A stretch of 64,000 nucleotides of DNA from positions 496,001 to 560,000 of the forward strand of contig NZ_JAXIVS010000005.1 of assembly GCF_034259325.1 (NCBI RefSeq), written 5' to 3'. The notes under the pieces are model-generated. The model saw nothing but the letters and a program-made list of their open reading frames with translations. It was not told the origin of the DNA and searched no databases. Both the position numbers and the translations under genes were made by a program. Positions 1 through 64,000 of this stretch are shown piece after piece. The stretch comes from Hyalangium ruber (lineage in GTDB: Bacteria > Myxococcota > Myxococcia > Myxococcales > Myxococcaceae). How positions within the stretch are numbered: position 1 is the first letter of the stretch; each line of letters starts with the position of its first letter.

Positions 1-212
1 TGCAGCCGCACCTGGGAGCGCGGCGTCAGTCGCGTGGCGACGGCGTGGGCGTAGGCGTAGCCCGCCAGCAGCGCCGCCTGGAAGAAGAGCATGCACGCCG
101 TCCACACCGCCGGCGTGCCGCCAAACCAGGGCAGCGCGAACTTCCCCACCAGCGGCTGGACTCCAAAGAGCAGGAAGGCGCTGGCGAAGAGGGTGAAGGC
201 GTAACGAACCAT
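1..212 (-). CDS. Spermidine synthase-like fused membrane protein (partial, N-terminus only)
   Basis: Only the first 70 or so codons lie in the window; the gene runs off the left edge. Reading from ATG at 212, the protein begins MVRYAFTLFASAFLLFGVQP and has two hydrophobic segments. The stretch WFGGTPAVWTACMLFFQ followed by AGYAYAH is the hallmark of the membrane half of fused MFS-like/spermidine synthase proteins, which carry an aminopropyltransferase-like domain further on (outside the window). The gene starts 12 bp after the stop of the upstream REC-histidine kinase, so it may be the last gene of that minus-strand run. Family assignment rests on this N-terminal motif; the catalytic half cannot be checked. 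Confidence 0.7.
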   Translation of the reverse strand, partial: MVRYAFTLFASAFLLFGVQPLVGKFALPWFGGTPAVWTACMLFFQAALLAGYAYAHAVATRLTPRSQVRL

Positions 213-224
213 GAGGGGGACAAG

Positions 225-1352
225 CTATCCCACACCCTGGGGCGGAGCGGGAGCCGCTTTGGGCAGGCGCAGCACGAAGCGCGCGCCGCCCCCGGGCGCA
301 TCCCCCACCACCAACGTGCCCCCGTGCTGAGTGACGATGGCATGCACGATGGAAAGCCCCAGCCCCGAGCCCTGCGCCTTCGTCGTGAAGAAGGGCTCGA
401 AGATGCGGTCGCGGATCTCCACCGGGATTCCCGGGCCCGAGTCGTCCAACGTCACCCACACGCCCTGCTCGTCCTCACCCGCGGCCAGGCGGACCTGACC
501 CTCGGACGGCGTGGCCTCCAGGGCGTTGAGCGCCAGGTTGATGAGCACCTGCCGCAGCCGCTCCTCCTCGCCAGGGACGCGGGAGGCGGGCACGGGCCCC
601 ACCAGTTCGAGCCGCACCCGGCGCACCTCGGCCTGACTGCCCAGCAGATCCACCACCCGGCGCAACAGCGGCTCCACCTCCACCGGCTGGGGGCGGAACT
701 CCCGGGGCCGCGCGAACTGGAGGAAGTCTTCCAGGATGTGATCCAGCCGACGGATCTCGTCGCGCACCAGGCTCAGCGGCTCCATCAGCGGGCCCTGCTG
801 GCTCTCTGGAAGCTTGCGCAGGCGCCGCTCCAGCACCGACAGCTGCAGCGCCGCGGCGTTGAGCGGGTTGCGAATCTCGTGGGACAGGCCCGCCGTCATC
901 GTCCCCACCGCCGCCAGCTTCTCCGTCATCTGGGCGCGGCGCGCCAGCTCGCGCTTGTCGGCGTGCAGCCGCACCTGCCGCATGGCCTGCTCCAGCGTGA
1001 GCAGCAGATCCTGGGGCGAGCACGGCTTCATGAGGTAGGCGCAGGCACCGGCGCGCACCGCCGCGACCGCCGTCTCCAACGTGGCGAAGCCGGTGAGCAG
1101 CACCACCTCCGACTCGGGCATCCCCGACTTCAGCTCGGCAGCCAGCGAGGTGCCCTCCCCGTCCGGCAGGCGCAGATCCACCAGCGCCACGTCGAAGCCC
1201 GCGTGGGCCCGCTCCCGGGCGGCGCGGCAACTGTCCGCCACGCTCACCTGGTAGCCCGCGTCGCTCAACAACTCCTGGAGGTTGTCGAGGAAGGAGGCCG
1301 CGTTGTCATCCACCACGAGGACACGCGGGAGGCGGGCATCCGGGCGGCTCAT
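225..1352 (-). CDS. Hybrid REC-histidine kinase
   Basis: A 375-residue soluble signalling protein with a receiver domain first and a kinase second. The receiver (about 8-125) has the acidic pair D15/D16, phospho-acceptor D59 in ALVDLRLPDG and K109 in YLMKP. The dimerisation/phosphotransfer helix has H158 in LSHEIRNPLNA. The ATPase domain has the N-box around N276, DSGPGIP at 304-310 and GSGLGLS at 328-334. There is no membrane segment, so input should come by phosphotransfer to the N-terminal receiver. Its start overlaps the stop of the dual-receiver gene by 4 bp (ATGA), implying translational coupling. A plausible order is globin kinase, dual receiver, then this REC-kinase; that flow is inference. 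Confidence 0.9.
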   Translation of the reverse strand: MSRPDARLPRVLVVDDNAASFLDNLQELLSDAGYQVSVADSCRAARERAHAGFDVALVDLRLPDGEGTSLAAELKSGMPESEVVLLTGFATLETAVAAVRAGACAYLMKPCSPQDLLLTLEQAMRQVRLHADKRELARRAQMTEKLAAVGTMTAGLSHEIRNPLNAAALQLSVLERRLRKLPESQQGPLMEPLSLVRDEIRRLDHILEDFLQFARPREFRPQPVEVEPLLRRVVDLLGSQAEVRRVRLELVGPVPASRVPGEEERLRQVLINLALNALEATPSEGQVRLAAGEDEQGVWVTLDDSGPGIPVEIRDRIFEPFFTTKAQGSGLGLSIVHAIVTQHGGTLVVGDAPGGGARFVLRLPKAAPAPPQGVG

Positions 1353-2059
1353 ACGCTGGCCAGCCGCGCGGCGTGAGCCTGCTCCAGCGCCTCCACGAGC
1401 GCCGCGGTGTCGAAGGGCTTGGAGAAGACGCGGTCGGTGGGCAACTCCGGGATCATCTCGGGGTAGGCGGTGATGACGAACACCGGCATGTCCGGGAAGC
1501 GGGCCTTGAGCCGACGCAGGGCCTCGCCATCGGGCCCGCCGGGCAGGCGCAGGTCCACCAGCGCGGCGAAGGGCTTCACCATGGAGAGCTGGTCGGCCTC
1601 CAGCACCGAGCGGGCCGTGGCGCAGGAGAAGCCCCGGCCGCGCAGCACCTCGGAGAGGTTGTCGCTCAGCGCTGGATCGTCCTCCACCAGCGCGATGAGC
1701 CCATCGCGGCGCGCCGTCGACAGCAGCCCCATCAGCGTCGGCACCGGCACGGGCTTGGGCAGCACGGCGAGCAGCCCCTCGCGCCGCGCCGCCTCCAGGT
1801 CGTTCTCCCCGGGGTAGGCGGTAACCACCAGCGCGGCGATGCCCGGATCCACCCGGCGGATGTGATGCACGGCCGCCGCCCCACTCATGCCCGGCATCTT
1901 CATGTCGGTGAGCAGCGCGTCGAAGCGGGTCGTCTTCGCCAGCGCCAGGGCATCGGCGCCATCCGTCACGACCGTCGCCGAGTCACCCGCGTCGCGCAGG
2001 ATCTCGGCGATGTTCTCCGCGAAGGCCTGGTTGTCATCGAGCAGCAAGTAGCGTCGCAT
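1349..2059 (-). CDS. Dual receiver-domain response regulator (REC-REC)
   Basis: A 236-residue protein made of two receiver domains and nothing else. REC1 has D8/D9, D52 (LLTDMKMPGM) and K102; REC2 has D127/D128, D169 (ALVDLRLPGG) and K214. No DNA-binding or enzymatic output domain is present, so it should act as a phosphate relay or sink. The start at MRRYLLLDDN is chosen because the receiver fold begins there; an open frame extends further upstream but overlaps the preceding kinase gene and looks non-coding. It lies 10 bp after the globin-coupled kinase and overlaps the next REC-kinase by 4 bp, so all three are probably one operon. Confidence 0.88.
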   Translation of the reverse strand: MRRYLLLDDNQAFAENIAEILRDAGDSATVVTDGADALALAKTTRFDALLTDMKMPGMSGAAAVHHIRRVDPGIAALVVTAYPGENDLEAARREGLLAVLPKPVPVPTLMGLLSTARRDGLIALVEDDPALSDNLSEVLRGRGFSCATARSVLEADQLSMVKPFAALVDLRLPGGPDGEALRRLKARFPDMPVFVITAYPEMIPELPTDRVFSKPFDTAALVEALEQAHAARLASV

Positions 2060-2069
2060 AACGGTGGAT

Positions 2070-3224
2070 CTAGGAGTGGAGCGGCAGTCGGAGGAGAAAA
2101 CGTGCGCCGGCGCTGGTCTGGGGCCGGGGGACATAGGCGATGGAGCCGCCGTGGCGCTCCAGGATACGCTTGACGAGCGGCAATCCCAGACCGATGCCAC
2201 GGGCCTTGGTGGTCATCAGCGGCTCGAAGAGACGTCGACGGATGGTGTCACTCACACCCGGCCCCGAGTCCTCGAGGATCAGCTCCACCGCGTCCGGCAG
2301 GGCACGGGCCGTCAGCTCCACCGATCCCGCCTCCCCCACTGCCTGGATGGCGTTCTCCACGAGGTTGACGAAGACCTGCCGCAACTGGTTGGCGTCTCCT
2401 TGCACCAAGGGGAGCTCGGACAATCCCCGCTCGCTCAAGCTCACCCCGGGCGGTCGCTGGAGCGTCATGGTGGCGCTGAGCCAGACGTCCGCCAGCCGCA
2501 CCGGCTCCGACTTCAGTGGCCGATCGCGGATCATGTCCAACAGGTCCGAGACGATGCGGTTGGCGATGGTCACCTGCTCGCCGATGCGCTCCAGGTGCTT
2601 GGCCGTGCGCTCGTCCCCGGGCTGCAGGCGCCCCTTGAGGATGAAGAGCGAGGTTTCGATGACGCCCAGCGGGTTTCGCAGCTCGTGGCCGATGGAGCCC
2701 ACCAGCTGGCCGAAGGTGGACAGGCGCTCGTTGCGCGCCTGCTGGGCCAGCAGATCCTCGCGATAGGTGTGGAGCATGATGGCCAGCTCCAGATCGAGGA
2801 TCTTCCCCAGGGCCCGCCGTACCGCGTTCAGCTCCGCGGGGCGCTCGCGGTAGTGGCTGTCGATGATGGCGTTGAACTCCTGCCGCAACACGTTCATCGC
2901 GCCGAACATGTAGTGCTGGGGCAGCGCGATGCGCACGTGAATGCGGCCGATGCGGCAGCGAAGCTCATAGTAGGCCTCGTCCCAGGGGCCGCGCAGCAGT
3001 TGGTCCATCCACACCTGCAAGGTGCCCTTGAGGTGGCCCACCTGGCTCTCGCCACCCTCCAGCGCCTTGCGGGCACCCTCATGCTCGAGGATGCGCGCAT
3101 AGAACACCTCGGCGATGCGCGCGAAGTGCTCGCGCGTCACCGAGTGCAGGGCGAGCAGCGCCTGCGTGTCCTCGGGGCTGAAGCCCACATAGCGTTTGAG
3201 CTCCTCGAACAATGTCTCTGCCAT
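2070..3224 (-). CDS. Globin-coupled sensor histidine kinase
   Basis: 384 residues, cytoplasmic. Residues about 5-155 match a protoglobin/globin-coupled sensor domain: all-helical, ending in the F-helix motif [12 protein letters not shown] with the expected proximal haem ligand H96, followed by the family-typical [11 protein letters not shown]. The kinase core follows: H180 in [12 protein letters not shown], an N-box ([10 protein letters not shown]), DSGPGV and a G2 box (GIGLGLPLV). The family senses O2 or other gases through bound haem. The gene is followed closely by the dual-receiver and REC-kinase genes, so gas sensing probably feeds that relay. Haem binding is inferred from the motif. Confidence 0.88.
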
Positions 3225-3297
3225 GCAGGGGTGAGCCTAACGCCAGCCGCGCTCCGGGAAAGGGCTTTTGCCCAGGGACGTGTTGCTCGCCCGAACT

Positions 3298-4131
3298 TCA
3301 GCCCGCCACGGGCGACAGGCGCCAAGGGAGCTGGTCCACCCGGCACCCCAGCTGCCGGGCCAGCTCCATGAGGATGAGCTCCCGATGCACGCGCAGTTCC
3401 AGCCGGGTGCGTTGCTGGTGCTTGAGAAAGTGCAGGCCGTGAACCACCTCCAGCATGCTGGCCTCGGCCGAGGAGAGCGCCAGCAGCGCCGAGCCCAGCG
3501 CCTCCTCCGCGGTGGGCAGGAGCTGGTGCTCCACGGCGTCCAGGCGGCGCTCCACGGTGTCCAACCGCGCCAGCATCCGCTCGACCTCCGAGTTCAGGGG
3601 ACCTGAGCGCCCCGTGCGAGCGAAGACGAGCCCGACCAGCGCCTCGGGCTCCAGCTTCCCGTCCGGAGACCAGGGCGGCGGCAGCTCGCCCTCCAGGAGG
3701 GCAAGCTCCGGATCCATCCGTCCCAGTTCCACGAGGAGTTCCGCGCGGGCGTCGACCAGCGCCTCGATCTCCTGTTCGGCCGCGAGTGACTCCGCCTCCA
3801 GTTGCACGCGCTCATGCGAGTAGATGATGTCCGAAGGAGTCTGAGCGGTGATGGCCAGGAGCGTCTCCAAGAAGTTGCGCACGCCCTCCTCGAGCCCACG
3901 CGCCTCGCGGTTGAAGCGCAGCCACAGTTGAATGCGCGGCTCCTCTCGGCCAGGCGCTTCGAGGAAGCGCGGCAGGCTGATGCTTCGCGCTTGGGGCTGG
4001 GCGGGAGGCGCGGGGCGCGGACGCGAGGGCTGGACCACGAGCGGCGAGCCCGGCTCCACACCCGCCGCCGGGCTGAGGGGGGCGAGCAGCAGCGTGGAGA
4101 GGAAGGTCAGCGCGGCACTGCGAGAAAACAT
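3298..4131 (-). CDS. Secreted protein, function unknown
   Basis: About 277 residues from MFSRSAAL, with an N-terminal signal peptide (hydrophobic ALTFLSTLLLAPLSPAAG), a proline-rich linker and then a mostly charged helical body with likely coiled coil around the LAAEQEIEALVDARAELL region. The C-terminus, with long amphipathic helices, faintly recalls the helical hairpins of outer-membrane efflux proteins, but the length and absence of strands do not fit TolC. I do not recognise a family. An alternative in-frame ATG lies at 4146; the inner start is preferred for a GGAG about 5 nt upstream. It is monocistronic in appearance. Confidence 0.7.
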   Translation of the reverse strand: MFSRSAALTFLSTLLLAPLSPAAGVEPGSPLVVQPSRPRPAPPAQPQARSISLPRFLEAPGREEPRIQLWLRFNREARGLEEGVRNFLETLLAITAQTPSDIIYSHERVQLEAESLAAEQEIEALVDARAELLVELGRMDPELALLEGELPPPWSPDGKLEPEALVGLVFARTGRSGPLNSEVERMLARLDTVERRLDAVEHQLLPTAEEALGSALLALSSAEASMLEVVHGLHFLKHQQRTRLELRVHRELILMELARQLGCRVDQLPWRLSPVAG

Positions 4132-4291
4132 GAGGGCTCCATCCACCGGGGGCAGGCCCTCCGGTACACCGGCTCACAGCAAGCCCCGCGCCACCGCCAG
4201 CAGCCCAGAACCCCTCCTCGACAGGGCGCAAGATTTGCGGGCGTGTCAGGTACAGCCGCAGCCCCTGCGCGTGGCGCGCAGCGCAGCGAGG

Positions 4292-4786
4292 TCACTTCGC
4301 GCGCTCTGCCTGCAGCGCCGCCTTCTCGTCAACGAGCTCACCAACCTTGACCACCTCGTATTGAGGAAGAGTGTCGGGGAGCGGTGGCGTCTCGCCGTAC
4401 CGCCCCTCGAGCCAGAGCGCACAGCGCCTCGCGTCCCGGCCGCACTTCTGCGCGATTCGCTCGCTCAGCGGAACGCCCAGTGCCAGGTCCGTCACCCGCA
4501 GCTCGACGTCTCCGACACGCGAGCGCTTGAAGCCGTGGCCCACCTCTCCAAGCTCGATGACGACAGGCAGCCGAAGACGCTTCCCCCGGTTGGCCTCGAG
4601 CCATGCCCTGAGGCCTTCTGTGTCAGTGACCATCGGCCCCGGCTCGAATTCATAGACCGGCTCTGGATCGCCCTTGCGCATGGGGCGCTGTCCTTCGGCG
4701 GTCGCGTCGTCATTTCCCATCGCTGCGTCTCCCTTGGGTGTCGCGCAACCGCAGAGCAGCAAGACGAGCACGGCGGATCGGGTCAT
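4292..4786 (-). CDS. Small lipoprotein, function unknown
   Basis: 164 residues beginning [20 protein letters not shown]: a classic lipoprotein signal peptide with the lipid-modified Cys in LCGC. The mature part is soluble and has no domain I recognise; it contains an EANRGKRLRLPVVIELGEV segment that looks like a small beta-rich domain. The start overlaps the stop of the upstream Ser/Thr kinase by 4 bp (ATGA), so the two are translationally coupled and the lipoprotein may be a partner or a reporter of envelope state for the kinase. The longer open frame upstream of this ATG lies inside the kinase gene and is rejected. Confidence 0.75.
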   Translation of the reverse strand: MTRSAVLVLLLCGCATPKGDAAMGNDDATAEGQRPMRKGDPEPVYEFEPGPMVTDTEGLRAWLEANRGKRLRLPVVIELGEVGHGFKRSRVGDVELRVTDLALGVPLSERIAQKCGRDARRCALWLEGRYGETPPLPDTLPQYEVVKVGELVDEKAALQAERAK

Positions 4787-7700
4787 GGACTGCCTCCGAT
4801 CCGCGCCGCCAACCACTGTGACACCTCCGCCACCTTGGAAGCGTGGCCACGGCGGCGCCATTCCTCGCGTGCGTGGGTGGCCAGCTCGAGGGCGCGGGGG
4901 CGATCCTGGCTCGACTCCCAGAGTGCCTGAGCCAGCGCGAACCGGACCTCCGTGCCCGCCTGCTCGGGCGCAAGCTTCAAGGCCCGCTCGAGCAATGGCA
5001 CGGCGTCCGCGGGCCTGCCGCGCGCCAGCTGGAGCCACGCCAGGCCCGTAAGCGGTTCCACCAGCCCGGGGTGCTCTTGGGGCTGCTGTTGCAGGGCCAA
5101 CGCGCGCTCCAACTGGCGTTGTGCCTCGTCATACCGCCCCAGCCCCGTAAGGGCCCGGCCCAGCAGGGTGCGCGGGATGGAGAGCACCGGGTGTTGGGGC
5201 CCCAGCGCCTTCTCCAGCACCACCAGCGCGCGCTCCAGCTGGGCCCTGGCCTCTTCATACCGGCCCAGGTCCGCGAGCACGCCCCCCAGGTTGATGAGCA
5301 TGATCGCCGCATCCGGGTGCTCGGAACCGAAGGTCTTCTCCTGGAGCGTCAGCGCACGCTCGAACCGCAGCCTCGCCTCTTCATACCGGCCCATGCCTGC
5401 CAATGCGATGCCCAGGCTGACGAGCGCCTTGGAGACGTCGGGGTGCTCGGGTCCCAGCGCCTTCTCCAAGAAGGTCAGGCAGCGCTCATGCTGGACCTGG
5501 GCCTCCGCGTACGCTCCCAGGTCCAGGAGCACATTCCCCAGATGCTGGCGCAGAACCACCGTCTGGAGATGATCGGGGCCCAGTGCCTCCTCCATGAGGT
5601 TCAGGGCCCGTTCGTCCTGGACCCGGGCTTCCTCGTACTGGCCCAGCTCCTTGTACACGATGCTCAGGGTGGCCAGCGCGTGGGCCACCGTCACGTGCGT
5701 GGGCCCCACCGTGTCCTGCTGAATGACCAGGGAGCGCTCGAGCCTCTCCTTCGCCTCCGCGTACCGGCCCATCCGCCGGAGCATGTTGCCCAGATCCATG
5801 AGCGCCAGGGCCACCTGGAGGTGGCTCTTTCCAAAGAGCTTCTCTCGAAGGGACAGGACGCGCTCGTAGTGTTCGAGCGCCTGCTTGAACTGGCCCAAGT
5901 TCTCGAGCAACCGGCCGCGCACCTGGAGCGAGCTGGCGCGGGTCGCCTCGTCTCCCGCCAGCTCCACCACGGTCTCCACCATGGGTCCCAGCAGCTCGGC
6001 GTCCTTGGGACGTGCCTGGCGAACGCCCACCAGCAGCAGCCGGAGGTTCCATGCCTGCGCCGCCAGCACCGCATCCCTGCCCCGAGCCGCTTCGGAGATG
6101 GCTTGCGACACCGTGTTCTCGCTGGCTTTGTAGTCGCCCGCGCCATCTTGCAGCTGGGCTCTGAGCAGCAGCAGCCGCGCGTGCAGAGGCGCGTGGCCCA
6201 CCGGCTCCACCTTGGGAAGTAGCTGCTCGCTCAGTGCCACCCCCTCCTTGTATTTGCCAGCCGCGAGCAGCACCGCCAGCGGCTCTACCTGGGCCTGCAG
6301 TGCCTCGACCCTTGCGCGCACCTGGGGATCCTCGGGAGGCGGCACCGCTGCCGTGAGCGCCTGGGCATCCGCGCAGTACTCCAGCGGCGGCAGCGCCTGC
6401 GCCACCGGCACCGCCTTATCCACCAGCTCTGGATCCGGTCCACGCCCCATCAGCTCGGTGAGGGCTTGGAGCTGGCTGCGCCGCCGCTCCAGGCAGGCCT
6501 CCCGCAACAGCCCCAGGCTCTGTCCCTGCGGTGCCGCCACCGCGTGCGCGGCCGCCACCTGGCACACCTCCACCCGCTGCTTCACCCAGGCCTGGGCGTA
6601 TCCATCCAGCAGCCGCTCCACGCGCTGCGCCGTGTCCTTCGCATACGGCAGCCCCGTGGCCTCCATCGCCCGGGTGACACGGAGCTTCACGGGCGCGTCC
6701 CATACACCTTCCAGGCGGCGCTCCAGGCTCTCGCAGCCGGGGCCCTGCCGTCCCCAGGTCCAGACCGCCACCCCCGCGCACAGCGCCACGGCCGCCGCCA
6801 GTCCCCCCATCCGCAGCCAGGTGCGGCGCCGCAGCTCGGGATCGTCTTCCAGCTGCCGCAACACCTGCTCCAAGGAGCCGGGCCGCTGCAGCGGATCGGA
6901 GTGCAGTCCCTGCAACACCGCGCGAGAGACCCAGGCGGGCACCTGCGAGTCCGAGGGGGGAACCGGCGACCGGCCCTCCTTGAAGAGGAGGATCGAGGCC
7001 ATCGAGTCCATGGGAAAGGGGACTCGCCCATAGAGCGCCTCGTAGAGCGAGGCGCAGAAGGCATACACATCACTGCGCACGTTCGCTGTCTGGCCTTGGA
7101 GCAACTCTGGAGCCATGTACGCGGGCGTCCCCAGCACGGCGCCCGGCAAAGTGAGCGACGCCTCCAGGGCCGAGGCGGAGAGAGCGGTGACGGGCTGCGA
7201 GGCGTCGCTCGGCTCGGCTCCGGCCCGTGCCAGGCCAAAGTCCGTGACGCGCACCCTGCCGTCCTCACCGACCAGGATATTGTCGGGCTTGAAGTCGCGG
7301 TGGATGAGGCCCGCGGCATGCGCGGCCACCAGCCCGCGCCCCGCGTCCAGATAGGCTTTGACGACCTCCCGCCAGGGCCGCGGCGGGGTGTGCTGGCACC
7401 AGCTCCGAAGCGTCTGTCCCTTGACGTACTCCATGGCGATGAAGACGGAGCCATCCTCCAAGGTCCCCGCGTCATAGACAGCCACCACGTGGGGGTGGTT
7501 GAGGCGGGCCATGCTCTGCGCCTCCCGCACCATGCGGACCTGGGCCAACCCATCGCCGCCGCGACTGGCCTCGCGCGAATGCACCCGCTTCAGCGCCACG
7601 CGCCGATCCAGCCGTGCGTCATAGGCGGCCAGCACCACGCCCATGCCGCCCTGCCCCAAGACGTCCAACACGGTGTAGCGGCCCGCCAGGGCCTGCCCGG

Positions 7701-7851
7701 GAGCAAAGCGAGAGCCCTCCGCCCAGGAGGCAGAGAGCGGGGGCGAGGCGGGGGGCGCGCCCGCGGCAGGGGCAGGGCTTGCCCGCGGGCTGATGACAGT
7801 GCTGGCTTCCCCGAGGGCCGACGTGCTCTCTTCCTGCTTGGGCTCACTCAT
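4783..7851 (-). CDS. Membrane Ser/Thr protein kinase with C-terminal TPR array
   Basis: 1022 residues. An Ala/Pro-rich N-terminus precedes a complete Hanks-type kinase domain (about 55-330): glycine loop LGQGGMGVV, catalytic HRDFKPDN around residue 184, DFGLA and a GTPAYMAPE activation segment. One transmembrane helix follows at about 345-365 ([15 protein letters not shown]). The remainder contains many TPRs, most clearly about 530-960, with near-identical 42-residue units carrying motifs such as GRYEEAR and ALGPEHP; that spacing is typical of kinesin-light-chain-type TPRs. The topology puts the TPRs on the far side of the membrane from the kinase, as in many myxobacterial kinases. A lipoprotein gene is coupled at its 3' end. 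Confidence 0.93.
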
Positions 7852-7937
7852 CCGCGCGGCTCCTCACGTGATCCGCGAATGGGGCGCAGCCCATCCACAA
7901 CTCCGCGTGCCAGTCCATGCAACCAAGAGCGCACTAG

Positions 7938-9359
7938 ATGGGATGCCGGGAGCGATGGCAACAAGGGGGCGGAAAGCCGCCGCGGAGCGTGGGCATACGT
8001 GCCCTGGGCGTCCTGCTGGTGTTGCTGATGACCACCCCGCTCGTGGCCGCCGAGCGGGTGAAGACGGTGCTCCCCGGGGAGGAACCGCGGCACACGGCCC
8101 TGGCCGCCAGCGCGTCCACTCCGGACAGCCGGATGGGCCTCCGCGAGCCTGAGCTCTGGGCGCGCTACCGCTGGGGAGTGATCGCGGTGCTGGCGGCAGG
8201 TGTGCTCCAGGCGGCGCTCATCGTCGTGCTGTTGATGGAGCGGCGGCGGCGCATGGGCGCCCAGCGGCTGAACCTGGCCGTGCTGGACTCGCTCCCGGGC
8301 GCGGTGGCCATCCTGGACGCGAGCGGAGCCGTGCTACGCGCCAGCGCCCCCTCGGCCCAGCGTGAGGGGCTGGGCGCGCTGTCCACCCAGCGGCTCCTCT
8401 TCCCGGGCCGCTCCTACCTGCAGGCACTCCAGAAGCTCGCGCACGCGGGGGAGCAGGAGACAGCGGAGGTGGCCACGCTGCTGGAGGACATCCTCTCGGG
8501 CCGGGTGGATGAGGGCATGGTGGAGTTCCGAGGTCCCCGGGCGGACACCTGGTTCGAGCTGCGCGCCCGGCGGCTGGAGTTGCCGGGCGGCGGCGCGGTG
8601 GTCACGGTGGTGGACGCAACGCCGCGCAGGCGCGCCGAGTTGGAGGCCCGCCGGGCCCGGGACGAGCGAGCCCACCTGGAGAGGGTGGCCGCGGTGGGCG
8701 AGCTGGGGGCCTCCATCGCCCATGAGCTGAACCAGCCCCTCTCAGCCATTGTCACCAACGCCGAGACGGCACAGCGGCTGCTCCAGCGTACGCCGGCCGA
8801 CCACCCCCTGCTGCGCGAGCTGCTTCAGGACCTCATCGCCGATGGCACGCGAGCGGGAGAGATCATCCGCCGCACACGGGCGCTGCTCAAGAAGGACGAG
8901 GTGCCCTTTGCCTCCCTGGACCTCAACGCGCTGGTACGGCAGGTGGCCCAGATGGTCGGCAACGATGTGCAGCTCCGGGGCGCCACCCTCACGCTGCGCC
9001 TGGGGGACGGCCCCCTGTCCGTGCGGGGCGATGGAGTTCAGCTGCAGCAGGTGCTGCTCAACCTGATCATCAACGCGCTGGATGCGGTGAGCTCGTGCGA
9101 GCCCGAGGAGCGGCAGGTGCGGGTGCGCACCCAGCGAATGGAGGGACGCGTGGAGCTGGTGGTGGAGGACACGGGCGTGGGCTTGAGCCCGGAGGTGCAA
9201 GCGCGCCTCTTCGAGCCATTCTTCACCACCAAGCCGGCGGGACTCGGCATGGGCCTGTCTATCAGCCGTTCCATCCTCGAGCTGCATCAGGGCCGGCTTC
9301 AGGCGGAGCCTCGGCCAGGTCGCGGCACCCTGTTCCGGTGTTCACTGCCCGCGGCCTGA
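7938..9359 (+). CDS. Membrane histidine kinase, FixL/DctB-like
   Basis: 473 residues. A hydrophobic leader (about 22-38, ending PLVAAE) and a transmembrane helix (79-100) enclose only about 40 periplasmic residues. A PAS-like region (about 110-230) leads into the kinase: H262 in IAHELNQPLSA, an N-box (NLIINALDAV), DTGVGLS and GLGMGLS. The HELNQPL form is typical of the FixL/TtrS/DctB subgroup. The segment ELWARYRWGVIAVLAAGVLQ resembles the membrane anchor of kinases that normally carry a large periplasmic substrate-binding domain, here apparently missing. A GTG at 7989 is an alternative start. The FixJ-like regulator 84 bp downstream is the likely partner. Confidence 0.88.
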   Translation: MGCRERWQQGGGKPPRSVGIRALGVLLVLLMTTPLVAAERVKTVLPGEEPRHTALAASASTPDSRMGLREPELWARYRWGVIAVLAAGVLQAALIVVLLMERRRRMGAQRLNLAVLDSLPGAVAILDASGAVLRASAPSAQREGLGALSTQRLLFPGRSYLQALQKLAHAGEQETAEVATLLEDILSGRVDEGMVEFRGPRADTWFELRARRLELPGGGAVVTVVDATPRRRAELEARRARDERAHLERVAAVGELGASIAHELNQPLSAIVTNAETAQRLLQRTPADHPLLRELLQDLIADGTRAGEIIRRTRALLKKDEVPFASLDLNALVRQVAQMVGNDVQLRGATLTLRLGDGPLSVRGDGVQLQQVLLNLIINALDAVSSCEPEERQVRVRTQRMEGRVELVVEDTGVGLSPEVQARLFEPFFTTKPAGLGMGLSISRSILELHQGRLQAEPRPGRGTLFRCSLPAA

Positions 9360-9443
9360 AGAGGGCCTTTCTGTGCCTGTCGCCCTCGCCCTGGGTGCGC
9401 ACCCACACCTCCTGCCTGAGCGCGCCTTGCTAGACTGGCCCCC

Positions 9444-10061
9444 ATGAATCAGGAGCGCCCGGTAGTGCTCGTCGTGGACGACGACCCTTCAGTCCTACGC
9501 AGCCTGGAGCGCTTGCTTCAAGTCGAGGGGTATGCGGTGGAGACCTTCTCCCATCCGCGACAGTTGCTGGAGCGGAGCCCGGCGCAGGGGCCTCGGTGTG
9601 TGGTGATGGACCTGCGCATGCCGGAGCTCAACGGCCTGGAGTTGCAGGAGGAGCTGCGACGCGCGGGATGGAGCCACCCCATCGTCTTCATCAGCGGACA
9701 TGGGGACGTGCCAGCGGCGGTCAAGGCGATGAAAGCGGGGGCGGTGGACTTCCTGCCCAAGCCGTTCAGCGCGGCGGACCTGCTGGGTGCGGTGGAGCGG
9801 GCCCTGGCCCAGGACAGGCAGGCCCTGGCGAAGCAAGGGGAGCGTGAGGCGCTGCGGGCCCGCTTCTCCGTGCTGTCGCCCCGGGAGTGGCAGGTCTGCC
9901 AGTTGGTGGCCCAGGGGCGGCTCAACAAGCAGATCGCCGCCGAGCTGGGCACGGCCGAGCAGACCGTGCGCCTGCAGCGCAGCCGCGCCATGGAGAAGCT
10001 GGCCGTGGAGTCGGTGGCGGAGCTGGTGCAGCTGATGGAAAAGCTGGAGCCCTCTGTGTAA
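9444..10061 (+). CDS. FixJ/NarL-type response regulator
   Basis: 205 residues. The N-terminal receiver has D12-D14, phospho-acceptor D56 (VVMDLRMPELNG) and K106 (FLPKPF); the FLPKPF form with a Q-linker is typical of FixJ. The C-terminal LuxR-type helix-turn-helix (about 143-200) contains LSPREWQVCQLVAQGRLNKQ. It follows the FixL/DctB-like kinase in the same direction, so the pair should be a cognate transcription-controlling two-component system. A pair of direct repeats immediately downstream could be one of its binding sites. The targets are not shown by the sequence. Confidence 0.92.
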   Translation: MNQERPVVLVVDDDPSVLRSLERLLQVEGYAVETFSHPRQLLERSPAQGPRCVVMDLRMPELNGLELQEELRRAGWSHPIVFISGHGDVPAAVKAMKAGAVDFLPKPFSAADLLGAVERALAQDRQALAKQGEREALRARFSVLSPREWQVCQLVAQGRLNKQIAAELGTAEQTVRLQRSRAMEKLAVESVAELVQLMEKLEPSV

Positions 10062-10091
10062 CGCGTTACCTACCTCTGCCACGCGTTACCT
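10061..10091. repeat. Direct repeat pair ACGCGTTACCT, 20 bp apart
   Basis: ACGCGTTACCT occurs at 10061-10071 and again at 10081-10091, so the copies start 20 bp apart, close to two helical turns. The first begins on the last base of the response-regulator stop codon. They lie about 100 bp upstream of the pilin-like gene, in the right place for an operator. An exact 11-bp repeat at this spacing is unlikely by chance, but no binding protein can be named. Confidence 0.5.
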
Positions 10092-10186
10092 GAAGAACCC
10101 CGGGCCGTCAGCCGCTCCCTCTCGGTGCGCACGTGCAACCGCGCCGGGCATGACGATTGCTCGCTCCCTCCTCAGAGGGAGGCTTC

Positions 10187-10834
10187 ATGACGGTGAATTA
10201 TCCGAAGTACCCGCACCCACTGGCGCTGCCTTGGCCGCGCCCCGGTCACGGAGGAGCGGCGCCGAAGCAGGACATCCCGCGCACGCGACTCTTTCGCCTC
10301 CTGGCGCTTGGGCTCCTGTGCATCAACATCCCCTGCATCGCCCGTGACGCCCACAGGCCCAGGCAATCGGAGTGCAAGGCCAACCTCAAGTCCCTCTTCA
10401 CCGCGCTCAGGACCTTTCATCCAGGGCCACAGGGAACACGCGGCTCCCACCCCACCCTGCTCGAGATCGGCTTCTCTCCGGAGCGCTCCAACCACTACGC
10501 CTACTTCCTGGGGTGGGGGCCCATGGAGGACCGCAGCGGCATGGAGGCCGTGAGCGTGGAAGGACAAATGGGCATTGGCGTCGACACCTTCAAATTCCCA
10601 CGCGATCGCGCGCTCACTCCACGGGACCTCCCCTTGGACCTGGCCGGACAGATCGGGTTCAAAGGAGCCTGCCCGGACTGCGACTTCATCGCGGCATGCG
10701 CCGGGGACGACGACAACAACCCCAAGGACAATCCCGACGTCTGGAGCATCTCCAGCCTGGACCGGGAGATCGAAGGTGTCCCGGTCGCCGCGGGTGAGCC
10801 CTACCATCATGTGAACGACCAGACCGCGCACTGA
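10187..10834 (+). CDS. Degenerate type IV pilin-like protein
   Basis: 215 residues from ATG 10187, preceded by AGAGGGAGG 4 nt upstream, which decides against the ATG 30 bp earlier. A hydrophobic helix (LFRLLALGLLCINIPCIA, near residues 36-54) is followed by RQSECKANLKSLFTALRTF and later IGFSPERSNHYAYFLG. These two blocks correspond to the alpha-1 spine and the region after it in myxobacterial PilA-like major pilins. The prepilin cleavage motif (G/F-T-L-x-E) is absent: the helix is preceded by a 35-residue Pro-rich region instead. The C-terminal CPDCDFIAACAGD and DVWSIS blocks are also pilin-like. It probably keeps a pilin fold but is unlikely to be processed by a normal prepilin peptidase. 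Confidence 0.72.
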   Translation: MTVNYPKYPHPLALPWPRPGHGGAAPKQDIPRTRLFRLLALGLLCINIPCIARDAHRPRQSECKANLKSLFTALRTFHPGPQGTRGSHPTLLEIGFSPERSNHYAYFLGWGPMEDRSGMEAVSVEGQMGIGVDTFKFPRDRALTPRDLPLDLAGQIGFKGACPDCDFIAACAGDDDNNPKDNPDVWSISSLDREIEGVPVAAGEPYHHVNDQTAH

Positions 10835-10866
10835 TGGCGTCCCCTGCCGGAGCGGTAGCGACCTCC

Positions 10867-12264
10867 TCAATGCACCGAGGCAACCGAGTCGGGGGGCTGC
10901 TTCCGCAACCCAAGCGCTGCCCGGCACGTCTTCGTGTAGAGGTCGCGGAAGATGTTGTCCGGATCGGTGAGCTGCTTCACCGCCTGGTAGGTCTCCCTGT
11001 TCCAGATGCTCCAGAAGGTCTGCTCGTCGTAATAGTTGTACGAGATGAGCGTCTTGGTGCCGTTGACCTGCGGCAGCACGTCCTCGAATTCCTTGTAGAG
11101 GTTGCGGCCCGGCTGCTGCTTGAGCCCGTAGACCGCGAGGTCGAGGAACAACGGATCTTGCACACCGCACCACCAGCGGGGCGTGAGCCACTCGTAGTCC
11201 CGCATGCGCCGGTAGGGCACGCACCACACCGGGTAGAAGTGCATCTCGCGGTGGTACCAGTCCATGAACTCGGCTGTGCGCGAGAACGGGACGAACACGT
11301 CCACGATGACCTGCGGACTCTTCTCCGGCAGGAAGCGGTGGAAGCGGTCCGCGGCCCTCAGCACGCTGTCCGAATGCACCAGCTTGCCGAACAAGGCCCG
11401 GCCGAGGAGGCTCCTCGGCTTGACGTGGGTAACCCCTCGGTCATAGCGGAAGAGATAGTCGTAGGTCGTGAGGTAGTCCTCGGCGCGCTTCGGGATGCTC
11501 TCGCAGTACGCCTTGAGCCAGTCGTAGCGGCTCACGTAGGGAGCGCGCTCCACGAAGCGGCCCACGCACAGCACGTGCTTCGTCGGTGAGAAGATCTGCC
11601 CGTCGAGGTAGTCCGCGTCCTGGGCGGTGAAGTGGCGCCAGATGGCCTGCTGAAAGTCCTCGAGCGTGGCGTAGGTCTCATACGTCACGTGTACACAGGG
11701 CGCGGCGCGCACCAGCTTGAAGCGCAGCCGCGAGAGGATGCCGAGCGTCCCGAACGAGCCATGGATCATCTGGAACACGAGCGGGTTCTGGTGCGGGGAG
11801 CAGCGCAGCACATCTCCCTTCGCGGTGATGAGCTCGTATTCGAGGCAGGTGTCGTGGAAGCCGCCGTACCGGAAGGACATGGACTCGATGGAGCAGCCCG
11901 CGATGGAGCCCCCGAGGGTGATGGTCTTGTGCTCGGGGACGATGATGGGCACGAGCCCGTAGCGCATCGTCGCGCGGACCACCTCGTCGAAGGTGACCGC
12001 GGGCTCGGCCGTGCAGGTCATCGCCACGGGGTCGATCTCGATGATCTGATCGAGGTCGCTCAGATCGATCTTCTCGTCATTGCGCCGCTGGTCGTTGCGC
12101 TTGGGGACTTGATGCGGCGGCGTCTTCTTCTTGAGGGACACGGGCCGGGTGCTCGTGCGCTGCCGCAACTGCCGCGCGATCCGCTCGACCTTCGCCGCGT
12201 GCCGCGCCTCATGCCGATCGGGCTCCTCCGACCAATGCATCCTGGGAGCCGAGTCCATTTGCAT
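10867..12264 (-). CDS. FAD-linked oxidoreductase (DIMINUTO/DHCR24-like)
   Basis: 465 residues from the ATG preceded by GGAGGAG. The FAD PCMH domain is in the N-terminal half: EPAVTFDEVVRATMRYGL, then the FAD-loop-like TITLGGSIAGCSIES and FGTLGILSRLRFKL. The C-terminal half (VDVFVPFSRTAEFMDWYH, PVWCVPYRRM) resembles delta-24 sterol reductase/DWARF1-type enzymes rather than berberine-bridge oxidases. Members of that family reduce C=C bonds of sterols or related lipids; some myxobacteria make sterols, but the substrate here is not shown. It stands alone, convergent with the pilin-like gene. Confidence 0.82.
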   Translation of the reverse strand: MQMDSAPRMHWSEEPDRHEARHAAKVERIARQLRQRTSTRPVSLKKKTPPHQVPKRNDQRRNDEKIDLSDLDQIIEIDPVAMTCTAEPAVTFDEVVRATMRYGLVPIIVPEHKTITLGGSIAGCSIESMSFRYGGFHDTCLEYELITAKGDVLRCSPHQNPLVFQMIHGSFGTLGILSRLRFKLVRAAPCVHVTYETYATLEDFQQAIWRHFTAQDADYLDGQIFSPTKHVLCVGRFVERAPYVSRYDWLKAYCESIPKRAEDYLTTYDYLFRYDRGVTHVKPRSLLGRALFGKLVHSDSVLRAADRFHRFLPEKSPQVIVDVFVPFSRTAEFMDWYHREMHFYPVWCVPYRRMRDYEWLTPRWWCGVQDPLFLDLAVYGLKQQPGRNLYKEFEDVLPQVNGTKTLISYNYYDEQTFWSIWNRETYQAVKQLTDPDNIFRDLYTKTCRAALGLRKQPPDSVASVH

Positions 12265-12364
12265 CTCACTCCTCCGATTCCTGAGAATGGAGAGGCTGTG
12301 AGCGCTTGGTGAGTCAGAGCCCGTCGGGCCGGCCCTCACCCGCTCGGCTGCTAACCGCCCTGCC

Positions 12365-13144
12365 CTACCGCCAGGCCGGCACGACGGCGCCCCGAAAGGT
12401 CTCCTCGATGAAGCGTTTGACCTCCGGCGACTGGTAGGCCCGCACCAGAACCTGGAGTTCGGGGCGCGCGCGCTCGCTCTCGCGTGCGGCGATCACGTTG
12501 GCGTACGGCGAGGCGGCGGCCTCTCTCACCAGCGCATCCTTGAGGGGGTTGAGCCCTGCCTCGAGCGCATAGTTGGTGTTGATCGCCGCCGCATCGACAT
12601 CGTCGAGCACGCGAGGCAGCTGGGCGGCATCGAGCTCCACGAACTCGAGCTGCTTCGGGTTCCCTTCGACATCAGCGACGCTGGCGCCCACGCCCACCCC
12701 CTTTCGCAAACGAAGGAGCTTCTCGCTCTCGAGCAACTTGAGGACACGCCCGCCATTGGTCGGGTCATTGGGGATCGCCACCCGAGCGCCCTTGGGCAGT
12801 TGCTGCAGCGAGGCGTGCTTGCGCGAGTAGATGCCGATAGGAAACGTGACCGTGCGTGCGATGGAGACAATCCGGTAGCCGCGATCCTGGTTCTGTTGGT
12901 CGAGGTAGGGCTGGTGCTGAAAGCTGTTGGCATCGAGTTCACCGGCCGCCAGCGCCTCGTTGGGCTGCACGTAGTCGTTGAACTCGATGATCTTCACCGT
13001 CACGCCCTCGCGGGCGGCGACGCGGGCGACCACCTCGAGGATCTGCGCGTGCGGACCAGCGGTGACGCCTACCTTCAAGGTGCGCGTCTGTGCGGAGGCG
13101 AGTGAGGAAGTGGCAAGAGCGAGGAGCAGGAGGCTGCGAAGCAC
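12365..13144 (-). CDS. metQ: Methionine ABC transporter substrate-binding protein
   Basis: 259 residues with a cleavable signal peptide (MLRSLLLLALATSSLASAQT; no lipobox Cys, unlike most Gram-negative MetQ lipoproteins). The mature chain follows the NlpA/MetQ family: LKVGVTAGPHAQILEVV, a QHQPYLDQ block, GIYSRKH, IPNDPTNGGRVLKLL and INTNYALEAGL. It binds L- or D-methionine in the periplasm and delivers it to MetI/MetN. It is the last gene of the operon, starting 6 bp after metI. Confidence 0.93.
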   Translation of the reverse strand: MLRSLLLLALATSSLASAQTRTLKVGVTAGPHAQILEVVARVAAREGVTVKIIEFNDYVQPNEALAAGELDANSFQHQPYLDQQNQDRGYRIVSIARTVTFPIGIYSRKHASLQQLPKGARVAIPNDPTNGGRVLKLLESEKLLRLRKGVGVGASVADVEGNPKQLEFVELDAAQLPRVLDDVDAAAINTNYALEAGLNPLKDALVREAAASPYANVIAARESERARPELQVLVRAYQSPEVKRFIEETFRGAVVPAWR

Positions 13145-13150
13145 AGGAGC

Positions 13151-13804
13151 CTACTTTCGAGAGAGCCGGCGCGCGACGACGTCGCCGGCGAGTTGGATCG
13201 CGTTGACCAGCCCCATCAGCACCACCACCACGGCGGCCATCACCCACGGCTGGAAGCGCTGGTACCCATAGCGAATGCCGAGATCTCCCAGCCCGCCTCC
13301 GCCCACCGCGCCAGCCATCGCGGAGGACCCGATCAGGCTGATGACCATGACGGTCGTCGCGGCGACCAGGCCGGGCAGCGACTCATGGAGCAGTACCTTC
13401 CAGACGATCTGCCAGCGAGTCGCGCCCAGGGAGCGGGCCGCGTCAATCAGCTCGCGATCCACCGACTTGAGCGCCGCCTCGAAGAGCCGCGCCACGAACG
13501 GGGCCGCGGCCAAGGCGAGCGGGACGATGGCCGCGCGAGTGCCAATGGCGGTGCCGACCAGGAGCCGTGTCAGCGGGATGATGCTGACCATGAGGATGAT
13601 GAACGGCGTTGACCGGGTGGCGTTCACGATGAGCGCGAGGCCACGGTGGAGCCACGGCCGCTCGTAGAGGTGGCCAGGCGCGGTCAGCAACAGCCCGACC
13701 CCGAGGGGCAGTCCAGCAGCGACCGCGAGCACGCTGGACACGCCTACCATCACCAGCGTCTCCAGGAACGACTTCCACAATAGCTCAAGCATCGCGGCCG
13801 ACAT
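13151..13804 (-). CDS. metI: Methionine ABC transporter permease
   Basis: 217 residues, the normal MetI length, from ATG at 13804, which overlaps the end of metN by 20 bp; an inner ATG at 13792 is possible. Five hydrophobic segments are visible, and the cytoplasmic EAA loop appears as SLGATRWQIVWKVLLHESLPG. With MetN and MetQ it forms the D/L-methionine importer of the inner membrane. The longer open frame upstream lies within metN and is not used. Confidence 0.93.
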   Translation of the reverse strand: MSAAMLELLWKSFLETLVMVGVSSVLAVAAGLPLGVGLLLTAPGHLYERPWLHRGLALIVNATRSTPFIILMVSIIPLTRLLVGTAIGTRAAIVPLALAAAPFVARLFEAALKSVDRELIDAARSLGATRWQIVWKVLLHESLPGLVAATTVMVISLIGSSAMAGAVGGGGLGDLGIRYGYQRFQPWVMAAVVVVLMGLVNAIQLAGDVVARRLSRK

Positions 13805-14828
13805 GGCCCAGCACCTCGACTCCAATGTGGCGTTCGCGCAGGAAGTGGATCGCCGCGCCAATCCGCTCGGGGGCTCCGGAGGCCAGCAGCGACAGGCTCC
13901 CCCAGCTTTGCCCCTGGATGTGCTCGATACGTCCAGCCACCACATCGACATTGAGCTCGAATCGACGAACCAACGCACTGACCAGCGCCTCGCGCGAGGG
14001 CTCGCCAGGTACGGCCAGCGTAATCAACGTGGCCGCTCCGACGCCGGGCTGGCTCTGCGCTTCGAAGCGAAGCGCCTCGGGAACGGGCGTGGCGCTCAGC
14101 TCCGCGGCGAAGCTCCGCGCCGTCCTCGAGCGGGGCGATGAGAAAATGTCGAAGACACGTCCCTGCTCGACCACCCGCCCGCCCTCCATGACCGCCACCC
14201 GGTCCGCGAGTCGCCGGACGACATCCCCTTCATGGGTGACGAAGACGATGGTCAGCCCCAGCTCCTCGTTGAGCTGGCGGAGCAGCTCGAGGATCTGCTT
14301 CGTCGTCTCCGGATCGAGCGCCGAGGTGGCCTCGTCGCACAGGAGCAGCTTGGGAGCGGTGGCCAGCGCCCGCGCAATCCCCACGCGCTGCTTCTGGCCT
14401 CCGCTGAGCTGTGACGGCCACGCCTCTTCCTTGTCCTTCAGCCCGACTCGCGCCAACAGCGAGCGCACGCGCGGAAGGATCTCCGAACGGGGATAGCCCG
14501 CCAGCTCGAGCGGCAAGGCGACGTTCCCGGCCACTGTCCGCCGCGAGAGCAGCCCGAAGTTCTGGAACACCATGCCGATGTGACGTCTCGCGCTGGCCAG
14601 CTCCGACTCGCCGAGCCGCGTCAGCTCGCGCCCGTCCACCTCCACGGAGCCTTGCTCCGGCCGCTCCAGCAGGTTGATGGTCCGCAAGAGCGTCGTCTTG
14701 CCCGCCCCGCTGCGCCCGATGATCCCGAACATCTCGCCCCAGGCGATCTCGAGCGAGACTCCGTCCAGCGCCCGCTCCGTTCCCTTGGGAGTGGAGAAGG
14801 TCTTCACCAGGTTCCGCAGCCGAATCAC
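13785..14828 (-). CDS. metN: Methionine ABC transporter ATP-binding protein
   Basis: 347 residues from a GTG start (14828) that overlaps the upstream gene's stop as GTGA, the reason for choosing it over longer frames. Walker A is GRSGAGKTT (38-46), the signature LSGGQKQR (141-148), Walker B LLLCDEATSALD with E166 and a switch His in FVTHEGD. The C-terminal 90 residues match the NIL/ACT-like domain of MetN that binds methionine and shuts the importer off when the cell has enough. It energises MetI for methionine uptake. Confidence 0.94.
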   Translation of the reverse strand: MIRLRNLVKTFSTPKGTERALDGVSLEIAWGEMFGIIGRSGAGKTTLLRTINLLERPEQGSVEVDGRELTRLGESELASARRHIGMVFQNFGLLSRRTVAGNVALPLELAGYPRSEILPRVRSLLARVGLKDKEEAWPSQLSGGQKQRVGIARALATAPKLLLCDEATSALDPETTKQILELLRQLNEELGLTIVFVTHEGDVVRRLADRVAVMEGGRVVEQGRVFDIFSSPRSRTARSFAAELSATPVPEALRFEAQSQPGVGAATLITLAVPGEPSREALVSALVRRFELNVDVVAGRIEHIQGQSWGSLSLLASGAPERIGAAIHFLRERHIGVEVLGHVGRDA

Positions 14829-15229
14829 TGGAGCCCTCGGGGCTCGACCCACCTGGGGCCTGCGTCGCTGATCCCCAGCGACACGATGCCAAGCGCGACG
14901 AGCTGGCGGACCTCCTGTCCTGCCTGTGGCCGGCTGACGACCACCGACACCACGGCGCCCGTCGCCGACCGCCTCTCGACGGCCGTCGTGACGATCAGCC
15001 TCTGGTGAGCCCTGACGGGAGCCAGGAGCTGCACATTGTCGACCTTGAGCGGCACGACCTTCCGGCCCACCGCTTTCGCTCCGAGCCACGAGGCGAGCGC
15101 GAGCAACTGCTCGCGGAGCCGATCGAGCCCCAGGAGCCCGTCCGGCCCCACCTCATCCAAACCAACGTTCCATTCCTGCTGAGCACTGAATTGCGAAGCC
15201 CCCGCATCGGAGGCTGCCAGGCGAGACAT
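14825..15229 (-). CDS. Small protein with possible hotdog fold, first gene of the met operon
   Basis: 134 residues, no signal peptide. The middle (VVPLKVDNVQLLAPVRAHQRLIVTTAVERR, in part) and the strand-rich tail look like a hotdog thioesterase/dehydratase fold, but the usual catalytic residues cannot be placed with confidence. It overlaps metN by 4 bp (GTGA) and is the promoter-proximal gene of the metNIQ unit, so it is probably co-expressed with methionine uptake. The assignment is tentative; it could equally be an unrelated conserved hypothetical. Confidence 0.55.
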   Translation of the reverse strand: MSRLAASDAGASQFSAQQEWNVGLDEVGPDGLLGLDRLREQLLALASWLGAKAVGRKVVPLKVDNVQLLAPVRAHQRLIVTTAVERRSATGAVVSVVVSRPQAGQEVRQLVALGIVSLGISDAGPRWVEPRGLQ

Positions 15230-15345
15230 GAGAGAATCCGTGGAGAAAGTTGAACCGCTGCGAACCGGGCGCCTCTTGGGCGCTCAACAGCCGCAGCGAC
15301 AACACAAGGCCTTCAGCCACTCTCTCGACGGCGCCTTCATGGGCA

Positions 15346-15366
15346 TCCGTTATAACGGACATCCGT
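15346..15366. promoter_or_regulatory. Perfect 14-bp palindrome plus repeated half-site upstream of the met operon
   Basis: TCCGTTATAACGGA (15346-15359) is a perfect palindrome, and CATCCGT occurs as a direct repeat at 15344-15350 and 15360-15366. It lies about 115 bp upstream of the first gene of the metNIQ operon and about 110 bp upstream of the divergent kinase gene. This is the form expected of a dimeric repressor site. A methionine- or S-adenosyl-homocysteine-responsive regulator is a natural guess given the operon, but the motif matches no box I can name with certainty. Confidence 0.55.
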
Positions 15367-15476
15367 CCAGTGTCAACGCCAACTGCCTCGGGCGCGCTGC
15401 CCTTCTCTCGCGCCTCGACGCTCGCCGAGTTCCTGAAGTGTTTAAATCGGGCGCCGATGACCGGTAAGGGGAAGGT

Positions 15477-18400
15477 ATGAACGCAGCGGCGCAGGGGAGC
15501 GCGCTTGGAGACACCTCGGCTCCGCTCTCGGCAAGCACCGAGGTGCTGGGCCGGCGCTACCACGTCCTGGAGGTCGTCGGTCGGGGCGGAATGGGCACCG
15601 TCTACCTCGCGCGCGATCGCCTCGCCGGCGTGGTGGCCCTGAAGCGGCTCCACCGCTCCATCGACGAGATCGCCAACGACGCCTCGCGCAGCTTCGGCTC
15701 GAAGACCGCCGCGCCCGAGGTCGCCCTGGGGCTCGCCGACGAGTTCAAGGTCCTCACCTCGCTGCACCACCCGCACGTCATCAGCGTGCTGGACTACGGG
15801 TTCGACGATCAGCAGCGCCCCTACTACACGATGGATCTGCTCAAGGGGGCGAAGACCATCACCGAGGCGGGCAAGCACCAGCCGCATGAGGCGCGCGTCG
15901 GGCTGCTGGCGCAGGTGCTCCAGGCGCTGGCCTACATGCACCGCTGGGGCGTCATCCACCGCGATCTCAAGCCGGGCAACGTGCTCGTCGTGGATGGGCA
16001 GGTCAAGGTGCTCGACTTCGGCCTGGCCATCGCCCGGGAGGGGCTCCCAGGTCAGGCCACGGTGGGCTCGCCCGGCTTCGTGGCTCCGGAACTCTTCGAG
16101 GGCCAGCCGGCCTCTGCGGCCTCGGATCTCTACAGCCTGGGGATGATCGCCTACCGACTGTTCGCGATGCCCGTGGCCCCCGGCCGCCCCACGGGGCTGC
16201 CCCCCGGCCTCGAGGAGAGCGCGCTGGGACAGGTGCTGCGCCGGCTGAGCGCCCCGGATCCCCAGGAGCGCTACCGAAGCGCCGAGGAGGCCCTGGCCGC
16301 GCTCACGGAGGCGACCGGCCACCAGGTGGTCATCGAGACGTCAGCCACGCGCGAGAGCTTCCTGCAGGGCGCCCGCTTCGTGGGCCGCGAGCGCGAGCTG
16401 GCCCGCCTGGAGGCAGTGCTGAGCCAGGCGCTCAGCGGTCGCGGAGGTGCGTGGCTAGTCGGCGGAGAGAGCGGCGTGGGCAAGTCGCGGCTCCTCGAAG
16501 AGGTACGCACGCTGGCGCTCGTACGAGGCGCCGTGGTGGTGCGTGGGCAGGCCGTCAGCGAAGGCGGCATCCCCTACCAGGAGTGGCGCGCGGTGCTGCG
16601 CTGGCTGGTGCTGCTGGCCGAGCCGAGTGACTTCGAGGCCAGCGTGCTCAAGCCGCTGGTGGAGGACATCGAGGTGCTGCTGGGTCGCGCGGTGCCCGGG
16701 CTGGTGGAGATCGACCCCGAGATGGCGCAGGCGCGCCTGTTCACGGTGGTGGCGGATCTCTTCCGCCGCGTCCCCCAGCCCACCGTGCTCATCATCGAGG
16801 ATCAGCACTGGGCGGCGAGCGACTCCCTGCGCCTGCTGGCGCGCCTCTCGACGCTGGCGCGGGCGACGCCGCTGCTCATCCTGGCCACCTACCGGGACGA
16901 TGAGCGCCCGGACCTGCCGGGTGAGCTGCCCGAGGTGGAGGTGCTGAAGCTGCCCCGGCTCGACACGGAGGCCATGACCGTGCTGAGCGAGTCGATGATC
17001 GGCGCGGCTGGGCGCTCGCCCCAGATCGTCGAGCTGCTGCGCCGCGAGACGGAGGGCAACCCCTTCTTCCTGGTGGAGGTGGTGCGCTCGCTGGCCGAGG
17101 AGACCGGGCAGTTGGATCGCGTCGGCTCCGCGCCGCTGCCGGACAAGGTGTTTCCCGGTGGCGTGCGGCAGATCGTCCAGCGGCGGCTGGCGAAGCTCCC
17201 CCCCTCGGCGCGGGAGCTGCTCCAGCTGGCCGCGGTCATCGGCCGCCAGATCGATCCGAAGCTCCTGCGTGTGTGCGCCCCCTCCATGCGCATGGACGCG
17301 TGGCTGAACGAGTGCGCGAGCGCCGCGGTGCTGGATGTCTCCGATGGGCAGTGGCGCTTCGCGCACGACAAGCTGCGCGAGGGCGTGCTCGCGGATCTGC
17401 CGCCACGCGCCGAGCCCTTGCTGCACCGCCAGGCCGCGGTGGCCATCGAGGCGCTGTACCCGGACTCCCCGGACTGGACGGTGGCGCTCGCGTCCCACTG
17501 GGGCAAGGCGGGCGACACGGCCAAGGAGATCCTCTACACCCAGAAGGCGGGAGAGCAGGCGCTGGCGGTCTACGCCTGCCGCGAGGCCATCCCGCACCTG
17601 GAGCGGGCCCTGGCGCTGAGCCTGCCCGCCGAGTCTCCTCAGGCCCTGAAGCCCGAGCAGCGTGACACGGTGGCCCGCCTCGAGGCGCGGCTGGCGGAGG
17701 CCGCCTTCCAGCTCGGGCACCCGGACCGCTTCCGCGTACACGCCGAGCGCGCCCTGCGCCACTTCGGCTGGCGCATGCCCAACTCCCCTGCCCGCTGGGG
17801 CCTGGGGGTGCTGTGGCAGATCGTCTACCGCATCGCGCAGGCGGCGGTGCCCGAGGCTTTCGAGATCACCGCTCCCGAGAAGCAGCAACGCCGCCTCGAA
17901 GCCGGACGCCTGATGGTGCGCCTGGCGGAGATCTCCGTCTACGCGCAGGACCTGCCCCGGATGCTCTGGTCCGGGCTGCGGATGCTCAACCTCAACGCGC
18001 CCGTGGGGCCGTCCTCGGATCTGTCGCGCGGCTATGCGCTCATGGCCATCGTGACGGGCAGCGTCCCCCCCACGCGTCCCATCTCCGAGCGGTGGCTCGC
18101 CCGCGCTCTCGGCATGGCCGAGCAGGTGGGCGCGCCCGTCGAGAAGGCCTACGCGCTCAGCCAGCACGCCCTGTGCGGCATCGCCCTGGCGCGCTGGGAG
18201 CAGGTGGAGGCATGGGGCAACCAATCCATCGCCCTGGCGCAGAGCCTGGGCTACTCCCGGCAGGCGGAGGAGACCCAGGCGATGCTGGCCTGCGCGAACA
18301 CCATTCGCGGCCGGTACCAGTACGCCCTGGAGCGGCTGGACCAGGTGGAGGCCTCGGCACGCCGGCGTGGGGCCCTTCAGACCAAGCGTTGGGGTCCTAT

Positions 18401-19049
18401 CATGCGCGTGGGGCCGCTGATGCGACTGGGCCGCTCGGCCGAGGCCGTGGCATTGCTGGAACCCGAGCTGCCGGGCATCGACGCGGAAGCCGAGTCCTCG
18501 GAGAAGATCGTGGCCTACGGCCCGCTGGCGCTGGCGCGGCTGCGGTTGGGAGACACCGAGAAGGCGCTACACGCGGCGGGGCGGACGCTGGAGGTACTCC
18601 GCTCCATCAAGCCCGTCACCTTCTTCCTCTACCCCGGCATCCTCGGGATGGTGGAGGCATACCTCACGCTGTGGGAGAGGGCCTCCACGCAGGCTCCCGC
18701 CGAGCGTGCGCCCTTGGAGCAGCAGGCCAAGGCGGCCCTGGGGATCCTGCGCACCTTTGCGTTGGTCAACCCGTTCGCCCGCCCCTATGCGCGTCTGGCC
18801 CGGGGGAACGAAGCGTGGCTCTCCGGGCGACAGGCCGTGGCGCGGGAGGCGTGGCGCTCGGCGCTGGCCCAGGCCGAGCGGCTCGCGATGCCCTTCGAGC
18901 AGGCCCGGGCCCGCTACGAGCTCGGCCGCCACATGGACCCGCAGGAGCCCGCCCGACAGGAGCACCTGCTGCGCGCTCGGGCGCTCTTCGCTCAAATGAA
19001 CATGGTCGATGACGTCGCGCGGGTACAGGCGGAGCTCGACCGCGCGTAG
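15477..19049 (+). CDS. Ser/Thr protein kinase fused to an AAA/STAND ATPase and TPR-like region
   Basis: 1190 residues. The kinase domain (about 25-285) has LEVVGRGGMGTVYLARD, HRDLKPGN at about 161 and DFGLAIA, then GSPGFVAPELF. From about 295 follows a STAND/AAA_16-type ATPase: FVGRERELARLEAVL, Walker A GGESGVGKSR at about 327-336, Walker B VLIIEDQHW and a sensor-like ATYRDDE. The last 500 residues are helical with TPR-like character (ALALSLPAESPQAL, ALHAAGRTLEVL). No membrane helix is evident, unlike the other kinase in the window. This architecture is common in myxobacteria and in PknK-type regulators, which bind signals or partners through the helical part. A purine-rich AAGGGGAAGG precedes the ATG. 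Confidence 0.92.
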   Translation: MNAAAQGSALGDTSAPLSASTEVLGRRYHVLEVVGRGGMGTVYLARDRLAGVVALKRLHRSIDEIANDASRSFGSKTAAPEVALGLADEFKVLTSLHHPHVISVLDYGFDDQQRPYYTMDLLKGAKTITEAGKHQPHEARVGLLAQVLQALAYMHRWGVIHRDLKPGNVLVVDGQVKVLDFGLAIAREGLPGQATVGSPGFVAPELFEGQPASAASDLYSLGMIAYRLFAMPVAPGRPTGLPPGLEESALGQVLRRLSAPDPQERYRSAEEALAALTEATGHQVVIETSATRESFLQGARFVGRERELARLEAVLSQALSGRGGAWLVGGESGVGKSRLLEEVRTLALVRGAVVVRGQAVSEGGIPYQEWRAVLRWLVLLAEPSDFEASVLKPLVEDIEVLLGRAVPGLVEIDPEMAQARLFTVVADLFRRVPQPTVLIIEDQHWAASDSLRLLARLSTLARATPLLILATYRDDERPDLPGELPEVEVLKLPRLDTEAMTVLSESMIGAAGRSPQIVELLRRETEGNPFFLVEVVRSLAEETGQLDRVGSAPLPDKVFPGGVRQIVQRRLAKLPPSARELLQLAAVIGRQIDPKLLRVCAPSMRMDAWLNECASAAVLDVSDGQWRFAHDKLREGVLADLPPRAEPLLHRQAAVAIEALYPDSPDWTVALASHWGKAGDTAKEILYTQKAGEQALAVYACREAIPHLERALALSLPAESPQALKPEQRDTVARLEARLAEAAFQLGHPDRFRVHAERALRHFGWRMPNSPARWGLGVLWQIVYRIAQAAVPEAFEITAPEKQQRRLEAGRLMVRLAEISVYAQDLPRMLWSGLRMLNLNAPVGPSSDLSRGYALMAIVTGSVPPTRPISERWLARALGMAEQVGAPVEKAYALSQHALCGIALARWEQVEAWGNQSIALAQSLGYSRQAEETQAMLACANTIRGRYQYALERLDQVEASARRRGALQTKRWGPIMRVGPLMRLGRSAEAVALLEPELPGIDAEAESSEKIVAYGPLALARLRLGDTEKALHAAGRTLEVLRSIKPVTFFLYPGILGMVEAYLTLWERASTQAPAERAPLEQQAKAALGILRTFALVNPFARPYARLARGNEAWLSGRQAVAREAWRSALAQAERLAMPFEQARARYELGRHMDPQEPARQEHLLRARALFAQMNMVDDVARVQAELDRA

Positions 19050-19052
19050 GGC

Positions 19053-19868
19053 TCAGCGCGAAGGGTTGAGCACCAGATCGAGCAGCCTCAGCGTCATGCC
19101 GCCCGTGAAGTCGATGGTGGCACCGTTGAACCAGTCCACGTCCTCTCCCACGAGGATGGAGACGAAGCGCGCCACCTCCTCCACGGTACACATCCGCCCC
19201 GAGGGGTTCATCTGGCGGTGGGCTTCCTCCAGCCGAGCCATCGCCTCGGGCGAGTAGACGTGGCGAATGGCCGGCGTCACCACGGTGCCGAACTTGAGCA
19301 GGTTCACCCGGTGTCCACGAGGGCCCAGCTCGAGGGCCAGGTGGCGCACGTAGATCTCCAGCGCCGCCTTGGCCGCGGTAATGGCCCCCGTGTTGTGGAG
19401 CAGCGATTCGGTGAGCGGGTTGGTCAGCCCCAACAGCCGGGCCCCGGGCGCGAGCAAGTCCTTCGCGACCAGCGCCTGGGCCCAATAAATGAACGAGTGG
19501 GCCATGGCGGTGAAGGTCCGCTCCAGCTGCCGAGAATGCAGGGGCTCTCCCTTCTCGGGGACGAAGAGCCCCACGGAGCCGCTGGCGAGCGAGTGGACGA
19601 ACAGCTTGACGCTGCGCGGCCCCGCCGCCGCCAGGAGGAGCTCCGCTCCCTGGATAGCCCCCTCACTGGTGCCCGCATCGCCCCGGTGCATGACGATGCG
19701 GCGACCGGTGGAGGCGACCTCCTGCTCCACCTGGGCGGCTTGCTCGAGATAGCGCCCGCGATGCATGCCGAACACGTTCAGGCCCCGAGTACGCGCCACC
19801 TCCACCGCGATGGAGGCCCCGGTCCCCGAGGATGCCCCCAGGATGACCGCCCACTGCTCCTGACTCAT
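19053..19868 (-). CDS. FabI-like short-chain dehydrogenase lacking the catalytic Tyr
   Basis: 271 residues from MSQEQWAVILGASSGTGASI; the start overlaps the acyltransferase stop by 4 bp. The nucleotide-binding GASSGTG, the VHSLASGSVG region and MAHSFIYWAQAL resemble enoyl-ACP reductases (FabI/InhA-like). In that family a Tyr sits 7 residues before the active Lys; classical SDRs have it 4 before. Here the segment is NTGAITAAKAALE, with Thr and Ile at those positions, so the Tyr is absent although the Lys is kept. It is the last gene of a four-gene lipid operon. The reaction is likely an acyl-chain reduction, or the protein has lost activity. Confidence 0.8.
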   Translation of the reverse strand: MSQEQWAVILGASSGTGASIAVEVARTRGLNVFGMHRGRYLEQAAQVEQEVASTGRRIVMHRGDAGTSEGAIQGAELLLAAAGPRSVKLFVHSLASGSVGLFVPEKGEPLHSRQLERTFTAMAHSFIYWAQALVAKDLLAPGARLLGLTNPLTESLLHNTGAITAAKAALEIYVRHLALELGPRGHRVNLLKFGTVVTPAIRHVYSPEAMARLEEAHRQMNPSGRMCTVEEVARFVSILVGEDVDWFNGATIDFTGGMTLRLLDLVLNPSR

Positions 19869-20617
19869 CTCCCCTCCCCTCTGCTCCGCGCGCCATCCAT
19901 GAGCGCCTGCACCGCGCCACGGACCTCCTGGTGCAGTCGCAGCAACGCCTCGCGGTCTCCAGGATCGATCCGCCCGTTCAGGTGCCGCTCGATCGGCTCC
20001 CCCACCCACTGCGTCATCTTCACCGGCAGAGGGGGCGAGAACGGCCACACCCCCGTCGCGCCGATTCCCAGCCAGACCGGAAGCCCGAAGGGCACGCCGA
20101 GCCGCCGCCCGAGCGCATAGCCATCATTGAGGCCCAGGTAGCCATCATCCACGCCCTCACCCGCGACCGGGACGATGGGCAGGCCGTACTTGATCGCCAG
20201 GCGCAGGTAGCCGAGTCGCTCTCCCCAATCCACCTGATAGCGGTGGCGGAAGCTGCGGCACCCCTCCCGCGTACCTCCCGGCTGGACGAGGATGTGCTCG
20301 CCCCGCGCCACCGCGTCCGCCACTCCCTGTCCGTCCCCGGTCACGAAGCCCAGGCCGTCGATCACCCACCGCAAGAGCCGGTTGTGGCCGAAGTAGCCAT
20401 GAATGATGCCGTGCGGCAGATACCCCAGGCGCTCGTAGAGCGTGACGGTGAGCATGCACTGATCGAGCGCGAGCGGCCGGCCATGGTAGGCGACGATCAG
20501 CTTCGCCCCTGGCCGCAAGAGCGTCCCCAGTCCCTTCACCTCATAGCGGTGCCAGGCGCGCAGCAGCCGGAACGCCGCCAACCACGTGCTCAGGGGAACG
20601 CCATGAGCCTGACTCAT
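19865..20617 (-). CDS. DAGAT/TMEM68-like acyltransferase
   Basis: 250 residues from MSQAHGVPLST. It has the features of the diacylglycerol-acyltransferase-like family: AYHGRPLALDQ (an HG motif with a downstream Asp), HGYFGHNRLLRWVIDGLGFV, the conserved VQPGGTREG loop and PIVPVAGEG. The family transfers acyl groups from acyl-CoA or acyl-ACP to glycerol, glycerolipids or alcohols at the membrane. The gene overlaps both neighbours by 4 bp, so all four genes of this unit are translationally coupled. In context it would esterify the product of the KAS III-like enzyme or an acyl group released by the patatin. Confidence 0.82.
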   Translation of the reverse strand: MSQAHGVPLSTWLAAFRLLRAWHRYEVKGLGTLLRPGAKLIVAYHGRPLALDQCMLTVTLYERLGYLPHGIIHGYFGHNRLLRWVIDGLGFVTGDGQGVADAVARGEHILVQPGGTREGCRSFRHRYQVDWGERLGYLRLAIKYGLPIVPVAGEGVDDGYLGLNDGYALGRRLGVPFGLPVWLGIGATGVWPFSPPLPVKMTQWVGEPIERHLNGRIDPGDREALLRLHQEVRGAVQALMDGARSRGEGR

Positions 20618-21582
20618 TCCCCCACCTGGTAGAGCAGCGCGCCGTGCGAGACGCCCGCCCCTACTCCGACCATCAGGATCCGATCCCCCGGCTTCACGGG
20701 CCGCGTGCGCCACAGTCGATCGAGGCTGACGGGGATCGACGCCGCGCCCACGCTGCCGGTCTCCTCCACCACGGGGACGATCCGCTCCGGTGCGATGCCG
20801 AGCCCCTCGACGATGGCGCGCAGCATGGCCCCGTTGGGCTGGTGGGGCAGCACCCACTGGATGTCGGCCAGCGTCACGCGGGCCTGATCCAGCACCGTGC
20901 GGGTGGCGGTGGACAGCGCGTTCATGGCGATCTGGAGGATCTCGTCCCGCGAGACATGGAAGCGCACCTTCTCGGGGCGACCGGTGAACACCGGGTGCTC
21001 CAGCACGGTGTCCGGCGGCAGGGTGCCATCATTGGCGAGCACCGAGCTCAGCAGCCCCTCGCCCGGACGCGCGGGGCCGAGCACGGCGGCGGCGACGGCA
21101 TCCCCGAACACGAGGTACGGGCGCGCATCGCTCGCGTCCACGATGCGCGAGCCCAGCTCCACGACGACGATGCCCACCGGCGACAGCCCCGTGGCCACGC
21201 AGCGCGAGGCGAGATCGAAGGCCGACAAGAAGCCCATGCAGGCGTTGTTGAGATCGATGCCGTCGCACGTCCCCGCGAGCCCCAGCGCGGCGGACACCCG
21301 GTTGGCGCTGGCGGGGATGAGGATCTCTCCCCCCGTGGAGCTGACGAACAGCAGGCGGCGCAACTGCCTGGCCTCCAGGCCCGCCACCTCCAGCGCCTGG
21401 CGAAGCACCTGAGCGCCCAGCTCCGCCACCTTGGCCTCGGGCTCGGCCCAGTGGCGGGTGCGGATGCCGGTGCGCCGCATCATGGCCGCTGGCTCACGCC
21501 CCAGCTGCCGAGACAGTTCCTCCGTCGTCACCGCTCTCCCGGGCAGCATGCTGGCTGTCCCCAGGATGCGAACGGGGATCAT
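20614..21582 (-). CDS. KAS III (FabH)-like thiolase-fold enzyme with altered triad
   Basis: 322 residues from MIPVRILGTAS. The fold is clear: RTGIRTRHW, active-site Cys in DLNNACMGFLSAFDL, the DAVAAAVLGP strand and His in WVLPHQPNGAML. FabH enzymes carry a third residue, Asn in GNTSAAS; the equivalent here is GSVGAASIP, so Asn is replaced by Ser. The Asn supports decarboxylation of malonyl-ACP, so this protein may carry out a different acyl condensation or transfer. The start is set by the 4-bp overlap with the patatin gene; the open frame beyond it lies within patatin. Confidence 0.85.
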   Translation of the reverse strand: MIPVRILGTASMLPGRAVTTEELSRQLGREPAAMMRRTGIRTRHWAEPEAKVAELGAQVLRQALEVAGLEARQLRRLLFVSSTGGEILIPASANRVSAALGLAGTCDGIDLNNACMGFLSAFDLASRCVATGLSPVGIVVVELGSRIVDASDARPYLVFGDAVAAAVLGPARPGEGLLSSVLANDGTLPPDTVLEHPVFTGRPEKVRFHVSRDEILQIAMNALSTATRTVLDQARVTLADIQWVLPHQPNGAMLRAIVEGLGIAPERIVPVVEETGSVGAASIPVSLDRLWRTRPVKPGDRILMVGVGAGVSHGALLYQVGE

Positions 21583-24017
21583 GCCGACTCCTTCGCCCCG
21601 AGCCGCAGGACCGCCTCCTTCATCTTGGACCGCACCCGCTCCCGAACCTGGGAGAGGACATCCCCGCGTCGCTGAGCCATCCCCTTCCACCGCTTCTCGA
21701 TGTCATCGAGGGAGGGCCCCAGGTTCTGCTTCGCCGCGTCCACGAAGGCCTGCCCCTCGGCGAACGACCAGGGGGCGATCGGGACGAACGGGCTGTCGTA
21801 GAGCACATCGGCGCAAGAGCTGCTCTGCTCTCCACCGGTGTGGAACAGGATGAGGGTCGAGCGCACCAGATCCGACAAGCGCCCGAGGGGGTTGAGCCCG
21901 TGAATGAACCGCCCCGCGGGGCCGGGCAGCAGAGGGCCCGGATCCTTGTGGTCGGGAGGGTCGGAGAGGACGTTGCCGGCCACGGTCAGGTTGGCGCGCT
22001 GGGTCAGCAGCACGCTGGCGGGCACACTGTTGATGAAGGCGCCATCGACGACTCGGCAGTGATCGTCCGTGAAGACCGGGGATAGCAGGCCGGGCATGAT
22101 GCCGCTGGAGCGCACGCCCGAGCCCAAGGTTCCCTTGGGGCGCACGTAGGCCTGGGACTCGGAGACGTTCGTCCCCACGGGGAAGAAGGGAATCTCGACC
22201 CGCTCCAGCCGCTGGTGATGGAGCACCCGATCGACATACAGGGACATGGCGCTCGAGTTGACGACGCTGGCGACCATGACCCAGGGGAAGACGTGGCCCT
22301 GCTTCAACATCAGGTCCAGCCCCGCCAGGCCCATGCCGGAGTAGAAGGCGCCCACCGCGGCCCCGAAGCTCGTGCCGCTCACGACGTCGATGGGGATGTT
22401 GCGCTCGTGCATCCCGCGAATGAGGGCGATCTCGGCGAAGCCCCAGGCTCCGCCTCCTCCCAGGGCGACGCCGACGACGCGCTCGGTGATGCCTCGCCCC
22501 CAGCGCCGGAAGCGCTCCTGATCCTCCACGGGGAGCTGGGAGAAGGGCCGGTGGCTGTAGAAGCGCTCGAGCTCGAGGCGCAGCCGCACCGTCCCGGCCG
22601 GAAGAGAAGGCCCAGGGAGGAGCTCCGAGCGCGGTGCCAGCAGCGCCGTGTAGAGGGTGGAGTCGCGATCGAAGCCCGGAGGCGGCTTCGAGGCCAGGGG
22701 ATCGCGCGAGAGCAGGACGAGCTTCCAGGTCACCTCCCCTTCGGACATGGGACGGAAGCCGTGCGCGCGGTTCTGGGGCGGGAGCAGCCCAGGCCACAGG
22801 CGGGGATCCACATGCACGAAGAGGTAGTCCCACTCGCCTCGGCAGTCCTCCGCCAGCGACGCCAGCGCCTCGGCCGCGGCTTGCCCATTGGCGACCCGGA
22901 GCCGGTAGCACGGCACCTCCCCGGGCTGCCAGCGCGGTCGAGGCTCGGGCGACCCCGCGTTGGATGAGAAGACCAGATCCACTCGGAGGATGTGGTCCTG
23001 GTAGGCCTGATGGGTGGCCTCGGCCACGTCCTGGACCAGTACCTCCAGGGGCGCGTCCGGCACTTCACTTCGGAAGAGCACCACCTCCGGCGCCGGTAGC
23101 AGCTCGTGCAGGAGCTGCAACCCACGCTGCCAGGTCTCGTTGGGCGACGGAGCGATGGCACCCGCATAGAGCGCGGACCGGAGGCTCAGCCGCTCGCTGT
23201 TGCGCTGGGGGATGAAGGCCACCCGAGCCGCCTTGGAGTGGAGCTTCACGGTGGAGGGAGCAGGCGCATCGCTGTGCAGCACCACATCGCCGAAGAGGCT
23301 CCCCGGGTAGAGGGCATGCGTGAGCACCGAGTCCCCTTCCTTCCCCTCGGGATCCCGCCACGCCCCCAGGTGCCCATCGAGCACCAGGAACGCCCCCTGG
23401 TGCTCCTCCTCGGAGCTGCCCTGGGGCACAACGACTCCCTCTGCCTCTCGAATGGAGCGCACGTCCGCCGTGTCGACCAGGGCGTGCAGCAGCCGCGTGC
23501 CGACCCGCTGGAGCTGGACTGTCTTGCGCAGCGCGGTGAAGAAGGTGGACCGTGACCGCTCGAGGCGCGTGTAGCCCTCCAGCAAGTCCTCCAGCTCCTT
23601 CGCCTCCTGCTCGGGCAGGGAGTCCAGCGCAGCCTGGGACAGCAGCAGCACCTCACTGGGTGCCATCGACTCGACCCGAAACGAGGCGCGCGGCTCGCGC
23701 CGCTTGGCGGCCGAGGGGTTGAGGTTGATCCAAAGGTCCCCGCGATAGAGGGGTCGGTGGGGCATCGCGCACCCAGGGAAGACCTGGGTCAGCGCCAGCT
23801 CCCCGGAGATGACCACCAGCGCCCTGGGCTCGGGCGAACCGCCCTGCGCCTGGGAAACACTGATCGTCGTCTCTCGCGGAAAAGATCGCAGCTCGAAGAG
23901 TTGCCCGAGCCGCTCCGGGTGCGCCTCGAACCACTGAGACAGGCCCTTGAAGTGCAGTGGAGGAAGCGCCACCGCGGCCCTCATCGGGCGGTCCGCCTTA
24001 CTATTCTCATTCGCCAT
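21579..24017 (-). CDS. Patatin-like phospholipase with regulatory N-terminus (NTE-like)
   Basis: 812 residues. The N-terminal half holds two cyclic-nucleotide-binding-like beta-roll regions (ALVVISGELALTQVF near 70, and AFLVLDGHLGAW with GSLFGDVVLHS near 210-250). The C-terminal half is a patatin domain: oxyanion loop GGGGAWGFA near 519, nucleophile S550 in GTSFG and catalytic D658 in VVDGAF. This is the layout of neuropathy-target-esterase-type lysophospholipases, which cleave acyl chains from membrane phospholipids. It heads the operon that continues through the KAS III-like, acyltransferase and reductase genes, with a sigma-54 activator divergent upstream. Confidence 0.9.
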   Translation of the reverse strand: MANENSKADRPMRAAVALPPLHFKGLSQWFEAHPERLGQLFELRSFPRETTISVSQAQGGSPEPRALVVISGELALTQVFPGCAMPHRPLYRGDLWINLNPSAAKRREPRASFRVESMAPSEVLLLSQAALDSLPEQEAKELEDLLEGYTRLERSRSTFFTALRKTVQLQRVGTRLLHALVDTADVRSIREAEGVVVPQGSSEEEHQGAFLVLDGHLGAWRDPEGKEGDSVLTHALYPGSLFGDVVLHSDAPAPSTVKLHSKAARVAFIPQRNSERLSLRSALYAGAIAPSPNETWQRGLQLLHELLPAPEVVLFRSEVPDAPLEVLVQDVAEATHQAYQDHILRVDLVFSSNAGSPEPRPRWQPGEVPCYRLRVANGQAAAEALASLAEDCRGEWDYLFVHVDPRLWPGLLPPQNRAHGFRPMSEGEVTWKLVLLSRDPLASKPPPGFDRDSTLYTALLAPRSELLPGPSLPAGTVRLRLELERFYSHRPFSQLPVEDQERFRRWGRGITERVVGVALGGGGAWGFAEIALIRGMHERNIPIDVVSGTSFGAAVGAFYSGMGLAGLDLMLKQGHVFPWVMVASVVNSSAMSLYVDRVLHHQRLERVEIPFFPVGTNVSESQAYVRPKGTLGSGVRSSGIMPGLLSPVFTDDHCRVVDGAFINSVPASVLLTQRANLTVAGNVLSDPPDHKDPGPLLPGPAGRFIHGLNPLGRLSDLVRSTLILFHTGGEQSSSCADVLYDSPFVPIAPWSFAEGQAFVDAAKQNLGPSLDDIEKRWKGMAQRRGDVLSQVRERVRSKMKEAVLRLGAKESA

Positions 24018-24186
24018 CGCGGCTCCCTACTTACTACGGACGCGATGTGTGCCGGTGCGCCTGGGCGCTCGGGTGCCTGCCAAGGAGGTGCTTTCAAGGA
24101 GCGCCCTGGCTCTGAGAGGATGGAGGCACTGCGTCAGCAGGGGCGCCCGAGTCCCTGCTTCGGAAATCAACACCCTGGGTGACTTC

Positions 24187-25941
24187 ATGCAAGACGATCT
24201 GTCCTCGCTCGTCGTAGCGCTCTCGAAGGCAGGCGACTTCGAGGAAGCGGCGGCGCGGACGCTGAGCAGCCTGATGCACCTCACGGAGGAGACGATCGCC
24301 GCCGGTAAGTACAAGGGGCGCGCCAAGGTGCTGCGCGGCATGGTGCATCTGCGTCCCTCGGGCGGGTACCTGCGGCTGGCGATCCTCGAGCAGGGCGCCA
24401 CCACGGTGCAGTCGGCGGGCAGCGCCGGACCGAAGGGAGCGCCCAGCCTGGTGTCGGCCACGGCGTGGCGCTCGGTGGTGCAGCACGGGTGCCCGGTCTT
24501 CATCGACGCGAGCCTGGGGACGCTGCGGCCCTACTCGCCCCAGTCCTCCGAGAACATCGAGGAGCAACTGCCGGGCAGTTTCAACAGCCAGGAGAGCCGA
24601 CAGAGCTTCCTGAGCCGACAGGCCTCGCACGTGTGCGTCATTCCGCTGCGCACAGTGGGCGCGGGGCTCGGAGGGATGATCTCGCTGGAAGCCGATTGCC
24701 CCACGGCGATGGGCCAGGACTTCATCTGGCGCGACTGCGTGGAGCGCCTGCAGCTCATCTCCGAGATCGCCTCGCCCTACCTCACCGGCCTGCCGGCCCG
24801 CCCGGTGGGTCAGGTGGAGGTGGACGAGTATCTCCCGGTGGTGGGCGCGACGATGGCCAGCCTGTTGCCCATCCTGAATGTGTTCGCCCAGCAGGAAGAG
24901 AGCATCCTGATCAGCGGGGCGACGGGCGCGGGCAAGTCGCGACTGGCGCGCTGGTGCCACTCGCGCTCGAACCGGCGCAAGGGCCCCTTCGAGGTGCTGG
25001 ATCTGATCGCCGTTCCCGAAGAGCTTCAGATGGCGGAGCTCTTCGGGTGGAAGAAAGGGGCGTTCACGGGCGCGGTGAAGGACAGCCTGGGCAGCATCGG
25101 CCGCGCGGAAGGTGGCACGCTCTTCATCGACGAGATCGACAAGCTGTCACTCAAGGCCCAGGCGGGCCTGCTCCGCGTGCTGGAGGAGCGGACCTATCGC
25201 GTGCTGGGAGACGGAGTCGGGGATCGACCGGCGGACGTACGCTTCGTCATCGGCACCAACGCCGACCTGCGCGAGGCGGTGCGCGCGGGACGGTTCCGGG
25301 AGGACCTCTACTACCGCATCAACGTGCTCCCGCTGCGGGTGCCCTCGCTGGACGAGCGCCGGGATGAGCTGCCGATGTGGGGCAACTACATGGTGAACCG
25401 GCGGCACCGCGAGCAGTTCCCCAACGGGCAGGCGCGGCTGACGCCCGAGGCGGAGCAGCTGCTCAGCGGGCGCAAGTGGCCGGGCAACCTGCGCCAGCTC
25501 GACAACATCATCCGCCGGGCCTACACGCTGGCGCTGGTGGAGCACGGGGCGGTGCCCGAGCTGATGCTGCAAGAGGGCCACGTCGCACGGGCGCTGGAGT
25601 ACGAGGGCAGAGCGGGTGACGCGGCGGACAAGGGCGCCAGCTCGCTGGTGGAGGCGTTCCGCGCGGCGGCGACGGCGTTCATCGCGGAGGCCAGGCGCCG
25701 GGGCACGCCGCTGGACCTGGCCATGGCAGAGGCGATGGTGGGCGTGGTGCTGGGGCAGGCCGTGCAGCAACTGGGCCGCGAAGAGGCCTTCCGGCTGCTG
25801 GGGCGGGAGAACCTGCTGAAGAACCGCAACCACCACAAGGTGCTCAAGCGCGAGCTGGAGAAGGTGGAAGCCCTCTACAAGGAGCTGGGCGAAGGCAGCT
25901 CTCCCTTCGCCGCGCTGCTGGCCGAGGACGAGGCGGCCTGA
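24187..25941 (+). CDS. Sigma-54-dependent activator-type AAA+ regulator
   Basis: 584 residues from MQDDLSSLVVALSKAG; an earlier in-frame ATG (23947) overlaps the divergent patatin gene and is rejected. The N-terminal third is GAF-like (SVVQHGCPVFIDASLG, HVCVIPLRTVGAGLGGMIS). The AAA+ domain has Walker A GATGAGKSR near 244, the sigma-54 contact loop GAFTGA at 291-296 and Walker B GGTLFIDEIDKLS. A Fis-type DNA-binding helix-turn-helix is not obvious at the C-terminus, which ends in a long helical stretch. It is divergent from the lipid operon (170 bp between starts) and is its most likely regulator. Confidence 0.9.
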   Translation: MQDDLSSLVVALSKAGDFEEAAARTLSSLMHLTEETIAAGKYKGRAKVLRGMVHLRPSGGYLRLAILEQGATTVQSAGSAGPKGAPSLVSATAWRSVVQHGCPVFIDASLGTLRPYSPQSSENIEEQLPGSFNSQESRQSFLSRQASHVCVIPLRTVGAGLGGMISLEADCPTAMGQDFIWRDCVERLQLISEIASPYLTGLPARPVGQVEVDEYLPVVGATMASLLPILNVFAQQEESILISGATGAGKSRLARWCHSRSNRRKGPFEVLDLIAVPEELQMAELFGWKKGAFTGAVKDSLGSIGRAEGGTLFIDEIDKLSLKAQAGLLRVLEERTYRVLGDGVGDRPADVRFVIGTNADLREAVRAGRFREDLYYRINVLPLRVPSLDERRDELPMWGNYMVNRRHREQFPNGQARLTPEAEQLLSGRKWPGNLRQLDNIIRRAYTLALVEHGAVPELMLQEGHVARALEYEGRAGDAADKGASSLVEAFRAAATAFIAEARRRGTPLDLAMAEAMVGVVLGQAVQQLGREEAFRLLGRENLLKNRNHHKVLKRELEKVEALYKELGEGSSPFAALLAEDEAA

Positions 25942-25950
25942 GCCGCACCT

Positions 25951-27474
25951 TCACGCGGGCCGCGCCTCCAACAGGGAGAGCAGCCGCGGGATGTCGAGGG
26001 GCTTGTCCATGCAGGGGTTGCGCGCCGTGCGCAGGAAGGCGCGCGTCTCCTCCGTGAAGGTCCCTCCCGTCATGAAGATGACCCGCCGGGCCTGCTCCGG
26101 AGCCAGCCGCTCCAGCTCGTGGTGGAACTGAGCACCGCTCATCTCCGGCATCATCAGATCGCAGAGGATGGCATCGAAGCGACGGCCGGAGGTGATGTGC
26201 GCCAGCGCATCCTGGGCACGCTCGAACGTGGTGACCTGGTGCCGAGTGCTCAGCAACCGGTGCAAGGCCATTCCCACGGCCGCCTCGTCGTCGAGCACCA
26301 GCACGCCCAGCCCCTGAGCGGAGGACTTCGGCCTCATCTCCCGCACGACCTCCTGCCCCTGGGCCACGCGCAGGAGGATCCAGAACGTGCTGCCCTGCCC
26401 TGGTTCGCTCTCCACGCCCATGCTGCCGTCCATCTCGGTGATGAGGCGGCGGCAGATGGACAGCCCCAGCCCGGTGCCCACTCCCACCGGCTTCGTGGTG
26501 AAGAAGGGCTCGAAGATCCGCTCGCGGAGCTGCGGCGGAATGCCCGCCCCGGAGTCGCGGATCTCCACCCGCACCTGCTCCCCCACCCGCCGGGTCACCA
26601 CCCGGATCTCATTCGCGTCCCGGCGGCCCTCGGGAATGGCCTGGGCCGCATTGATGAGCAGGTTGAGGAAGACCTGCCCCAGCCGTGCCTCACCGCCGTA
26701 CACGGGGGGAAGCTCCCCGTAGTCCTTCACGAGCTGGGCCCGGTGGAAGAGCTGGTTGTGTGCCATGCGCAGGGCGGAGTCCATCACCCGGTGCAAGTCC
26801 GTCGGTCCGAAGTGCTGCCCCTCGGGGCGTGAGAAGATCTTGATGTCTCGGATGATGTCCCGGATGAGCCCGGTGCATGAGAAGGCCTCGCGCAGCGCCT
26901 CCATGGACTCCTGGAAGTTTCCCTGCTCCTCGGCGTTGGTCAGGCTGAACTCCAGGTTCATCATCACCGAGGCGAGCGGGTTGTTGAGCTCATGCGCCAC
27001 GCTGGCGGCGAGCATGCCCAGCGAGGCCAGCCGATCCGACAACATCACCTGTTCCTGGAGCTTGCGGCGCTCGGCGCGCAGCTCGGCCTCGCGCAGCTCG
27101 CGGGCCACGGCCGGGCCCAGCCGCCCCAGCCGATCCTTGAGCACGAAGTCGTGGACGCCCGCCTTCATCGCGGCCACCGCCACGTCCTCGCCGATCGTCC
27201 CGGACACGATGATGAACGGCACATCCAGCCCGCGCTGCTGCACCAGGGAGAACGCGCTCAGGCCGTCGAAGCGGGGCAGCGCATAGTCCGCGATGACGAC
27301 GTCCCAAGCCCCCGCGCCCAGCGCGCGCTCCAGCCCCTCACGCGTCTCGACACGAGTATGGGAGACATCGTAGCCACTGCGCCGCAGCTCGCGCAGCAAC
27401 GCCATGGCATCGTCCTCGGAGTCCTCCACGAGGAGCAGTCTCAGGGGCTGCGCACTCTGGAGGGCCTCAGTCAT
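25951..27474 (-). CDS. REC-histidine kinase-REC hybrid
   Basis: About 507 residues with no membrane segment. REC1 (about 12-130) has LLLVEDSEDDAM and phospho-acceptor Asp in VVIADYALPRFDG; the atypical D-Y-A-L-P form is common in hybrid kinases. The kinase has ASVAHELNNPLASV, an N-box (NLLINAAQAIP), DSGAGIP and GTGLGLS. A second receiver at the C-terminus has VLVLDDEAAVG, DAILCDLMMPEMSG and a Lys in MDKPLD. The chosen ATG has GGAG about 6 nt upstream and overlaps the preceding PAS-kinase gene by 8 bp; ATG at 27492 is the alternative. The two kinases are probably co-translated. Confidence 0.9.
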   Translation of the reverse strand: MTEALQSAQPLRLLLVEDSEDDAMALLRELRRSGYDVSHTRVETREGLERALGAGAWDVVIADYALPRFDGLSAFSLVQQRGLDVPFIIVSGTIGEDVAVAAMKAGVHDFVLKDRLGRLGPAVARELREAELRAERRKLQEQVMLSDRLASLGMLAASVAHELNNPLASVMMNLEFSLTNAEEQGNFQESMEALREAFSCTGLIRDIIRDIKIFSRPEGQHFGPTDLHRVMDSALRMAHNQLFHRAQLVKDYGELPPVYGGEARLGQVFLNLLINAAQAIPEGRRDANEIRVVTRRVGEQVRVEIRDSGAGIPPQLRERIFEPFFTTKPVGVGTGLGLSICRRLITEMDGSMGVESEPGQGSTFWILLRVAQGQEVVREMRPKSSAQGLGVLVLDDEAAVGMALHRLLSTRHQVTTFERAQDALAHITSGRRFDAILCDLMMPEMSGAQFHHELERLAPEQARRVIFMTGGTFTEETRAFLRTARNPCMDKPLDIPRLLSLLEARPA

Positions 27475-28690
27475 GGGGAGCTCCGGAGGCAACGGTGGTG
27501 GCGGAAGGAAGGGGCTGCTCGTTCAGGGTGAAGAAGAAGCGGGCGCCTTGGCCTGGCTCACCCTCGCCCCAGATACGGCCGCCATGACGGCGGATGATGC
27601 GCTGCGCCGTCGCCAGCCCCACGCCGCTGCCCTCGAACTCCGACGGCGAGTGCAGCCGCTGGAAGACGCCAAACAGCTTGTGCTGGTAAGCCATCTCGAA
27701 GCCGGCACCGTTGTCCTTCACGAAGTAGGCGCGGGCTCCTTGCGCTTGCGTGACACCGAACTCGACCTCGGCAACGGGGCGCTCGCGCGTGAACTTCCAG
27801 GCATTGCCCAGCAGGTTCTCCAGCACGGAGCGCAGCAGCTGCGGGTCGCCCCGGTCCACCAGTCCCTCCTGGACGGTGAGTCGCACGGTGCGCTTGGGAT
27901 CCTGGGCCTGGAGCTGCTCGAAGACGACCCGTGCCAGGGCTGACAGATCGCACTCGCTGGCCGACAGCGTCGCGCGGTTGACCTTCGAGAGTGCAAGGAT
28001 GCCATTGATGCGATCGGCCATGCGCTGGGTCCCGCCGCGAATGCGCTTCACGTAGTCCACGCCCGTCGCGTCCAGCTGCTTGGAGCAATCCTCTATCAAC
28101 GCATCGCTGAAGATCGTGATGGCGCGCAGCGGGGCACGCAGGTCATGCGCCACGGAGTAGGCGAAGTCCTCCAGCTCGCGGTTGGCAAGCTGGAGCTGGG
28201 CGGTGCGCTCGGTGATGCGTCGCTCGAGCTCCTCACCTTCGCTCCGGCGGGCCGGGGCCAGGTTCTTCACGAGCGACACGCCACCAATGACGCGCCCCTG
28301 CTCGTCTCGCAGCGGGATGCCATCGCACCGCACGTGCCTGCCTTGGGGCACGTTCTCGTTGCGGATGAACATCTCCACATCCCGGACTTCCTCTCCCTTC
28401 AACGCCCTCCGAATGGGCAGTTGATCGCTCTCGAAGGGTGTCTGCTCATCCGCGTGGAAGAGCCCGAAGGCATTCCCTTGTATGGGAGCGCTGGCCGTGC
28501 CGCCGGCGCCAAACAACTGGCGCGCATAGGGGCTTGAATAGATGCAGGTTCCCCGAGCATCCGCGATGGAGACGCCGTCGGAGACCGTGGTCAGGAAAGA
28601 CCCAAGGAGTTGCCGGTGTTCGGCCTGGAGGATTTCTTCGTTGAGCAGGTCCGCAGGAGGCGCGGAGGGCACGGTAGTAGAGTGTGGCAT
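27467..28690 (-). CDS. PAS-domain histidine kinase
   Basis: 407 residues, cytoplasmic. A PAS domain (about 30-150) contains TVSDGVSIADARGTCIYSS and a PAC-like GVSLVKNLAPA. It is followed by a bacteriophytochrome-type kinase core: ANRELEDFAYSVAHDLRAPLRAI with the phospho-accepting His, NLLGNAWKFT, VKDNGAGF and GSGVGLATAQ. Start and frame are clear. It is the first gene of a two-gene unit with the REC-kinase-REC protein, whose receivers could accept its phosphate. The sensed signal is not apparent. Confidence 0.9.
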   Translation of the reverse strand: MPHSTTVPSAPPADLLNEEILQAEHRQLLGSFLTTVSDGVSIADARGTCIYSSPYARQLFGAGGTASAPIQGNAFGLFHADEQTPFESDQLPIRRALKGEEVRDVEMFIRNENVPQGRHVRCDGIPLRDEQGRVIGGVSLVKNLAPARRSEGEELERRITERTAQLQLANRELEDFAYSVAHDLRAPLRAITIFSDALIEDCSKQLDATGVDYVKRIRGGTQRMADRINGILALSKVNRATLSASECDLSALARVVFEQLQAQDPKRTVRLTVQEGLVDRGDPQLLRSVLENLLGNAWKFTRERPVAEVEFGVTQAQGARAYFVKDNGAGFEMAYQHKLFGVFQRLHSPSEFEGSGVGLATAQRIIRRHGGRIWGEGEPGQGARFFFTLNEQPLPSATTVASGAPHD

Positions 28691-29043
28691 AACCCCTCAA
28701 GAAGCCAGGGCCCTCCAATATACGCCCATCCCTCTGTAACTGTCATGTAGGTGACGCTCTGGGGACACACTCCGACAGTGTCTCGAATTTCACCCCATGC
28801 ACGAGGACTTCCTGGAGGGCGACCTCGGGAGCAAGCAGTCGCTCGCCACGGGAGCACCTTCTGCGCGCAGGTCTTCCAGTTCCTGTCTGTTTCTTCTTTC
28901 CCGTCAGCACTGCACGGGAAATGAACTCGGAATGCTCTTTTCACACCCGCGCTGCACGAAACAAAAAATCGGAACTTGATACAGCAATTAATAATATGAG
29001 TGAGTAGAGTAAAAACACCAACTCCGAACTCTCATCTCTGATC
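28691..29043. other. Intergenic region upstream of the NRPS-PKS gene
   Basis: 353 bp between the divergent PAS-kinase and NRPS-PKS genes with no coding frame I can support. The last 70 bp before the NRPS-PKS start (about 28970-29043) are strikingly AT-rich for this genome (for example CAATTAATAATATGAG), which fits a promoter and leader. No clear -24/-12 sigma-54 element, riboswitch or Shine-Dalgarno sequence is visible next to the ATG at 29044. Confidence 0.45.
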
Positions 29044-32000
29044 ATGAAACATCCTACTCTCTTCCCTCTCTCATTCGAGCAGGAACGCATGTGGTTCCTG
29101 TCCAAACTCCATGGCGCCGCACCGGCTTTCCACGAGCGAGGCGGAGCCTGGCTCCAGGGTCCACTCGACCTCCTTGTGTTGAAACAAACACTCGCTGAGG
29201 TGGCGCAGCGACACGAGGTCCTCCGGACAACCTTTGTCGAAGTGGATGGGCAACCCGCTCAGCGAATCGCTGACACGATTGACCTTCCCTGGCGCGAGGC
29301 AGACGCGAGAACGACAGAGGAAGAGGCCCTGTCCGTCGCGCGCGAGGAGGTCTCCCGCCCGTTTGACCTGGAGCATGGTCCTCTTTGGCGGGTCTGTCTG
29401 ATAAAGCTGGAGCCACAGCGGCATCTGCTCGTGGTGACGATGCATCATCTCATCTCGGATGGAGACTGGACCCTCGGCCTGCTCTTCTCCGAATTGTTTT
29501 CGCTGTACACGGCACGCTGTGAAGGGCGCTCGGCGGACCTTCCCATACCCCAGCTCCAATATCGGGATCATGCGCTCTGGCAGCGCGAGCACCTGCGCGG
29601 GGAGAAGATCGCACGTCAACTCACATGGTGGCGGGAACAACTCCAGGGGGTGTCCCCTGCCCTGGACCTCCCTGTGGATCGGCCTCGCCCCTCCATGCAA
29701 GGCTTTGCGGGAGGAACGGTGGAGCGGCGCATGTCTCCGGCGCTTGGACAGGCCGCAAGAGAACTGGCGGAGAAGGAAGGTGTCACGCTTTTCGCGGTGC
29801 TGCTCTCGGGCTTGCAAGCCGTGCTCCACCGATACACCCACCAGGATGACATCAACGTGGGGACACCCTTGGCTGGGCGGCAACATCCAGGCGTGCGACA
29901 ACTCTTGGGTTATTTCGGAAACCCTGTCGTATTGCGTGGGCGAGTAGGCGATGATCCCTCCTTCCGTCAGCTTGTTCTTCGCACACAGCAAGACTTCACC
30001 CACGCTCAAGCTCAGGGTGAGCTGTCCTTCAAGGACCTCGTCGAGGCGCTGGCCCCCGCGAGAGACCTCAGCCGACCGCCGCTCTTCCAGGTGCTCTTCG
30101 TCCTGAGAGACGCGTGGCTCTCCCCTCTCACGAGCCCGGCACTCACCCTCACGCCCGTGGACATCGAGCTACCGTTCGTCGCTTATGAACTCATCGCGTC
30201 TGTCCGAGACCTGGGGACCGACCTGAGCTTGAAGCTCGAATACAACCGCAAGCTGTTCTTTCCTGAATCCGCTGAACAATTGCTCGGGCACTGGGAGGCG
30301 TTGCTACACGGTGCCCTCGAGACACCGGAACAGCGTATTTCTGAAATACCGCTGCTTTCTGCCGAGCAGTCGCATCAACTCTTGTATGCGTGGAATCAAA
30401 CGCAAGCGGATTATCCGAAGGATTCAACGATATACGAGACATTCCAGGAACAGGTCCGTCGTGCCCCGGAGGCGGTGGCCTTGGTCTCCGGTGGCCGGCA
30501 GCTCAGTTACCGAGAGCTGGAGCGCCGGGCTCATCGGCTCGCCTGTGAACTCCGCGATCGAGGGGTAAGGGCCGATGACCGGGTGGCGCTCTTTACCCAG
30601 CGCTCGCCCGAGACGATCATCGCCATGCTCGCCATTCTTGGAGCAGGGGGAGCCTATGTCCCCCTCGACCCAGAGCTTCCCGCCGAGCGTCTGGCCTGGA
30701 TGATCGAGGACGCCCAAGCCCGATTGGTGGTGGCGGTCGGCTCGTCCCCGCTCCCTCTGTCGATTGAGGGCCTCGAGCTCCTTCGCATCGAGGCAACGGA
30801 AACTCCCGCCGCTGACGAGGAGTTGGCTCCACTGCCGAGCGAGGCCCGCAGCGACAATCTCGCCTATATCCTTTACACCTCGGGCTCAACGGGGACTCCG
30901 AAGGGTGTCGGCATCATCCAACGCTCCGTCGTCCAGCTTGCCTTCCACGCCGACCTGAGCCCTGACGATCGCGTCTTGCAGGGGGCGACCTATTCCTTCG
31001 ACATGTCGGTGTACGAGATATGGGGCGCGCTCCTCAAGGGAGCCCGCGTCGTCATCGGCGCGCGAGACGTCACCCTGTCTCCCCAGGCGCTCGGGGAAGA
31101 GCTGCGGCGTCAAGCGATCACCGTGTGCTGCCTGACTCCCGCGATGTTCAACACGCTGGTCCGGGAGGAACCTCGACTCTTCCAGCCCGTCCGGACCGTG
31201 ATCGTCGCTGGCGATGTGCTGGATCCCCACTGGATCCGAGTCGCGCTCCAGGCGGGGAACACGCGGCTCTTCAACGGGTACGGCCCTACCGAGACCACCG
31301 TCTTCACTCACCTCCACCCCATCACGGAGGTGCCGGAGGGGGCCACCTCCATCCCGCTCGGACGCCCCATTCCGAACGTGCAAGTCTATGTGCTCGATCG
31401 CCACCTGAAGCCCGTTCCTCGGGGCGTGCCAGGCGAGCTCTATGTCGGCGGAGCAGGCCTGGCGCGGGGGTACTGGCGCCGACCGGAGCTCACGCAGGAG
31501 CGCTTCATCCCCCACCCCTTCTCGCAAGAGCCTGGCGCCCGGCTCTACAGGACGGGAGACCTCGTCCGATATCAGCCTGGAGGACTGCTCGACTTCCTCG
31601 GACGCATCGATCATCAGGTCAAGATTCGAGGCTTCCGCATCGAGCTCGGAGAGATCGAAGCCGTGCTCGTGGAACACCCGGCGGTCAAGCAGGTCGTCGT
31701 CACCGCACGCGTGCTCGGGTCGGGTGACAAGCAGCTCGTGGCCTACGTCGTTCCGCGGGCGAGTCCGTCCCCCTCCATCACGGAATTGCGTGAGTACCTG
31801 ACGCGGAAGCTGCCGGCCTACATGGTGCCAGCCTTCTTCGTCATGCTGGACGCCCTGCCCTTGAACCCCAATGGCAAGGTGGACCGGCGGGCCCTGCCCA
31901 TTCCAGAGGAAACTCGTCCGGAGTTGGAGCAGGAGTTCGTCGCCCCACGGACCCCCACGCAACAGGCGCTGGCGACCATCTGGAAGGAGATCCTCTCGCT

Positions 32001-35000
32001 GGACCGGGTCGGGCTCCACGACGACTTCTTCGCGCTGGGAGGGCACTCGCTGCGCGCCCTGCAGGTGACGTCGCGGATACGCCAGCACTTCCAAGTGGAC
32101 GTTCCTCTGCGCTCCTTCTTCTCCCATCCCACGCTGGCCAGTCTGGCCGACCTTGTGAGCCAGACTCAGGGCGGGCAGCAGGCCGCTCCGTCCATCACCT
32201 CCGCGTCCCGTGGCGCCGTCGTGCCGCTCTCCTTCGCCCAGGAGCGACTCTGGTTCCTTCAACAGCTTGCACCCGCGAGCGCCGCGTACAACTACCCGGC
32301 GTTTTTCCGAATGCATGGGCCACTCGACGCCGATGCGCTGGAAAAGAGCCTCCAGGTGCTCGTTTCCCGTCACGAGTCCCTACGAACCCGCTTCTCGGAG
32401 ATCGATGGTCAGCCGATGCAAGTGATTGCAGCGCACCTGCCCTTGCGCATCGAGCGCATCGAGCTGCGGTCCCTGCCGCGAGAAGAGCAGGAGCAGGAGG
32501 TCCATCGACGCGCTGAGGCCGAAGCGAGGCGCCCCTTCAATCTCCACCGGGCACCGCTCCTGCGAGCGAACCTGCTCACGCTGGGTGACGACGAGCACGT
32601 GCTGCTGCTCAACCTCCACCACTCGGTCACGGACGGCTGGTCCATGGACGTGCTCTACAGCGAGCTGGAAGCCCTCTACGGTGCTTTGCCCCAGGGGCAG
32701 CCTCCCGCCTTGCCGACACTCGCTCTGCAGTATGCCGATTATGCGGCCTGGCAAAGGCAGTGGGCCGAGACGCCAGCAATGGAGGAGCAGCTCACCTGGT
32801 GGAAGAACCAGCTCGCCGGGGCTCCTCCCGTCCTTGAGCTGCCCACGGATCGGCCTCGGCCCCCCGTCCAGGACTTCCGCGGCGCACGAGTACCCTTCCA
32901 GATCGGCCGAGAGACCACCGCGGCGCTGCGGGCCCTGTCAGCCCAGGAGCGCGTCACGCCCACGATGGTGCTGCTCGCCGCGTTCCAAGCGTTGCTCCAC
33001 CGCTACGCCGGCCAGGAGGAGTTCCTCGTCGGCATGCCTCACGCCAGCCGGGAGCGCTCGGAGCTGGCGGGGGTGGTGGGCTTCTTCGTCAACACCCTGC
33101 CGATGCGGGCCGATCTCTCGGGAGCACCTTCCTTCCGGACCCTGCTGGCGCGGGTACGCGAGACGAGCCTGGGCGCGCATGAACACGCGGAGGTCCCCTT
33201 CGAGCGCCTGGTCAAGGCGTTACGGCCCGATCGAGACCTCAGCACGCTGCCGCTGGTGCAGGTGATGTTCGCCCCCCAGGTCTCCAAGCTGGGGCAACTG
33301 AAGCTGGACGGGCTGGGCGTCGAGCCGCTCGACCTGGATCCGGGTCGCGCACCCTTCGACCTCACCCTGCTCTCCTGGGAAGAAGCCGACACGCTCGCGG
33401 GCCAGTGGGAGTACGCCACGGCGCTCTTCGATCGGAGCACGCTCGAGCGCATGGCGGGGCACCTGTGCAGACTCCTGGAGGGCGCCGTCCGGCAACCGGA
33501 CGCGCTGCTCTCGGGACTGCCACTGCTGGCAGAAGAAGAGCGGCAGCAATTGCTGGTGCGGTGGAATGACACCGCTGTCGACTACCCCCGCGACTCCACG
33601 ATTCCCGAGGCCTTCGCCGAACAGGTCCTCAGGGCTCCAGAGTCCGTGGCCGTAAGGTTCGGCTCGCGGCAGCTCACGTACCGGCAACTGGACCAGCGCG
33701 CCAACCAGTTGGCCTGGCGGCTGCGCCGTATGGGCGTGGGCCCGGACTCTCGCGTGGCGATCGCCATGGAGCGCTCCCTGGAGCTCGTCATCGCCTTGGT
33801 GGGGATTCTCAAGGCAGGCGGCGCCTACGTTCCGCTCGACACGGACTACCCTCGCGAGCGCCTGGCCCTCATGCTCGAGGCCTCGCGACCCGATGCCCTC
33901 ATCACCACCACGGCCTTGCTGCCGAAGGTCCCCGCGCAGGGACTGGGTCACCTGCTCATGGACGAGGCTCGGCTGGAGGAGGAACCCACTTCCGCCCCGG
34001 ACTCGGGAGTGACGGCTCGAAATCTCGCGTACATCTCCTTCACATCCGGCTCCACGGGTCGGCCCAAGGGGGTCTGCATCGAGCAGCGCTCGGTGTTACG
34101 GCTGGTCAAGAACATCCGCTACGCGGAGCTGGGCCCGGGGGAGACGCTCCTGCTGGCCTCGATCCTCTCCTTCGACACCTCCACCTTCGAGCTCTGGGGC
34201 AGCCTGCTCACGGGAGCCACCCTCGCCGTCTTTCCGCCCCACCCTCCCGCGGATGCGCTGGAGCTGACCGAGGTGGTAGCTCGCCATGGCGTCACCTGCC
34301 TCTATCTGTCGTCCGGCCTCTTCGCGCAGGCGGTGGACGTGGCCGCGCAGCGGCTGGCGAGCGTCCCCAGCCTGCGCCACATCGTTGTCGCCGGAGATGT
34401 GTTGTCCGCCCCGCACACCCGCCGCATGGTGGAGCTGGGAGTGACCGTCACGAATGCCTACGGTCCGACGGAATGCACCACCTTCGCGACGGCCTGGCGC
34501 ATGGAGCCACACTCGCGCGTGGAGGACCCGGTGCCGCTGGGTCAGCCCATCTCCAACACCACTTGCTACGTCCTGGATGAGCACATGCAGCCGGTGCCGA
34601 TCGGCGTGGCTGGAGAGCTCTACCTCGGAGGGGATGGTCTGGCGCGCGGCTATATGGGCCAGCCGGAGCTCACCGCCGAGCGCTTCGTGCCCGACCCCTT
34701 CGGCTCCGAGCCCGGGGGGCGCCTCTATCGGACCGGAGATCGGGTCCACTGGCGGAGCGATGGCGCACTCGAGTTCCTCGGTCGCCTGGACACCCAGGTG
34801 AAGGTGAGGGGCCATCGAATCGAGCTCGCGGAGGTGGAGACCGCCCTGCTCTCCTTCCCCTCCGTGTCCAAGGCTGTGGCGGTGGCACGCGAAGACTCCC
34901 CCGGCCAGAAGCGCCTGGTGGGCTACGTCGTGGCCCCGCCCGAGCTGGACATGGCCGTGCTGCGCACCCACCTCACGGAGCACTTGCCCAGGTACATGCA

Positions 35001-38000
35001 GCCTTCAGCGCTCGTGCGGCTCGAGACGCTCCCCCTCACACTCCCTGGGAAGATCGATCGCCGCGCGCTGCCAGCCCCCAGCACGACCCGGCCCGGATCC
35101 GAGCAGAGCTTCGTGGCGCCGCGCTCGGAGCTCGAGCACACGTTGGGAGCCATCTGGCAAGAGGTGCTGGGCGTGGAGCGAGTGGGCGTCGAAGATGCCT
35201 TCTTCGATCTCGGGGGCCACTCGCTGCTACTGGCACAGGTCCGCGTGCGGATCCGCGAACGGCTGGAGCGAGACATCGGACTGGTGACGCTCTTCCAGTA
35301 CCCGACGATCCGCCAGCTTGCCGCACACCTGAGTCCCAACGAGGGAGAAGCGCCCAGGGTCTCCGCCCCCCAGGAGAAGGCAGCCCCCCCCCTCGCGCGA
35401 CAAGAGCACGCCATTGCCATCATCGGCATGGCCGGCCGCTTCCCGGGCGCACGCAGTCCGCGGGAGCTGTGGGAGCTGTTGAGCGATGGGCGCGAAGGCC
35501 TGAGCCGCTTCACCCGTGAGTCGCTCGACGCCTCCGACCTGCCGCCGGAGCTTCGGCGGGACCCCTCTTTCGTCCCGACCATGGGACTGGTCGAGGAGGC
35601 CGCCCATTTCGACGCGGCCTTCTTCGGGTACTCCCCCCAGGAGGCGCAGCTCACCGATCCTCAGCAGCGCCTCTTCCTCGAGTGCAGCTGGGAGGCACTG
35701 GAGGACAGCGGCTACGACCCACGTCGCTACCCTGGCGGCATCGGGGTCTTCGGCGGCGCGGGGGTGCCCCGCTACTGGTTGCAGCAGGTGGCCATGCAGG
35801 GCTCTCCGCGAGGCAGCTCGGGCGACTATCGAACCATCGTCGGCAATGGCAACGACTTCCTGGCGACGCGGGTGGCCTACAAGCTGGGACTGCGTGGCCC
35901 CGCCCTGAGCTTGCAGACGGCCTGCTCGACCTCCCTCGTTGCCATCCACCTGGCCTGCCAGAGCCTTCTGTCCCGCCAGTGCGACATGGCGCTGGCCGGC
36001 GGCGTGTCGCTGTTCTCGCTCACCCCCTCGGGCTATCCCTACGAAGAGGGCGGGATCCTCTCTCCCGATGGCTATTGCCGGCCCTTCGATGCGCAGGCCC
36101 AAGGGACCGTTCCTGGCAGCGGCGTGGGTGTGGTGGTGCTCAAGCGGCTGGAGGAGGCACTGGCGGATGGCGACACCATCCATGCCGTCATCCTGGGCTC
36201 GGCCATCAACAACGATGGTGCCCAGAAGGTGGGATACACCGCTCCCAGCATCGAGGGGCAGGTCGAGGTCATCGCCAAGGCCCAGGCCGCGGCGGCAGTG
36301 ACCCCTGAGACCCTGAGCTATGTCGAGGCGCACGGGACGGCCACGCCGCTGGGAGACCCCATCGAGGTCGCGGCCCTCACCAAGGCGTTTCGCCGTGGTG
36401 CGGTTCCGAAGCAGTCCTGCGCCCTCGGCTCGCTCAAGAGCAACCTGGGGCACCTGGACGCGGCGGCCGGAGTGACCGGCCTGCTCAAGGTGGCCCTCTC
36501 CCTCGAGCACGAGCTCATCCCCGCGACGCTGCACTTCCAACGCCCCAACCCGGAGCTTGCGCTCGAGGACAGTCCCTTCTTCGTGAATGCACAGCCGCGC
36601 GCGTGGCCGCGCGGAGAGCGCCCCCGCCGCGCCGCCGTGAGCTCTTTTGGCATTGGTGGAACCAACGCTCACGCCATCCTGGAAGAGGCTCCGGCGCGCG
36701 CGCCGTCCGGCCCTTCGCGCCCCTGGCAATTGCTGCCGTTGTCCGGCCGCACCCCCACGGCGCTCGAGTCGATGACCGACAGGCTGAGCGAGCACTTGCG
36801 GCAACAGCCGGAGCTGCAGCTTCCAGATGTCGCGTTCACCCTCCAGCAGGGCCGAGTGGCCTTCGAGCACCGCCGGGTGGTGATCTCCCAGAAGCGGGAT
36901 GCCGCGATCTCCTCGCTGGCTTCACGAGAGAGCGCGAAGGTCTTCGAGGGGGTCGTCCCGCCGCAGCCGCCCCAAGTCATCTTCATGTTTCCGGGCGGCG
37001 GCACTCAGCACGTGGGGATGGGACACGAGCTGTACCAGGGCGAGCCCGTCTACCGAGAGGCGCTCGACCGCTGTGCCGACCTCTTCGGACAGGAGCTGGG
37101 GTGCAACCTGCGCTCGCTGCTGTTCGCCGAGGAGGCACACCGCGCCGAGGCCACTTCCCAACTCCTGCGGCCCTCGCTCAACATGGCCTCCATCTTCTCC
37201 ACCGAGTATGCGCTGGCGCAGCTCCTGCTCTCCTGGGGAGTGCGTCCCTCCGCGCTGACCGGACACAGCCTGGGAGAATACGCGGCCGCCACCCTCGCCG
37301 GTGTGCTCTCGCTCGAGGACGCGGTGGCCCTCGTGGCCCTGCGCGGGCGGCTGTGTGACGCGATGCCCGAGTCCGCCATGTTGAGCGTACCCCTGCCAGA
37401 GGAGGCGCTCTCCGCCAAGTGGGCCCAGGAGGTCTCCATCGCGGCGATCAATGGGCCCGCGCACTGCGTGGTCGCGGGCCGCAAAGAGGCGATCGATCGA
37501 CTGGAGGCGAAGCTGCGCCTCGGGGGAATCGAGACCCAGCGTTTGTGGTTGGCGGGAGCCTCCCACTCGCCGCTGGTGGAACCCTTCGCGGCCCGCCTCA
37601 CCGAGCGCGCGGCCTCGATGAAGCTCCAGGCCCCTGTCACGCCCCTCGTCTCCAACCTCACGGGCACCTGGATGAGCCCTGCGGATGCGCGCGATCCCTC
37701 TTACTGGGCCCGCCACCTGCGAGGAACGGTGCGGTTCGCCGACGGACTCTCCACCCTGCTGGCGATGCCAGCCCCCGTGCTCATCGAGGTCGGGCCAGGC
37801 AAGGTGCTGGCGTCCCTGGCGCGCCTCCATGCGCAGACGGGGCAGGCCCGTCTGGTAGCGAGTACCTTGTCCACTCCCAGTTCGGACCGTGGTGATCTGG
37901 AAACCCTGTTGGGCGCGGTGGGGAAGCTCTGGTGTGTGGGAGGCGAACTCGACTGGGCCGCCTTCTCTCGGCAAGAGCGCCGGCAGCGGGTGCCCCTGCC

Positions 38001-39129
38001 GACCTACCCGTTCGAACGGGTCGAGCACCTCATCGAGAAGCCGCGGAGCGTTCAGCCTCCCCCCGCTCCCCTCGTGAAGCCCCCTCCGCTGGATCGGGAT
38101 GCGATCGAGCAGGTCGTCTCGGAACTCTGGCGGGAAGTGCTCGGCGTCCGTTCCATCCGGCCGGACGATCACTTCTTCGATCTCGGCGGGTCCTCGCTCA
38201 TTGCCTTGCAGCTTCGCACCCGGGTGAAGGAGAGGCTCGGCGTCGTACTGCCCATCCACACGCTGGTGGAGAACCCCCGGTTCACGCAGTTGCTGGCCGT
38301 CATCCGGAAAGCGAGCGCCACTTCTCCAGCGGCCCCTGAAGAACAGGCCGCCCCGAGGGAACGCCTGCTGGTCTGCCTCCAGGCTGGGGACCCCGAGGCC
38401 CTTCCCTTCTACCTGGTCCAGCCCATTGGTGGCACGGTCTACTCATACATGAACCTGGCCCGCCTGCTCGGTCCTCAGCAGCCGGTCTATGCCTTTCGCG
38501 CCTCGGGCATCGAGCCAGGGGAACCCATCCATCCCGACGTGCCGACCATCGCGGCGCATCACATCGCGGAACTGCTGGAGCGACAGCCTCGAGGGCCTTT
38601 CCAACTCGGCGGGCATTCCTCCGGAGGTGCCGTGGCCTACGAAATGGCCCGCCAGCTCCACCAGCGGGGGCTGGACGTTGCTCCCGTGTTGCTCCTCGAC
38701 ACACCGCCGCTGCCCCTGAACCAGCTCAAGATCGAGCAGCCCGAGGATCTGCTGCGCCTGGCGGATCCCTTCCGGGAACGGGCGCCCTCCGCATGGGCGG
38801 GTCTTGCCAGCGCGGTCGCCAAAGACTCGCCCTTCCGGGAGTTCCTCATGGTGCATGCGCACGCCCTGGCCTCCTACGCGCCCAGGCGCAGCAAGCTCCC
38901 CCTCGTCTATATCCGCGCCAGGGAGCGAAATGAGGTGCTGGAGTCCCACGCCGAGCGCTGGTGGATGAACCACACCGACGGTGCGTTCTCCATGCACAAC
39001 GTTCCGGGCGATCACTTCACCATGATGGAGTTCCCCCATGTCGCGGCCGTGGCCCGCCTCGTGCGCCAGAACCTCCTAGGAGCCGAACAGGGAGCCTACC
39101 CACACAGCGAGGGAGCAAAGGATCACTGA
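29044..39129 (+). CDS. Hybrid NRPS-PKS: C-A-PCP-C-A-PCP-KS-AT-ACP-TE
   Basis: 3361 residues carrying a complete small assembly line. C1 has HHLISDG at 134-140. A1 has TSGSTGTPKG at 612-621, and PCP1 has S1002 in LGGHSL. C2 has HHSVTDG at 1192-1198. A2 starts its core at T1667, and PCP2 has S2060. KS: C2294 (TACSTS), H2430 (HGTAT), H2470 (NLGH). AT: S2742 (GHSLG) and the substrate motif GASH ending at H2841. ACP: S3051. TE: S3192 (GGHSSGG) and H3324 (GDH). No KR, DH, ER, E or MT domain is present, so a two-amino-acid chain extended once by a malonate-type unit would keep a beta-keto group on release. An N-terminal C domain suggests acylation of the first amino acid or an upstream donor. Hand-aligned specificity residues are D-M-Y-C-I-A-G-V-F-K (A1) and D-T-F-Y-V-A-A-T-F-K (A2); A2 looks aliphatic, A1 is unassigned. 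There is no MbtH, PPTase or tailoring gene alongside. Confidence 0.95.
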   Translation: MKHPTLFPLSFEQERMWFLSKLHGAAPAFHERGGAWLQGPLDLLVLKQTLAEVAQRHEVLRTTFVEVDGQPAQRIADTIDLPWREADARTTEEEALSVAREEVSRPFDLEHGPLWRVCLIKLEPQRHLLVVTMHHLISDGDWTLGLLFSELFSLYTARCEGRSADLPIPQLQYRDHALWQREHLRGEKIARQLTWWREQLQGVSPALDLPVDRPRPSMQGFAGGTVERRMSPALGQAARELAEKEGVTLFAVLLSGLQAVLHRYTHQDDINVGTPLAGRQHPGVRQLLGYFGNPVVLRGRVGDDPSFRQLVLRTQQDFTHAQAQGELSFKDLVEALAPARDLSRPPLFQVLFVLRDAWLSPLTSPALTLTPVDIELPFVAYELIASVRDLGTDLSLKLEYNRKLFFPESAEQLLGHWEALLHGALETPEQRISEIPLLSAEQSHQLLYAWNQTQADYPKDSTIYETFQEQVRRAPEAVALVSGGRQLSYRELERRAHRLACELRDRGVRADDRVALFTQRSPETIIAMLAILGAGGAYVPLDPELPAERLAWMIEDAQARLVVAVGSSPLPLSIEGLELLRIEATETPAADEELAPLPSEARSDNLAYILYTSGSTGTPKGVGIIQRSVVQLAFHADLSPDDRVLQGATYSFDMSVYEIWGALLKGARVVIGARDVTLSPQALGEELRRQAITVCCLTPAMFNTLVREEPRLFQPVRTVIVAGDVLDPHWIRVALQAGNTRLFNGYGPTETTVFTHLHPITEVPEGATSIPLGRPIPNVQVYVLDRHLKPVPRGVPGELYVGGAGLARGYWRRPELTQERFIPHPFSQEPGARLYRTGDLVRYQPGGLLDFLGRIDHQVKIRGFRIELGEIEAVLVEHPAVKQVVVTARVLGSGDKQLVAYVVPRASPSPSITELREYLTRKLPAYMVPAFFVMLDALPLNPNGKVDRRALPIPEETRPELEQEFVAPRTPTQQALATIWKEILSLDRVGLHDDFFALGGHSLRALQVTSRIRQHFQVDVPLRSFFSHPTLASLADLVSQTQGGQQAAPSITSASRGAVVPLSFAQERLWFLQQLAPASAAYNYPAFFRMHGPLDADALEKSLQVLVSRHESLRTRFSEIDGQPMQVIAAHLPLRIERIELRSLPREEQEQEVHRRAEAEARRPFNLHRAPLLRANLLTLGDDEHVLLLNLHHSVTDGWSMDVLYSELEALYGALPQGQPPALPTLALQYADYAAWQRQWAETPAMEEQLTWWKNQLAGAPPVLELPTDRPRPPVQDFRGARVPFQIGRETTAALRALSAQERVTPTMVLLAAFQALLHRYAGQEEFLVGMPHASRERSELAGVVGFFVNTLPMRADLSGAPSFRTLLARVRETSLGAHEHAEVPFERLVKALRPDRDLSTLPLVQVMFAPQVSKLGQLKLDGLGVEPLDLDPGRAPFDLTLLSWEEADTLAGQWEYATALFDRSTLERMAGHLCRLLEGAVRQPDALLSGLPLLAEEERQQLLVRWNDTAVDYPRDSTIPEAFAEQVLRAPESVAVRFGSRQLTYRQLDQRANQLAWRLRRMGVGPDSRVAIAMERSLELVIALVGILKAGGAYVPLDTDYPRERLALMLEASRPDALITTTALLPKVPAQGLGHLLMDEARLEEEPTSAPDSGVTARNLAYISFTSGSTGRPKGVCIEQRSVLRLVKNIRYAELGPGETLLLASILSFDTSTFELWGSLLTGATLAVFPPHPPADALELTEVVARHGVTCLYLSSGLFAQAVDVAAQRLASVPSLRHIVVAGDVLSAPHTRRMVELGVTVTNAYGPTECTTFATAWRMEPHSRVEDPVPLGQPISNTTCYVLDEHMQPVPIGVAGELYLGGDGLARGYMGQPELTAERFVPDPFGSEPGGRLYRTGDRVHWRSDGALEFLGRLDTQVKVRGHRIELAEVETALLSFPSVSKAVAVAREDSPGQKRLVGYVVAPPELDMAVLRTHLTEHLPRYMQPSALVRLETLPLTLPGKIDRRALPAPSTTRPGSEQSFVAPRSELEHTLGAIWQEVLGVERVGVEDAFFDLGGHSLLLAQVRVRIRERLERDIGLVTLFQYPTIRQLAAHLSPNEGEAPRVSAPQEKAAPPLARQEHAIAIIGMAGRFPGARSPRELWELLSDGREGLSRFTRESLDASDLPPELRRDPSFVPTMGLVEEAAHFDAAFFGYSPQEAQLTDPQQRLFLECSWEALEDSGYDPRRYPGGIGVFGGAGVPRYWLQQVAMQGSPRGSSGDYRTIVGNGNDFLATRVAYKLGLRGPALSLQTACSTSLVAIHLACQSLLSRQCDMALAGGVSLFSLTPSGYPYEEGGILSPDGYCRPFDAQAQGTVPGSGVGVVVLKRLEEALADGDTIHAVILGSAINNDGAQKVGYTAPSIEGQVEVIAKAQAAAAVTPETLSYVEAHGTATPLGDPIEVAALTKAFRRGAVPKQSCALGSLKSNLGHLDAAAGVTGLLKVALSLEHELIPATLHFQRPNPELALEDSPFFVNAQPRAWPRGERPRRAAVSSFGIGGTNAHAILEEAPARAPSGPSRPWQLLPLSGRTPTALESMTDRLSEHLRQQPELQLPDVAFTLQQGRVAFEHRRVVISQKRDAAISSLASRESAKVFEGVVPPQPPQVIFMFPGGGTQHVGMGHELYQGEPVYREALDRCADLFGQELGCNLRSLLFAEEAHRAEATSQLLRPSLNMASIFSTEYALAQLLLSWGVRPSALTGHSLGEYAAATLAGVLSLEDAVALVALRGRLCDAMPESAMLSVPLPEEALSAKWAQEVSIAAINGPAHCVVAGRKEAIDRLEAKLRLGGIETQRLWLAGASHSPLVEPFAARLTERAASMKLQAPVTPLVSNLTGTWMSPADARDPSYWARHLRGTVRFADGLSTLLAMPAPVLIEVGPGKVLASLARLHAQTGQARLVASTLSTPSSDRGDLETLLGAVGKLWCVGGELDWAAFSRQERRQRVPLPTYPFERVEHLIEKPRSVQPPPAPLVKPPPLDRDAIEQVVSELWREVLGVRSIRPDDHFFDLGGSSLIALQLRTRVKERLGVVLPIHTLVENPRFTQLLAVIRKASATSPAAPEEQAAPRERLLVCLQAGDPEALPFYLVQPIGGTVYSYMNLARLLGPQQPVYAFRASGIEPGEPIHPDVPTIAAHHIAELLERQPRGPFQLGGHSSGGAVAYEMARQLHQRGLDVAPVLLLDTPPLPLNQLKIEQPEDLLRLADPFRERAPSAWAGLASAVAKDSPFREFLMVHAHALASYAPRRSKLPLVYIRARERNEVLESHAERWWMNHTDGAFSMHNVPGDHFTMMEFPHVAAVARLVRQNLLGAEQGAYPHSEGAKDH

Positions 39130-39201
39130 AGCAGCTTGCTTGGAATTGAGCGATTCCCTCGTCTTTCCTGTTCAGCCGAAAGGCCGGCCGAAAAAAGCGC
39201 G

Positions 39202-39227
39202 CGGGACCTGGCTGTAATAAGGTCCCG
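39202..39227. promoter_or_regulatory. 8-bp inverted repeat just upstream of the PAS kinase start
   Basis: CGGGACCT (39202-39209) and AGGTCCCG (39220-39227) are perfect inverted repeats separated by 10 nt, ending 4 nt before the chosen ATG. The position covers the ribosome-binding region, so it could be an operator or a translation-controlling hairpin for the kinase gene. It has no T-run after it and is a poor intrinsic terminator for the NRPS-PKS gene. Confidence 0.5.
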
Positions 39228-39231
39228 GCGC

Positions 39232-41085
39232 ATGATCCGTCCGGCAGCTCTCTCGGCCTCCAACGGCCTGCCCGCTCAAGAGGGAATGGCAATCTTTGAC
39301 TCCTCCGGCCGGCTGGCCGAGTGCAGCGCGGAGTTCGCGCAGCTGCTCGGAGCCCAACCCCAGAAACTCCTCGGCCGCGCGTACGAGGAGCTTTCTCTCT
39401 CGTCGGGGAGCTCCGCCCTGTCCCTGGTCCGACAGGCGCAGGAGACGGGGAAGGCCGCCTCCCAGGAACTCACCGTGGGTCAGGCCCTGCTGCGGGTCAT
39501 CGCCCAGCCGCTCCTGGCTCGCGAGGGCGGCGCTCCTCGTGTGGCCGTGACCCTCGCGGCGCTCGAGCAGGCGCCAGTGCCACAGGAACAGATGCAGTGG
39601 CTCGAGACGGAGTTCGCCCGGTTCCGCTCGTTGTTCGAGCATCTGCCGCTGATCGTCTGGACCGTGCGACCCAACGGCGCGCCCGACTACCACAACCAGT
39701 TCTGGTACGCGTTCACTGGCCTTCCCGAGGGCCCGATCGATCCCGATTCGTGGCGGCAAATCATCCATCCGGAGGACCTCCCCAAGCTCATCCAGAACTG
39801 GACCCATAGCCTGGCCACCGGCGAGCCCTACGAGATGGAGTGCCGCTACCGGCGGCACGATGGCGCCTGGATCTGGCATCGCATCCGAAACCTTCCCGTG
39901 CGCGATGCGGAGGGTCGCATCGTCTCCTGGCTTGGTTGCAGCATCGACATCCAGGAAAGCCGGGCCGCCGTCGAACAGGCGAAGGAGGAACAACGCAAGT
40001 CGGAGCAGGTACGCGCGGCGCTCGATACCTTCTTCGATGCCGTCCCCGCGGGCATGGCGCTCTTCGACGATCAGCTGCGCTACATGCGCATCAACCGATC
40101 CCTGGCGGAGATCAACGGCCTGTCCGTCGAGGCCCACATCGGGCATACGACGCGCGAGCTGTTCCCGGAGTTGAACCCCCATCCGGAAGGGCTCCTGCGC
40201 CAGGTCCTCTCCACGGGAAAGACGGTGGTCTTCGAGAGTACCGGCAAGACGCCCGCCTCCGACGATGAGCTCACCTGGATGGCATGCACGGCGCCCGTGC
40301 GCGCGCCGGATGGCCACCATCTGGGGGTGGCCACCGTGATCCTGGATATTTCGTATCGCAAGCGCGCCGAGGCCGAGCGCGATCGGCTCATCGCCGCCCT
40401 CGAGCGCAGCAACCGCGAGCTCGATCAGTTCGCCTATGTCGCGAGCCACGATCTCAAGGCGCCCCTGCGAGGCATCACCAACCTGGCGCAGTGGATCGGG
40501 GATGACCTGCAGGAGGTCATGACCGATGAGACGCGCAAGCAGTTGCGGATGCTGATGGGGCGAGCCCACCGCATGGAGGCGCTCATCAACGGCATCCTCG
40601 ACTACAGCCGTGCCGGGCGGGTGCGCGAACACCCCGAGAACGTCGACGTGGGAGTGCTCCTGACCGAGACCATCGAGATGCTCTCCCCGACGCCTCCAGC
40701 CTCCATCCAGGTCGAGAGCCAAATGCCTGTATTGCACTCCGAGCGAGTGCCCCTTCAGCAGATCTTCCTCAACCTCCTGAGCAACGCGCTCAAGCACTCC
40801 ATGCGCCCGGATGCACTCGTGCGCGTGAGCTGCACCGAGACGGGCGATGGCTGGGAGTTCTCCGTCGCCGACAACGGCCCCGGGATCCCCGCCGAGTACC
40901 ACGAGCGGATCTGGGGAATCTTCCAGACGCTGCGGGCGCGGGATGAGGTGGAGGGGACAGGGATTGGCTTGTCGGTGGTCAAGAAGATCGTCGAGGCCCG
41001 TGGAGGAGCCGTGAGGGTGGAGTCCGCCGCGGGGCAAGGGGCCACCTTCTTCTTCACCTGGCCCAAATCCGCCCCGAAGAAATAA
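39232..41085 (+). CDS. Multi-PAS histidine kinase
   Basis: 617 residues from MIRPAALSASNGLP; an upstream in-frame ATG (39136) reads through the inverted repeat and is less likely. Three PAS-like units are visible: about 15-110 (MAIFDSSGRLAECS), 125-270 (LIVWTVRPNGAPDYHNQFWY with a PAC-like IVSWLGCSIDI) and 290-400 (DAVPAGMALFDDQLRYMRIN). The kinase is of the bacteriophytochrome/Rcp1-partner type: ELDQFAYVASHDLKAPLRGI, NLLSNALKHS, DNGPGIP and GTGIGLSVV. The single-domain receiver 14 bp downstream is the evident partner. It has no membrane segments. Confidence 0.9.
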   Translation: MIRPAALSASNGLPAQEGMAIFDSSGRLAECSAEFAQLLGAQPQKLLGRAYEELSLSSGSSALSLVRQAQETGKAASQELTVGQALLRVIAQPLLAREGGAPRVAVTLAALEQAPVPQEQMQWLETEFARFRSLFEHLPLIVWTVRPNGAPDYHNQFWYAFTGLPEGPIDPDSWRQIIHPEDLPKLIQNWTHSLATGEPYEMECRYRRHDGAWIWHRIRNLPVRDAEGRIVSWLGCSIDIQESRAAVEQAKEEQRKSEQVRAALDTFFDAVPAGMALFDDQLRYMRINRSLAEINGLSVEAHIGHTTRELFPELNPHPEGLLRQVLSTGKTVVFESTGKTPASDDELTWMACTAPVRAPDGHHLGVATVILDISYRKRAEAERDRLIAALERSNRELDQFAYVASHDLKAPLRGITNLAQWIGDDLQEVMTDETRKQLRMLMGRAHRMEALINGILDYSRAGRVREHPENVDVGVLLTETIEMLSPTPPASIQVESQMPVLHSERVPLQQIFLNLLSNALKHSMRPDALVRVSCTETGDGWEFSVADNGPGIPAEYHERIWGIFQTLRARDEVEGTGIGLSVVKKIVEARGGAVRVESAAGQGATFFFTWPKSAPKK

Positions 41086-41099
41086 CTGGAGCCCGAGAT

Positions 41100-41510
41100 A
41101 TGCGAACCCTGAACATCCTGCTGGTTGAAGACGATGAAGTGGATGTGATGAACGTCCAGCGGTCTTTCAAGAAGAACAACATCAGCAATCCGCTCTATGT
41201 GGCGGGCAATGGCGTCGATGCGCTGGAGATGCTGCGCAGCGGCAAGGTGCCCGCGCAGAACCGGCTCATCCTGCTGGACATCAACATGCCGAAGATGAAC
41301 GGCATCGAGTTCCTGCGAGCCTTACGCGCTGACCCGGTGCTTCGCACGAGTCCGGTGGTGGTGCTCACCACATCCAACGACGACAAGGACCGGATGGAGA
41401 GCTTTCAGCTCAACGTGGCGGGGTACCTGCTCAAGCCGGTGACTTTCGGCTCCTTCGTGGAGCTGATGCTGGCCCTGAACAAGTATTGGATATTGGTGGA
41501 AATGCCTTGA
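41100..41510 (+). CDS. Single-domain response regulator (Rcp1-like)
   Basis: 136 residues, one receiver domain: ILLVEDDEVDVMNVQRSFKK, phospho-acceptor Asp in ILLDINMPKMNGIEFL, a Thr-rich VVVLTTSNDDKD switch and Lys in YLLKPVTF. The NMPKMNG form and length are those of Rcp1-type regulators that partner phytochrome-like kinases. It follows the multi-PAS kinase by 14 bp and should be its phosphate acceptor. It has no output domain, so it must act by protein contact or relay. Confidence 0.92.
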   Translation: MRTLNILLVEDDEVDVMNVQRSFKKNNISNPLYVAGNGVDALEMLRSGKVPAQNRLILLDINMPKMNGIEFLRALRADPVLRTSPVVVLTTSNDDKDRMESFQLNVAGYLLKPVTFGSFVELMLALNKYWILVEMP

Positions 41511-41559
41511 AGTGGAGATTGCCCAGCCAAAGCTCGACGTAGCTAAATCGCGAATCCGG

Positions 41560-41577
41560 CTGTAGCCTGAGCTACAG
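41560..41577. promoter_or_regulatory. Perfect inverted repeat CTGTAGC/GCTACAG
   Basis: CTGTAGC (41560-41566), CTGA loop, GCTACAG (41571-41577): a perfect 7-bp inverted repeat 17 bp upstream of the first ATG of the Mrr-like locus. No T-run follows, so an operator or autoregulatory site is more likely than a terminator. The winged-helix part of the downstream protein could be the binder, but that is inference. Confidence 0.5.
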
Positions 41578-41593
41578 GATCTATCGGGATATT

Positions 41594-42217
41594 ATGAAGC
41601 ATCACTGGCTCATGTCACGCTTCCATTCCGTGACATCGAGCCAGCCCGAATCCGAAGAGACGCTCAGCAAGTCTGCCCGGCTTCATCGCACCGTCGATGT
41701 GCCCCAGGCTGATCGTCTCGAGAACGTCCGGCAGCTGATGGCAGCCGCGAAGGAGGGCATTCAACACCCCGCAGCCCTTCGCGAGCTACTTGGAGTCGAT
41801 GAGCGCCATTTCGCATACTACCGCAGGGCCGCCACGATTCTGGGGCTCCTGGTAGACCGAGAGGACGGCCGTCTCGACCTCACCGAGGACGGGCGTGCGC
41901 TTCTCGGAACCAAGGAGCGCTCTCCCGAAGAACGCCGCCAGTTCCACGCTGCGATCATTTCCGCGCGCGGGCTGAGACCGTTCCAGTCCTTCTTCGAAGG
42001 CGAGACGATCTCCTTCGAGGAGATCTCGCACCGGCTCGCCCAGCTCACCGGCCTCTCGAAGACCACCGCCGACAGACGCGCGCAGACGCTCATGCGCTGG
42101 CGTGAATATGTGCGCGCTCCTGAGTCGACCGCGGTCGGCCCGGACCTCCCCAACCTCACCAGTCAGCTCGCATCTCATCGCCACGCACAACGCACTCGCC
42201 AAACAGCGATATCTTGA
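41594..42217 (+). CDS. Winged-helix DNA-binding half of an Mrr-like restriction protein
   Basis: 207 residues. Two helix-turn-helix-like units can be seen: IQHPAALRELLGVDERHFAYYRRAATILGLL (in part) followed by a DLTEDGRALL wing, and SFEEISHRLAQLTGLSKTTADRRAQTL. Such N-terminal domains precede the catalytic domain in Mrr-type restriction enzymes. The last 15 or so residues (SHRHAQRTRQTAIS) look out of frame. The catalytic domain continues at once in another reading frame (42102-42638), and joining the frames near 42170-42185 gives one protein of about 348 residues. So this is probably half of a frameshifted gene, or of one with a sequence error. Confidence 0.7.
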   Translation: MKHHWLMSRFHSVTSSQPESEETLSKSARLHRTVDVPQADRLENVRQLMAAAKEGIQHPAALRELLGVDERHFAYYRRAATILGLLVDREDGRLDLTEDGRALLGTKERSPEERRQFHAAIISARGLRPFQSFFEGETISFEEISHRLAQLTGLSKTTADRRAQTLMRWREYVRAPESTAVGPDLPNLTSQLASHRHAQRTRQTAIS

Positions 42218-42638
42218 ATGGCTCTCAAAGATGGAGCCCGCAGCGTTCGAGAACCTGGTGGGCCAGCTCGTTGAAGCCCTCAACCATCGCGATGTGGAAG
42301 TCACCGGACGACCCGGCGATGGAGGCGTGGATGTCCGCGCGGTTCGCGTCGACCAATGGGGGCATGCCGCGCCCATCGCCGTTCAGGTCAAGCGGTACAG
42401 CAAGTCGCTCGGACGCAGGACCGTGGACGAACTGCTCGGGACGATCGTGCGCGAGAGGTACGTTGCCGGCATCCTCGTGACGACCTCCGACTTCTCGAAG
42501 GACGCCCAGAAGGCAGCATCGCTCGCTCCTCAGATCCAACTGGTCAATGGGGCCCAACTCGTGGATCTGCTCGCCGAACACGGCGTAGCGATCGCATACG
42601 GCCACTATGGCGAGTTGGTGCTCGCCACGGGCGACTGA
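42102..42638 (+). CDS. Mrr-type restriction endonuclease catalytic domain (5' part out of frame)
   Basis: Up to 178 residues in this frame; homology-like sequence begins near HNALAKQRYLEWLSK (about residue 29). It has the PD-(D/E)xK signature of the Mrr_cat family: E50 in AAFENLVGQLVEAL, D77 in GRPGDGGVDVRA and Q95-V-K97 in PIAVQVKRYS, with the ILVTTSDFSKDA strand after it. The family cuts DNA, often methylated DNA, as a type IV restriction enzyme. No Shine-Dalgarno precedes an internal start, and the first 25 residues look like noise, so the gene is probably the 3' half of a broken locus. The IS66-family element ends 38 bp downstream. Confidence 0.75.
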   Translation: MNMCALLSRPRSARTSPTSPVSSHLIATHNALAKQRYLEWLSKMEPAAFENLVGQLVEALNHRDVEVTGRPGDGGVDVRAVRVDQWGHAAPIAVQVKRYSKSLGRRTVDELLGTIVRERYVAGILVTTSDFSKDAQKAASLAPQIQLVNGAQLVDLLAEHGVAIAYGHYGELVLATGD

Positions 42639-42676
42639 GGTCGCGCGGTCTGGGTGAGCATCTGCGGAGGAGAAAC

Positions 42677-42696
42677 GTAACTGTTCGCCGTGCCCC
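42677..42696. repeat. IS66 right terminal inverted repeat
   Basis: GTAACTGTTCGCCGTGCCCC. It matches the other end (GTAAGACCTCGCCGTGCCCC) at 16 of 20 positions and lies 48 bp beyond the tnpC stop. It fixes the left border of the element, 38 bp after the Mrr-like gene. Confidence 0.85.
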
Positions 42697-42744
42697 ATCC
42701 TGGTTCGGAGCTGACCCGGGAGGAAGGAGCGACAGGAGAGGCCG

Positions 42745-44262
42745 TCAGGCCTGGCTCTTCGGGAGCGTGACGGTGCCCGGTTTCTCGATGGCGGCGAGCG
42801 CAGCGCGCCGCAGGTAGTGCCCCGGGTCCTCTCCGCGCAGGCGCGCCGTCTCGATGAGCGAGTAGAAGAGAGCGGCCACCTCGGTGCCGCGCTGGGACTT
42901 GCTGCCGTAGTGGTTCTTGCGACCCAGCACCACGTCTCGCATCTGTCGCTCGACGTGGTTGTTATCCAGAGGCACCCGCGGGTTGTGCAGGAACACCGTC
43001 AGTCCGTTCCACAGCTCCAGCATGTACTCAAGGGTCTTGCGAAAGGTGCTGTCGGGCAGCGCCTTCTGAGACAGTGCCCACGCTTTGATGCGCTCGATGA
43101 GGGGGGTGGACTGCTGCTGGCGCACGGCGAGCCGATGGGTCAGCACCTCCTGCTGCGCCTTCTCCTCCAGTTCATGCCAGTCTGGGAGGTCTTCCTCAAT
43201 GGCATACAGCTGACCGATGAGCGTCAGCACCTGCTCGCAGCAAGGCTCGAACTTGAGCGCCTCCACGAATTTGCGCCTCACGTGGGCCCAGCAGAAGGCC
43301 AGGGTGGCGGGCGCGGGCCCCTCAGCACTGGCCTTGGTGGCCGTCTGGTACGCCGCGTAGCCGTCCACCACGACAACACCCTGGAAGTCTCCGAGCACCG
43401 TCTTGGCCGTGGCGCCCGAGCGACTGGGGAAGATGCGGTGGTACACCGCGTCCGGCGAGGCCACCGTCCACACGTACCACTTCTTTCCAGGGCCCTTGTC
43501 CAACAGGTACCAGAGGGTTTCATCCGCGTGGATCAGCGGTGAGGTGAATACCTCGGCCAGCAACGCCTCGTAGCTTTTGTGAAGGTGGCGGGCCAATGCC
43601 TCGAGCTGATCCCACAGCGTCTGGCGCTCCACCACCAAGCCCTCGCGCTGGAACATGCGCTGCTGGCGCGCCAAGGGCAGGTGAAAGGCATACTTCTGCA
43701 AGGCCACGTGGACGGCGAATTCCACCGAGTAACGGCCACCCTCCACCAAGCGTGGCGGGGTGGGCGCTGTCACCGGCGCTCACCCTTGAGGGCAGCGGTA
43801 CTTCTGACGGTGCAGCTTACGCAGCACGAAGTGGCGCTCCACCACGGTGATTTCTTCGCTGTCCTCTGTCTGCCCCTTCCACTCGTGCAGGGCACCACCG
43901 CATAGGCCACACACCTGGTCGGCTTCGTCCAGTGGCAGCAGCACCTCTTGGACGGGCAGCTCGGGCTGCACTCGCGGGCCATGGCCCGGCTGCTGCCGCG
44001 TGCGCTGCGGCGGCGGCTCGGGCGCCGACACGGGGCGCTTCTCGCTGGAGGCGCCGTACAGGCGCTGTTGCATCAGCGAAAGCTGCTCCTGGAGCTGGGT
44101 GAGCTCGCGCTGCAGCAGCTGCTGGGCGTCCTTGCCCTTGAGCCGGGCAATCTCCGCCACCAACTGCTCCAGCCGCTGGTGCAGCCGCTCATTCTCGGAC
44201 TGAAGCAGCCGAGCCACCTGTTTGGCCGTGTCTAAGTCTGGCAATTCGTCGATGAGCACCAT
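42745..44262 (-). pseudogene. tnpC: IS66 transposase TnpC, interrupted by an in-frame TGA
   Basis: Two frames in the same register (44262-43780 and 43773-42745) make a 505-codon IS66 transposase of normal length. The first part has the leucine-zipper-like QLVAEIARLKGKDAQQLLQR region and a zinc ribbon (CGLCGGALHEW, then YRCPQG). The second has the DDE residues: Asp in LIHADETLWYL, Asp in VVVDGYAAY and Glu in DNNHVERQMR. The break is a TGA at 43782-43780 exactly where the last zinc-ribbon Cys should be, before APVTAPTPPRLVEGG; a TGC/TGT to TGA change explains it. Restart at a GTG just after would give a transposase without its DNA-binding part. Confidence 0.88.
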
Positions 44263-44277
44263 CCTACTCTACAGGTG

Positions 44278-44371
44278 CTACGACGCGTGGCCCACCGCCA
44301 GGGTTTTTTCTTCGAAGGCCGGTGGCGACAACTTCCAGCGGCCTGCCAGCTCGCACCCCTCCAGGAACAGC
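44278..44371 (-). pseudogene. tnpB: IS66 tnpB, 3' fragment
   Basis: On the minus strand, directly upstream of tnpC, the frame reads LFLEGCELAGRWKLSP and ends GHAS-stop. This matches the C-terminal end of IS66 TnpB proteins (LLEG motif) and is the expected neighbour of tnpC. It is cut at 44371, where the inverted block begins with a second IS end. The matching 5' part is on the other strand (44849-45092). Confidence 0.75.
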
Positions 44372-44656
44372 GTAAGACCTCGCCGTGCCCCGTCGTGACG
44401 GGTTCTCCTTCTCGTGAGACCACCTGCGGCCACACACCAGGAGGTGGTCGGTGGAGTTGGAGAAGGAATTGGAGCAGTTCCGTCAGGAGGCGCAGCGGCT
44501 GAAGGCTGGGCGGCGCAGTGGCTCGTTGCCGTTCCCTGAGGCGCTGCGCGTCTTCGCGGTGCGCTATGCCGAGCACACCGTGGCGGCGGGAGGGACGGTG
44601 ACGGACGCGGCGCAGAAGCTGGGGGTGTCCGGGCCGACGCTCTACGAGTGGCGCAA
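44372..44656 (+). repeat. 285-bp inverted repeat, arm 1 (IS66 left end plus tnpA 5' part)
   Basis: Starts with GTAAGACCTCGCCGTGCCCC and runs through the first 68 codons of tnpA. The same sequence appears in reverse at 45093-45377; the encoded 68 residues are identical, and identity stops after GTGGCGCAA in both arms. Confidence 0.88.
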
Positions 44657-44855
44657 GGGCCGTCCCGCAGGACACCGCCGTCCGAAGTCCACCGAGCAGG
44701 GCGCGGCCCTGGTGCCAGTGCGCGTCGGCGAGCGTCGCGCCCAAGCCCAGGTGGCTGGAGTGCAGGCGATGGCGCTGGTGTCGCCAGGCGGCTGGCGAGT
44801 CGAGGGCCTCAGCGTGGAGAGCGCCGCGCAGTTGCTGGGGAGACTGGGGTGCTGA
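44451..44855 (+). CDS. tnpA: IS66 accessory protein TnpA (intact copy)
   Basis: 134 residues from a GTG start with AGGAGG six bases upstream. The N-terminal half is the helix-turn-helix of IS66 orfA: FPEALRVFAVRYAEHTVA, then GTVTDAAQKLGVSGPTLYEW. The tail ends with WRVEGLSVESAAQLLGRLG, the usual bridge into tnpB, whose GTG overlaps its stop. It is encoded inside the inverted block of the element. Its function in transposition is accessory and not well defined for the family. Confidence 0.88.
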   Translation: MELEKELEQFRQEAQRLKAGRRSGSLPFPEALRVFAVRYAEHTVAAGGTVTDAAQKLGVSGPTLYEWRKGRPAGHRRPKSTEQGAALVPVRVGERRAQAQVAGVQAMALVSPGGWRVEGLSVESAAQLLGRLGC

Positions 44856-45092
44856 CGCTCACGCGCGCGGTGCGCGTCTTCGCGTACGCGGCCCCGGTGG
44901 ACATGCGCAAGGGCTTCGATGGACTGAGCGCCCTCGTCGAGCAGCAGTTGGAAAGGCAGTTGCTCAAGGGGGATGTGTTCCTCTTCGTGGGCCGGTGCCG
45001 GCGTCGGGCCAAGGTGCTGCACTTCGACGGCACAGGCCTGGTGCTGCTCACCAAGAGACTCTTCCGGGGACGCTTCGCCCGGCCCTGGTGCG
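44849..45092 (+). pseudogene. tnpB: IS66 tnpB, 5' fragment
   Basis: From GTG 44849 (overlapping the tnpA stop) the frame reads VDMRKGFDGLSALVEQQL and FRGRFARPW, the core of IS66 TnpB. It breaks off at 45092, where the inverted tnpA arm begins; beyond this the frame stays open to 45673 but encodes the wrong strand of tnpA. About 80 of roughly 115 codons remain. The 3' end lies on the opposite strand at 44278-44371, with roughly 40 bp apparently lost. Confidence 0.8.
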
Positions 45093-45298
45093 TTGCGCCA
45101 CTCGTAGAGCGTCGGCCCGGACACCCCCAGCTTCTGCGCCGCGTCCGTCACCGTCCCTCCCGCCGCCACGGTGTGCTCGGCATAGCGCACCGCGAAGACG
45201 CGCAGCGCCTCAGGGAACGGCAACGAGCCACTGCGCCGCCCAGCCTTCAGCCGCTGCGCCTCCTGACGGAACTGCTCCAATTCCTTCTCCAACTCCAC
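45093..45298 (-). pseudogene. tnpA: IS66 tnpA, 5' fragment (inverted copy)
   Basis: On the minus strand the first 68 codons are identical in protein sequence to the intact tnpA at 44451; after the shared GTGGCGCAA the sequence switches to the antisense of tnpB. It is the outer-element copy of tnpA, truncated by the inverted block. Confidence 0.85.
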
Positions 45299-45377
45299 CG
45301 ACCACCTCCTGGTGTGTGGCCGCAGGTGGTCTCACGAGAAGGAGAACCCGTCACGACGGGGCACGGCGAGGTCTTAC
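45093..45377 (-). repeat. 285-bp inverted repeat, arm 2
   Basis: Reverse copy of 44372-44656, ending at 45377 with the complement of GTAAGACC. It marks the right border of the element. Confidence 0.88.
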
Positions 45378-45954
45378 CCTGGGACTGGCCACTCGGTCTG
45401 TGGAACTGGCTCCAGTTGAGGGGCCATCGCAACTCGCATGGTATTGAGCGCTTGGCAGCAGTTGCCCACAAGCCCCGACCCCCGACCTCCGCCACGCCTC
45501 CATGGAAGGACAGCCTGGGCAGGTGTGTGACCCACGGGATTGCCCGCCCTCTGCTCCAGCCCGGCGCGCAGCCCTTGGCGAACCCCGCAGCAGCCCTCCC
45601 CTCCCTCTCTGCTCTAGCACTTGAGCCTCAACTGGGGCCCCATTCCTCCTATTTCTGCCTACCGCTCAGGTAAAGGCACGGGGAGGGGGTCAGTTTTAGT
45701 GTCGCGAGGGGGCAACCTTGCTGTCGCTCTACAGGGGGCGAGTCCGCCGCCAACGTCTCTTGCCAGCTCCGAAAGGGCCTGACTAAGGACCCGAGTTTGA
45801 ACGAAGGCGGGGCGCGCAGATGTCTGATTGCCCACGAGTATCTTCTTTCCATGCAAGCCGGGTTTGACTCAGCACCGGGATGGTTCCTACACTGTCCGTG
45901 AATAATTTCCGCGCTGGGAATACAACAGCCGCCTACACCCGCCGTCGAGCGAGC
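45378..45954. other. Non-coding stretch between the IS element and the lanthipeptide locus
   Basis: About 580 bp with no gene I can support. Several open frames exist on both strands but none has a recognisable domain or start. A GC-rich, repeat-poor sequence with a GGGGTCAGTTTTAGTGTCGC stretch could be a remnant of another mobile element. Any promoter for the lanthipeptide genes must lie here, but no box is clear. Confidence 0.4.
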
Positions 45955-46533
45955 ATGTGCATGGCAGATGATCGGCAGCAGATCTTTCGAGAGAAAGCGC
46001 TTCGTCTCTACATGGCAAACAGCCAGAAGATGGTGCTTCCCCGACTGATTCGTCCGAGGGCGTTGGGGTATTTCTGGGGGCTCATCGCGCTGCTGGGGTT
46101 GGGGGCCGGGCTCCTCTCGTCCGTGCAGGTGCCGGTTCACGTGACGGGCCGCGGCTTGATCGTGGCGAGAGATTCTCCCACTGGGACCGAACTCGTCCTT
46201 CTGGCTCTGCTTCCACCCGACAGCCGCGTCGACCTCGCCCCGGCGCAGCACCTACTCGCCCGCTTTGCTACGAACCGTGAGCCCTTGCGCGCTAGCGTAA
46301 TGTCCGTGGAATCCCACGTCATGAGCCCTCAGGCCATCCGGGAGCGTTTCTCTCTGGACGCGGCATTGTCAGGGAGCGTGACGGAGCCCGCTGCCGTCGC
46401 GGTGGCAAGGGTCGAGTTCATCCCAGGGGAAATCCCTTACGTGGCCTACGCCGGCAGCATCTCCCACATCGAGGTGGTGACCGGCACACGCCGGATCATC
46501 GACTTGGTGCCAAGGCTCCACTCGTTTCTCTAA
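45955..46533 (+). CDS. Short HlyD-family membrane adaptor (lanthipeptide export)
   Basis: About 192 residues. The start FREKALRLYMANSQKMVLPR, one membrane helix (GYFWGLIALLGLGAGLL) and VPVHVTGRGLIVARD match the N-terminus of HlyD/LcnD-type adaptors that pair with C39 peptidase exporters. The rest resembles the beta-barrel part (VEFIPGEIPYVAYAGSIS). The long coiled-coil hairpin and lipoyl halves of standard adaptors (about 400 residues) are absent. It precedes the C39-ABC exporter by 31 bp. The first in-frame ATG is 45880; the start at MCMADDRQQ fits the family better, and 45961 is equally possible. Confidence 0.75.
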   Translation: MCMADDRQQIFREKALRLYMANSQKMVLPRLIRPRALGYFWGLIALLGLGAGLLSSVQVPVHVTGRGLIVARDSPTGTELVLLALLPPDSRVDLAPAQHLLARFATNREPLRASVMSVESHVMSPQAIRERFSLDAALSGSVTEPAAVAVARVEFIPGEIPYVAYAGSISHIEVVTGTRRIIDLVPRLHSFL

Positions 46534-46564
46534 TTAGCAAGTTCACGAAAGGCTTTGAGGCCTC

Positions 46565-48883
46565 ATGCAACGTCAGCGCCGTGTCCCAGTCATCCTGCAA
46601 CAGGCCAACGCAGAGTGCGGCGCTGCCTGCTTGGCCATGATCTTAGGGTACTACGGCCGCAAGACCAGCATCGCCGAACTGCGTGAGTGCGTCGGGGCCG
46701 GTCGCGATGGCATCAAGGCGAACGTCATCACTAGGGTCGCGCGAGAGATGGGGCTGCGGACCCGGGCCTACTCGGGGCAGCCGGAGCACTTCGCATACAT
46801 CACGCTGCCCGCGCTCATATTCTGGGAGTTCAAGCACTACGTCGTCGTAGAGCGCTGGACTCCCCAGCAAGTGGACATTGTGGATCCGGCGATCGGTCGT
46901 CGGAGCCTGACGCAGGAGCAGTTCGACGCCGGCTTTACCGGCGTGGTCATCACCTTCGAACCTGGGGTTCAGTTCTCCCGCAAGTCCGGTGACTCGATAG
47001 GCACTTGGCGCACCTACCTCCAGCACATGCTCGCCGTCCCCGGGCTGCGCGCGGGGCTGGTGCAGATCATCGCGGCTTCGTTCCTGTTGCAGGTGCTGGG
47101 CCTGACACTGCCCATCGCCACCAAGGTCGTCGTCGACTACCTGCTCCCCGCACGGATCCCGGACCTGCTGACGATCCTGGGGTGGGGGCTCGTCATCACC
47201 GTAGTGATGCAGGTCGTCACAAGCTATCTGCGCGCCGCCTTGCTCCTCTACCTCCAGGCGCGCCTCGATGCCCAGATGATGCTTGGCTTCTTCGAGCACA
47301 TGCTCAGCCTGCCCCTCGCATTCTTCCAGCAGCGTAGCACTGGCGATCTGATCATGCGCCTGAAGAGTAACAGCATCATCCGCGAGGTGCTGACAAACCA
47401 GACGCTCGCTGCGGTGCTCGATGGCAGCTTGGTGCTGGTCTACCTCTCAGTGCTCTTCCTCCTGGCGCCGCTTTTTGGCGCGGCCGTGCTCGTCATCGGC
47501 GCCGTGCAGGCCGCAGTGCCCGTGCTCACCGCGCGCCGGGTCAATGCGCTCCTACAGGAGGAGATCACCGCCGACTCGGCATCCCAGGGGTACTTGGTGG
47601 AGGTGCTGACGGGGATGGTCACGCTCAAGGCCACCGGCGCGGAGAACCACGCTCTCGACCGATGGTCGAACCTCTTCTTCAATCACCTTAACACGTCCCT
47701 CAAGCGCAACCACCTCGCGGCGCTCATCAACGTCTCCACATCCGCGCTGGGCTTGGTCGCCCCCCTGGCGCTGCTCTACCTCGGGGCCCGGTTCGTTCTG
47801 GAGGGTCAACTGAGCCTTGGCACCATGCTCGCCCTCAACACGCTGGGCATTGCCGTGCTGCGGCCCCTCTCCTCGCTGGTCGCCGTGGTGCAGCAGCTCC
47901 AATTCGGCGCGGCCCACTTCGCGCGACTGTTCGACGTCCTCTCGGCTGAGCCCGAGCAAGCCGCGCGCAAGGAGGCGTCCACGCCCAGGCTCTCCGGCCA
48001 AGTCGAGTTGCGCAACGTGAGCTTCCGCTACAACCCTCATGCTCCCTACGTGCTGCGGGACATCTCGCTGCGCATCGAGCCAGGGCAGAAGATCGCCATC
48101 GTGGGACCGACGGGCTCGGGAAAGACGACCTTGGGGCTGCTCCTGCTAGGCCTCCACGTGCCCACGGAAGGAGAGATCCTCTACGATGGGATCCCGCTCT
48201 CGGACCTGAGCTACCGCGACGTCCGCAGTCAGTTTGGCGTGGTGCTGCAGGAGCCGTCGATGTTCTCCGGCTCCATTCGCCACAACATCGCGTTCACGAG
48301 GCCAGACGTTCCGCTTGAGGAGGTTATGCGGGTGTCCCGGCTGTCCGCCGTTCACGACGAGATCATGCAGATGCCCATGCGGTACGAGACCCTCATATCG
48401 GAGCGTGGGACCTCTCTGTCCGGCGGGCAGATGCAGCGGCTGGCCATCGCTCGGGCACTCCTCAACGAGCCCGTACTGCTCCTGCTGGACGAGGCCACCA
48501 GCCACCTTGATGTCCTGACCGAGTCGCAGATCGAGCGCGAGTTGGCGCGGCTTCGCTGCACGCGCATGGTCATTGCCCACCGGCTGAGCACCGTCCGCGA
48601 TGCGGATCGCATCCTGGTCATGAATGCCGGGAGGATCGTCGAGCAGGGCATGCATGAAGAACTGCTGCGCCAGGGCGGCTTCTATGCCTCGCTGATCAGT
48701 AAGCAGCTTGAGGCGGACCAGAACGCCCTTCCGCCACTCGAATCCAAGGAGAACGACGGTGCGTGGCCCCTCCTCGTCAAGACCCCGACTCTCGAACAAG
48801 GCCGGTTGTGCAGCGGCAATCAAGACTCAACCCCCAAGGCGGAAGACCATGTCGAACATCATCAAGGCCTGGAAGGATGCTGA
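46565..48883 (+). CDS. lanT: Bacteriocin ABC exporter with C39 peptidase (LanT)
   Basis: 772 residues. The N-terminal C39 peptidase (about 5-135) has Q12, C18 in NAECGAACLAM, H91 in EFKHYVVVE and D107 in IVDPAIG; it cuts leaders after a double glycine. A six-helix membrane domain follows (about 160-440). The ATPase has Walker A GPTGSGKTT with K520, LSGGQMQR near 617 and LLLLDEATS. It should cleave and export the two GG-leader precursors encoded next. The last 30 or so residues are encoded in DNA that is repeated upstream of the second precursor, and its stop lies 35 bp inside the first precursor gene in another frame, so the natural C-terminus was probably shorter. Confidence 0.94.
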   Translation: MQRQRRVPVILQQANAECGAACLAMILGYYGRKTSIAELRECVGAGRDGIKANVITRVAREMGLRTRAYSGQPEHFAYITLPALIFWEFKHYVVVERWTPQQVDIVDPAIGRRSLTQEQFDAGFTGVVITFEPGVQFSRKSGDSIGTWRTYLQHMLAVPGLRAGLVQIIAASFLLQVLGLTLPIATKVVVDYLLPARIPDLLTILGWGLVITVVMQVVTSYLRAALLLYLQARLDAQMMLGFFEHMLSLPLAFFQQRSTGDLIMRLKSNSIIREVLTNQTLAAVLDGSLVLVYLSVLFLLAPLFGAAVLVIGAVQAAVPVLTARRVNALLQEEITADSASQGYLVEVLTGMVTLKATGAENHALDRWSNLFFNHLNTSLKRNHLAALINVSTSALGLVAPLALLYLGARFVLEGQLSLGTMLALNTLGIAVLRPLSSLVAVVQQLQFGAAHFARLFDVLSAEPEQAARKEASTPRLSGQVELRNVSFRYNPHAPYVLRDISLRIEPGQKIAIVGPTGSGKTTLGLLLLGLHVPTEGEILYDGIPLSDLSYRDVRSQFGVVLQEPSMFSGSIRHNIAFTRPDVPLEEVMRVSRLSAVHDEIMQMPMRYETLISERGTSLSGGQMQRLAIARALLNEPVLLLLDEATSHLDVLTESQIERELARLRCTRMVIAHRLSTVRDADRILVMNAGRIVEQGMHEELLRQGGFYASLISKQLEADQNALPPLESKENDGAWPLLVKTPTLEQGRLCSGNQDSTPKAEDHVEHHQGLEGC

Positions 48884-49043
48884 TTTCCGCACGGATTTGA
48901 GCGCCGAGGAGCGCGCGCTGCTCCCCGAGAACCCTGCCGGAATGCTCGAGCTGACCAACGAGGCGCTGCCCGAGGTGGTCGGCGGCCCCTCGTGTATGTG
49001 CTGGAGCGGCTGCGGCTCCGACGAGACGCAAAAGGAGAACTGA
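48849..49043 (+). CDS. lanA1: Class II lanthipeptide precursor, mersacidin/lichenicidin type (1)
   Basis: 64 residues. The 46-residue leader starts MSNIIKAWKDADFR, contains LSAEERALLPENPAG and ends EALPEVVGG, the pattern of mersacidin/lichenicidin-family leaders cut by C39 peptidases after GG. The predicted core is PSCMCWSGCGSDETQKEN: Cys at core positions 3, 5, 9 and Ser at 2, 7, 11, plus Thr 14, so up to three thioether rings are possible. It overlaps the 3' end of lanT by 35 bp. LanM encoded downstream should dehydrate and cyclise it. Ring pattern and activity are not shown. Confidence 0.9.
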   Translation: MSNIIKAWKDADFRTDLSAEERALLPENPAGMLELTNEALPEVVGGPSCMCWSGCGSDETQKEN

Positions 49044-49151
49044 GCTTTCGAGGAAGGTGCGCGGCGTAGCGCCCCTCGTCGACCAGGACCCGGCCCCTAA
49101 ACGAGGCCGGTTGTGCAGCAGCAGTCAAGACTCAAACCAAGGAGAAAATGC

Positions 49152-49346
49152 ATGTCGAATATCATCAAGGCCTGGAAGGATGCTGATTTCCGCACGGAGC
49201 TGAGCGCCGAGGAGCGCGCGCTGATCCCCGAGAACCCTGCCGGAATGGTCGAGCTGACCGACGAGGCGCTGTCCGACGTGGTCGGCGGCCCCTCGTGTGT
49301 GTGCTGGAGCGGCTGCGGCTCCGAGGAGGTGCCGGGCGAGACCTGA
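49152..49346 (+). CDS. lanA2: Class II lanthipeptide precursor, mersacidin/lichenicidin type (2)
   Basis: 64 residues, preceded by AAGGAG. The leader is nearly the same as in precursor 1 and ends LSDVVGG. The predicted core is PSCVCWSGCGSEEVPGET. The ten-residue block with Cys 3/5/9 and Ser 2/7/11 is unchanged except Met to Val at position 4, while the tail differs and its only Thr is the last residue. Because both cores keep the same block, the two peptides probably share ring topology. They could form a two-component pair, but the cores are so alike that redundancy or variant production is more likely. Confidence 0.9.
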   Translation: MSNIIKAWKDADFRTELSAEERALIPENPAGMVELTDEALSDVVGGPSCVCWSGCGSEEVPGET

Positions 49347-49474
49347 GCTTCCAAGCCAATAAGTAGGGTGGGAGAGGGGCGCGCTCAGGCATGTCCCTCT
49401 CTCTTTCTTTCGCTGCCCTCGAAGAGGAGGTGTCCTCTGGGACGTGAGGGGGCATATCGCCTGAGGTAGCCTTC

Positions 49475-50545
49475 ATGAAGTACACGACGCGAGATTACCT
49501 GGACATTGTCGCTCCTCATGTCCCCCAGCGGCTCATTGATGTGAACAGCATGAACCGGCTCGCCGAACTCGCCGCAACACTGCCGCCATCCTCGAACTTC
49601 GGCTTCGAGTGCAAGTTGGGGAGCCCGGCGCCCACGGCCGACTTCCTGATCGCCGTCATTGCCTCCGACGGCAGCCGGGGTGCATGGGCAGAAGAGGCCC
49701 GACAGGCGCGGGGGCGACGCTCGCACCCGGCCTGGGAGAAGGTTCAGCGCTTCCTGGCAGACTGGGAGCGCAGCGAAGGCGGCTTCGAGCCCATCTACGA
49801 CACATGGCTGGAGTTCGACATGGACGGGCAGGACTCTGAGGAGCCCGTCCCCAGCTTCTTCTTTGGGTTCGATCACACCCGGAACGACAACTACCCGGAT
49901 ACTACCCGCACCATGGTGGAGAGGCTACGTGCGGCGCCTCTGCCGAGCGCCGGACTCGATACCCTGAGTGCCTGCTTCAAAGAGCTGCCACAGCGAGCGC
50001 AGGTGTTCCAAATTGGACTGATGCTCTCTCGCCCCACAGATGCGGTACGGCTCTGCATCAAGCGGCTCACAGCCGAGCAGATCGCCACCTACCTGAGCCA
50101 CATCGGTTGGCCGGGCTCAGTGGCCGTGCTGCAGCGCCAACTCGAGTCCATCGCGCCGCTGGTAGATGGTATGGGGCTCGATCTCGACATCGGCCAGTCC
50201 GTGCTGCCCAAGATTGGCATCGAGTGCAGCATTCGTGACGGCAGTGATGGGCGAGACAAGGTCAAGGCCTTTCTGGAGCGCTTGAGCACCGAAGGGTATT
50301 GCACCCCCGGCAAGGGGACGGCCATCCTTGAGTGGCTGGGGCTTTGCACCGAGCGCACTGATCGGGAGCGCTGGCCAGCTCACCTGATCAAGGCCTCCGA
50401 GGGCCTTGGCCCCGAGGTGCTGAGTTCCTTCGCGAGGACCTTGAACCACATCAAGATCAACTACGAGTCAGACCAGGAGATCGCCGCGAAGGCCTACCTG
50501 GGCGTGAGGCACTATTGGATTCGCACCCGAGCGGGAACCTCGTGA
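49475..50545 (+). CDS. Unassigned protein coupled to LanM
   Basis: 356 residues, cytoplasmic, no signal or membrane helix. I do not recognise a family by motif. It has a series of evenly spaced strand-like blocks (NFGFECKLGS, YDTWLEFDMDG, FQIGLMLSR, LPKIGIECSI, HIKINYESD then AKAYLGVRHYW) alternating with helices. This pattern could fit an alpha-beta-beta-alpha barrel such as that of ABBA prenyltransferases; that is a guess from pattern only. It lies between the precursors and lanM, and its stop overlaps the lanM GTG start by 4 bp, so it is surely expressed with the synthetase. A role in tailoring or in presenting the precursor is likely. Confidence 0.75.
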   Translation: MKYTTRDYLDIVAPHVPQRLIDVNSMNRLAELAATLPPSSNFGFECKLGSPAPTADFLIAVIASDGSRGAWAEEARQARGRRSHPAWEKVQRFLADWERSEGGFEPIYDTWLEFDMDGQDSEEPVPSFFFGFDHTRNDNYPDTTRTMVERLRAAPLPSAGLDTLSACFKELPQRAQVFQIGLMLSRPTDAVRLCIKRLTAEQIATYLSHIGWPGSVAVLQRQLESIAPLVDGMGLDLDIGQSVLPKIGIECSIRDGSDGRDKVKAFLERLSTEGYCTPGKGTAILEWLGLCTERTDRERWPAHLIKASEGLGPEVLSSFARTLNHIKINYESDQEIAAKAYLGVRHYWIRTRAGTS

Positions 50546-53500
50546 GCCCATCCGTCCTGCCGCAGTCTTCCTGGTATCATGCCCTCTCGCTGCGTGAGCG
50601 GCTTGGGTTGCTACGTGCTGCCCGTGCCCCGGCCCCGGTGAATCTGGAGCGTGCCGAGAAGCGCCTCGCGCGATGGAGGGCGCAAGCGCCCTTCTCCATG
50701 AGGGACTCCTTCGAGCAGCGGCTCGCCGCTGATGGAGTGAGCCGGGATGAGCTACTCACACTGCTTGGCGAGTCGATCGAGGTGGCCGCGGAGCGCTGCG
50801 CTGCAGAGCCCGAGTGGGCGTGCGCAGTGCGCGAGAGCCTGGAGGCTAGGCTCCCCGAATCCCCCCGGCTCGCCCTGCCATCGCACTGGAAGAGCAAACC
50901 CGGCGGCGAGTTCTGGGGCTTCATCGAGCCTCTCATCCGGCGGGCTCATGCCAAGCTCGAAGCCGGGGCCAACAAGCTGCTCCGCGCCCGCGTCCACGTG
51001 CCGCTCTCGCGAGAGTCGCTCGGCGACCTGCTCATGAGCTGCCTGCCGGACGATCTGCTCAAGGCGATGCTCCGGACGCTGGTCCTAGAGCTGAACGTCG
51101 CGCGGCTGCAGGAGCAACTGAAGGGCCAGAGTCCCCAGGAGCGGTACCGCGAGTTCGCCGCGCGCATCTCAACCGCCGAGTCGGCGCTAGCGCTCTTCGC
51201 GGAGTACCCGATCCTGGCGCGGCAGCTCGTTTCCTACGCCGACGACTGGTGCCGCACGACGTTGGAACTGCTCGAAAGGCTCTGCCAGGACTGGCCGCTC
51301 ATCACTCGCGCCTTCGAGGAGGCCGATCCTTCCGGCGTACTGGTAGGCATTGATGGCGGCGCGGGTGACAAGCACCGGGGTCGGGCCTCGGTGGCCCTGC
51401 TGCGCTTCAGCACGGGGTTCCAGCTCGTCTACAAACCGAGATCCCTAGCCGTCGATCTCCACTTCCAGGAGCTGCTAGGGACCTTCAATGAATGGGGCTT
51501 CCAACCGACATTTCGGAGGCTCCGCGTCTTGGACCGGGGCGCCTACGGCTGGGTGGAGCGCATCGACGCACGGGGGTGCGGTTCGCTGGCCGAGGTGCAA
51601 CGCTTCTACCGCCGCCAGGGAGGGTACTTGGCCGTCCTCTATACCCTGCGGGCGACGGACATCCACTTCGAGAACATCATTGCCAATGGGGAGCACCCCA
51701 CTCTCGTCGATCTTGAGTCGGTCATTCACCCGGTAGTGAAGCGCAATGATCTGGGCGCCGGGGACTTCCTGAGCGAATCCATCCTCCAGGTAGGGCTCCT
51801 GCCCATCCGCATCTGGGAGAATGAGAGTTCACCAGGTATCGACGTGAGCGCCCTCGGTGTCGAGGAAGGTCAGCTCACGCCTCGCGCAGACCCCTACTGG
51901 TCCGGCTCGGGGACGGATCAGATGCGTATGACGCGCAAGCACCGGAAGTTCTCGGGCCAAGGCCACCATCGCCCCACGTTCGAGGGGCGCCCAATCCCGG
52001 CGCTCGAACACGTCGCGGAGATCGTTGGCGGCTTCGAGGACATGTATCGGCTCATTCTCTCAAGACGCAGCGAACTGCTGGCCGACGACGGCCCGCTCCG
52101 GCGGTTCGAGCGGGACGAGATCCGCGTGCTGCTGCGCCCCACCGTGCTCTACAGCCTGATGTTGCAGGAGAGCTCGCACCCGGACTTCTTGCGTGACGAA
52201 CTCGATCGGGAGCGCTTCTTCGACAAGCTCTGGGTGCAGGCGCAGGAGCGCGCGTACCTGCGCAGGGTGATCAGTGCAGAGAAGGCGGATCTGCGGCGCG
52301 GGGACATTCCTGCCTTCATGACGCTGCCGGGCTCCCGGGATCTCTGGACGAGCACGGGCGAGCGCCTCCCGGACTTCCTCGCGGAATCGGCCATGAGCCA
52401 GGTGCATGCGCGGCTGGAGGATCTGGGCGAGGGTGATCTGAAGCAGCAGCTATGGTTTATCCATGCGTCGCTCGCGATCTTGAGTACGAGCAACGTAGAG
52501 CACGAGCGCAGTCCAGCCCTGGAGCCTACCTCGGCGCCAACGAGGCACATCACCGCAGAGAGGGTGCGACGGCTCGCCACCCTTATAGGTGATCGCCTCT
52601 GTGATGTAGCCATGGAGGAGGGCGACGACGTGCATTGGCTGGGCCTCGTCCCCAATCGGCACCGCCAGTACACCATCGCCTCCCTGAACGAGAACCTCTA
52701 CAGCGGCACGTCGGGGATTGCGTTGTTCCTGGCCTATCTCGGGCAGATCACGGGGGAAGCCCGGTACACGCAGATGGCCCACAGGGCATGCCGCGCCATC
52801 CTTCAGAAGCTCCGGGAGCAACGCCTCGTGGTCGAGGGGATAGGGGCATTCGAGGGGCTGGGAGGGATTGTCTACACCCTCCACCACCTTGCAGCCCTGT
52901 GGGATCAGCCCAAGTTCCTGACCGACGCGCAGAGCCTGTTCAGGCTCATATCGGAGCGGATCGAAGGAGATGAGCGGCTGGATGTCATGGGAGGCGCGGC
53001 CGGGTGTCTTCTCGCGCTCTCGACGCTGTGGCGGCGCGAGCCCTCCGAGGAACTTAGGGGCCTCATGCTCCGCTGTGGCGAACGGATCGAACAGAGAGCC
53101 GTGCAGACAGCCCAAGGGACTGGGTGGTTGACCACTGGTGAGTCTAATCAGCCGCTCACGGGCCTCTCTCACGGAGCGGCCGGGATCGCGGCAGCCCTCT
53201 TCGAGCTGTCTGCCATCGAAGGCACGGAGCGATTCCGGAAGCTGGCGCTCGAGGGGCTGCACTACGAGCGCAGCCTGTTCTCGCCAGAGCATGGCAACTG
53301 GCCGGATGTACGCACCGAGAGCGAGCGCTTCGCGCGGTTCAACTGGTGCCATGGAGCACCCGGGATCGGACTTGCGCGCCTGCGCATCCTGGGACACGAG
53401 GAGACGCCGGAACTCCGCGCCGAGATCGAGATAGCCGTGAGGACGACCCTGGCCCACGGTTTCGGCAGGAACCACTCGCTGTGCCACGGCGACCTCGGCA

Positions 53501-53778
53501 ACCTCGACCTGCTGCTCGCTGCGAACGCCTCGCTCCCCAGCCTGCACGTGCAGGGCGAGCTCGATCGGCTTGCCGCGAAGATCGTGGAGGACATTGAGGC
53601 TCGCGGCGCGCGGTCTGGCCTACCCCTGGGCGTCGAGACCCCCGGGTTGATGGTTGGGTTGTCGGGTATCGGCCTGGGGCTGCTGCGGATCGCGGCACCG
53701 GAGCGGGTGCCGTCGGTGCTGTCGCTCGCGCCACCGTCCGCGAGGGTGAGCTCAAGTCAGGGCCCGCGCTCCGCCTGA
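50542..53778 (+). CDS. lanM: Class II lanthipeptide synthetase
   Basis: 1078 residues from GTG 50542, chosen for the GTGA overlap with the preceding stop. The N-terminal dehydratase (about 150-640) has the kinase-like residues that phosphorylate Ser/Thr before elimination: K298 in LVYKPRS, D373 and N378 in RATDIHFENI, and D390 in LVDLES. The C-terminal LanC-like cyclase (about 690-1060) has the double-glycine helices GTSGIALFL and SHGAAGIAAAL and the zinc ligands C936 (NWCHGAPG) and C981-H982 (SLCHGD). All key residues are present, so it should be active on the two precursors. Length is normal for LanM. Confidence 0.95.
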   Translation: MSPSVLPQSSWYHALSLRERLGLLRAARAPAPVNLERAEKRLARWRAQAPFSMRDSFEQRLAADGVSRDELLTLLGESIEVAAERCAAEPEWACAVRESLEARLPESPRLALPSHWKSKPGGEFWGFIEPLIRRAHAKLEAGANKLLRARVHVPLSRESLGDLLMSCLPDDLLKAMLRTLVLELNVARLQEQLKGQSPQERYREFAARISTAESALALFAEYPILARQLVSYADDWCRTTLELLERLCQDWPLITRAFEEADPSGVLVGIDGGAGDKHRGRASVALLRFSTGFQLVYKPRSLAVDLHFQELLGTFNEWGFQPTFRRLRVLDRGAYGWVERIDARGCGSLAEVQRFYRRQGGYLAVLYTLRATDIHFENIIANGEHPTLVDLESVIHPVVKRNDLGAGDFLSESILQVGLLPIRIWENESSPGIDVSALGVEEGQLTPRADPYWSGSGTDQMRMTRKHRKFSGQGHHRPTFEGRPIPALEHVAEIVGGFEDMYRLILSRRSELLADDGPLRRFERDEIRVLLRPTVLYSLMLQESSHPDFLRDELDRERFFDKLWVQAQERAYLRRVISAEKADLRRGDIPAFMTLPGSRDLWTSTGERLPDFLAESAMSQVHARLEDLGEGDLKQQLWFIHASLAILSTSNVEHERSPALEPTSAPTRHITAERVRRLATLIGDRLCDVAMEEGDDVHWLGLVPNRHRQYTIASLNENLYSGTSGIALFLAYLGQITGEARYTQMAHRACRAILQKLREQRLVVEGIGAFEGLGGIVYTLHHLAALWDQPKFLTDAQSLFRLISERIEGDERLDVMGGAAGCLLALSTLWRREPSEELRGLMLRCGERIEQRAVQTAQGTGWLTTGESNQPLTGLSHGAAGIAAALFELSAIEGTERFRKLALEGLHYERSLFSPEHGNWPDVRTESERFARFNWCHGAPGIGLARLRILGHEETPELRAEIEIAVRTTLAHGFGRNHSLCHGDLGNLDLLLAANASLPSLHVQGELDRLAAKIVEDIEARGARSGLPLGVETPGLMVGLSGIGLGLLRIAAPERVPSVLSLAPPSARVSSSQGPRSA

Positions 53779-53807
53779 TCTGCGGAAGCCACGCCCGGAC
53801 AACCTCG

Positions 53808-55193
53808 TCAAGTAGAGAGCGATGGGAAGAAGCTCCGGTTGAGCAGGCCCTTGGGATCATATTTGCGCCGAGCCTCCTGAATGGCGGGCCATGCGTCGCC
53901 GAACTGCTGTGCTAGGCGGGGCTCGTCGAGCCTGACCGAGCCCGTGAGGTAATAGGTCGCCCCCATCCTCATGGCCAGATCGACGAAGCCCTGGGCAGCC
54001 GCCAGGGTGACCTGCCCGTAGGCCTGGGGAACACGCGAGTACAGACCGAACCCGGTGAACATCAATTCGTTGGGGACTCGGAGCATGGGCCGCGTGAGCA
54101 CCGCGCGTGTCATGGGCCACAGCACCATGTGCTCGACGTGGACAATGTTGGGGTAGATGTGCTCCTCCGTCGCCTTGATGAACCGCTCGAGGCTGGACCA
54201 GGGCACCAGCACATCAGTGAAGACGTGAGCCACCTTGGGGCTGAAGGGACGCTCGTCAGCCCGCCCAATGAGGGTGAAGTCCGGCATGCTCAGATCCTCG
54301 GTGTGGATCCACCGGCGGAACTTCAAACCCTCAAGCACCCGCGCGTCGTCAATCGCGTCCGCGCTCTGGGCCTCCAGAGTGACGTTCATCGGGTAGGAGA
54401 ACGAGAAGAGCGACTTCTGGCGCCCGTCCACCACCCGAGGGCCGTGATAACAGCTCTGAATCGAGGAGTCGATGTAATCGAAGCGCCGCTCCTCCATGAT
54501 GCGCACCTGATCCTCAAGGAGGGCGCCCACTTCGTCATAAAGGAGGAAATAGGTGCGGGTGTGCGGCAGGAAGCGGCGTAGGCGGTGCCGGACGCGAGTG
54601 ATGATGCCGAACTGGCCATAGCCGCCGAGCACGTGCGAGAAGAGCTCGGCATTCTGGTCCGCGCTGCACCGGACGATCTCGCCATCGTAGAGGACGACCT
54701 CCAGTTCGAGGCAGTGCTCGATCTGGGTGCCGCGGCTGAACGTCGAGGAGCCGAAGCCTGCGGCGGAGTGCGTCCCGCCTACCGTGGTGCGCAAATAGCT
54801 GGGAAAGACTGGCGGCAGCACACCCAGTGGCAAGGTAGCCTCGGCCACCTCCTTCCACATGGCCCCTGCCGCAGCCTCGAACCAACCGGCTTCGACGTTG
54901 ACAGGCCCAATGCCTCGGAGCTGGCGCAGGTCGATGCTCATGCCCCCTTCGTTGAGTGACTGGCCCGCGAACGAGTTGCCTCCCGCCCGCGGGGTGATGG
55001 GGATGTCGTGCTCGTAGGCATACTTGAGGACGCGTGCGACCTCCTGCGCGCTGCGAGGACGAACCGCGACGCGCGGGGTCTTCTGCATGATCTTGCCGAA
55101 ATCGAGCGAGATCTCAGCAAGCTCCGAGGGAGAGTCGATCACCTCACCTTTGATGAGACCCCGGAGGTCGGAGAGGAGGCTGTTTTGCGACAT
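53808..55193 (-). CDS. FAD-linked oxidase (PCMH/berberine-bridge-like)
   Basis: 461 residues from MSQNSLLSDLRGLIKG. The FAD-binding domain is typical: RSAQEVARVLKYAYEHDIPI, PRAGGNSFAGQSLNEGG (pyrophosphate loop) and TTVGGTHSAAGFGSSTFSRG, then YGQFGIITRVRHRL. The C-terminal motif KYDPKGLLNRS is the usual end of this oxidase class. It is convergent with lanM with 29 bp between stops. If it serves the lanthipeptide it could oxidise the peptide; equally it may be independent. No Cys or His flavin-attachment motif is obvious. The longer upstream frame lacks support. Confidence 0.85.
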   Translation of the reverse strand: MSQNSLLSDLRGLIKGEVIDSPSELAEISLDFGKIMQKTPRVAVRPRSAQEVARVLKYAYEHDIPITPRAGGNSFAGQSLNEGGMSIDLRQLRGIGPVNVEAGWFEAAAGAMWKEVAEATLPLGVLPPVFPSYLRTTVGGTHSAAGFGSSTFSRGTQIEHCLELEVVLYDGEIVRCSADQNAELFSHVLGGYGQFGIITRVRHRLRRFLPHTRTYFLLYDEVGALLEDQVRIMEERRFDYIDSSIQSCYHGPRVVDGRQKSLFSFSYPMNVTLEAQSADAIDDARVLEGLKFRRWIHTEDLSMPDFTLIGRADERPFSPKVAHVFTDVLVPWSSLERFIKATEEHIYPNIVHVEHMVLWPMTRAVLTRPMLRVPNELMFTGFGLYSRVPQAYGQVTLAAAQGFVDLAMRMGATYYLTGSVRLDEPRLAQQFGDAWPAIQEARRKYDPKGLLNRSFFPSLST

Positions 55194-55527
55194 GGCACGC
55201 TCAAAGAGACAACGAGGAAGGCCGCCTCCTCCACTAAAGAGGCATCGTCTGACGGAGATACTCAGCGACTTTGATGGGAGGTTCAACGGCTAGGTGCGGC
55301 TGGACACGCCCACGACGGTCTATGGGATGGGTAGGAGCAGGCCAGCAAGGTGCCTTCGCGCATTTCTTGCGATACTGCGAGGCTCGAAGAACATCCGTAC
55401 CGCACCGGGAAGGAGTTCTCCATGACGCGACTGAGGGGCCTGCTAATACTGCTGGCGGGGGAAGGGCCGCCGCAGAGACGACTACAGCTCTGGTGCTGAC
55501 GGAGGAGCTGAATGGCTGCCTCCTAGC
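55194..55527. other. Intergenic stretch with a broken short frame
   Basis: About 330 bp without a gene I can support. A plus-strand ATG at 55422 begins a signal-peptide-like MTRLRGLLILLAG, and a one-base shift would join it to AAAETTTALVLTEELNGCLLA-stop, suggesting a decayed small secreted protein. No other structure is evident. Confidence 0.35.
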
Positions 55528-56222
55528 CTAGTGCGTGATGGGGCAGGGGTGCTGGTCGTGGGCCTGACGAAGCCACCGGGCACCCCACGGAGTTGGAGCT
55601 AGCGCCAGGGAGCTATCGGGTGCGGCGGGAGCTGGATCATCAGCGGCCAGCCGATGCACGCAGCCGTCAGAATCCCGGAAGCCGTTCTTGCGGAGGAAGC
55701 TGTAGAGGCACTTGATGACCGCGATCTTCGGCGCCCGGCACTTCGTCCCGTTCAGCGATTCCAGGAGCTGCTCGATGCTCAGCTCGCGCAGGTTCACCGA
55801 GCCGAGCTCTTCCTGCCACCACGCTAGGTACACCTTCTGCTCGTGGACCCACTTCGAGCTGTTCTTCTTCTCGTCCCGGCTCCACGTGAGGAACTGCGAG
55901 GCCGTGTCCGCATTCAACAAGATGGGAAGCGCACGCTCAGGGCGCCGCTCGCCCGGTGGGCGGTAGCCCTCGGGGTCCGCCACGAAGCGATCCAACTCGT
56001 TGAGCGCGTCCTTCAGGTTGTCGGCGCCGGTCGAGACCTTGTAGCGGTGACTGTTCACCATCTTGGCTTGGAGATGTAGTAGGTCGGCCCGCTAGGCCCC
56101 TTGGGCTTCCTGCCGCGCTTGCTCGCGACCTGGAGGGCCCCGTTGCCCTTCGCCGGTGCCCCCTGATCCACCGGGACCTCGGGCTCCCCCAGGTCCTTCC
56201 AGTAGATCTCCCCCCGGCCCAA
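55528..56222 (-). pseudogene. Tyrosine recombinase/integrase remnant
   Basis: A broken phage- or island-type integrase. From a TTG start at 56222 (SD-like AGGGGAAG) one frame reads GEIYWKDLGEPEV and GPTYYISKPRW, then stops. The next frame, overlapping at ATGGTGA, continues VNSHRYKVSTGADNLKDAL and contains the SAM-like core-binding domain (TASQFLTWSRDEKKNSSKW, then LSIEQLLESLNG and CLYSFLRKNGF). The catalytic domain with the Arg-His-Arg-Tyr residues is missing; after FLRKNGF the sequence becomes unrelated. It sits beside a tRNA-Thr gene, the usual target of such enzymes. Confidence 0.75.
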
Positions 56223-56276
56223 CTTCCCCTGAACCCGCCTCGACGCTTCGACTTCACTACCTGCTCCCCGCAGGGG

Positions 56277-56298
56277 TGTTGGGTAGCGTTACCCAACA
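56277..56298. repeat. 9-bp perfect inverted repeat near the integrase start
   Basis: TGTTGGGTA (56277-56285), GCGT, TACCCAACA (56290-56298), 55 bp upstream of the integrase start. No T-run follows on either side, so an integrase/excisionase binding or operator site is more likely than a terminator. Confidence 0.55.
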
Positions 56299-56315
56299 GA
56301 TTCCCCAACAGGGCT

Positions 56316-56349
56316 AATAAAAAGGGCCGGCTGCTTTCGCAGCCGGCCC
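56316..56349 (-). terminator. Intrinsic terminator of tRNA-Thr
   Basis: An 11-bp perfect stem (GGGCCGGCTGC / GCAGCCGGCCC, 56324-56349) with a 4-nt loop is followed on the minus strand by TTTTTAT. It lies 18 bp after the 3' end of the tRNA in the direction of its transcription. Confidence 0.88.
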
Positions 56350-56367
56350 TCAAGTGCTTGATTTTTC

Positions 56368-56443
<76 letters not shown>

Positions 56444-56681
56444 GCGACGTGGGCGGGGCGAATACCATGCACCCTCATGCAGGGCAACCGGTTTCGTTCA
56501 TGCCCCCTGACCTACCGACCGGTCGGCGGGGCCTAGATGACACAGTGCGTTGCCTAAGTGCCCGTCATCTCTGGTGTTTTGGGCGGCAACCAGCACCCAG
56601 CGGCGGTTGATTCCCCCTCGGGCCTGTGCGCATAAGGGCCGCGATTCAACCCCCCTTCGCCTCAAGCGAGGAGCAACTTCC

Positions 56682-58232
56682 ATGGCCAGCGAAGAGAACT
56701 TCATGCGCGCCCCGGCGCCCAGCCCGAAGCGCACTGTCTACACGGAGGCGATGGAGATCTTCCACCGCGCCGCCGACCTGATCGGTCTGGACAAACGCGT
56801 TCGCCTCGAGCTCGAGGAGCCCGACTACGAGCACATCTTCTACGTCACCACCAAGCTGAAGGACCGTCTGGTCCCCCTCGCCCCCGAGGAGGCCAAGGCC
56901 TTCTCTGACCTCTCCGCCACCCAGGTCCGCAACCCCGACGGACTTGAGCGTCTGGCCGATGGGAAGATCATCCTCAATGGCCGCGCCCTGCTCGGCTCGG
57001 ACGTATCCATTCGCCGCGGCCACCTGCGCCTGCCCGATGGCGGCGTCTACCAGCTCGTCCCCGGCGAGTCCCAGCGCTTCAAGGCCTACCGCGTCCAGCA
57101 CAACCAGGCCCGCGGCCCCTACAAGGGCGGTATCCGCTACCACCGCGAGGTCTCCCTCGATCTCTTCAAGGCCCTGGCCGCGGAGATGACCTGGAAGACC
57201 GCCATCTCCGAGGTCCCCTTCGGCGGCGGCAAGGGCGGCATCCAGATCGACCCGCGCCAGTACGGCCGCGAGGAGCTGGAGAACATCACCCTGCGCTTCA
57301 TGTACAAGCTCAAGGGCCTCATCGGTCCCAACATCGACATCCCCGCCCCCGACGTGGGCACCAACGGGGACATCATGGCCCTCATGTACCGTCAGTACTC
57401 GGACGGTGAGCGCGAGCGCCACAACATGCGCGGCATCGTCACCGGTAAGGACGTGCGCATCGGCGGCTCCGAGGGCCGCGTCAAGGCCACCGGCCAGGGC
57501 GTCGTCTACTGCATCGAGGACTTCTACGCCGACCGCGGCGAGACCGTGAAGGGCAAGACCTTCACCATGCAGGGCTTCGGCAACGTGGGTAGCCACGCCG
57601 CCGCCATCCTCTCCTCCATGGGCGCCCGCCTGCTGGCCGTCAATGACGCCGATGGCTCCATCTACAACGGCGACGGCATCGACGTGAACGCCCTCATGGC
57701 GTACGTCAGCGACCCGAAGAACCTCAAGCGCAGCGTCGCCGGCTTCCCCGGCGCCCAGCGCATCGAGAAGAAGGACCTCTGGGAGGTTCAGGCCGACATC
57801 CTCATCCCCGCCGCTCTGGGTGGCGAGATCACCGGTGACGTGGCCGAGAAGCTCAAGGTCAAGCTCATCGCCGAGGGCGCCAACGGCCCCACCACCCCCG
57901 AGGCCGACCGCGTCCTGCAGAAGCGCGGCATCGACCTGATCCCCGACATCATCGCCAACGCCGGCGGCGTGACGGTGAGCTACTACGAGTGGATCCAGAA
58001 CAAGCGCATGGAGCGCTGGAGCGAGGCCGAAGTCGATCAGCGCCTCGAGAAGGCGATGAAGCGCAACTACCGCATCATCCGCGACATCTCCCGCAACCAG
58101 CCGCGCAAGACCGAGATGCACGACAGCCGCCACTACGCCATCGGCAAGACCGTGGACCCGCGCTGCGCCGCGATGATCCTCGCGCTCAAGCGCATCGAGG
58201 CCCACTACCTGCTCGAGGGCTTCTCGCAGTAA
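56682..58232 (+). CDS. gdh: Glutamate dehydrogenase family (Glu/Leu/Phe/Val dehydrogenase)
   Basis: 516 residues from the ATG preceded by GCGAGGAGC; a longer frame upstream is not needed. The substrate domain contains GPYKGGIRYHREVSLD with K148, and SEVPFGGGKGGIQ with the catalytic Lys region, followed by PAPDVGTNGDIM. The dinucleotide fold has TMQGFGNVGSHAAAIL near 298 and ADILIPAALGGEI. The enzyme interconverts glutamate and 2-oxoglutarate plus ammonia in the cytoplasm. An N-terminal extension of about 100 residues (TVYTEAMEIFHRAADLIGLD) precedes the usual fold. It stands alone with its own terminator. Confidence 0.93.
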   Translation: MASEENFMRAPAPSPKRTVYTEAMEIFHRAADLIGLDKRVRLELEEPDYEHIFYVTTKLKDRLVPLAPEEAKAFSDLSATQVRNPDGLERLADGKIILNGRALLGSDVSIRRGHLRLPDGGVYQLVPGESQRFKAYRVQHNQARGPYKGGIRYHREVSLDLFKALAAEMTWKTAISEVPFGGGKGGIQIDPRQYGREELENITLRFMYKLKGLIGPNIDIPAPDVGTNGDIMALMYRQYSDGERERHNMRGIVTGKDVRIGGSEGRVKATGQGVVYCIEDFYADRGETVKGKTFTMQGFGNVGSHAAAILSSMGARLLAVNDADGSIYNGDGIDVNALMAYVSDPKNLKRSVAGFPGAQRIEKKDLWEVQADILIPAALGGEITGDVAEKLKVKLIAEGANGPTTPEADRVLQKRGIDLIPDIIANAGGVTVSYYEWIQNKRMERWSEAEVDQRLEKAMKRNYRIIRDISRNQPRKTEMHDSRHYAIGKTVDPRCAAMILALKRIEAHYLLEGFSQ

Positions 58233-58238
58233 CCGGCT

Positions 58239-58294
58239 CACGCCTTCCGGCGTGACCCAGGGCTCGGTCTCCTCACAGGGGGCCGAGCCCTTTG
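58239..58294. terminator. Double hairpin between convergent gdh and PilZ genes
   Basis: CACGCC-TTCC-GGCGTG (58239-58254) is followed by a stronger stem AGGGCTCGG (58259-58267) / CCGAGCCCT (58283-58291) with TTTGCATTT after it. It lies directly after gdh and can serve both converging genes. Confidence 0.75.
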
Positions 58295-58306
58295 CATTTC
58301 AACGCC

Positions 58307-58654
58307 TCAGTGCATCACCCGCTCGCGATCCACCAGCAGCAGCGGCGCGTCGTCGTGCGTCTCGTACGCCACGATTCGCAGGCCCACGCCTCGGCTGTTG
58401 CCCTCGCGCCCGTCCTGCCGCCCGTACGAGAGCGCCACCTGGTAGCGCACCTCCGCCAGGCACGTCATCTCCGTGCCGTCCTCCCCCGCGAACGTCACCT
58501 TCAACCGCTCTCCCAAAGGCAGCGGCTCGCGTGTCTCCACGAACAGCCCCCGCATGCTGATGTTGCGACCGATACCCCGCGTCATCCCGTCATGCGTGCT
58601 CAGGTACACGGTGAAGACCTTGTCGAACCGAAGGTGTGCGCGCCGCTCGTTCAC
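58307..58654 (-). CDS. PilZ-domain protein
   Basis: 115 residues from a GTG start (VNERRAHLRF) with GGAGG 9 nt upstream; an ATG at 58705 gives a longer, less likely product. The c-di-GMP-binding signature is present: RRAHLRF (RxxxR type) and NISMRGLFVET (the N/D-x-S-x-x-G motif), then beta strands (LKVTFAGEDGTEMTCLAEVRY in part). A single PilZ domain with no effector suggests c-di-GMP-dependent contact with a partner, commonly motility or exopolysaccharide machinery in myxobacteria. Confidence 0.85.
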   Translation of the reverse strand: MNERRAHLRFDKVFTVYLSTHDGMTRGIGRNISMRGLFVETREPLPLGERLKVTFAGEDGTEMTCLAEVRYQVALSYGRQDGREGNSRGVGLRIVAYETHDDAPLLLVDRERVMH

Positions 58655-58814
58655 TCGGGGGTGCCTCCAAGACGTTGAGGCCCACAAACTACATGGTGGT
58701 TTCATGTAGGCAAATTATCTACCCCTCGCTACCTACACGTACTTGCCTGGAAGCGTGCCGGGAGCGCCCGCCGGTGGCACCATGGACGGCCCCCCTTTTC
58801 CAAGAGAGCCCGCC

Positions 58815-59456
58815 GTGAACCGCCTGCTCGTCACCCTTGCCCTGCTGCTGCCCGCGCTCGCCTCCGCGGACGTGGATCCGCGCTTTGCCCGGCTCCGGGA
58901 CGCCGCCGAGCCCCTGGGAGGCCTCAACGCCTTCCTCAGCCGCTACATCGGCGAGTGCGGAGATGTGTTCGCCTCGGCCGACTGCCGCACCAAGGCGGAC
59001 GCCTTCCGCAAGAACTACAAGGGCAAGAAGCTGTACATGATCGTCGACGAGGCCGTGGTGAACCAGGTGTCGCCCGGCCCGTACCAGCCCACCACGGGCG
59101 ACTACGTCATCAACATCCTGCCCTTCTTCTCCGGGGGCAGCTACGCGCTCACCCACGGCACGCCCAAGAAGACGAACGCGGCCGGCAACCCCATCCTCCC
59201 GCTGCTGAGCGTGACGGGCCGGGCGCCCACGGACTGGACGGGGCCGTACTTCACCCGGCTGTTCTCCAACCAGGGCGTCCGCGTACAGGTCGTCTTCACC
59301 CCGCTGGACATCTGGAGCCTGGCCAAGCCCAAGGGCGGGAAGACGTTCGGCGTGTCGGCCCGCATCGAGGCCATCCTCCTCACCGAGGGCCGCACCGGGC
59401 AGGAGCTGGGGCTGTGGCTGGACGGCAAGGACGCCAACACCCGCAAGAAGAAGTAG
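58815..59456 (+). CDS. Secreted protein, function unknown
   Basis: 213 residues from a GTG (VNRLLVTLALLLPALASA is a good signal peptide cut before DVDPRF); in-frame ATGs lie at 58743 and 58782. The mature part has a conserved look (YIGECGDVFASADCRTKADAF with two Cys, then VNILPFFSGGSYALTHGTPK) and a strand-rich C-terminus (GVRVQVVFTPLDIWSLA). I do not recognise the family; it resembles myxobacterial periplasmic proteins of unknown role. It has its own hairpin terminator. Confidence 0.75.
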   Translation: MNRLLVTLALLLPALASADVDPRFARLRDAAEPLGGLNAFLSRYIGECGDVFASADCRTKADAFRKNYKGKKLYMIVDEAVVNQVSPGPYQPTTGDYVINILPFFSGGSYALTHGTPKKTNAAGNPILPLLSVTGRAPTDWTGPYFTRLFSNQGVRVQVVFTPLDIWSLAKPKGGKTFGVSARIEAILLTEGRTGQELGLWLDGKDANTRKKK

Positions 59457-59473
59457 GCGCCCCCGAAGGGCCC

Positions 59474-59498
59474 GGGGCGCGGCACATGGCCGCGCCCC
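59474..59498. terminator. Strong GC hairpin between convergent genes
   Basis: GGGGCGCGGC (59474-59483), loop ACATG, GCCGCGCCCC (59489-59498): a perfect 10-bp stem between the secreted-protein gene and the fibro-slime gene, without a T-run. It is probably bidirectional. Confidence 0.7.
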
Positions 59499-59507
59499 CA
59501 GGCTCCG

Positions 59508-61166
59508 CTAGCCGATGTACGGCAGGCAGGTGTTGCTGCACAGGTCGTCGTTGACCTGGTTGCCGTCGTCGCAGCTCTCGCCGCGGTCCTCCTGGGTGAT
59601 GCCATCGCCGCAGCGCGGACCGAGGATGCACCCGGGGGCACACTGGCCATAGCCTCCCGCGTTCGTCCCGTCGTCACACTGCTCGGGCGACTGGACGATG
59701 CCGTCGCCGCAGGTGTTCTCGCAATCGGTGCGGCGGCTGACGAAGTTGGTGAGGGTCAGCTTGTAGGAGGAGGCCGTGGTGTGGCGTTCGGCCTGGAACA
59801 CGACGGCCTCGTACACCTTGCCCACCTCCAGGCCGAACTGAGAGGCCCGCTGAGAGAGCGTCACGCTGCCGTTGAGCGCCGAGTGAACGCCGCCGAGATC
59901 GACGGCCAGGTGCTTGTTGATGAAGACCCACACATCGTCGTCACCGCGGAACTCGAGCACCTCGGTGCCCTTGTACTCGAACCAGTAGCGCGCCTCGCTG
60001 GTGAAGCTGAAGTTGTGCTGATTGTTGCGCTCGGGCTCTTCGCCCGTGGCCACCCAGCCCTTGTCGTCGAGCGGGAAGAAGTCCGGCTCGTCGAACTGGT
60101 ACGCCCCGTTGGACTGCTTTTCCAGCGTCAGCGTGCCCACGAGCGTCTTGTTGACGCCCGCGGTGTCCTTGTACCACTGGCTGAAAGGCCCGGCGCCGTG
60201 GGTGGTGGTGCTGCCACCGCCGGTCTTCGCGTACACCGGCTTGCCGTCCTCGCCCAGGAGGCTGGCGACGATGCCCGTCTCTGCTCCGTTGGCGTTCTCG
60301 AAGTCGACGTGACCGCCCGAGAGATCGTTGCCGCGGAAATCGCGGTACACGACGGGGATCTTCACGGTGTCCGGGGCCACCTCCTCGACGAGCCGGCACT
60401 GGAAGCCCGGCTCGAGCTTGCAGAGCGAGGAGCACCCGTCGTTGTTGCGCTGGTTGCCATCATCGCACTCCTCGTTCGTCCCCGGGAGGATCAGGCCGTC
60501 ACCACACACGGCCGTGCAGGTGCCATTGGTGCAGCGGGGCTCGTGCGTACACAGCGGCGAGCAGCCATCGCCCATGTCGTTGTTGCCGTCGTCGCACTGC
60601 TCGGTGCCTTCCGTGAGGGTGTCACCGCAACGGATGGGCACGCAGGCCTGGCCCGCCGTGGGGCACTTGTAGCCATTCTCCAGGCGGCACGTCACACCGC
60701 AGCCATCTCCCTCCGCCAGCGGGTTGTTCCCGTCCTCGCACTCCTCGTCGCCAGCGATGATGCCGTCCCCGCAGCGGGCGGCCACGCAGCGACCTCCGTT
60801 CTGAGCGCACACCCACCCCGCTTCCTGGGCACACTGACTGCTGCAGCCATCGCCCGAGGTGGTGTTGCGGTCATCGCACGTCTCGCTGCCGCCCCGGCGT
60901 CCGTCCCCGCAGATGTTGGCGAAACAGGGCGCGCCGGGCGTGTCACAGAACCAGCCCGGTTCGACGTTGCGACAGTTCGCCGCGCAGCCATCGCCATCCG
61001 ACCGGTTGCCGTCGTCACAGGCCTCACCGGCCTGCAGCGTCCCGGTGCCACAGTTGAGGTCCTCTGGCTTCCCGTCCGGAGGGTCTCCCACACAGCCGGC
61101 CAGGGTGGCGAGCAACGAGACAACGAATAGCCTCAAAAACCACGGTCGAAGGTGTCCATCGCGCAT
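59508..61166 (-). CDS. Fibro-slime/PA14-type lipoprotein with Cys-rich DUF4215 repeats
   Basis: 552 residues. A lipoprotein signal (RLFVVSLLATLAGC) leads into about five tandem Cys-rich repeats of the type CGDG-x-E-x-CDDGN-x-GDGC (residues about 35-260). The central domain (about 260-470) is fibro-slime/PA14-like: YRDFRGNDLSGGHVDF, FSFTSEARYWFEYKG, FRGDDDVWVFINKHLAVDLGG and GKVYEAVVFQAERH. Two more Cys-rich repeats close the chain. Such proteins are outer-surface, disulfide-rich and common in myxobacteria; the central domain may bind carbohydrate. All Cys are paired in the repeat pattern. Confidence 0.9.
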   Translation of the reverse strand: MRDGHLRPWFLRLFVVSLLATLAGCVGDPPDGKPEDLNCGTGTLQAGEACDDGNRSDGDGCAANCRNVEPGWFCDTPGAPCFANICGDGRRGGSETCDDRNTTSGDGCSSQCAQEAGWVCAQNGGRCVAARCGDGIIAGDEECEDGNNPLAEGDGCGVTCRLENGYKCPTAGQACVPIRCGDTLTEGTEQCDDGNNDMGDGCSPLCTHEPRCTNGTCTAVCGDGLILPGTNEECDDGNQRNNDGCSSLCKLEPGFQCRLVEEVAPDTVKIPVVYRDFRGNDLSGGHVDFENANGAETGIVASLLGEDGKPVYAKTGGGSTTTHGAGPFSQWYKDTAGVNKTLVGTLTLEKQSNGAYQFDEPDFFPLDDKGWVATGEEPERNNQHNFSFTSEARYWFEYKGTEVLEFRGDDDVWVFINKHLAVDLGGVHSALNGSVTLSQRASQFGLEVGKVYEAVVFQAERHTTASSYKLTLTNFVSRRTDCENTCGDGIVQSPEQCDDGTNAGGYGQCAPGCILGPRCGDGITQEDRGESCDDGNQVNDDLCSNTCLPYIG

Positions 61167-61247
61167 GGCACCATCGTGAAACCCGAAGAATAGCGAGTCA
61201 AATAGAACCCGGACTCTCGGTCATCCGGAAAGGTGACCTGGAGTGCG

Positions 61248-62690
61248 CTAGGGAGAGAGCGCCACGTACTGCTCGACGTCGCCGCGCTGCACGCGCAGCA
61301 GGACCTTGGTGCCCGCCCCACCCTTCTCCAGCGTCGCGCGAACTCCCGCCACATCCTTCACCCGGCGGCGGTTCACCTCCAGGAGGACGTCGCCCGCGGC
61401 CACGCCCGCCTGCGCCGCGGGGCTGTTGGGCACCACGCCCGTCACCAGGATGCCCACATACGCCTCGAACCCCAGGGGCCCCGCCACCTCGGGAGGCATA
61501 TCCCTCAGCACCAGGCCCAGTTCCTCCATGTTGCCGGGGCTGTTGAGCGCCTGCTGCGTCTCGGGCGCCGGGCGCGCCGCCAACGTCACCGTCACCTCCT
61601 GCGTCTGCCCATCGCGCTGCAGCGTCAGCTTCGTCTCGGAGCCGGGCGCCAGCAGCGCCACCTTGCGCAGCATCTGCCCGTAGGAGCCGATGGGCTTGCC
61701 GTTCACGGCCAGCAGGCGATCTCCGGGGCGAATACCCGCGTTGGCGGCCGGGCTGCGGCGGTAGACGTCCTTCACCACCAGGTAGCGCCCCACCTCGCCG
61801 GGGCGCGGGTCGTCGATGTTCACCCCCAGCCACCCGCGCTCCAGCCGCCCGTTCTCGCGCAGGTTGGGCAGCAGATCCTTCACCATGTTGATGGGCACCG
61901 CGAAGCCGATGCCCTGGCCCCCGCTGAGGATGGCGGTGTTCACCCCCACCACCTCGCCGCGCATGTTGAAGAGCGGGCCGCCGGAGTTGCCGGGGTTGAT
62001 CAGCGCATCGGTCTGGATGAAGTCATCGAAGATGCCCACGCCCAGCGAGCGCTCCTTGGCGGAGATCATCCCGTGGGCCACCGAGTGGTCCAACCCGAAC
62101 GGGTTGCCGATGGCCACCACCCAGTCCCCCACCTCGAGCCGATCCGAGTCTCCGAGGTACACCGCCGGCAGGGGCTGGAGTCCCACCTCGCGCAGCCGCA
62201 ACAGCGCCACGTCCGTGGAAGCGTCCCGGCCCACCACCTCCGCGGGGAACTCGCGGCCGTCGCCCAGCCGAACGACGATCTGCCGCGCCTGGGCCACCAC
62301 ATGGTTGTTCGTCACCACCAGCCCCTCGGGCGTCAGCACGAAGCCCGAGCCCGTCGAACGCCCCGCCTGCGCGAGCGCGTTCTTCGGCACGTTCACCGTG
62401 GTGATGTTGACCACCGCCGCCTCCACCGCGCGGATCAGCGGCGCCAGCGAGGTGGGCGGAACGAAGGCGGGGATGCCTGGGTCCTCAGCGGCCCGCTCAC
62501 GCCACAGTTCCAGGCTGCTGCCGGCCGAGCCTGCTCGCTCGCCCTGCCCCTGGAACCAGTTGGAGTGCTCGCGAGAGCGAGCCTGCATCCACTCCTCCAG
62601 GCCTGACTGCGCACTCGCAGTAGAGGCGAGCACCAGGCACAGGAGGAGCAGACATCGCGGCAGAGAGGGAAGATCCATGAGTGGGGACAT
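61248..62690 (-). CDS. HtrA/DegP-type periplasmic serine protease with two PDZ domains
   Basis: 480 residues with a signal peptide (CLLLLCLVLASTASAQ). The trypsin-like domain has the triad H130 (VVTNNHVV), D160 (DASTDVALL) and S236 (NPGNSGGPLF). PDZ1 (about 275-365) contains RGWLGVNIDD and ANAGIRPGDRLLAVNGK; PDZ2 (about 385-478) contains SPAAQAGVAAGDVLLEVNRR. It degrades or refolds misfolded envelope proteins. It starts 51 bp after grpE in the same direction, so the two quality-control genes may share heat-shock control. MDLPSLP at 62678 is an alternative start. Confidence 0.92.
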   Translation of the reverse strand: MSPLMDLPSLPRCLLLLCLVLASTASAQSGLEEWMQARSREHSNWFQGQGERAGSAGSSLELWRERAAEDPGIPAFVPPTSLAPLIRAVEAAVVNITTVNVPKNALAQAGRSTGSGFVLTPEGLVVTNNHVVAQARQIVVRLGDGREFPAEVVGRDASTDVALLRLREVGLQPLPAVYLGDSDRLEVGDWVVAIGNPFGLDHSVAHGMISAKERSLGVGIFDDFIQTDALINPGNSGGPLFNMRGEVVGVNTAILSGGQGIGFAVPINMVKDLLPNLRENGRLERGWLGVNIDDPRPGEVGRYLVVKDVYRRSPAANAGIRPGDRLLAVNGKPIGSYGQMLRKVALLAPGSETKLTLQRDGQTQEVTVTLAARPAPETQQALNSPGNMEELGLVLRDMPPEVAGPLGFEAYVGILVTGVVPNSPAAQAGVAAGDVLLEVNRRRVKDVAGVRATLEKGGAGTKVLLRVQRGDVEQYVALSP

Positions 62691-62741
62691 GGCGACGGGG
62701 CAACAACCTCCCCCCCCGCCTATTTCCCACCGGGCTGCCGG

Positions 62742-63365
62742 TCAAGCCTGAGCTGGGGCCACGTACTTGGCCACCTTCACCCGGGCCGGGCGGATGATCC
62801 GATCCTTCATCCGGTAGCCTGCCCGCACCTCGGCCACGACGCGCTGGTCATCGTCCGGCTGGGTGGTGATCTCCATGTCGGTCGCCTCGGCGGTGTTGGG
62901 GTCGTACGGCTGGCCCACCACCTGGATGCGCTCGATGCCGAGCCCCTGCGCCTTGGTCAGGAGCCCGTCGCGGATCATCTTCACGCCCTGGCCCAGCCCC
63001 GTGCTGGCCGCCTCCGGCCCGCTCATGCTGAGGCAGCGGTCCAGCTCATCGATGGCCTCCAGCAGCGACTGGGCCACGTTGCCGCGCTCCACGTCCATCA
63101 TCCGCTCGCGCTCGCGGGTGAGGCGCTGCTTGAACTCCTCGCGGTCCTTGTTGACCGCCTGGTAGGCCCGCGCCAGCTCGTCCACGCGACGGCGCGAAGC
63201 CTCCAGCTCGGCCTCCAGCCGCTGGCGCTCCGCGTCCACCGCGGGCGCGCCCGAGGCCTCCTGGGCGGAGGTGCCCCCTTCGGGTTGTGCCTGCTGCGAA
63301 GCCGTGGGCTCCGCCGGGCGAGCCTGCTCCTGCGTACCTTCCTGAGTGCGGGGGTTGCCGTCCAT
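62742..63365 (-). CDS. grpE: Nucleotide exchange factor GrpE
   Basis: 207 residues. A low-complexity Gln/Glu-rich N-terminus (GTQEQARPAEPTASQQAQPE) is followed by the long coiled coil (ERQRLEAELEASRRRVDEL, VNKDREEFKQRL) and the C-terminal beta domain with IERIQVVGQPYDPNTAEAT and VRAGYRMKDRIIRPARVKVA, the GrpE signature. It drives ADP release from DnaK. No dnaK or dnaJ is in the window. A long inverted repeat lies in the 121 bp upstream. Confidence 0.95.
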   Translation of the reverse strand: MDGNPRTQEGTQEQARPAEPTASQQAQPEGGTSAQEASGAPAVDAERQRLEAELEASRRRVDELARAYQAVNKDREEFKQRLTRERERMMDVERGNVAQSLLEAIDELDRCLSMSGPEAASTGLGQGVKMIRDGLLTKAQGLGIERIQVVGQPYDPNTAEATDMEITTQPDDDQRVVAEVRAGYRMKDRIIRPARVKVAKYVAPAQA

Positions 63366-63431
63366 ATCGAACCTGCGTCGCTCTCCGACGCCAGAGAGCG
63401 CGCCGTAATGGGTGTCGTTGTTGTCCTACAT

Positions 63432-63465
63432 CCCTGACCAGGGCGAACCTAACCGCCGGTCAGGG
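63432..63465. promoter_or_regulatory. 8-bp inverted repeat upstream of grpE
   Basis: CCCTGACC (63432-63439) and GGTCAGGG (63458-63465) are perfect inverted repeats around an 18-nt spacer, about 65 bp upstream of the grpE start and just after the small upstream gene. It could be that gene's terminator or a stress-response operator; it is not a CIRCE element. Confidence 0.5.
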
Positions 63466-63486
63466 CCTGTCAACGCACCTGTCACG

Positions 63487-63732
63487 CTAGTGCTCGGAAG
63501 GTGCCGGCTCCTGCTGCTCCAGGAAGCCGTGGTCCACCTGTCCGGTCACCTCGTCGATGATCTCCACCTGGGCTGCTCGGAGCGAGTAGTAAAGCAACCA
63601 CCGCTCCGCGGCCGTCAGAGTCCCGGCGGGAAGCGCCTTCTCGATCTCCTGCACCGTCAACCGCCCCTCGCGCAATCCCTTGGCGAAGAGGGCCTTACGA
63701 GCCATGTAGCTCTTCCCGATCCTGTTCTCCAC
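63487..63732 (-). CDS. Small protein resembling sigma-70 region 1.1
   Basis: 81 residues. The stretch KALFAKGLREGRLTVQEIEK followed by ALP, and then LYYSLRAAQVEIIDE, has the pattern of primary sigma-factor region 1.1, in which a GYLTYDEINDALP-like helix pair precedes a (G/A)-(I/V)-E-(V/I)-(V/I)-D/E strand. No other sigma region is attached. A free-standing region 1.1-like protein could modulate RNA polymerase or simply share the fold. It has a good SD (AAGGAGGAGGCG upstream of ATG) and precedes grpE in the same direction. The assignment is by pattern only. Confidence 0.6.
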   Translation of the reverse strand: MENRIGKSYMARKALFAKGLREGRLTVQEIEKALPAGTLTAAERWLLYYSLRAAQVEIIDEVTGQVDHGFLEQQEPAPSEH

Positions 63733-63805
63733 GGCGCCTCCTCCTTCTGGTCAGAAGTTAATTCGCCTTTTGGACACCGCAGCCCGTGACAGGGGCCCCT
63801 TGTCC

Positions 63806-63828
63806 GATCGCCCAGCAAACAGGCGATC
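63806..63828. terminator. Hairpin at the end of the right-edge gene
   Basis: GATCGCC (63806-63812) and GGCGATC (63822-63828) form a 7-bp stem with a 9-nt loop overlapping the stop of the minus-strand gene at the right edge. It has no strong T-run, so terminator function is uncertain. Confidence 0.45.
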
Positions 63829-64000
63829 AAACGTCCCGGGAGGACTCGGTGTGCTGGGTGGGAGGACTGCCTTCCTGCTCTCCCGCCGGGTGCGCGGCGA
63901 CCACCTGCCGAGCCTCCGGATGCAGCAGGCCCCGATCCGGAACCACCTTGGGCCCCAACAGCGGCGTCATGGCATCTTCTTCGATGACTTCGGTGGCCAA
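63827..64000 (-). CDS. Partial gene, C-terminal 57 residues, function unknown
   Basis: On the minus strand the frame enters from the right edge and reads ATEVIEEDAMTPLLGPKVVP, then DRGLLHPEARQVVAAHPAGE, and ends SSRDV at the TGA at 63827. The tail is acidic then Pro/Gly-rich with no recognisable domain. The upstream part lies outside the window. Confidence 0.55.
   Translation of the reverse strand: MATEVIEEDAMTPLLGPKVVPDRGLLHPEARQVVAAHPAGEQEGSPPTQHTESSRDV

Follow-up and report, generated by a model that had tools for sequence, protein, structure and literature searches.

The closest described counterpart of the protein considered here is MppC, a lanthipeptide Trp geranyltransferase from the mpp cluster of Moorena producens PAL, which puts a geranyl group on C5 of Trp82 of the precursor MppE, the substrate being cyclised by LanM and still carrying its leader (PMC12715784). 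MppE is composed of a 77-aa Nif11 leader and an ACWRWSG core (PMC11791876), and the structured nucleus of the Nif11 leader is reported to be necessary for MppC, in which Trp336 and Phe340 are leader contacts (PMC12715784). In NctPC an ABBA prenyltransferase is fused to an MstE-like cyclase and targets a peptide Trp, and NctPC has been described as having low similarity to the cyanobactin prenyltransferases (reviewed in PMC13290415). The latter (LynF/TruF/PagF/LimF, TIGR04445) also combine the ABBA fold with a RiPP context, but act without a leader. As far as the accessible part of the literature goes, published biochemical proof of lanthipeptide prenylation has so far concerned cyanobacterial enzymes.

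The subject of this report, X, is a putative ABBA-type peptide prenyltransferase of 356 aa with a core Trp as its proposed target, assigned by AlphaFold2, PDB matches and identity to a protein of the MppC locus, and encoded at 49475..50545 on the forward strand of the window, i.e. the whole stretch of 64,000 nucleotides of Hyalangium ruber DNA that was analysed. Like MppC, X is found in a LanM cluster together with a core Trp and shares invariant residues with its cyanobacterial counterpart. It is nonetheless new in three respects, namely in belonging to another phylum (myxobacterial rather than cyanobacterial), in being accompanied by short 46-aa mersacidin-type leaders (TIGR03898) in place of the 77-aa Nif11 leader (TIGR03798) of MppE, and in being linked to an FAD oxidase, whereas the halogenase, arginase-like and terpene-synthase genes of the mpp cluster are missing beside it. 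X may be likened to NctPC by description only, in having an ABBA barrel and low similarity to cyanobactin prenyltransferases; unlike NctPC it has a single domain and no cyclase gene in its cluster, although other members of its family are domain-fused or found beside squalene-cyclase-like proteins. From the cyanobactin enzymes it differs in being found with LanM and not with cyanobactin proteases.

The lanthipeptide cluster around X

The first gene of the cluster, on the forward strand like all genes up to lanM, encodes a 217-aa protein (45880..46533) with one N-terminal membrane-like segment, which found no family match in profile searches; its homologue in the L030 locus (31%) sits upstream of LanT, and an exporter accessory role is possible. 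It is followed by LanT (46565..48883), a C39-peptidase ABC exporter with Peptidase_C39, ABC_membrane and ABC_tran domains that is expected to cleave after the GG of the leader, and by two precursors of 64 aa, LanA1 (48849..49043; TIGR03898, E 1e-18), whose frame overlaps the 3' end of lanT, and LanA2 (49152..49346; TIGR03898, E 1.1e-19). Both exceed the curated cut-off of this mersacidin/lichenicidin model, and in both a 46-aa leader precedes the core, which is PSCMCWSGCGSDETQKEN in LanA1 and PSCVCWSGCGSEEVPGET in LanA2. The cores conform to the pattern PSC[MV]CWSGCGS, of which the single Trp, the sixth core residue of LanA1 and LanA2 alike, is the sole aromatic residue of either core.

The reading frame of X runs from an ATG start to a TGA stop at 50543-50545 and is overlapped by the GTG start of lanM (50542-50544) to give GTGA. 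This start of lanM is supported by the window sequence VSPSVLPQSSWYHALSLRERL, since it aligns with the ATG start of the LanM in the L023 locus, MSPTPEPVWYRALTLLERA. LanM (50542..53778) is a class II lanthipeptide synthetase of 1078 aa, made up of DUF4135 and LANC_like (TIGR03897, E 3.7e-285) and carrying the zinc-site motifs WCHG and LCHG. As judged from homologues at 25-39% identity in other genomes of the same family, in cyanobacteria and in Azospirillum, X is a real gene and no chance ORF. The description of X in the earlier note, as a 356-aa ORF between the precursors and LanM that overlaps lanM by GTGA and lacks a recognised family name, is thus borne out by the sequence, and indeed the X family lacks a model in Pfam, NCBIfam and PHROGs, for which reason annotation pipelines miss it.

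Convergent with lanM, and hence on the reverse strand, lies a gene for an FAD_binding_4/cytokinin-dehydrogenase-like oxidase (53808..55286; Pfam). Relatives of this enzyme are found in both of the other myxobacterial loci that hold X and LanM with intact flanks (L023 and L030) and in none of the LanM loci without X, which suggests that the oxidase acts on the same product as X and makes it a candidate for a later tailoring enzyme. Two further features lie upstream of the cluster: remnants of an IS66-type transposase directly adjoin it (42745-45673, with a TnpB_IS66 match at 44648-45673), and a 3361-aa ORF (29044-39129) has an N-terminus that by eye resembles a nonribosomal peptide synthetase condensation domain.

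Predicted fold of X and its relation to MppC

With six sequences as input (the window X and those of L051-L055), one of five AlphaFold2 models of X was confident (pLDDT 80.4, pTM 0.82), and in this model helix pairs alternate with five β-hairpins, giving 10 strands. All 32 Foldseek matches in the PDB at E<=1e-3 are ABBA prenyltransferases, DMATS1 being the best (1e-7) and LimF and KgpF being among them, and no unrelated fold was returned at that threshold. In VIA-align the best match is MpnD (Z 17.5, 285 residues aligned, rmsd 4.1), and the top group of MpnD, FunA, DMATS1, FgaPT2 and CymD scores Z about 17, with some 285 residues aligned. Despite the single confident model, a chance fold match is unlikely, since the match list holds ABBA enzymes exclusively, and the ABBA barrel that had been guessed in the earlier note is accordingly supported by model and PDB comparison alike. 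It should also be mentioned that MpnD, CymD and DMATS1, bacterial or fungal indole prenyltransferases and the best structural matches of X (Z 16-17.5), share about 10% identity with it and have free Trp or small indoles as substrates.

At the sequence level X had no match in Pfam at E<=10 and no useful match among NCBIfam, PHROG or PDB sequences, none of 18 X homologues matched the Pfam families Trp_DMAT or PTase_Orf2 at E<=0.1, and comparison with three TIGR04445 cyanobactin prenyltransferases gave an hhalign probability of 0.4%, indicating no sequence relation and a tie by fold only. This want of a sequence-level link to prenyltransferases in Pfam, NCBIfam or the PDB speaks for the notion that X is no prenyltransferase and resembles the ABBA barrel superficially, but such a notion is hardly credible in view of the facts that the good matches are all ABBA enzymes, at Z 14-17 and over nearly the full length, and that X has full-length homology to the MppC-locus enzyme.

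The latter homology was found with a protein of the cyanobacterial locus L082, with which X shares 34.3% identity over 350 aa (E 1.6e-65). The L082 precursor has 84 aa, a 77-aa Nif11 leader (TIGR03798/PF07862) followed by an ACWRWSG core, and since it thus equals the published MppE in leader length and core, the X homologue of this locus is, as far as sequence can tell, MppC or its ortholog. The lanthipeptide prenylation considered possible in the earlier note is supported by this full-length identity. L082 furthermore encodes a LanM and an amine-oxidase/squalene-cyclase protein, a halogenase-like ORF that was called by its N-terminal motif only, and a possible arginase-like pair, namely two ORFs whose N-termini are related. 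Among 18 family members from myxobacteria and cyanobacteria, comprising X, the MppC-locus enzyme and 16 more, no variation is seen at E45, D56, E113, D115, R186 and R192, nor at D238, E250, K280, K327, K339 and Y341, and a C-terminal K-x11-K-x-Y pattern is common to X and the MppC-locus enzyme. Projecting Trp336 and Phe340 of MppC onto X by the numbering of the L082 protein gave no definite match. The kept charged residues and the K-x11-K-x-Y pattern also weigh against the idea that X retains the barrel but is catalytically dead, or is a chaperone or leader-binding partner of LanM by way of translational coupling. The GTGA overlap and the tight gene order could well serve the formation of a LanM complex, but homologues of X exist where LanM is lacking, next to a Trp-containing peptide and a squalene-cyclase-like protein, and we regard a non-catalytic role as very improbable.

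The window leaders do not match Nif11 but TIGR03898, and the Nif11-like feature reported for recognition by MppC, which concerns the way the substrate is recognised and does not define the enzyme family, is accordingly absent. X is for this reason better seen as a variant than as a plain MppC-type member, and it would have to read the leader in a manner unlike MppC or to use the C-terminal part of the leader only.

Core tryptophan and neighbourhoods of X homologues

Of 98 genomes around the host, its own included, 16 hold homologues of X (15 of the 97 others), some of them with several paralogues. Further homologues occur in 15 of 386 cyanobacterial genomes and on cyanobacterial and Azospirillum plasmids, and among the genomes that bear a name are Corallococcus exercitus, Archangium violaceum, Anabaena and Goleter. 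A scan of genome contigs with the single X protein gave no match, and one alignment was too divergent for patterns. LanM is present in 15 of the 50 loci that hold X. The gene order LanT-LanA-X-LanM of the window recurs in L030 and in L051 (Corallococcus exercitus), that of L023 is LanA-LanT-X-LanM, and X immediately precedes LanM in all three. The survey for co-occurrence with lanM that the earlier note had proposed therefore finds that homologues do adjoin RiPP genes. Cyanobacterial members adjoin Nif11 or NHLP-type precursors, many of which have KW at their end, and LanM may be present or absent.

HMMs of the leader alone served to pick out precursors, both in X-bearing loci and in LanM loci that lack X; some of these models derive from precursors that adjoin X. 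A core Trp is seen in 36 of 45 distinct precursors beside X versus 11 of 63 in X-less LanM clusters (Fisher 7e-11), a difference that also holds when mersacidin-type leaders alone are counted (8/8 versus 9/54; Fisher 7e-6) and per locus (22 of 25 with X versus 11 of 41 without; 2e-6). The excess persists after relatives are collapsed at 70, 60 and 50% identity (p = 4e-7, 0.003 and 0.02) and is not significant at 45% (p 0.15). Other core residues differ too, Cys being rarer beside X. We can conclude that the Trp trend is real, although the independent lineages behind it are modest in number, and that it supports rather than proves a role of the Trp, which as the candidate site put forward in the earlier note is favored by this enrichment. 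Furthermore, the L098 locus has a LanM and the Trp-containing core ASCGWSSC with no X within the 14 kb examined, so that Trp conservation does not require X. The LanM cluster of L098 (3128-6904) further encodes a glycosyltransferase of macrolide type (59% to that of L030), which has a counterpart in L023 as well.

Conversely, X is present in L056 and L089 while a core Trp is absent from the adjoining precursors, those of L089 having Tyr in their cores, and a sub-clade (L033-L047) stands beside a LigA/IniB-like small protein with no recognised RiPP precursor. ABBA and RiPP prenyltransferases are moreover known to modify Ser, Thr, His, Arg and Tyr (PMC12715784), and X could thus be an ABBA prenyltransferase with a target other than the core Trp, such as a Ser, Thr or Cys side chain, a small molecule or a partner protein. 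The window X however falls, together with L023, among the LanM- and Trp-associated members of the family, and Trp is the only aromatic residue that the two window cores have to offer; a different target is improbable in this case.

Several members of the family are found in other surroundings. In L024-L029 (e.g. L025:7708-10473) compact arrangements are formed by X, a short peptide with a mersacidin-like leader and a C-terminal QAW[QE], and a squalene-hopene-cyclase-like protein, without LanM, and the product is possibly a terpenylated RiPP. The cyclase-like protein has DADST where DxDD is expected, and its single-sequence AlphaFold model was poor (pLDDT 44). In L028 X homologues follow a 1758-aa ORF, which had prompted the idea that X has a role in polymorphic-toxin immunity, but this ORF is mostly a spurious frame with a squalene-cyclase-like C-terminal part, and the idea was rejected. 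Cyanobacterial X homologues of more than 560 aa occur in L057 (8974-10767), L084 and L085, that of L057 with a 2OG-Fe(II) oxygenase domain; they adjoin a conserved protein of about 600 aa, of which the L057 copy has no Pfam match, in LanM/Nif11 clusters whose precursors have KW at their end. The members of the L033-L047 sub-clade (e.g. L043:7216-8784) directly follow the above-mentioned conserved protein, which has about 165 aa and a LigA/IniB-like N-terminus, and by its gene content this myxobacterial clade is not obviously a RiPP system. In L039/L048 (e.g. L048:429-1250, 7037-9178) X is fused to an N-terminal domain of about 350 aa without a Pfam match, and tandem small peptides ending in HTSHTSDGWF are found some kilobases from the fusion gene.

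Proposed function and significance

Taken together, the observed order of the genes, the predicted fold of X, its homology to the enzyme of the MppC locus, the co-occurrence and the enrichment of Trp lead us to infer that X is very probably a soluble MppC-type ABBA (PT-barrel) peptide prenyltransferase, acting on the core Trp in a leader-dependent manner after or together with cyclisation by LanM. In the course of events envisaged for this enzyme, X would bind the LanA precursor with the leader still attached and needed for docking, ionise an allylic diphosphate inside its barrel, and transfer the isoprenoid, which by analogy with MppC would be a C10 unit, to the indole ring of the lone Trp in the core PSC[MV]CWSGCGS. 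By that stage the thioether rings would most likely already have been made by LanM. LanT would then cut the leader after GG and export the lipidated lanthipeptide, and the FAD oxidase encoded alongside may act on it as an additional tailoring enzyme. By the same analogy, the cluster probably makes a lipid-tagged, i.e. prenylated, lanthipeptide. Enzymes of the berberine-bridge type oxidise or cyclise the prenyl groups of prenylated aromatics, and a more elaborate scheme, which we put forward tentatively and are inclined to doubt, is that the mersacidin-type lanthipeptides of myxobacteria receive a prenyl group on a Trp embedded in a ring, and that this group is subsequently oxidised or cyclised by the FAD oxidase, the sister clade making LanM-free terpenylated peptides by way of X and the squalene-cyclase-like protein. 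An FAD oxidase step on a prenylated Trp would, if true, give a previously unseen meroterpenoid lanthipeptide scaffold.

If X functions as proposed, it could be put to use as a tool with which to prenylate lanthipeptides of class II. Furthermore, since MppC is reported to need the Nif11 nucleus, X makes the reading of a short leader by an ABBA enzyme testable, and lanthipeptide prenylation would come to include predatory myxobacteria as well as the mersacidin-type leader, which is a common one.
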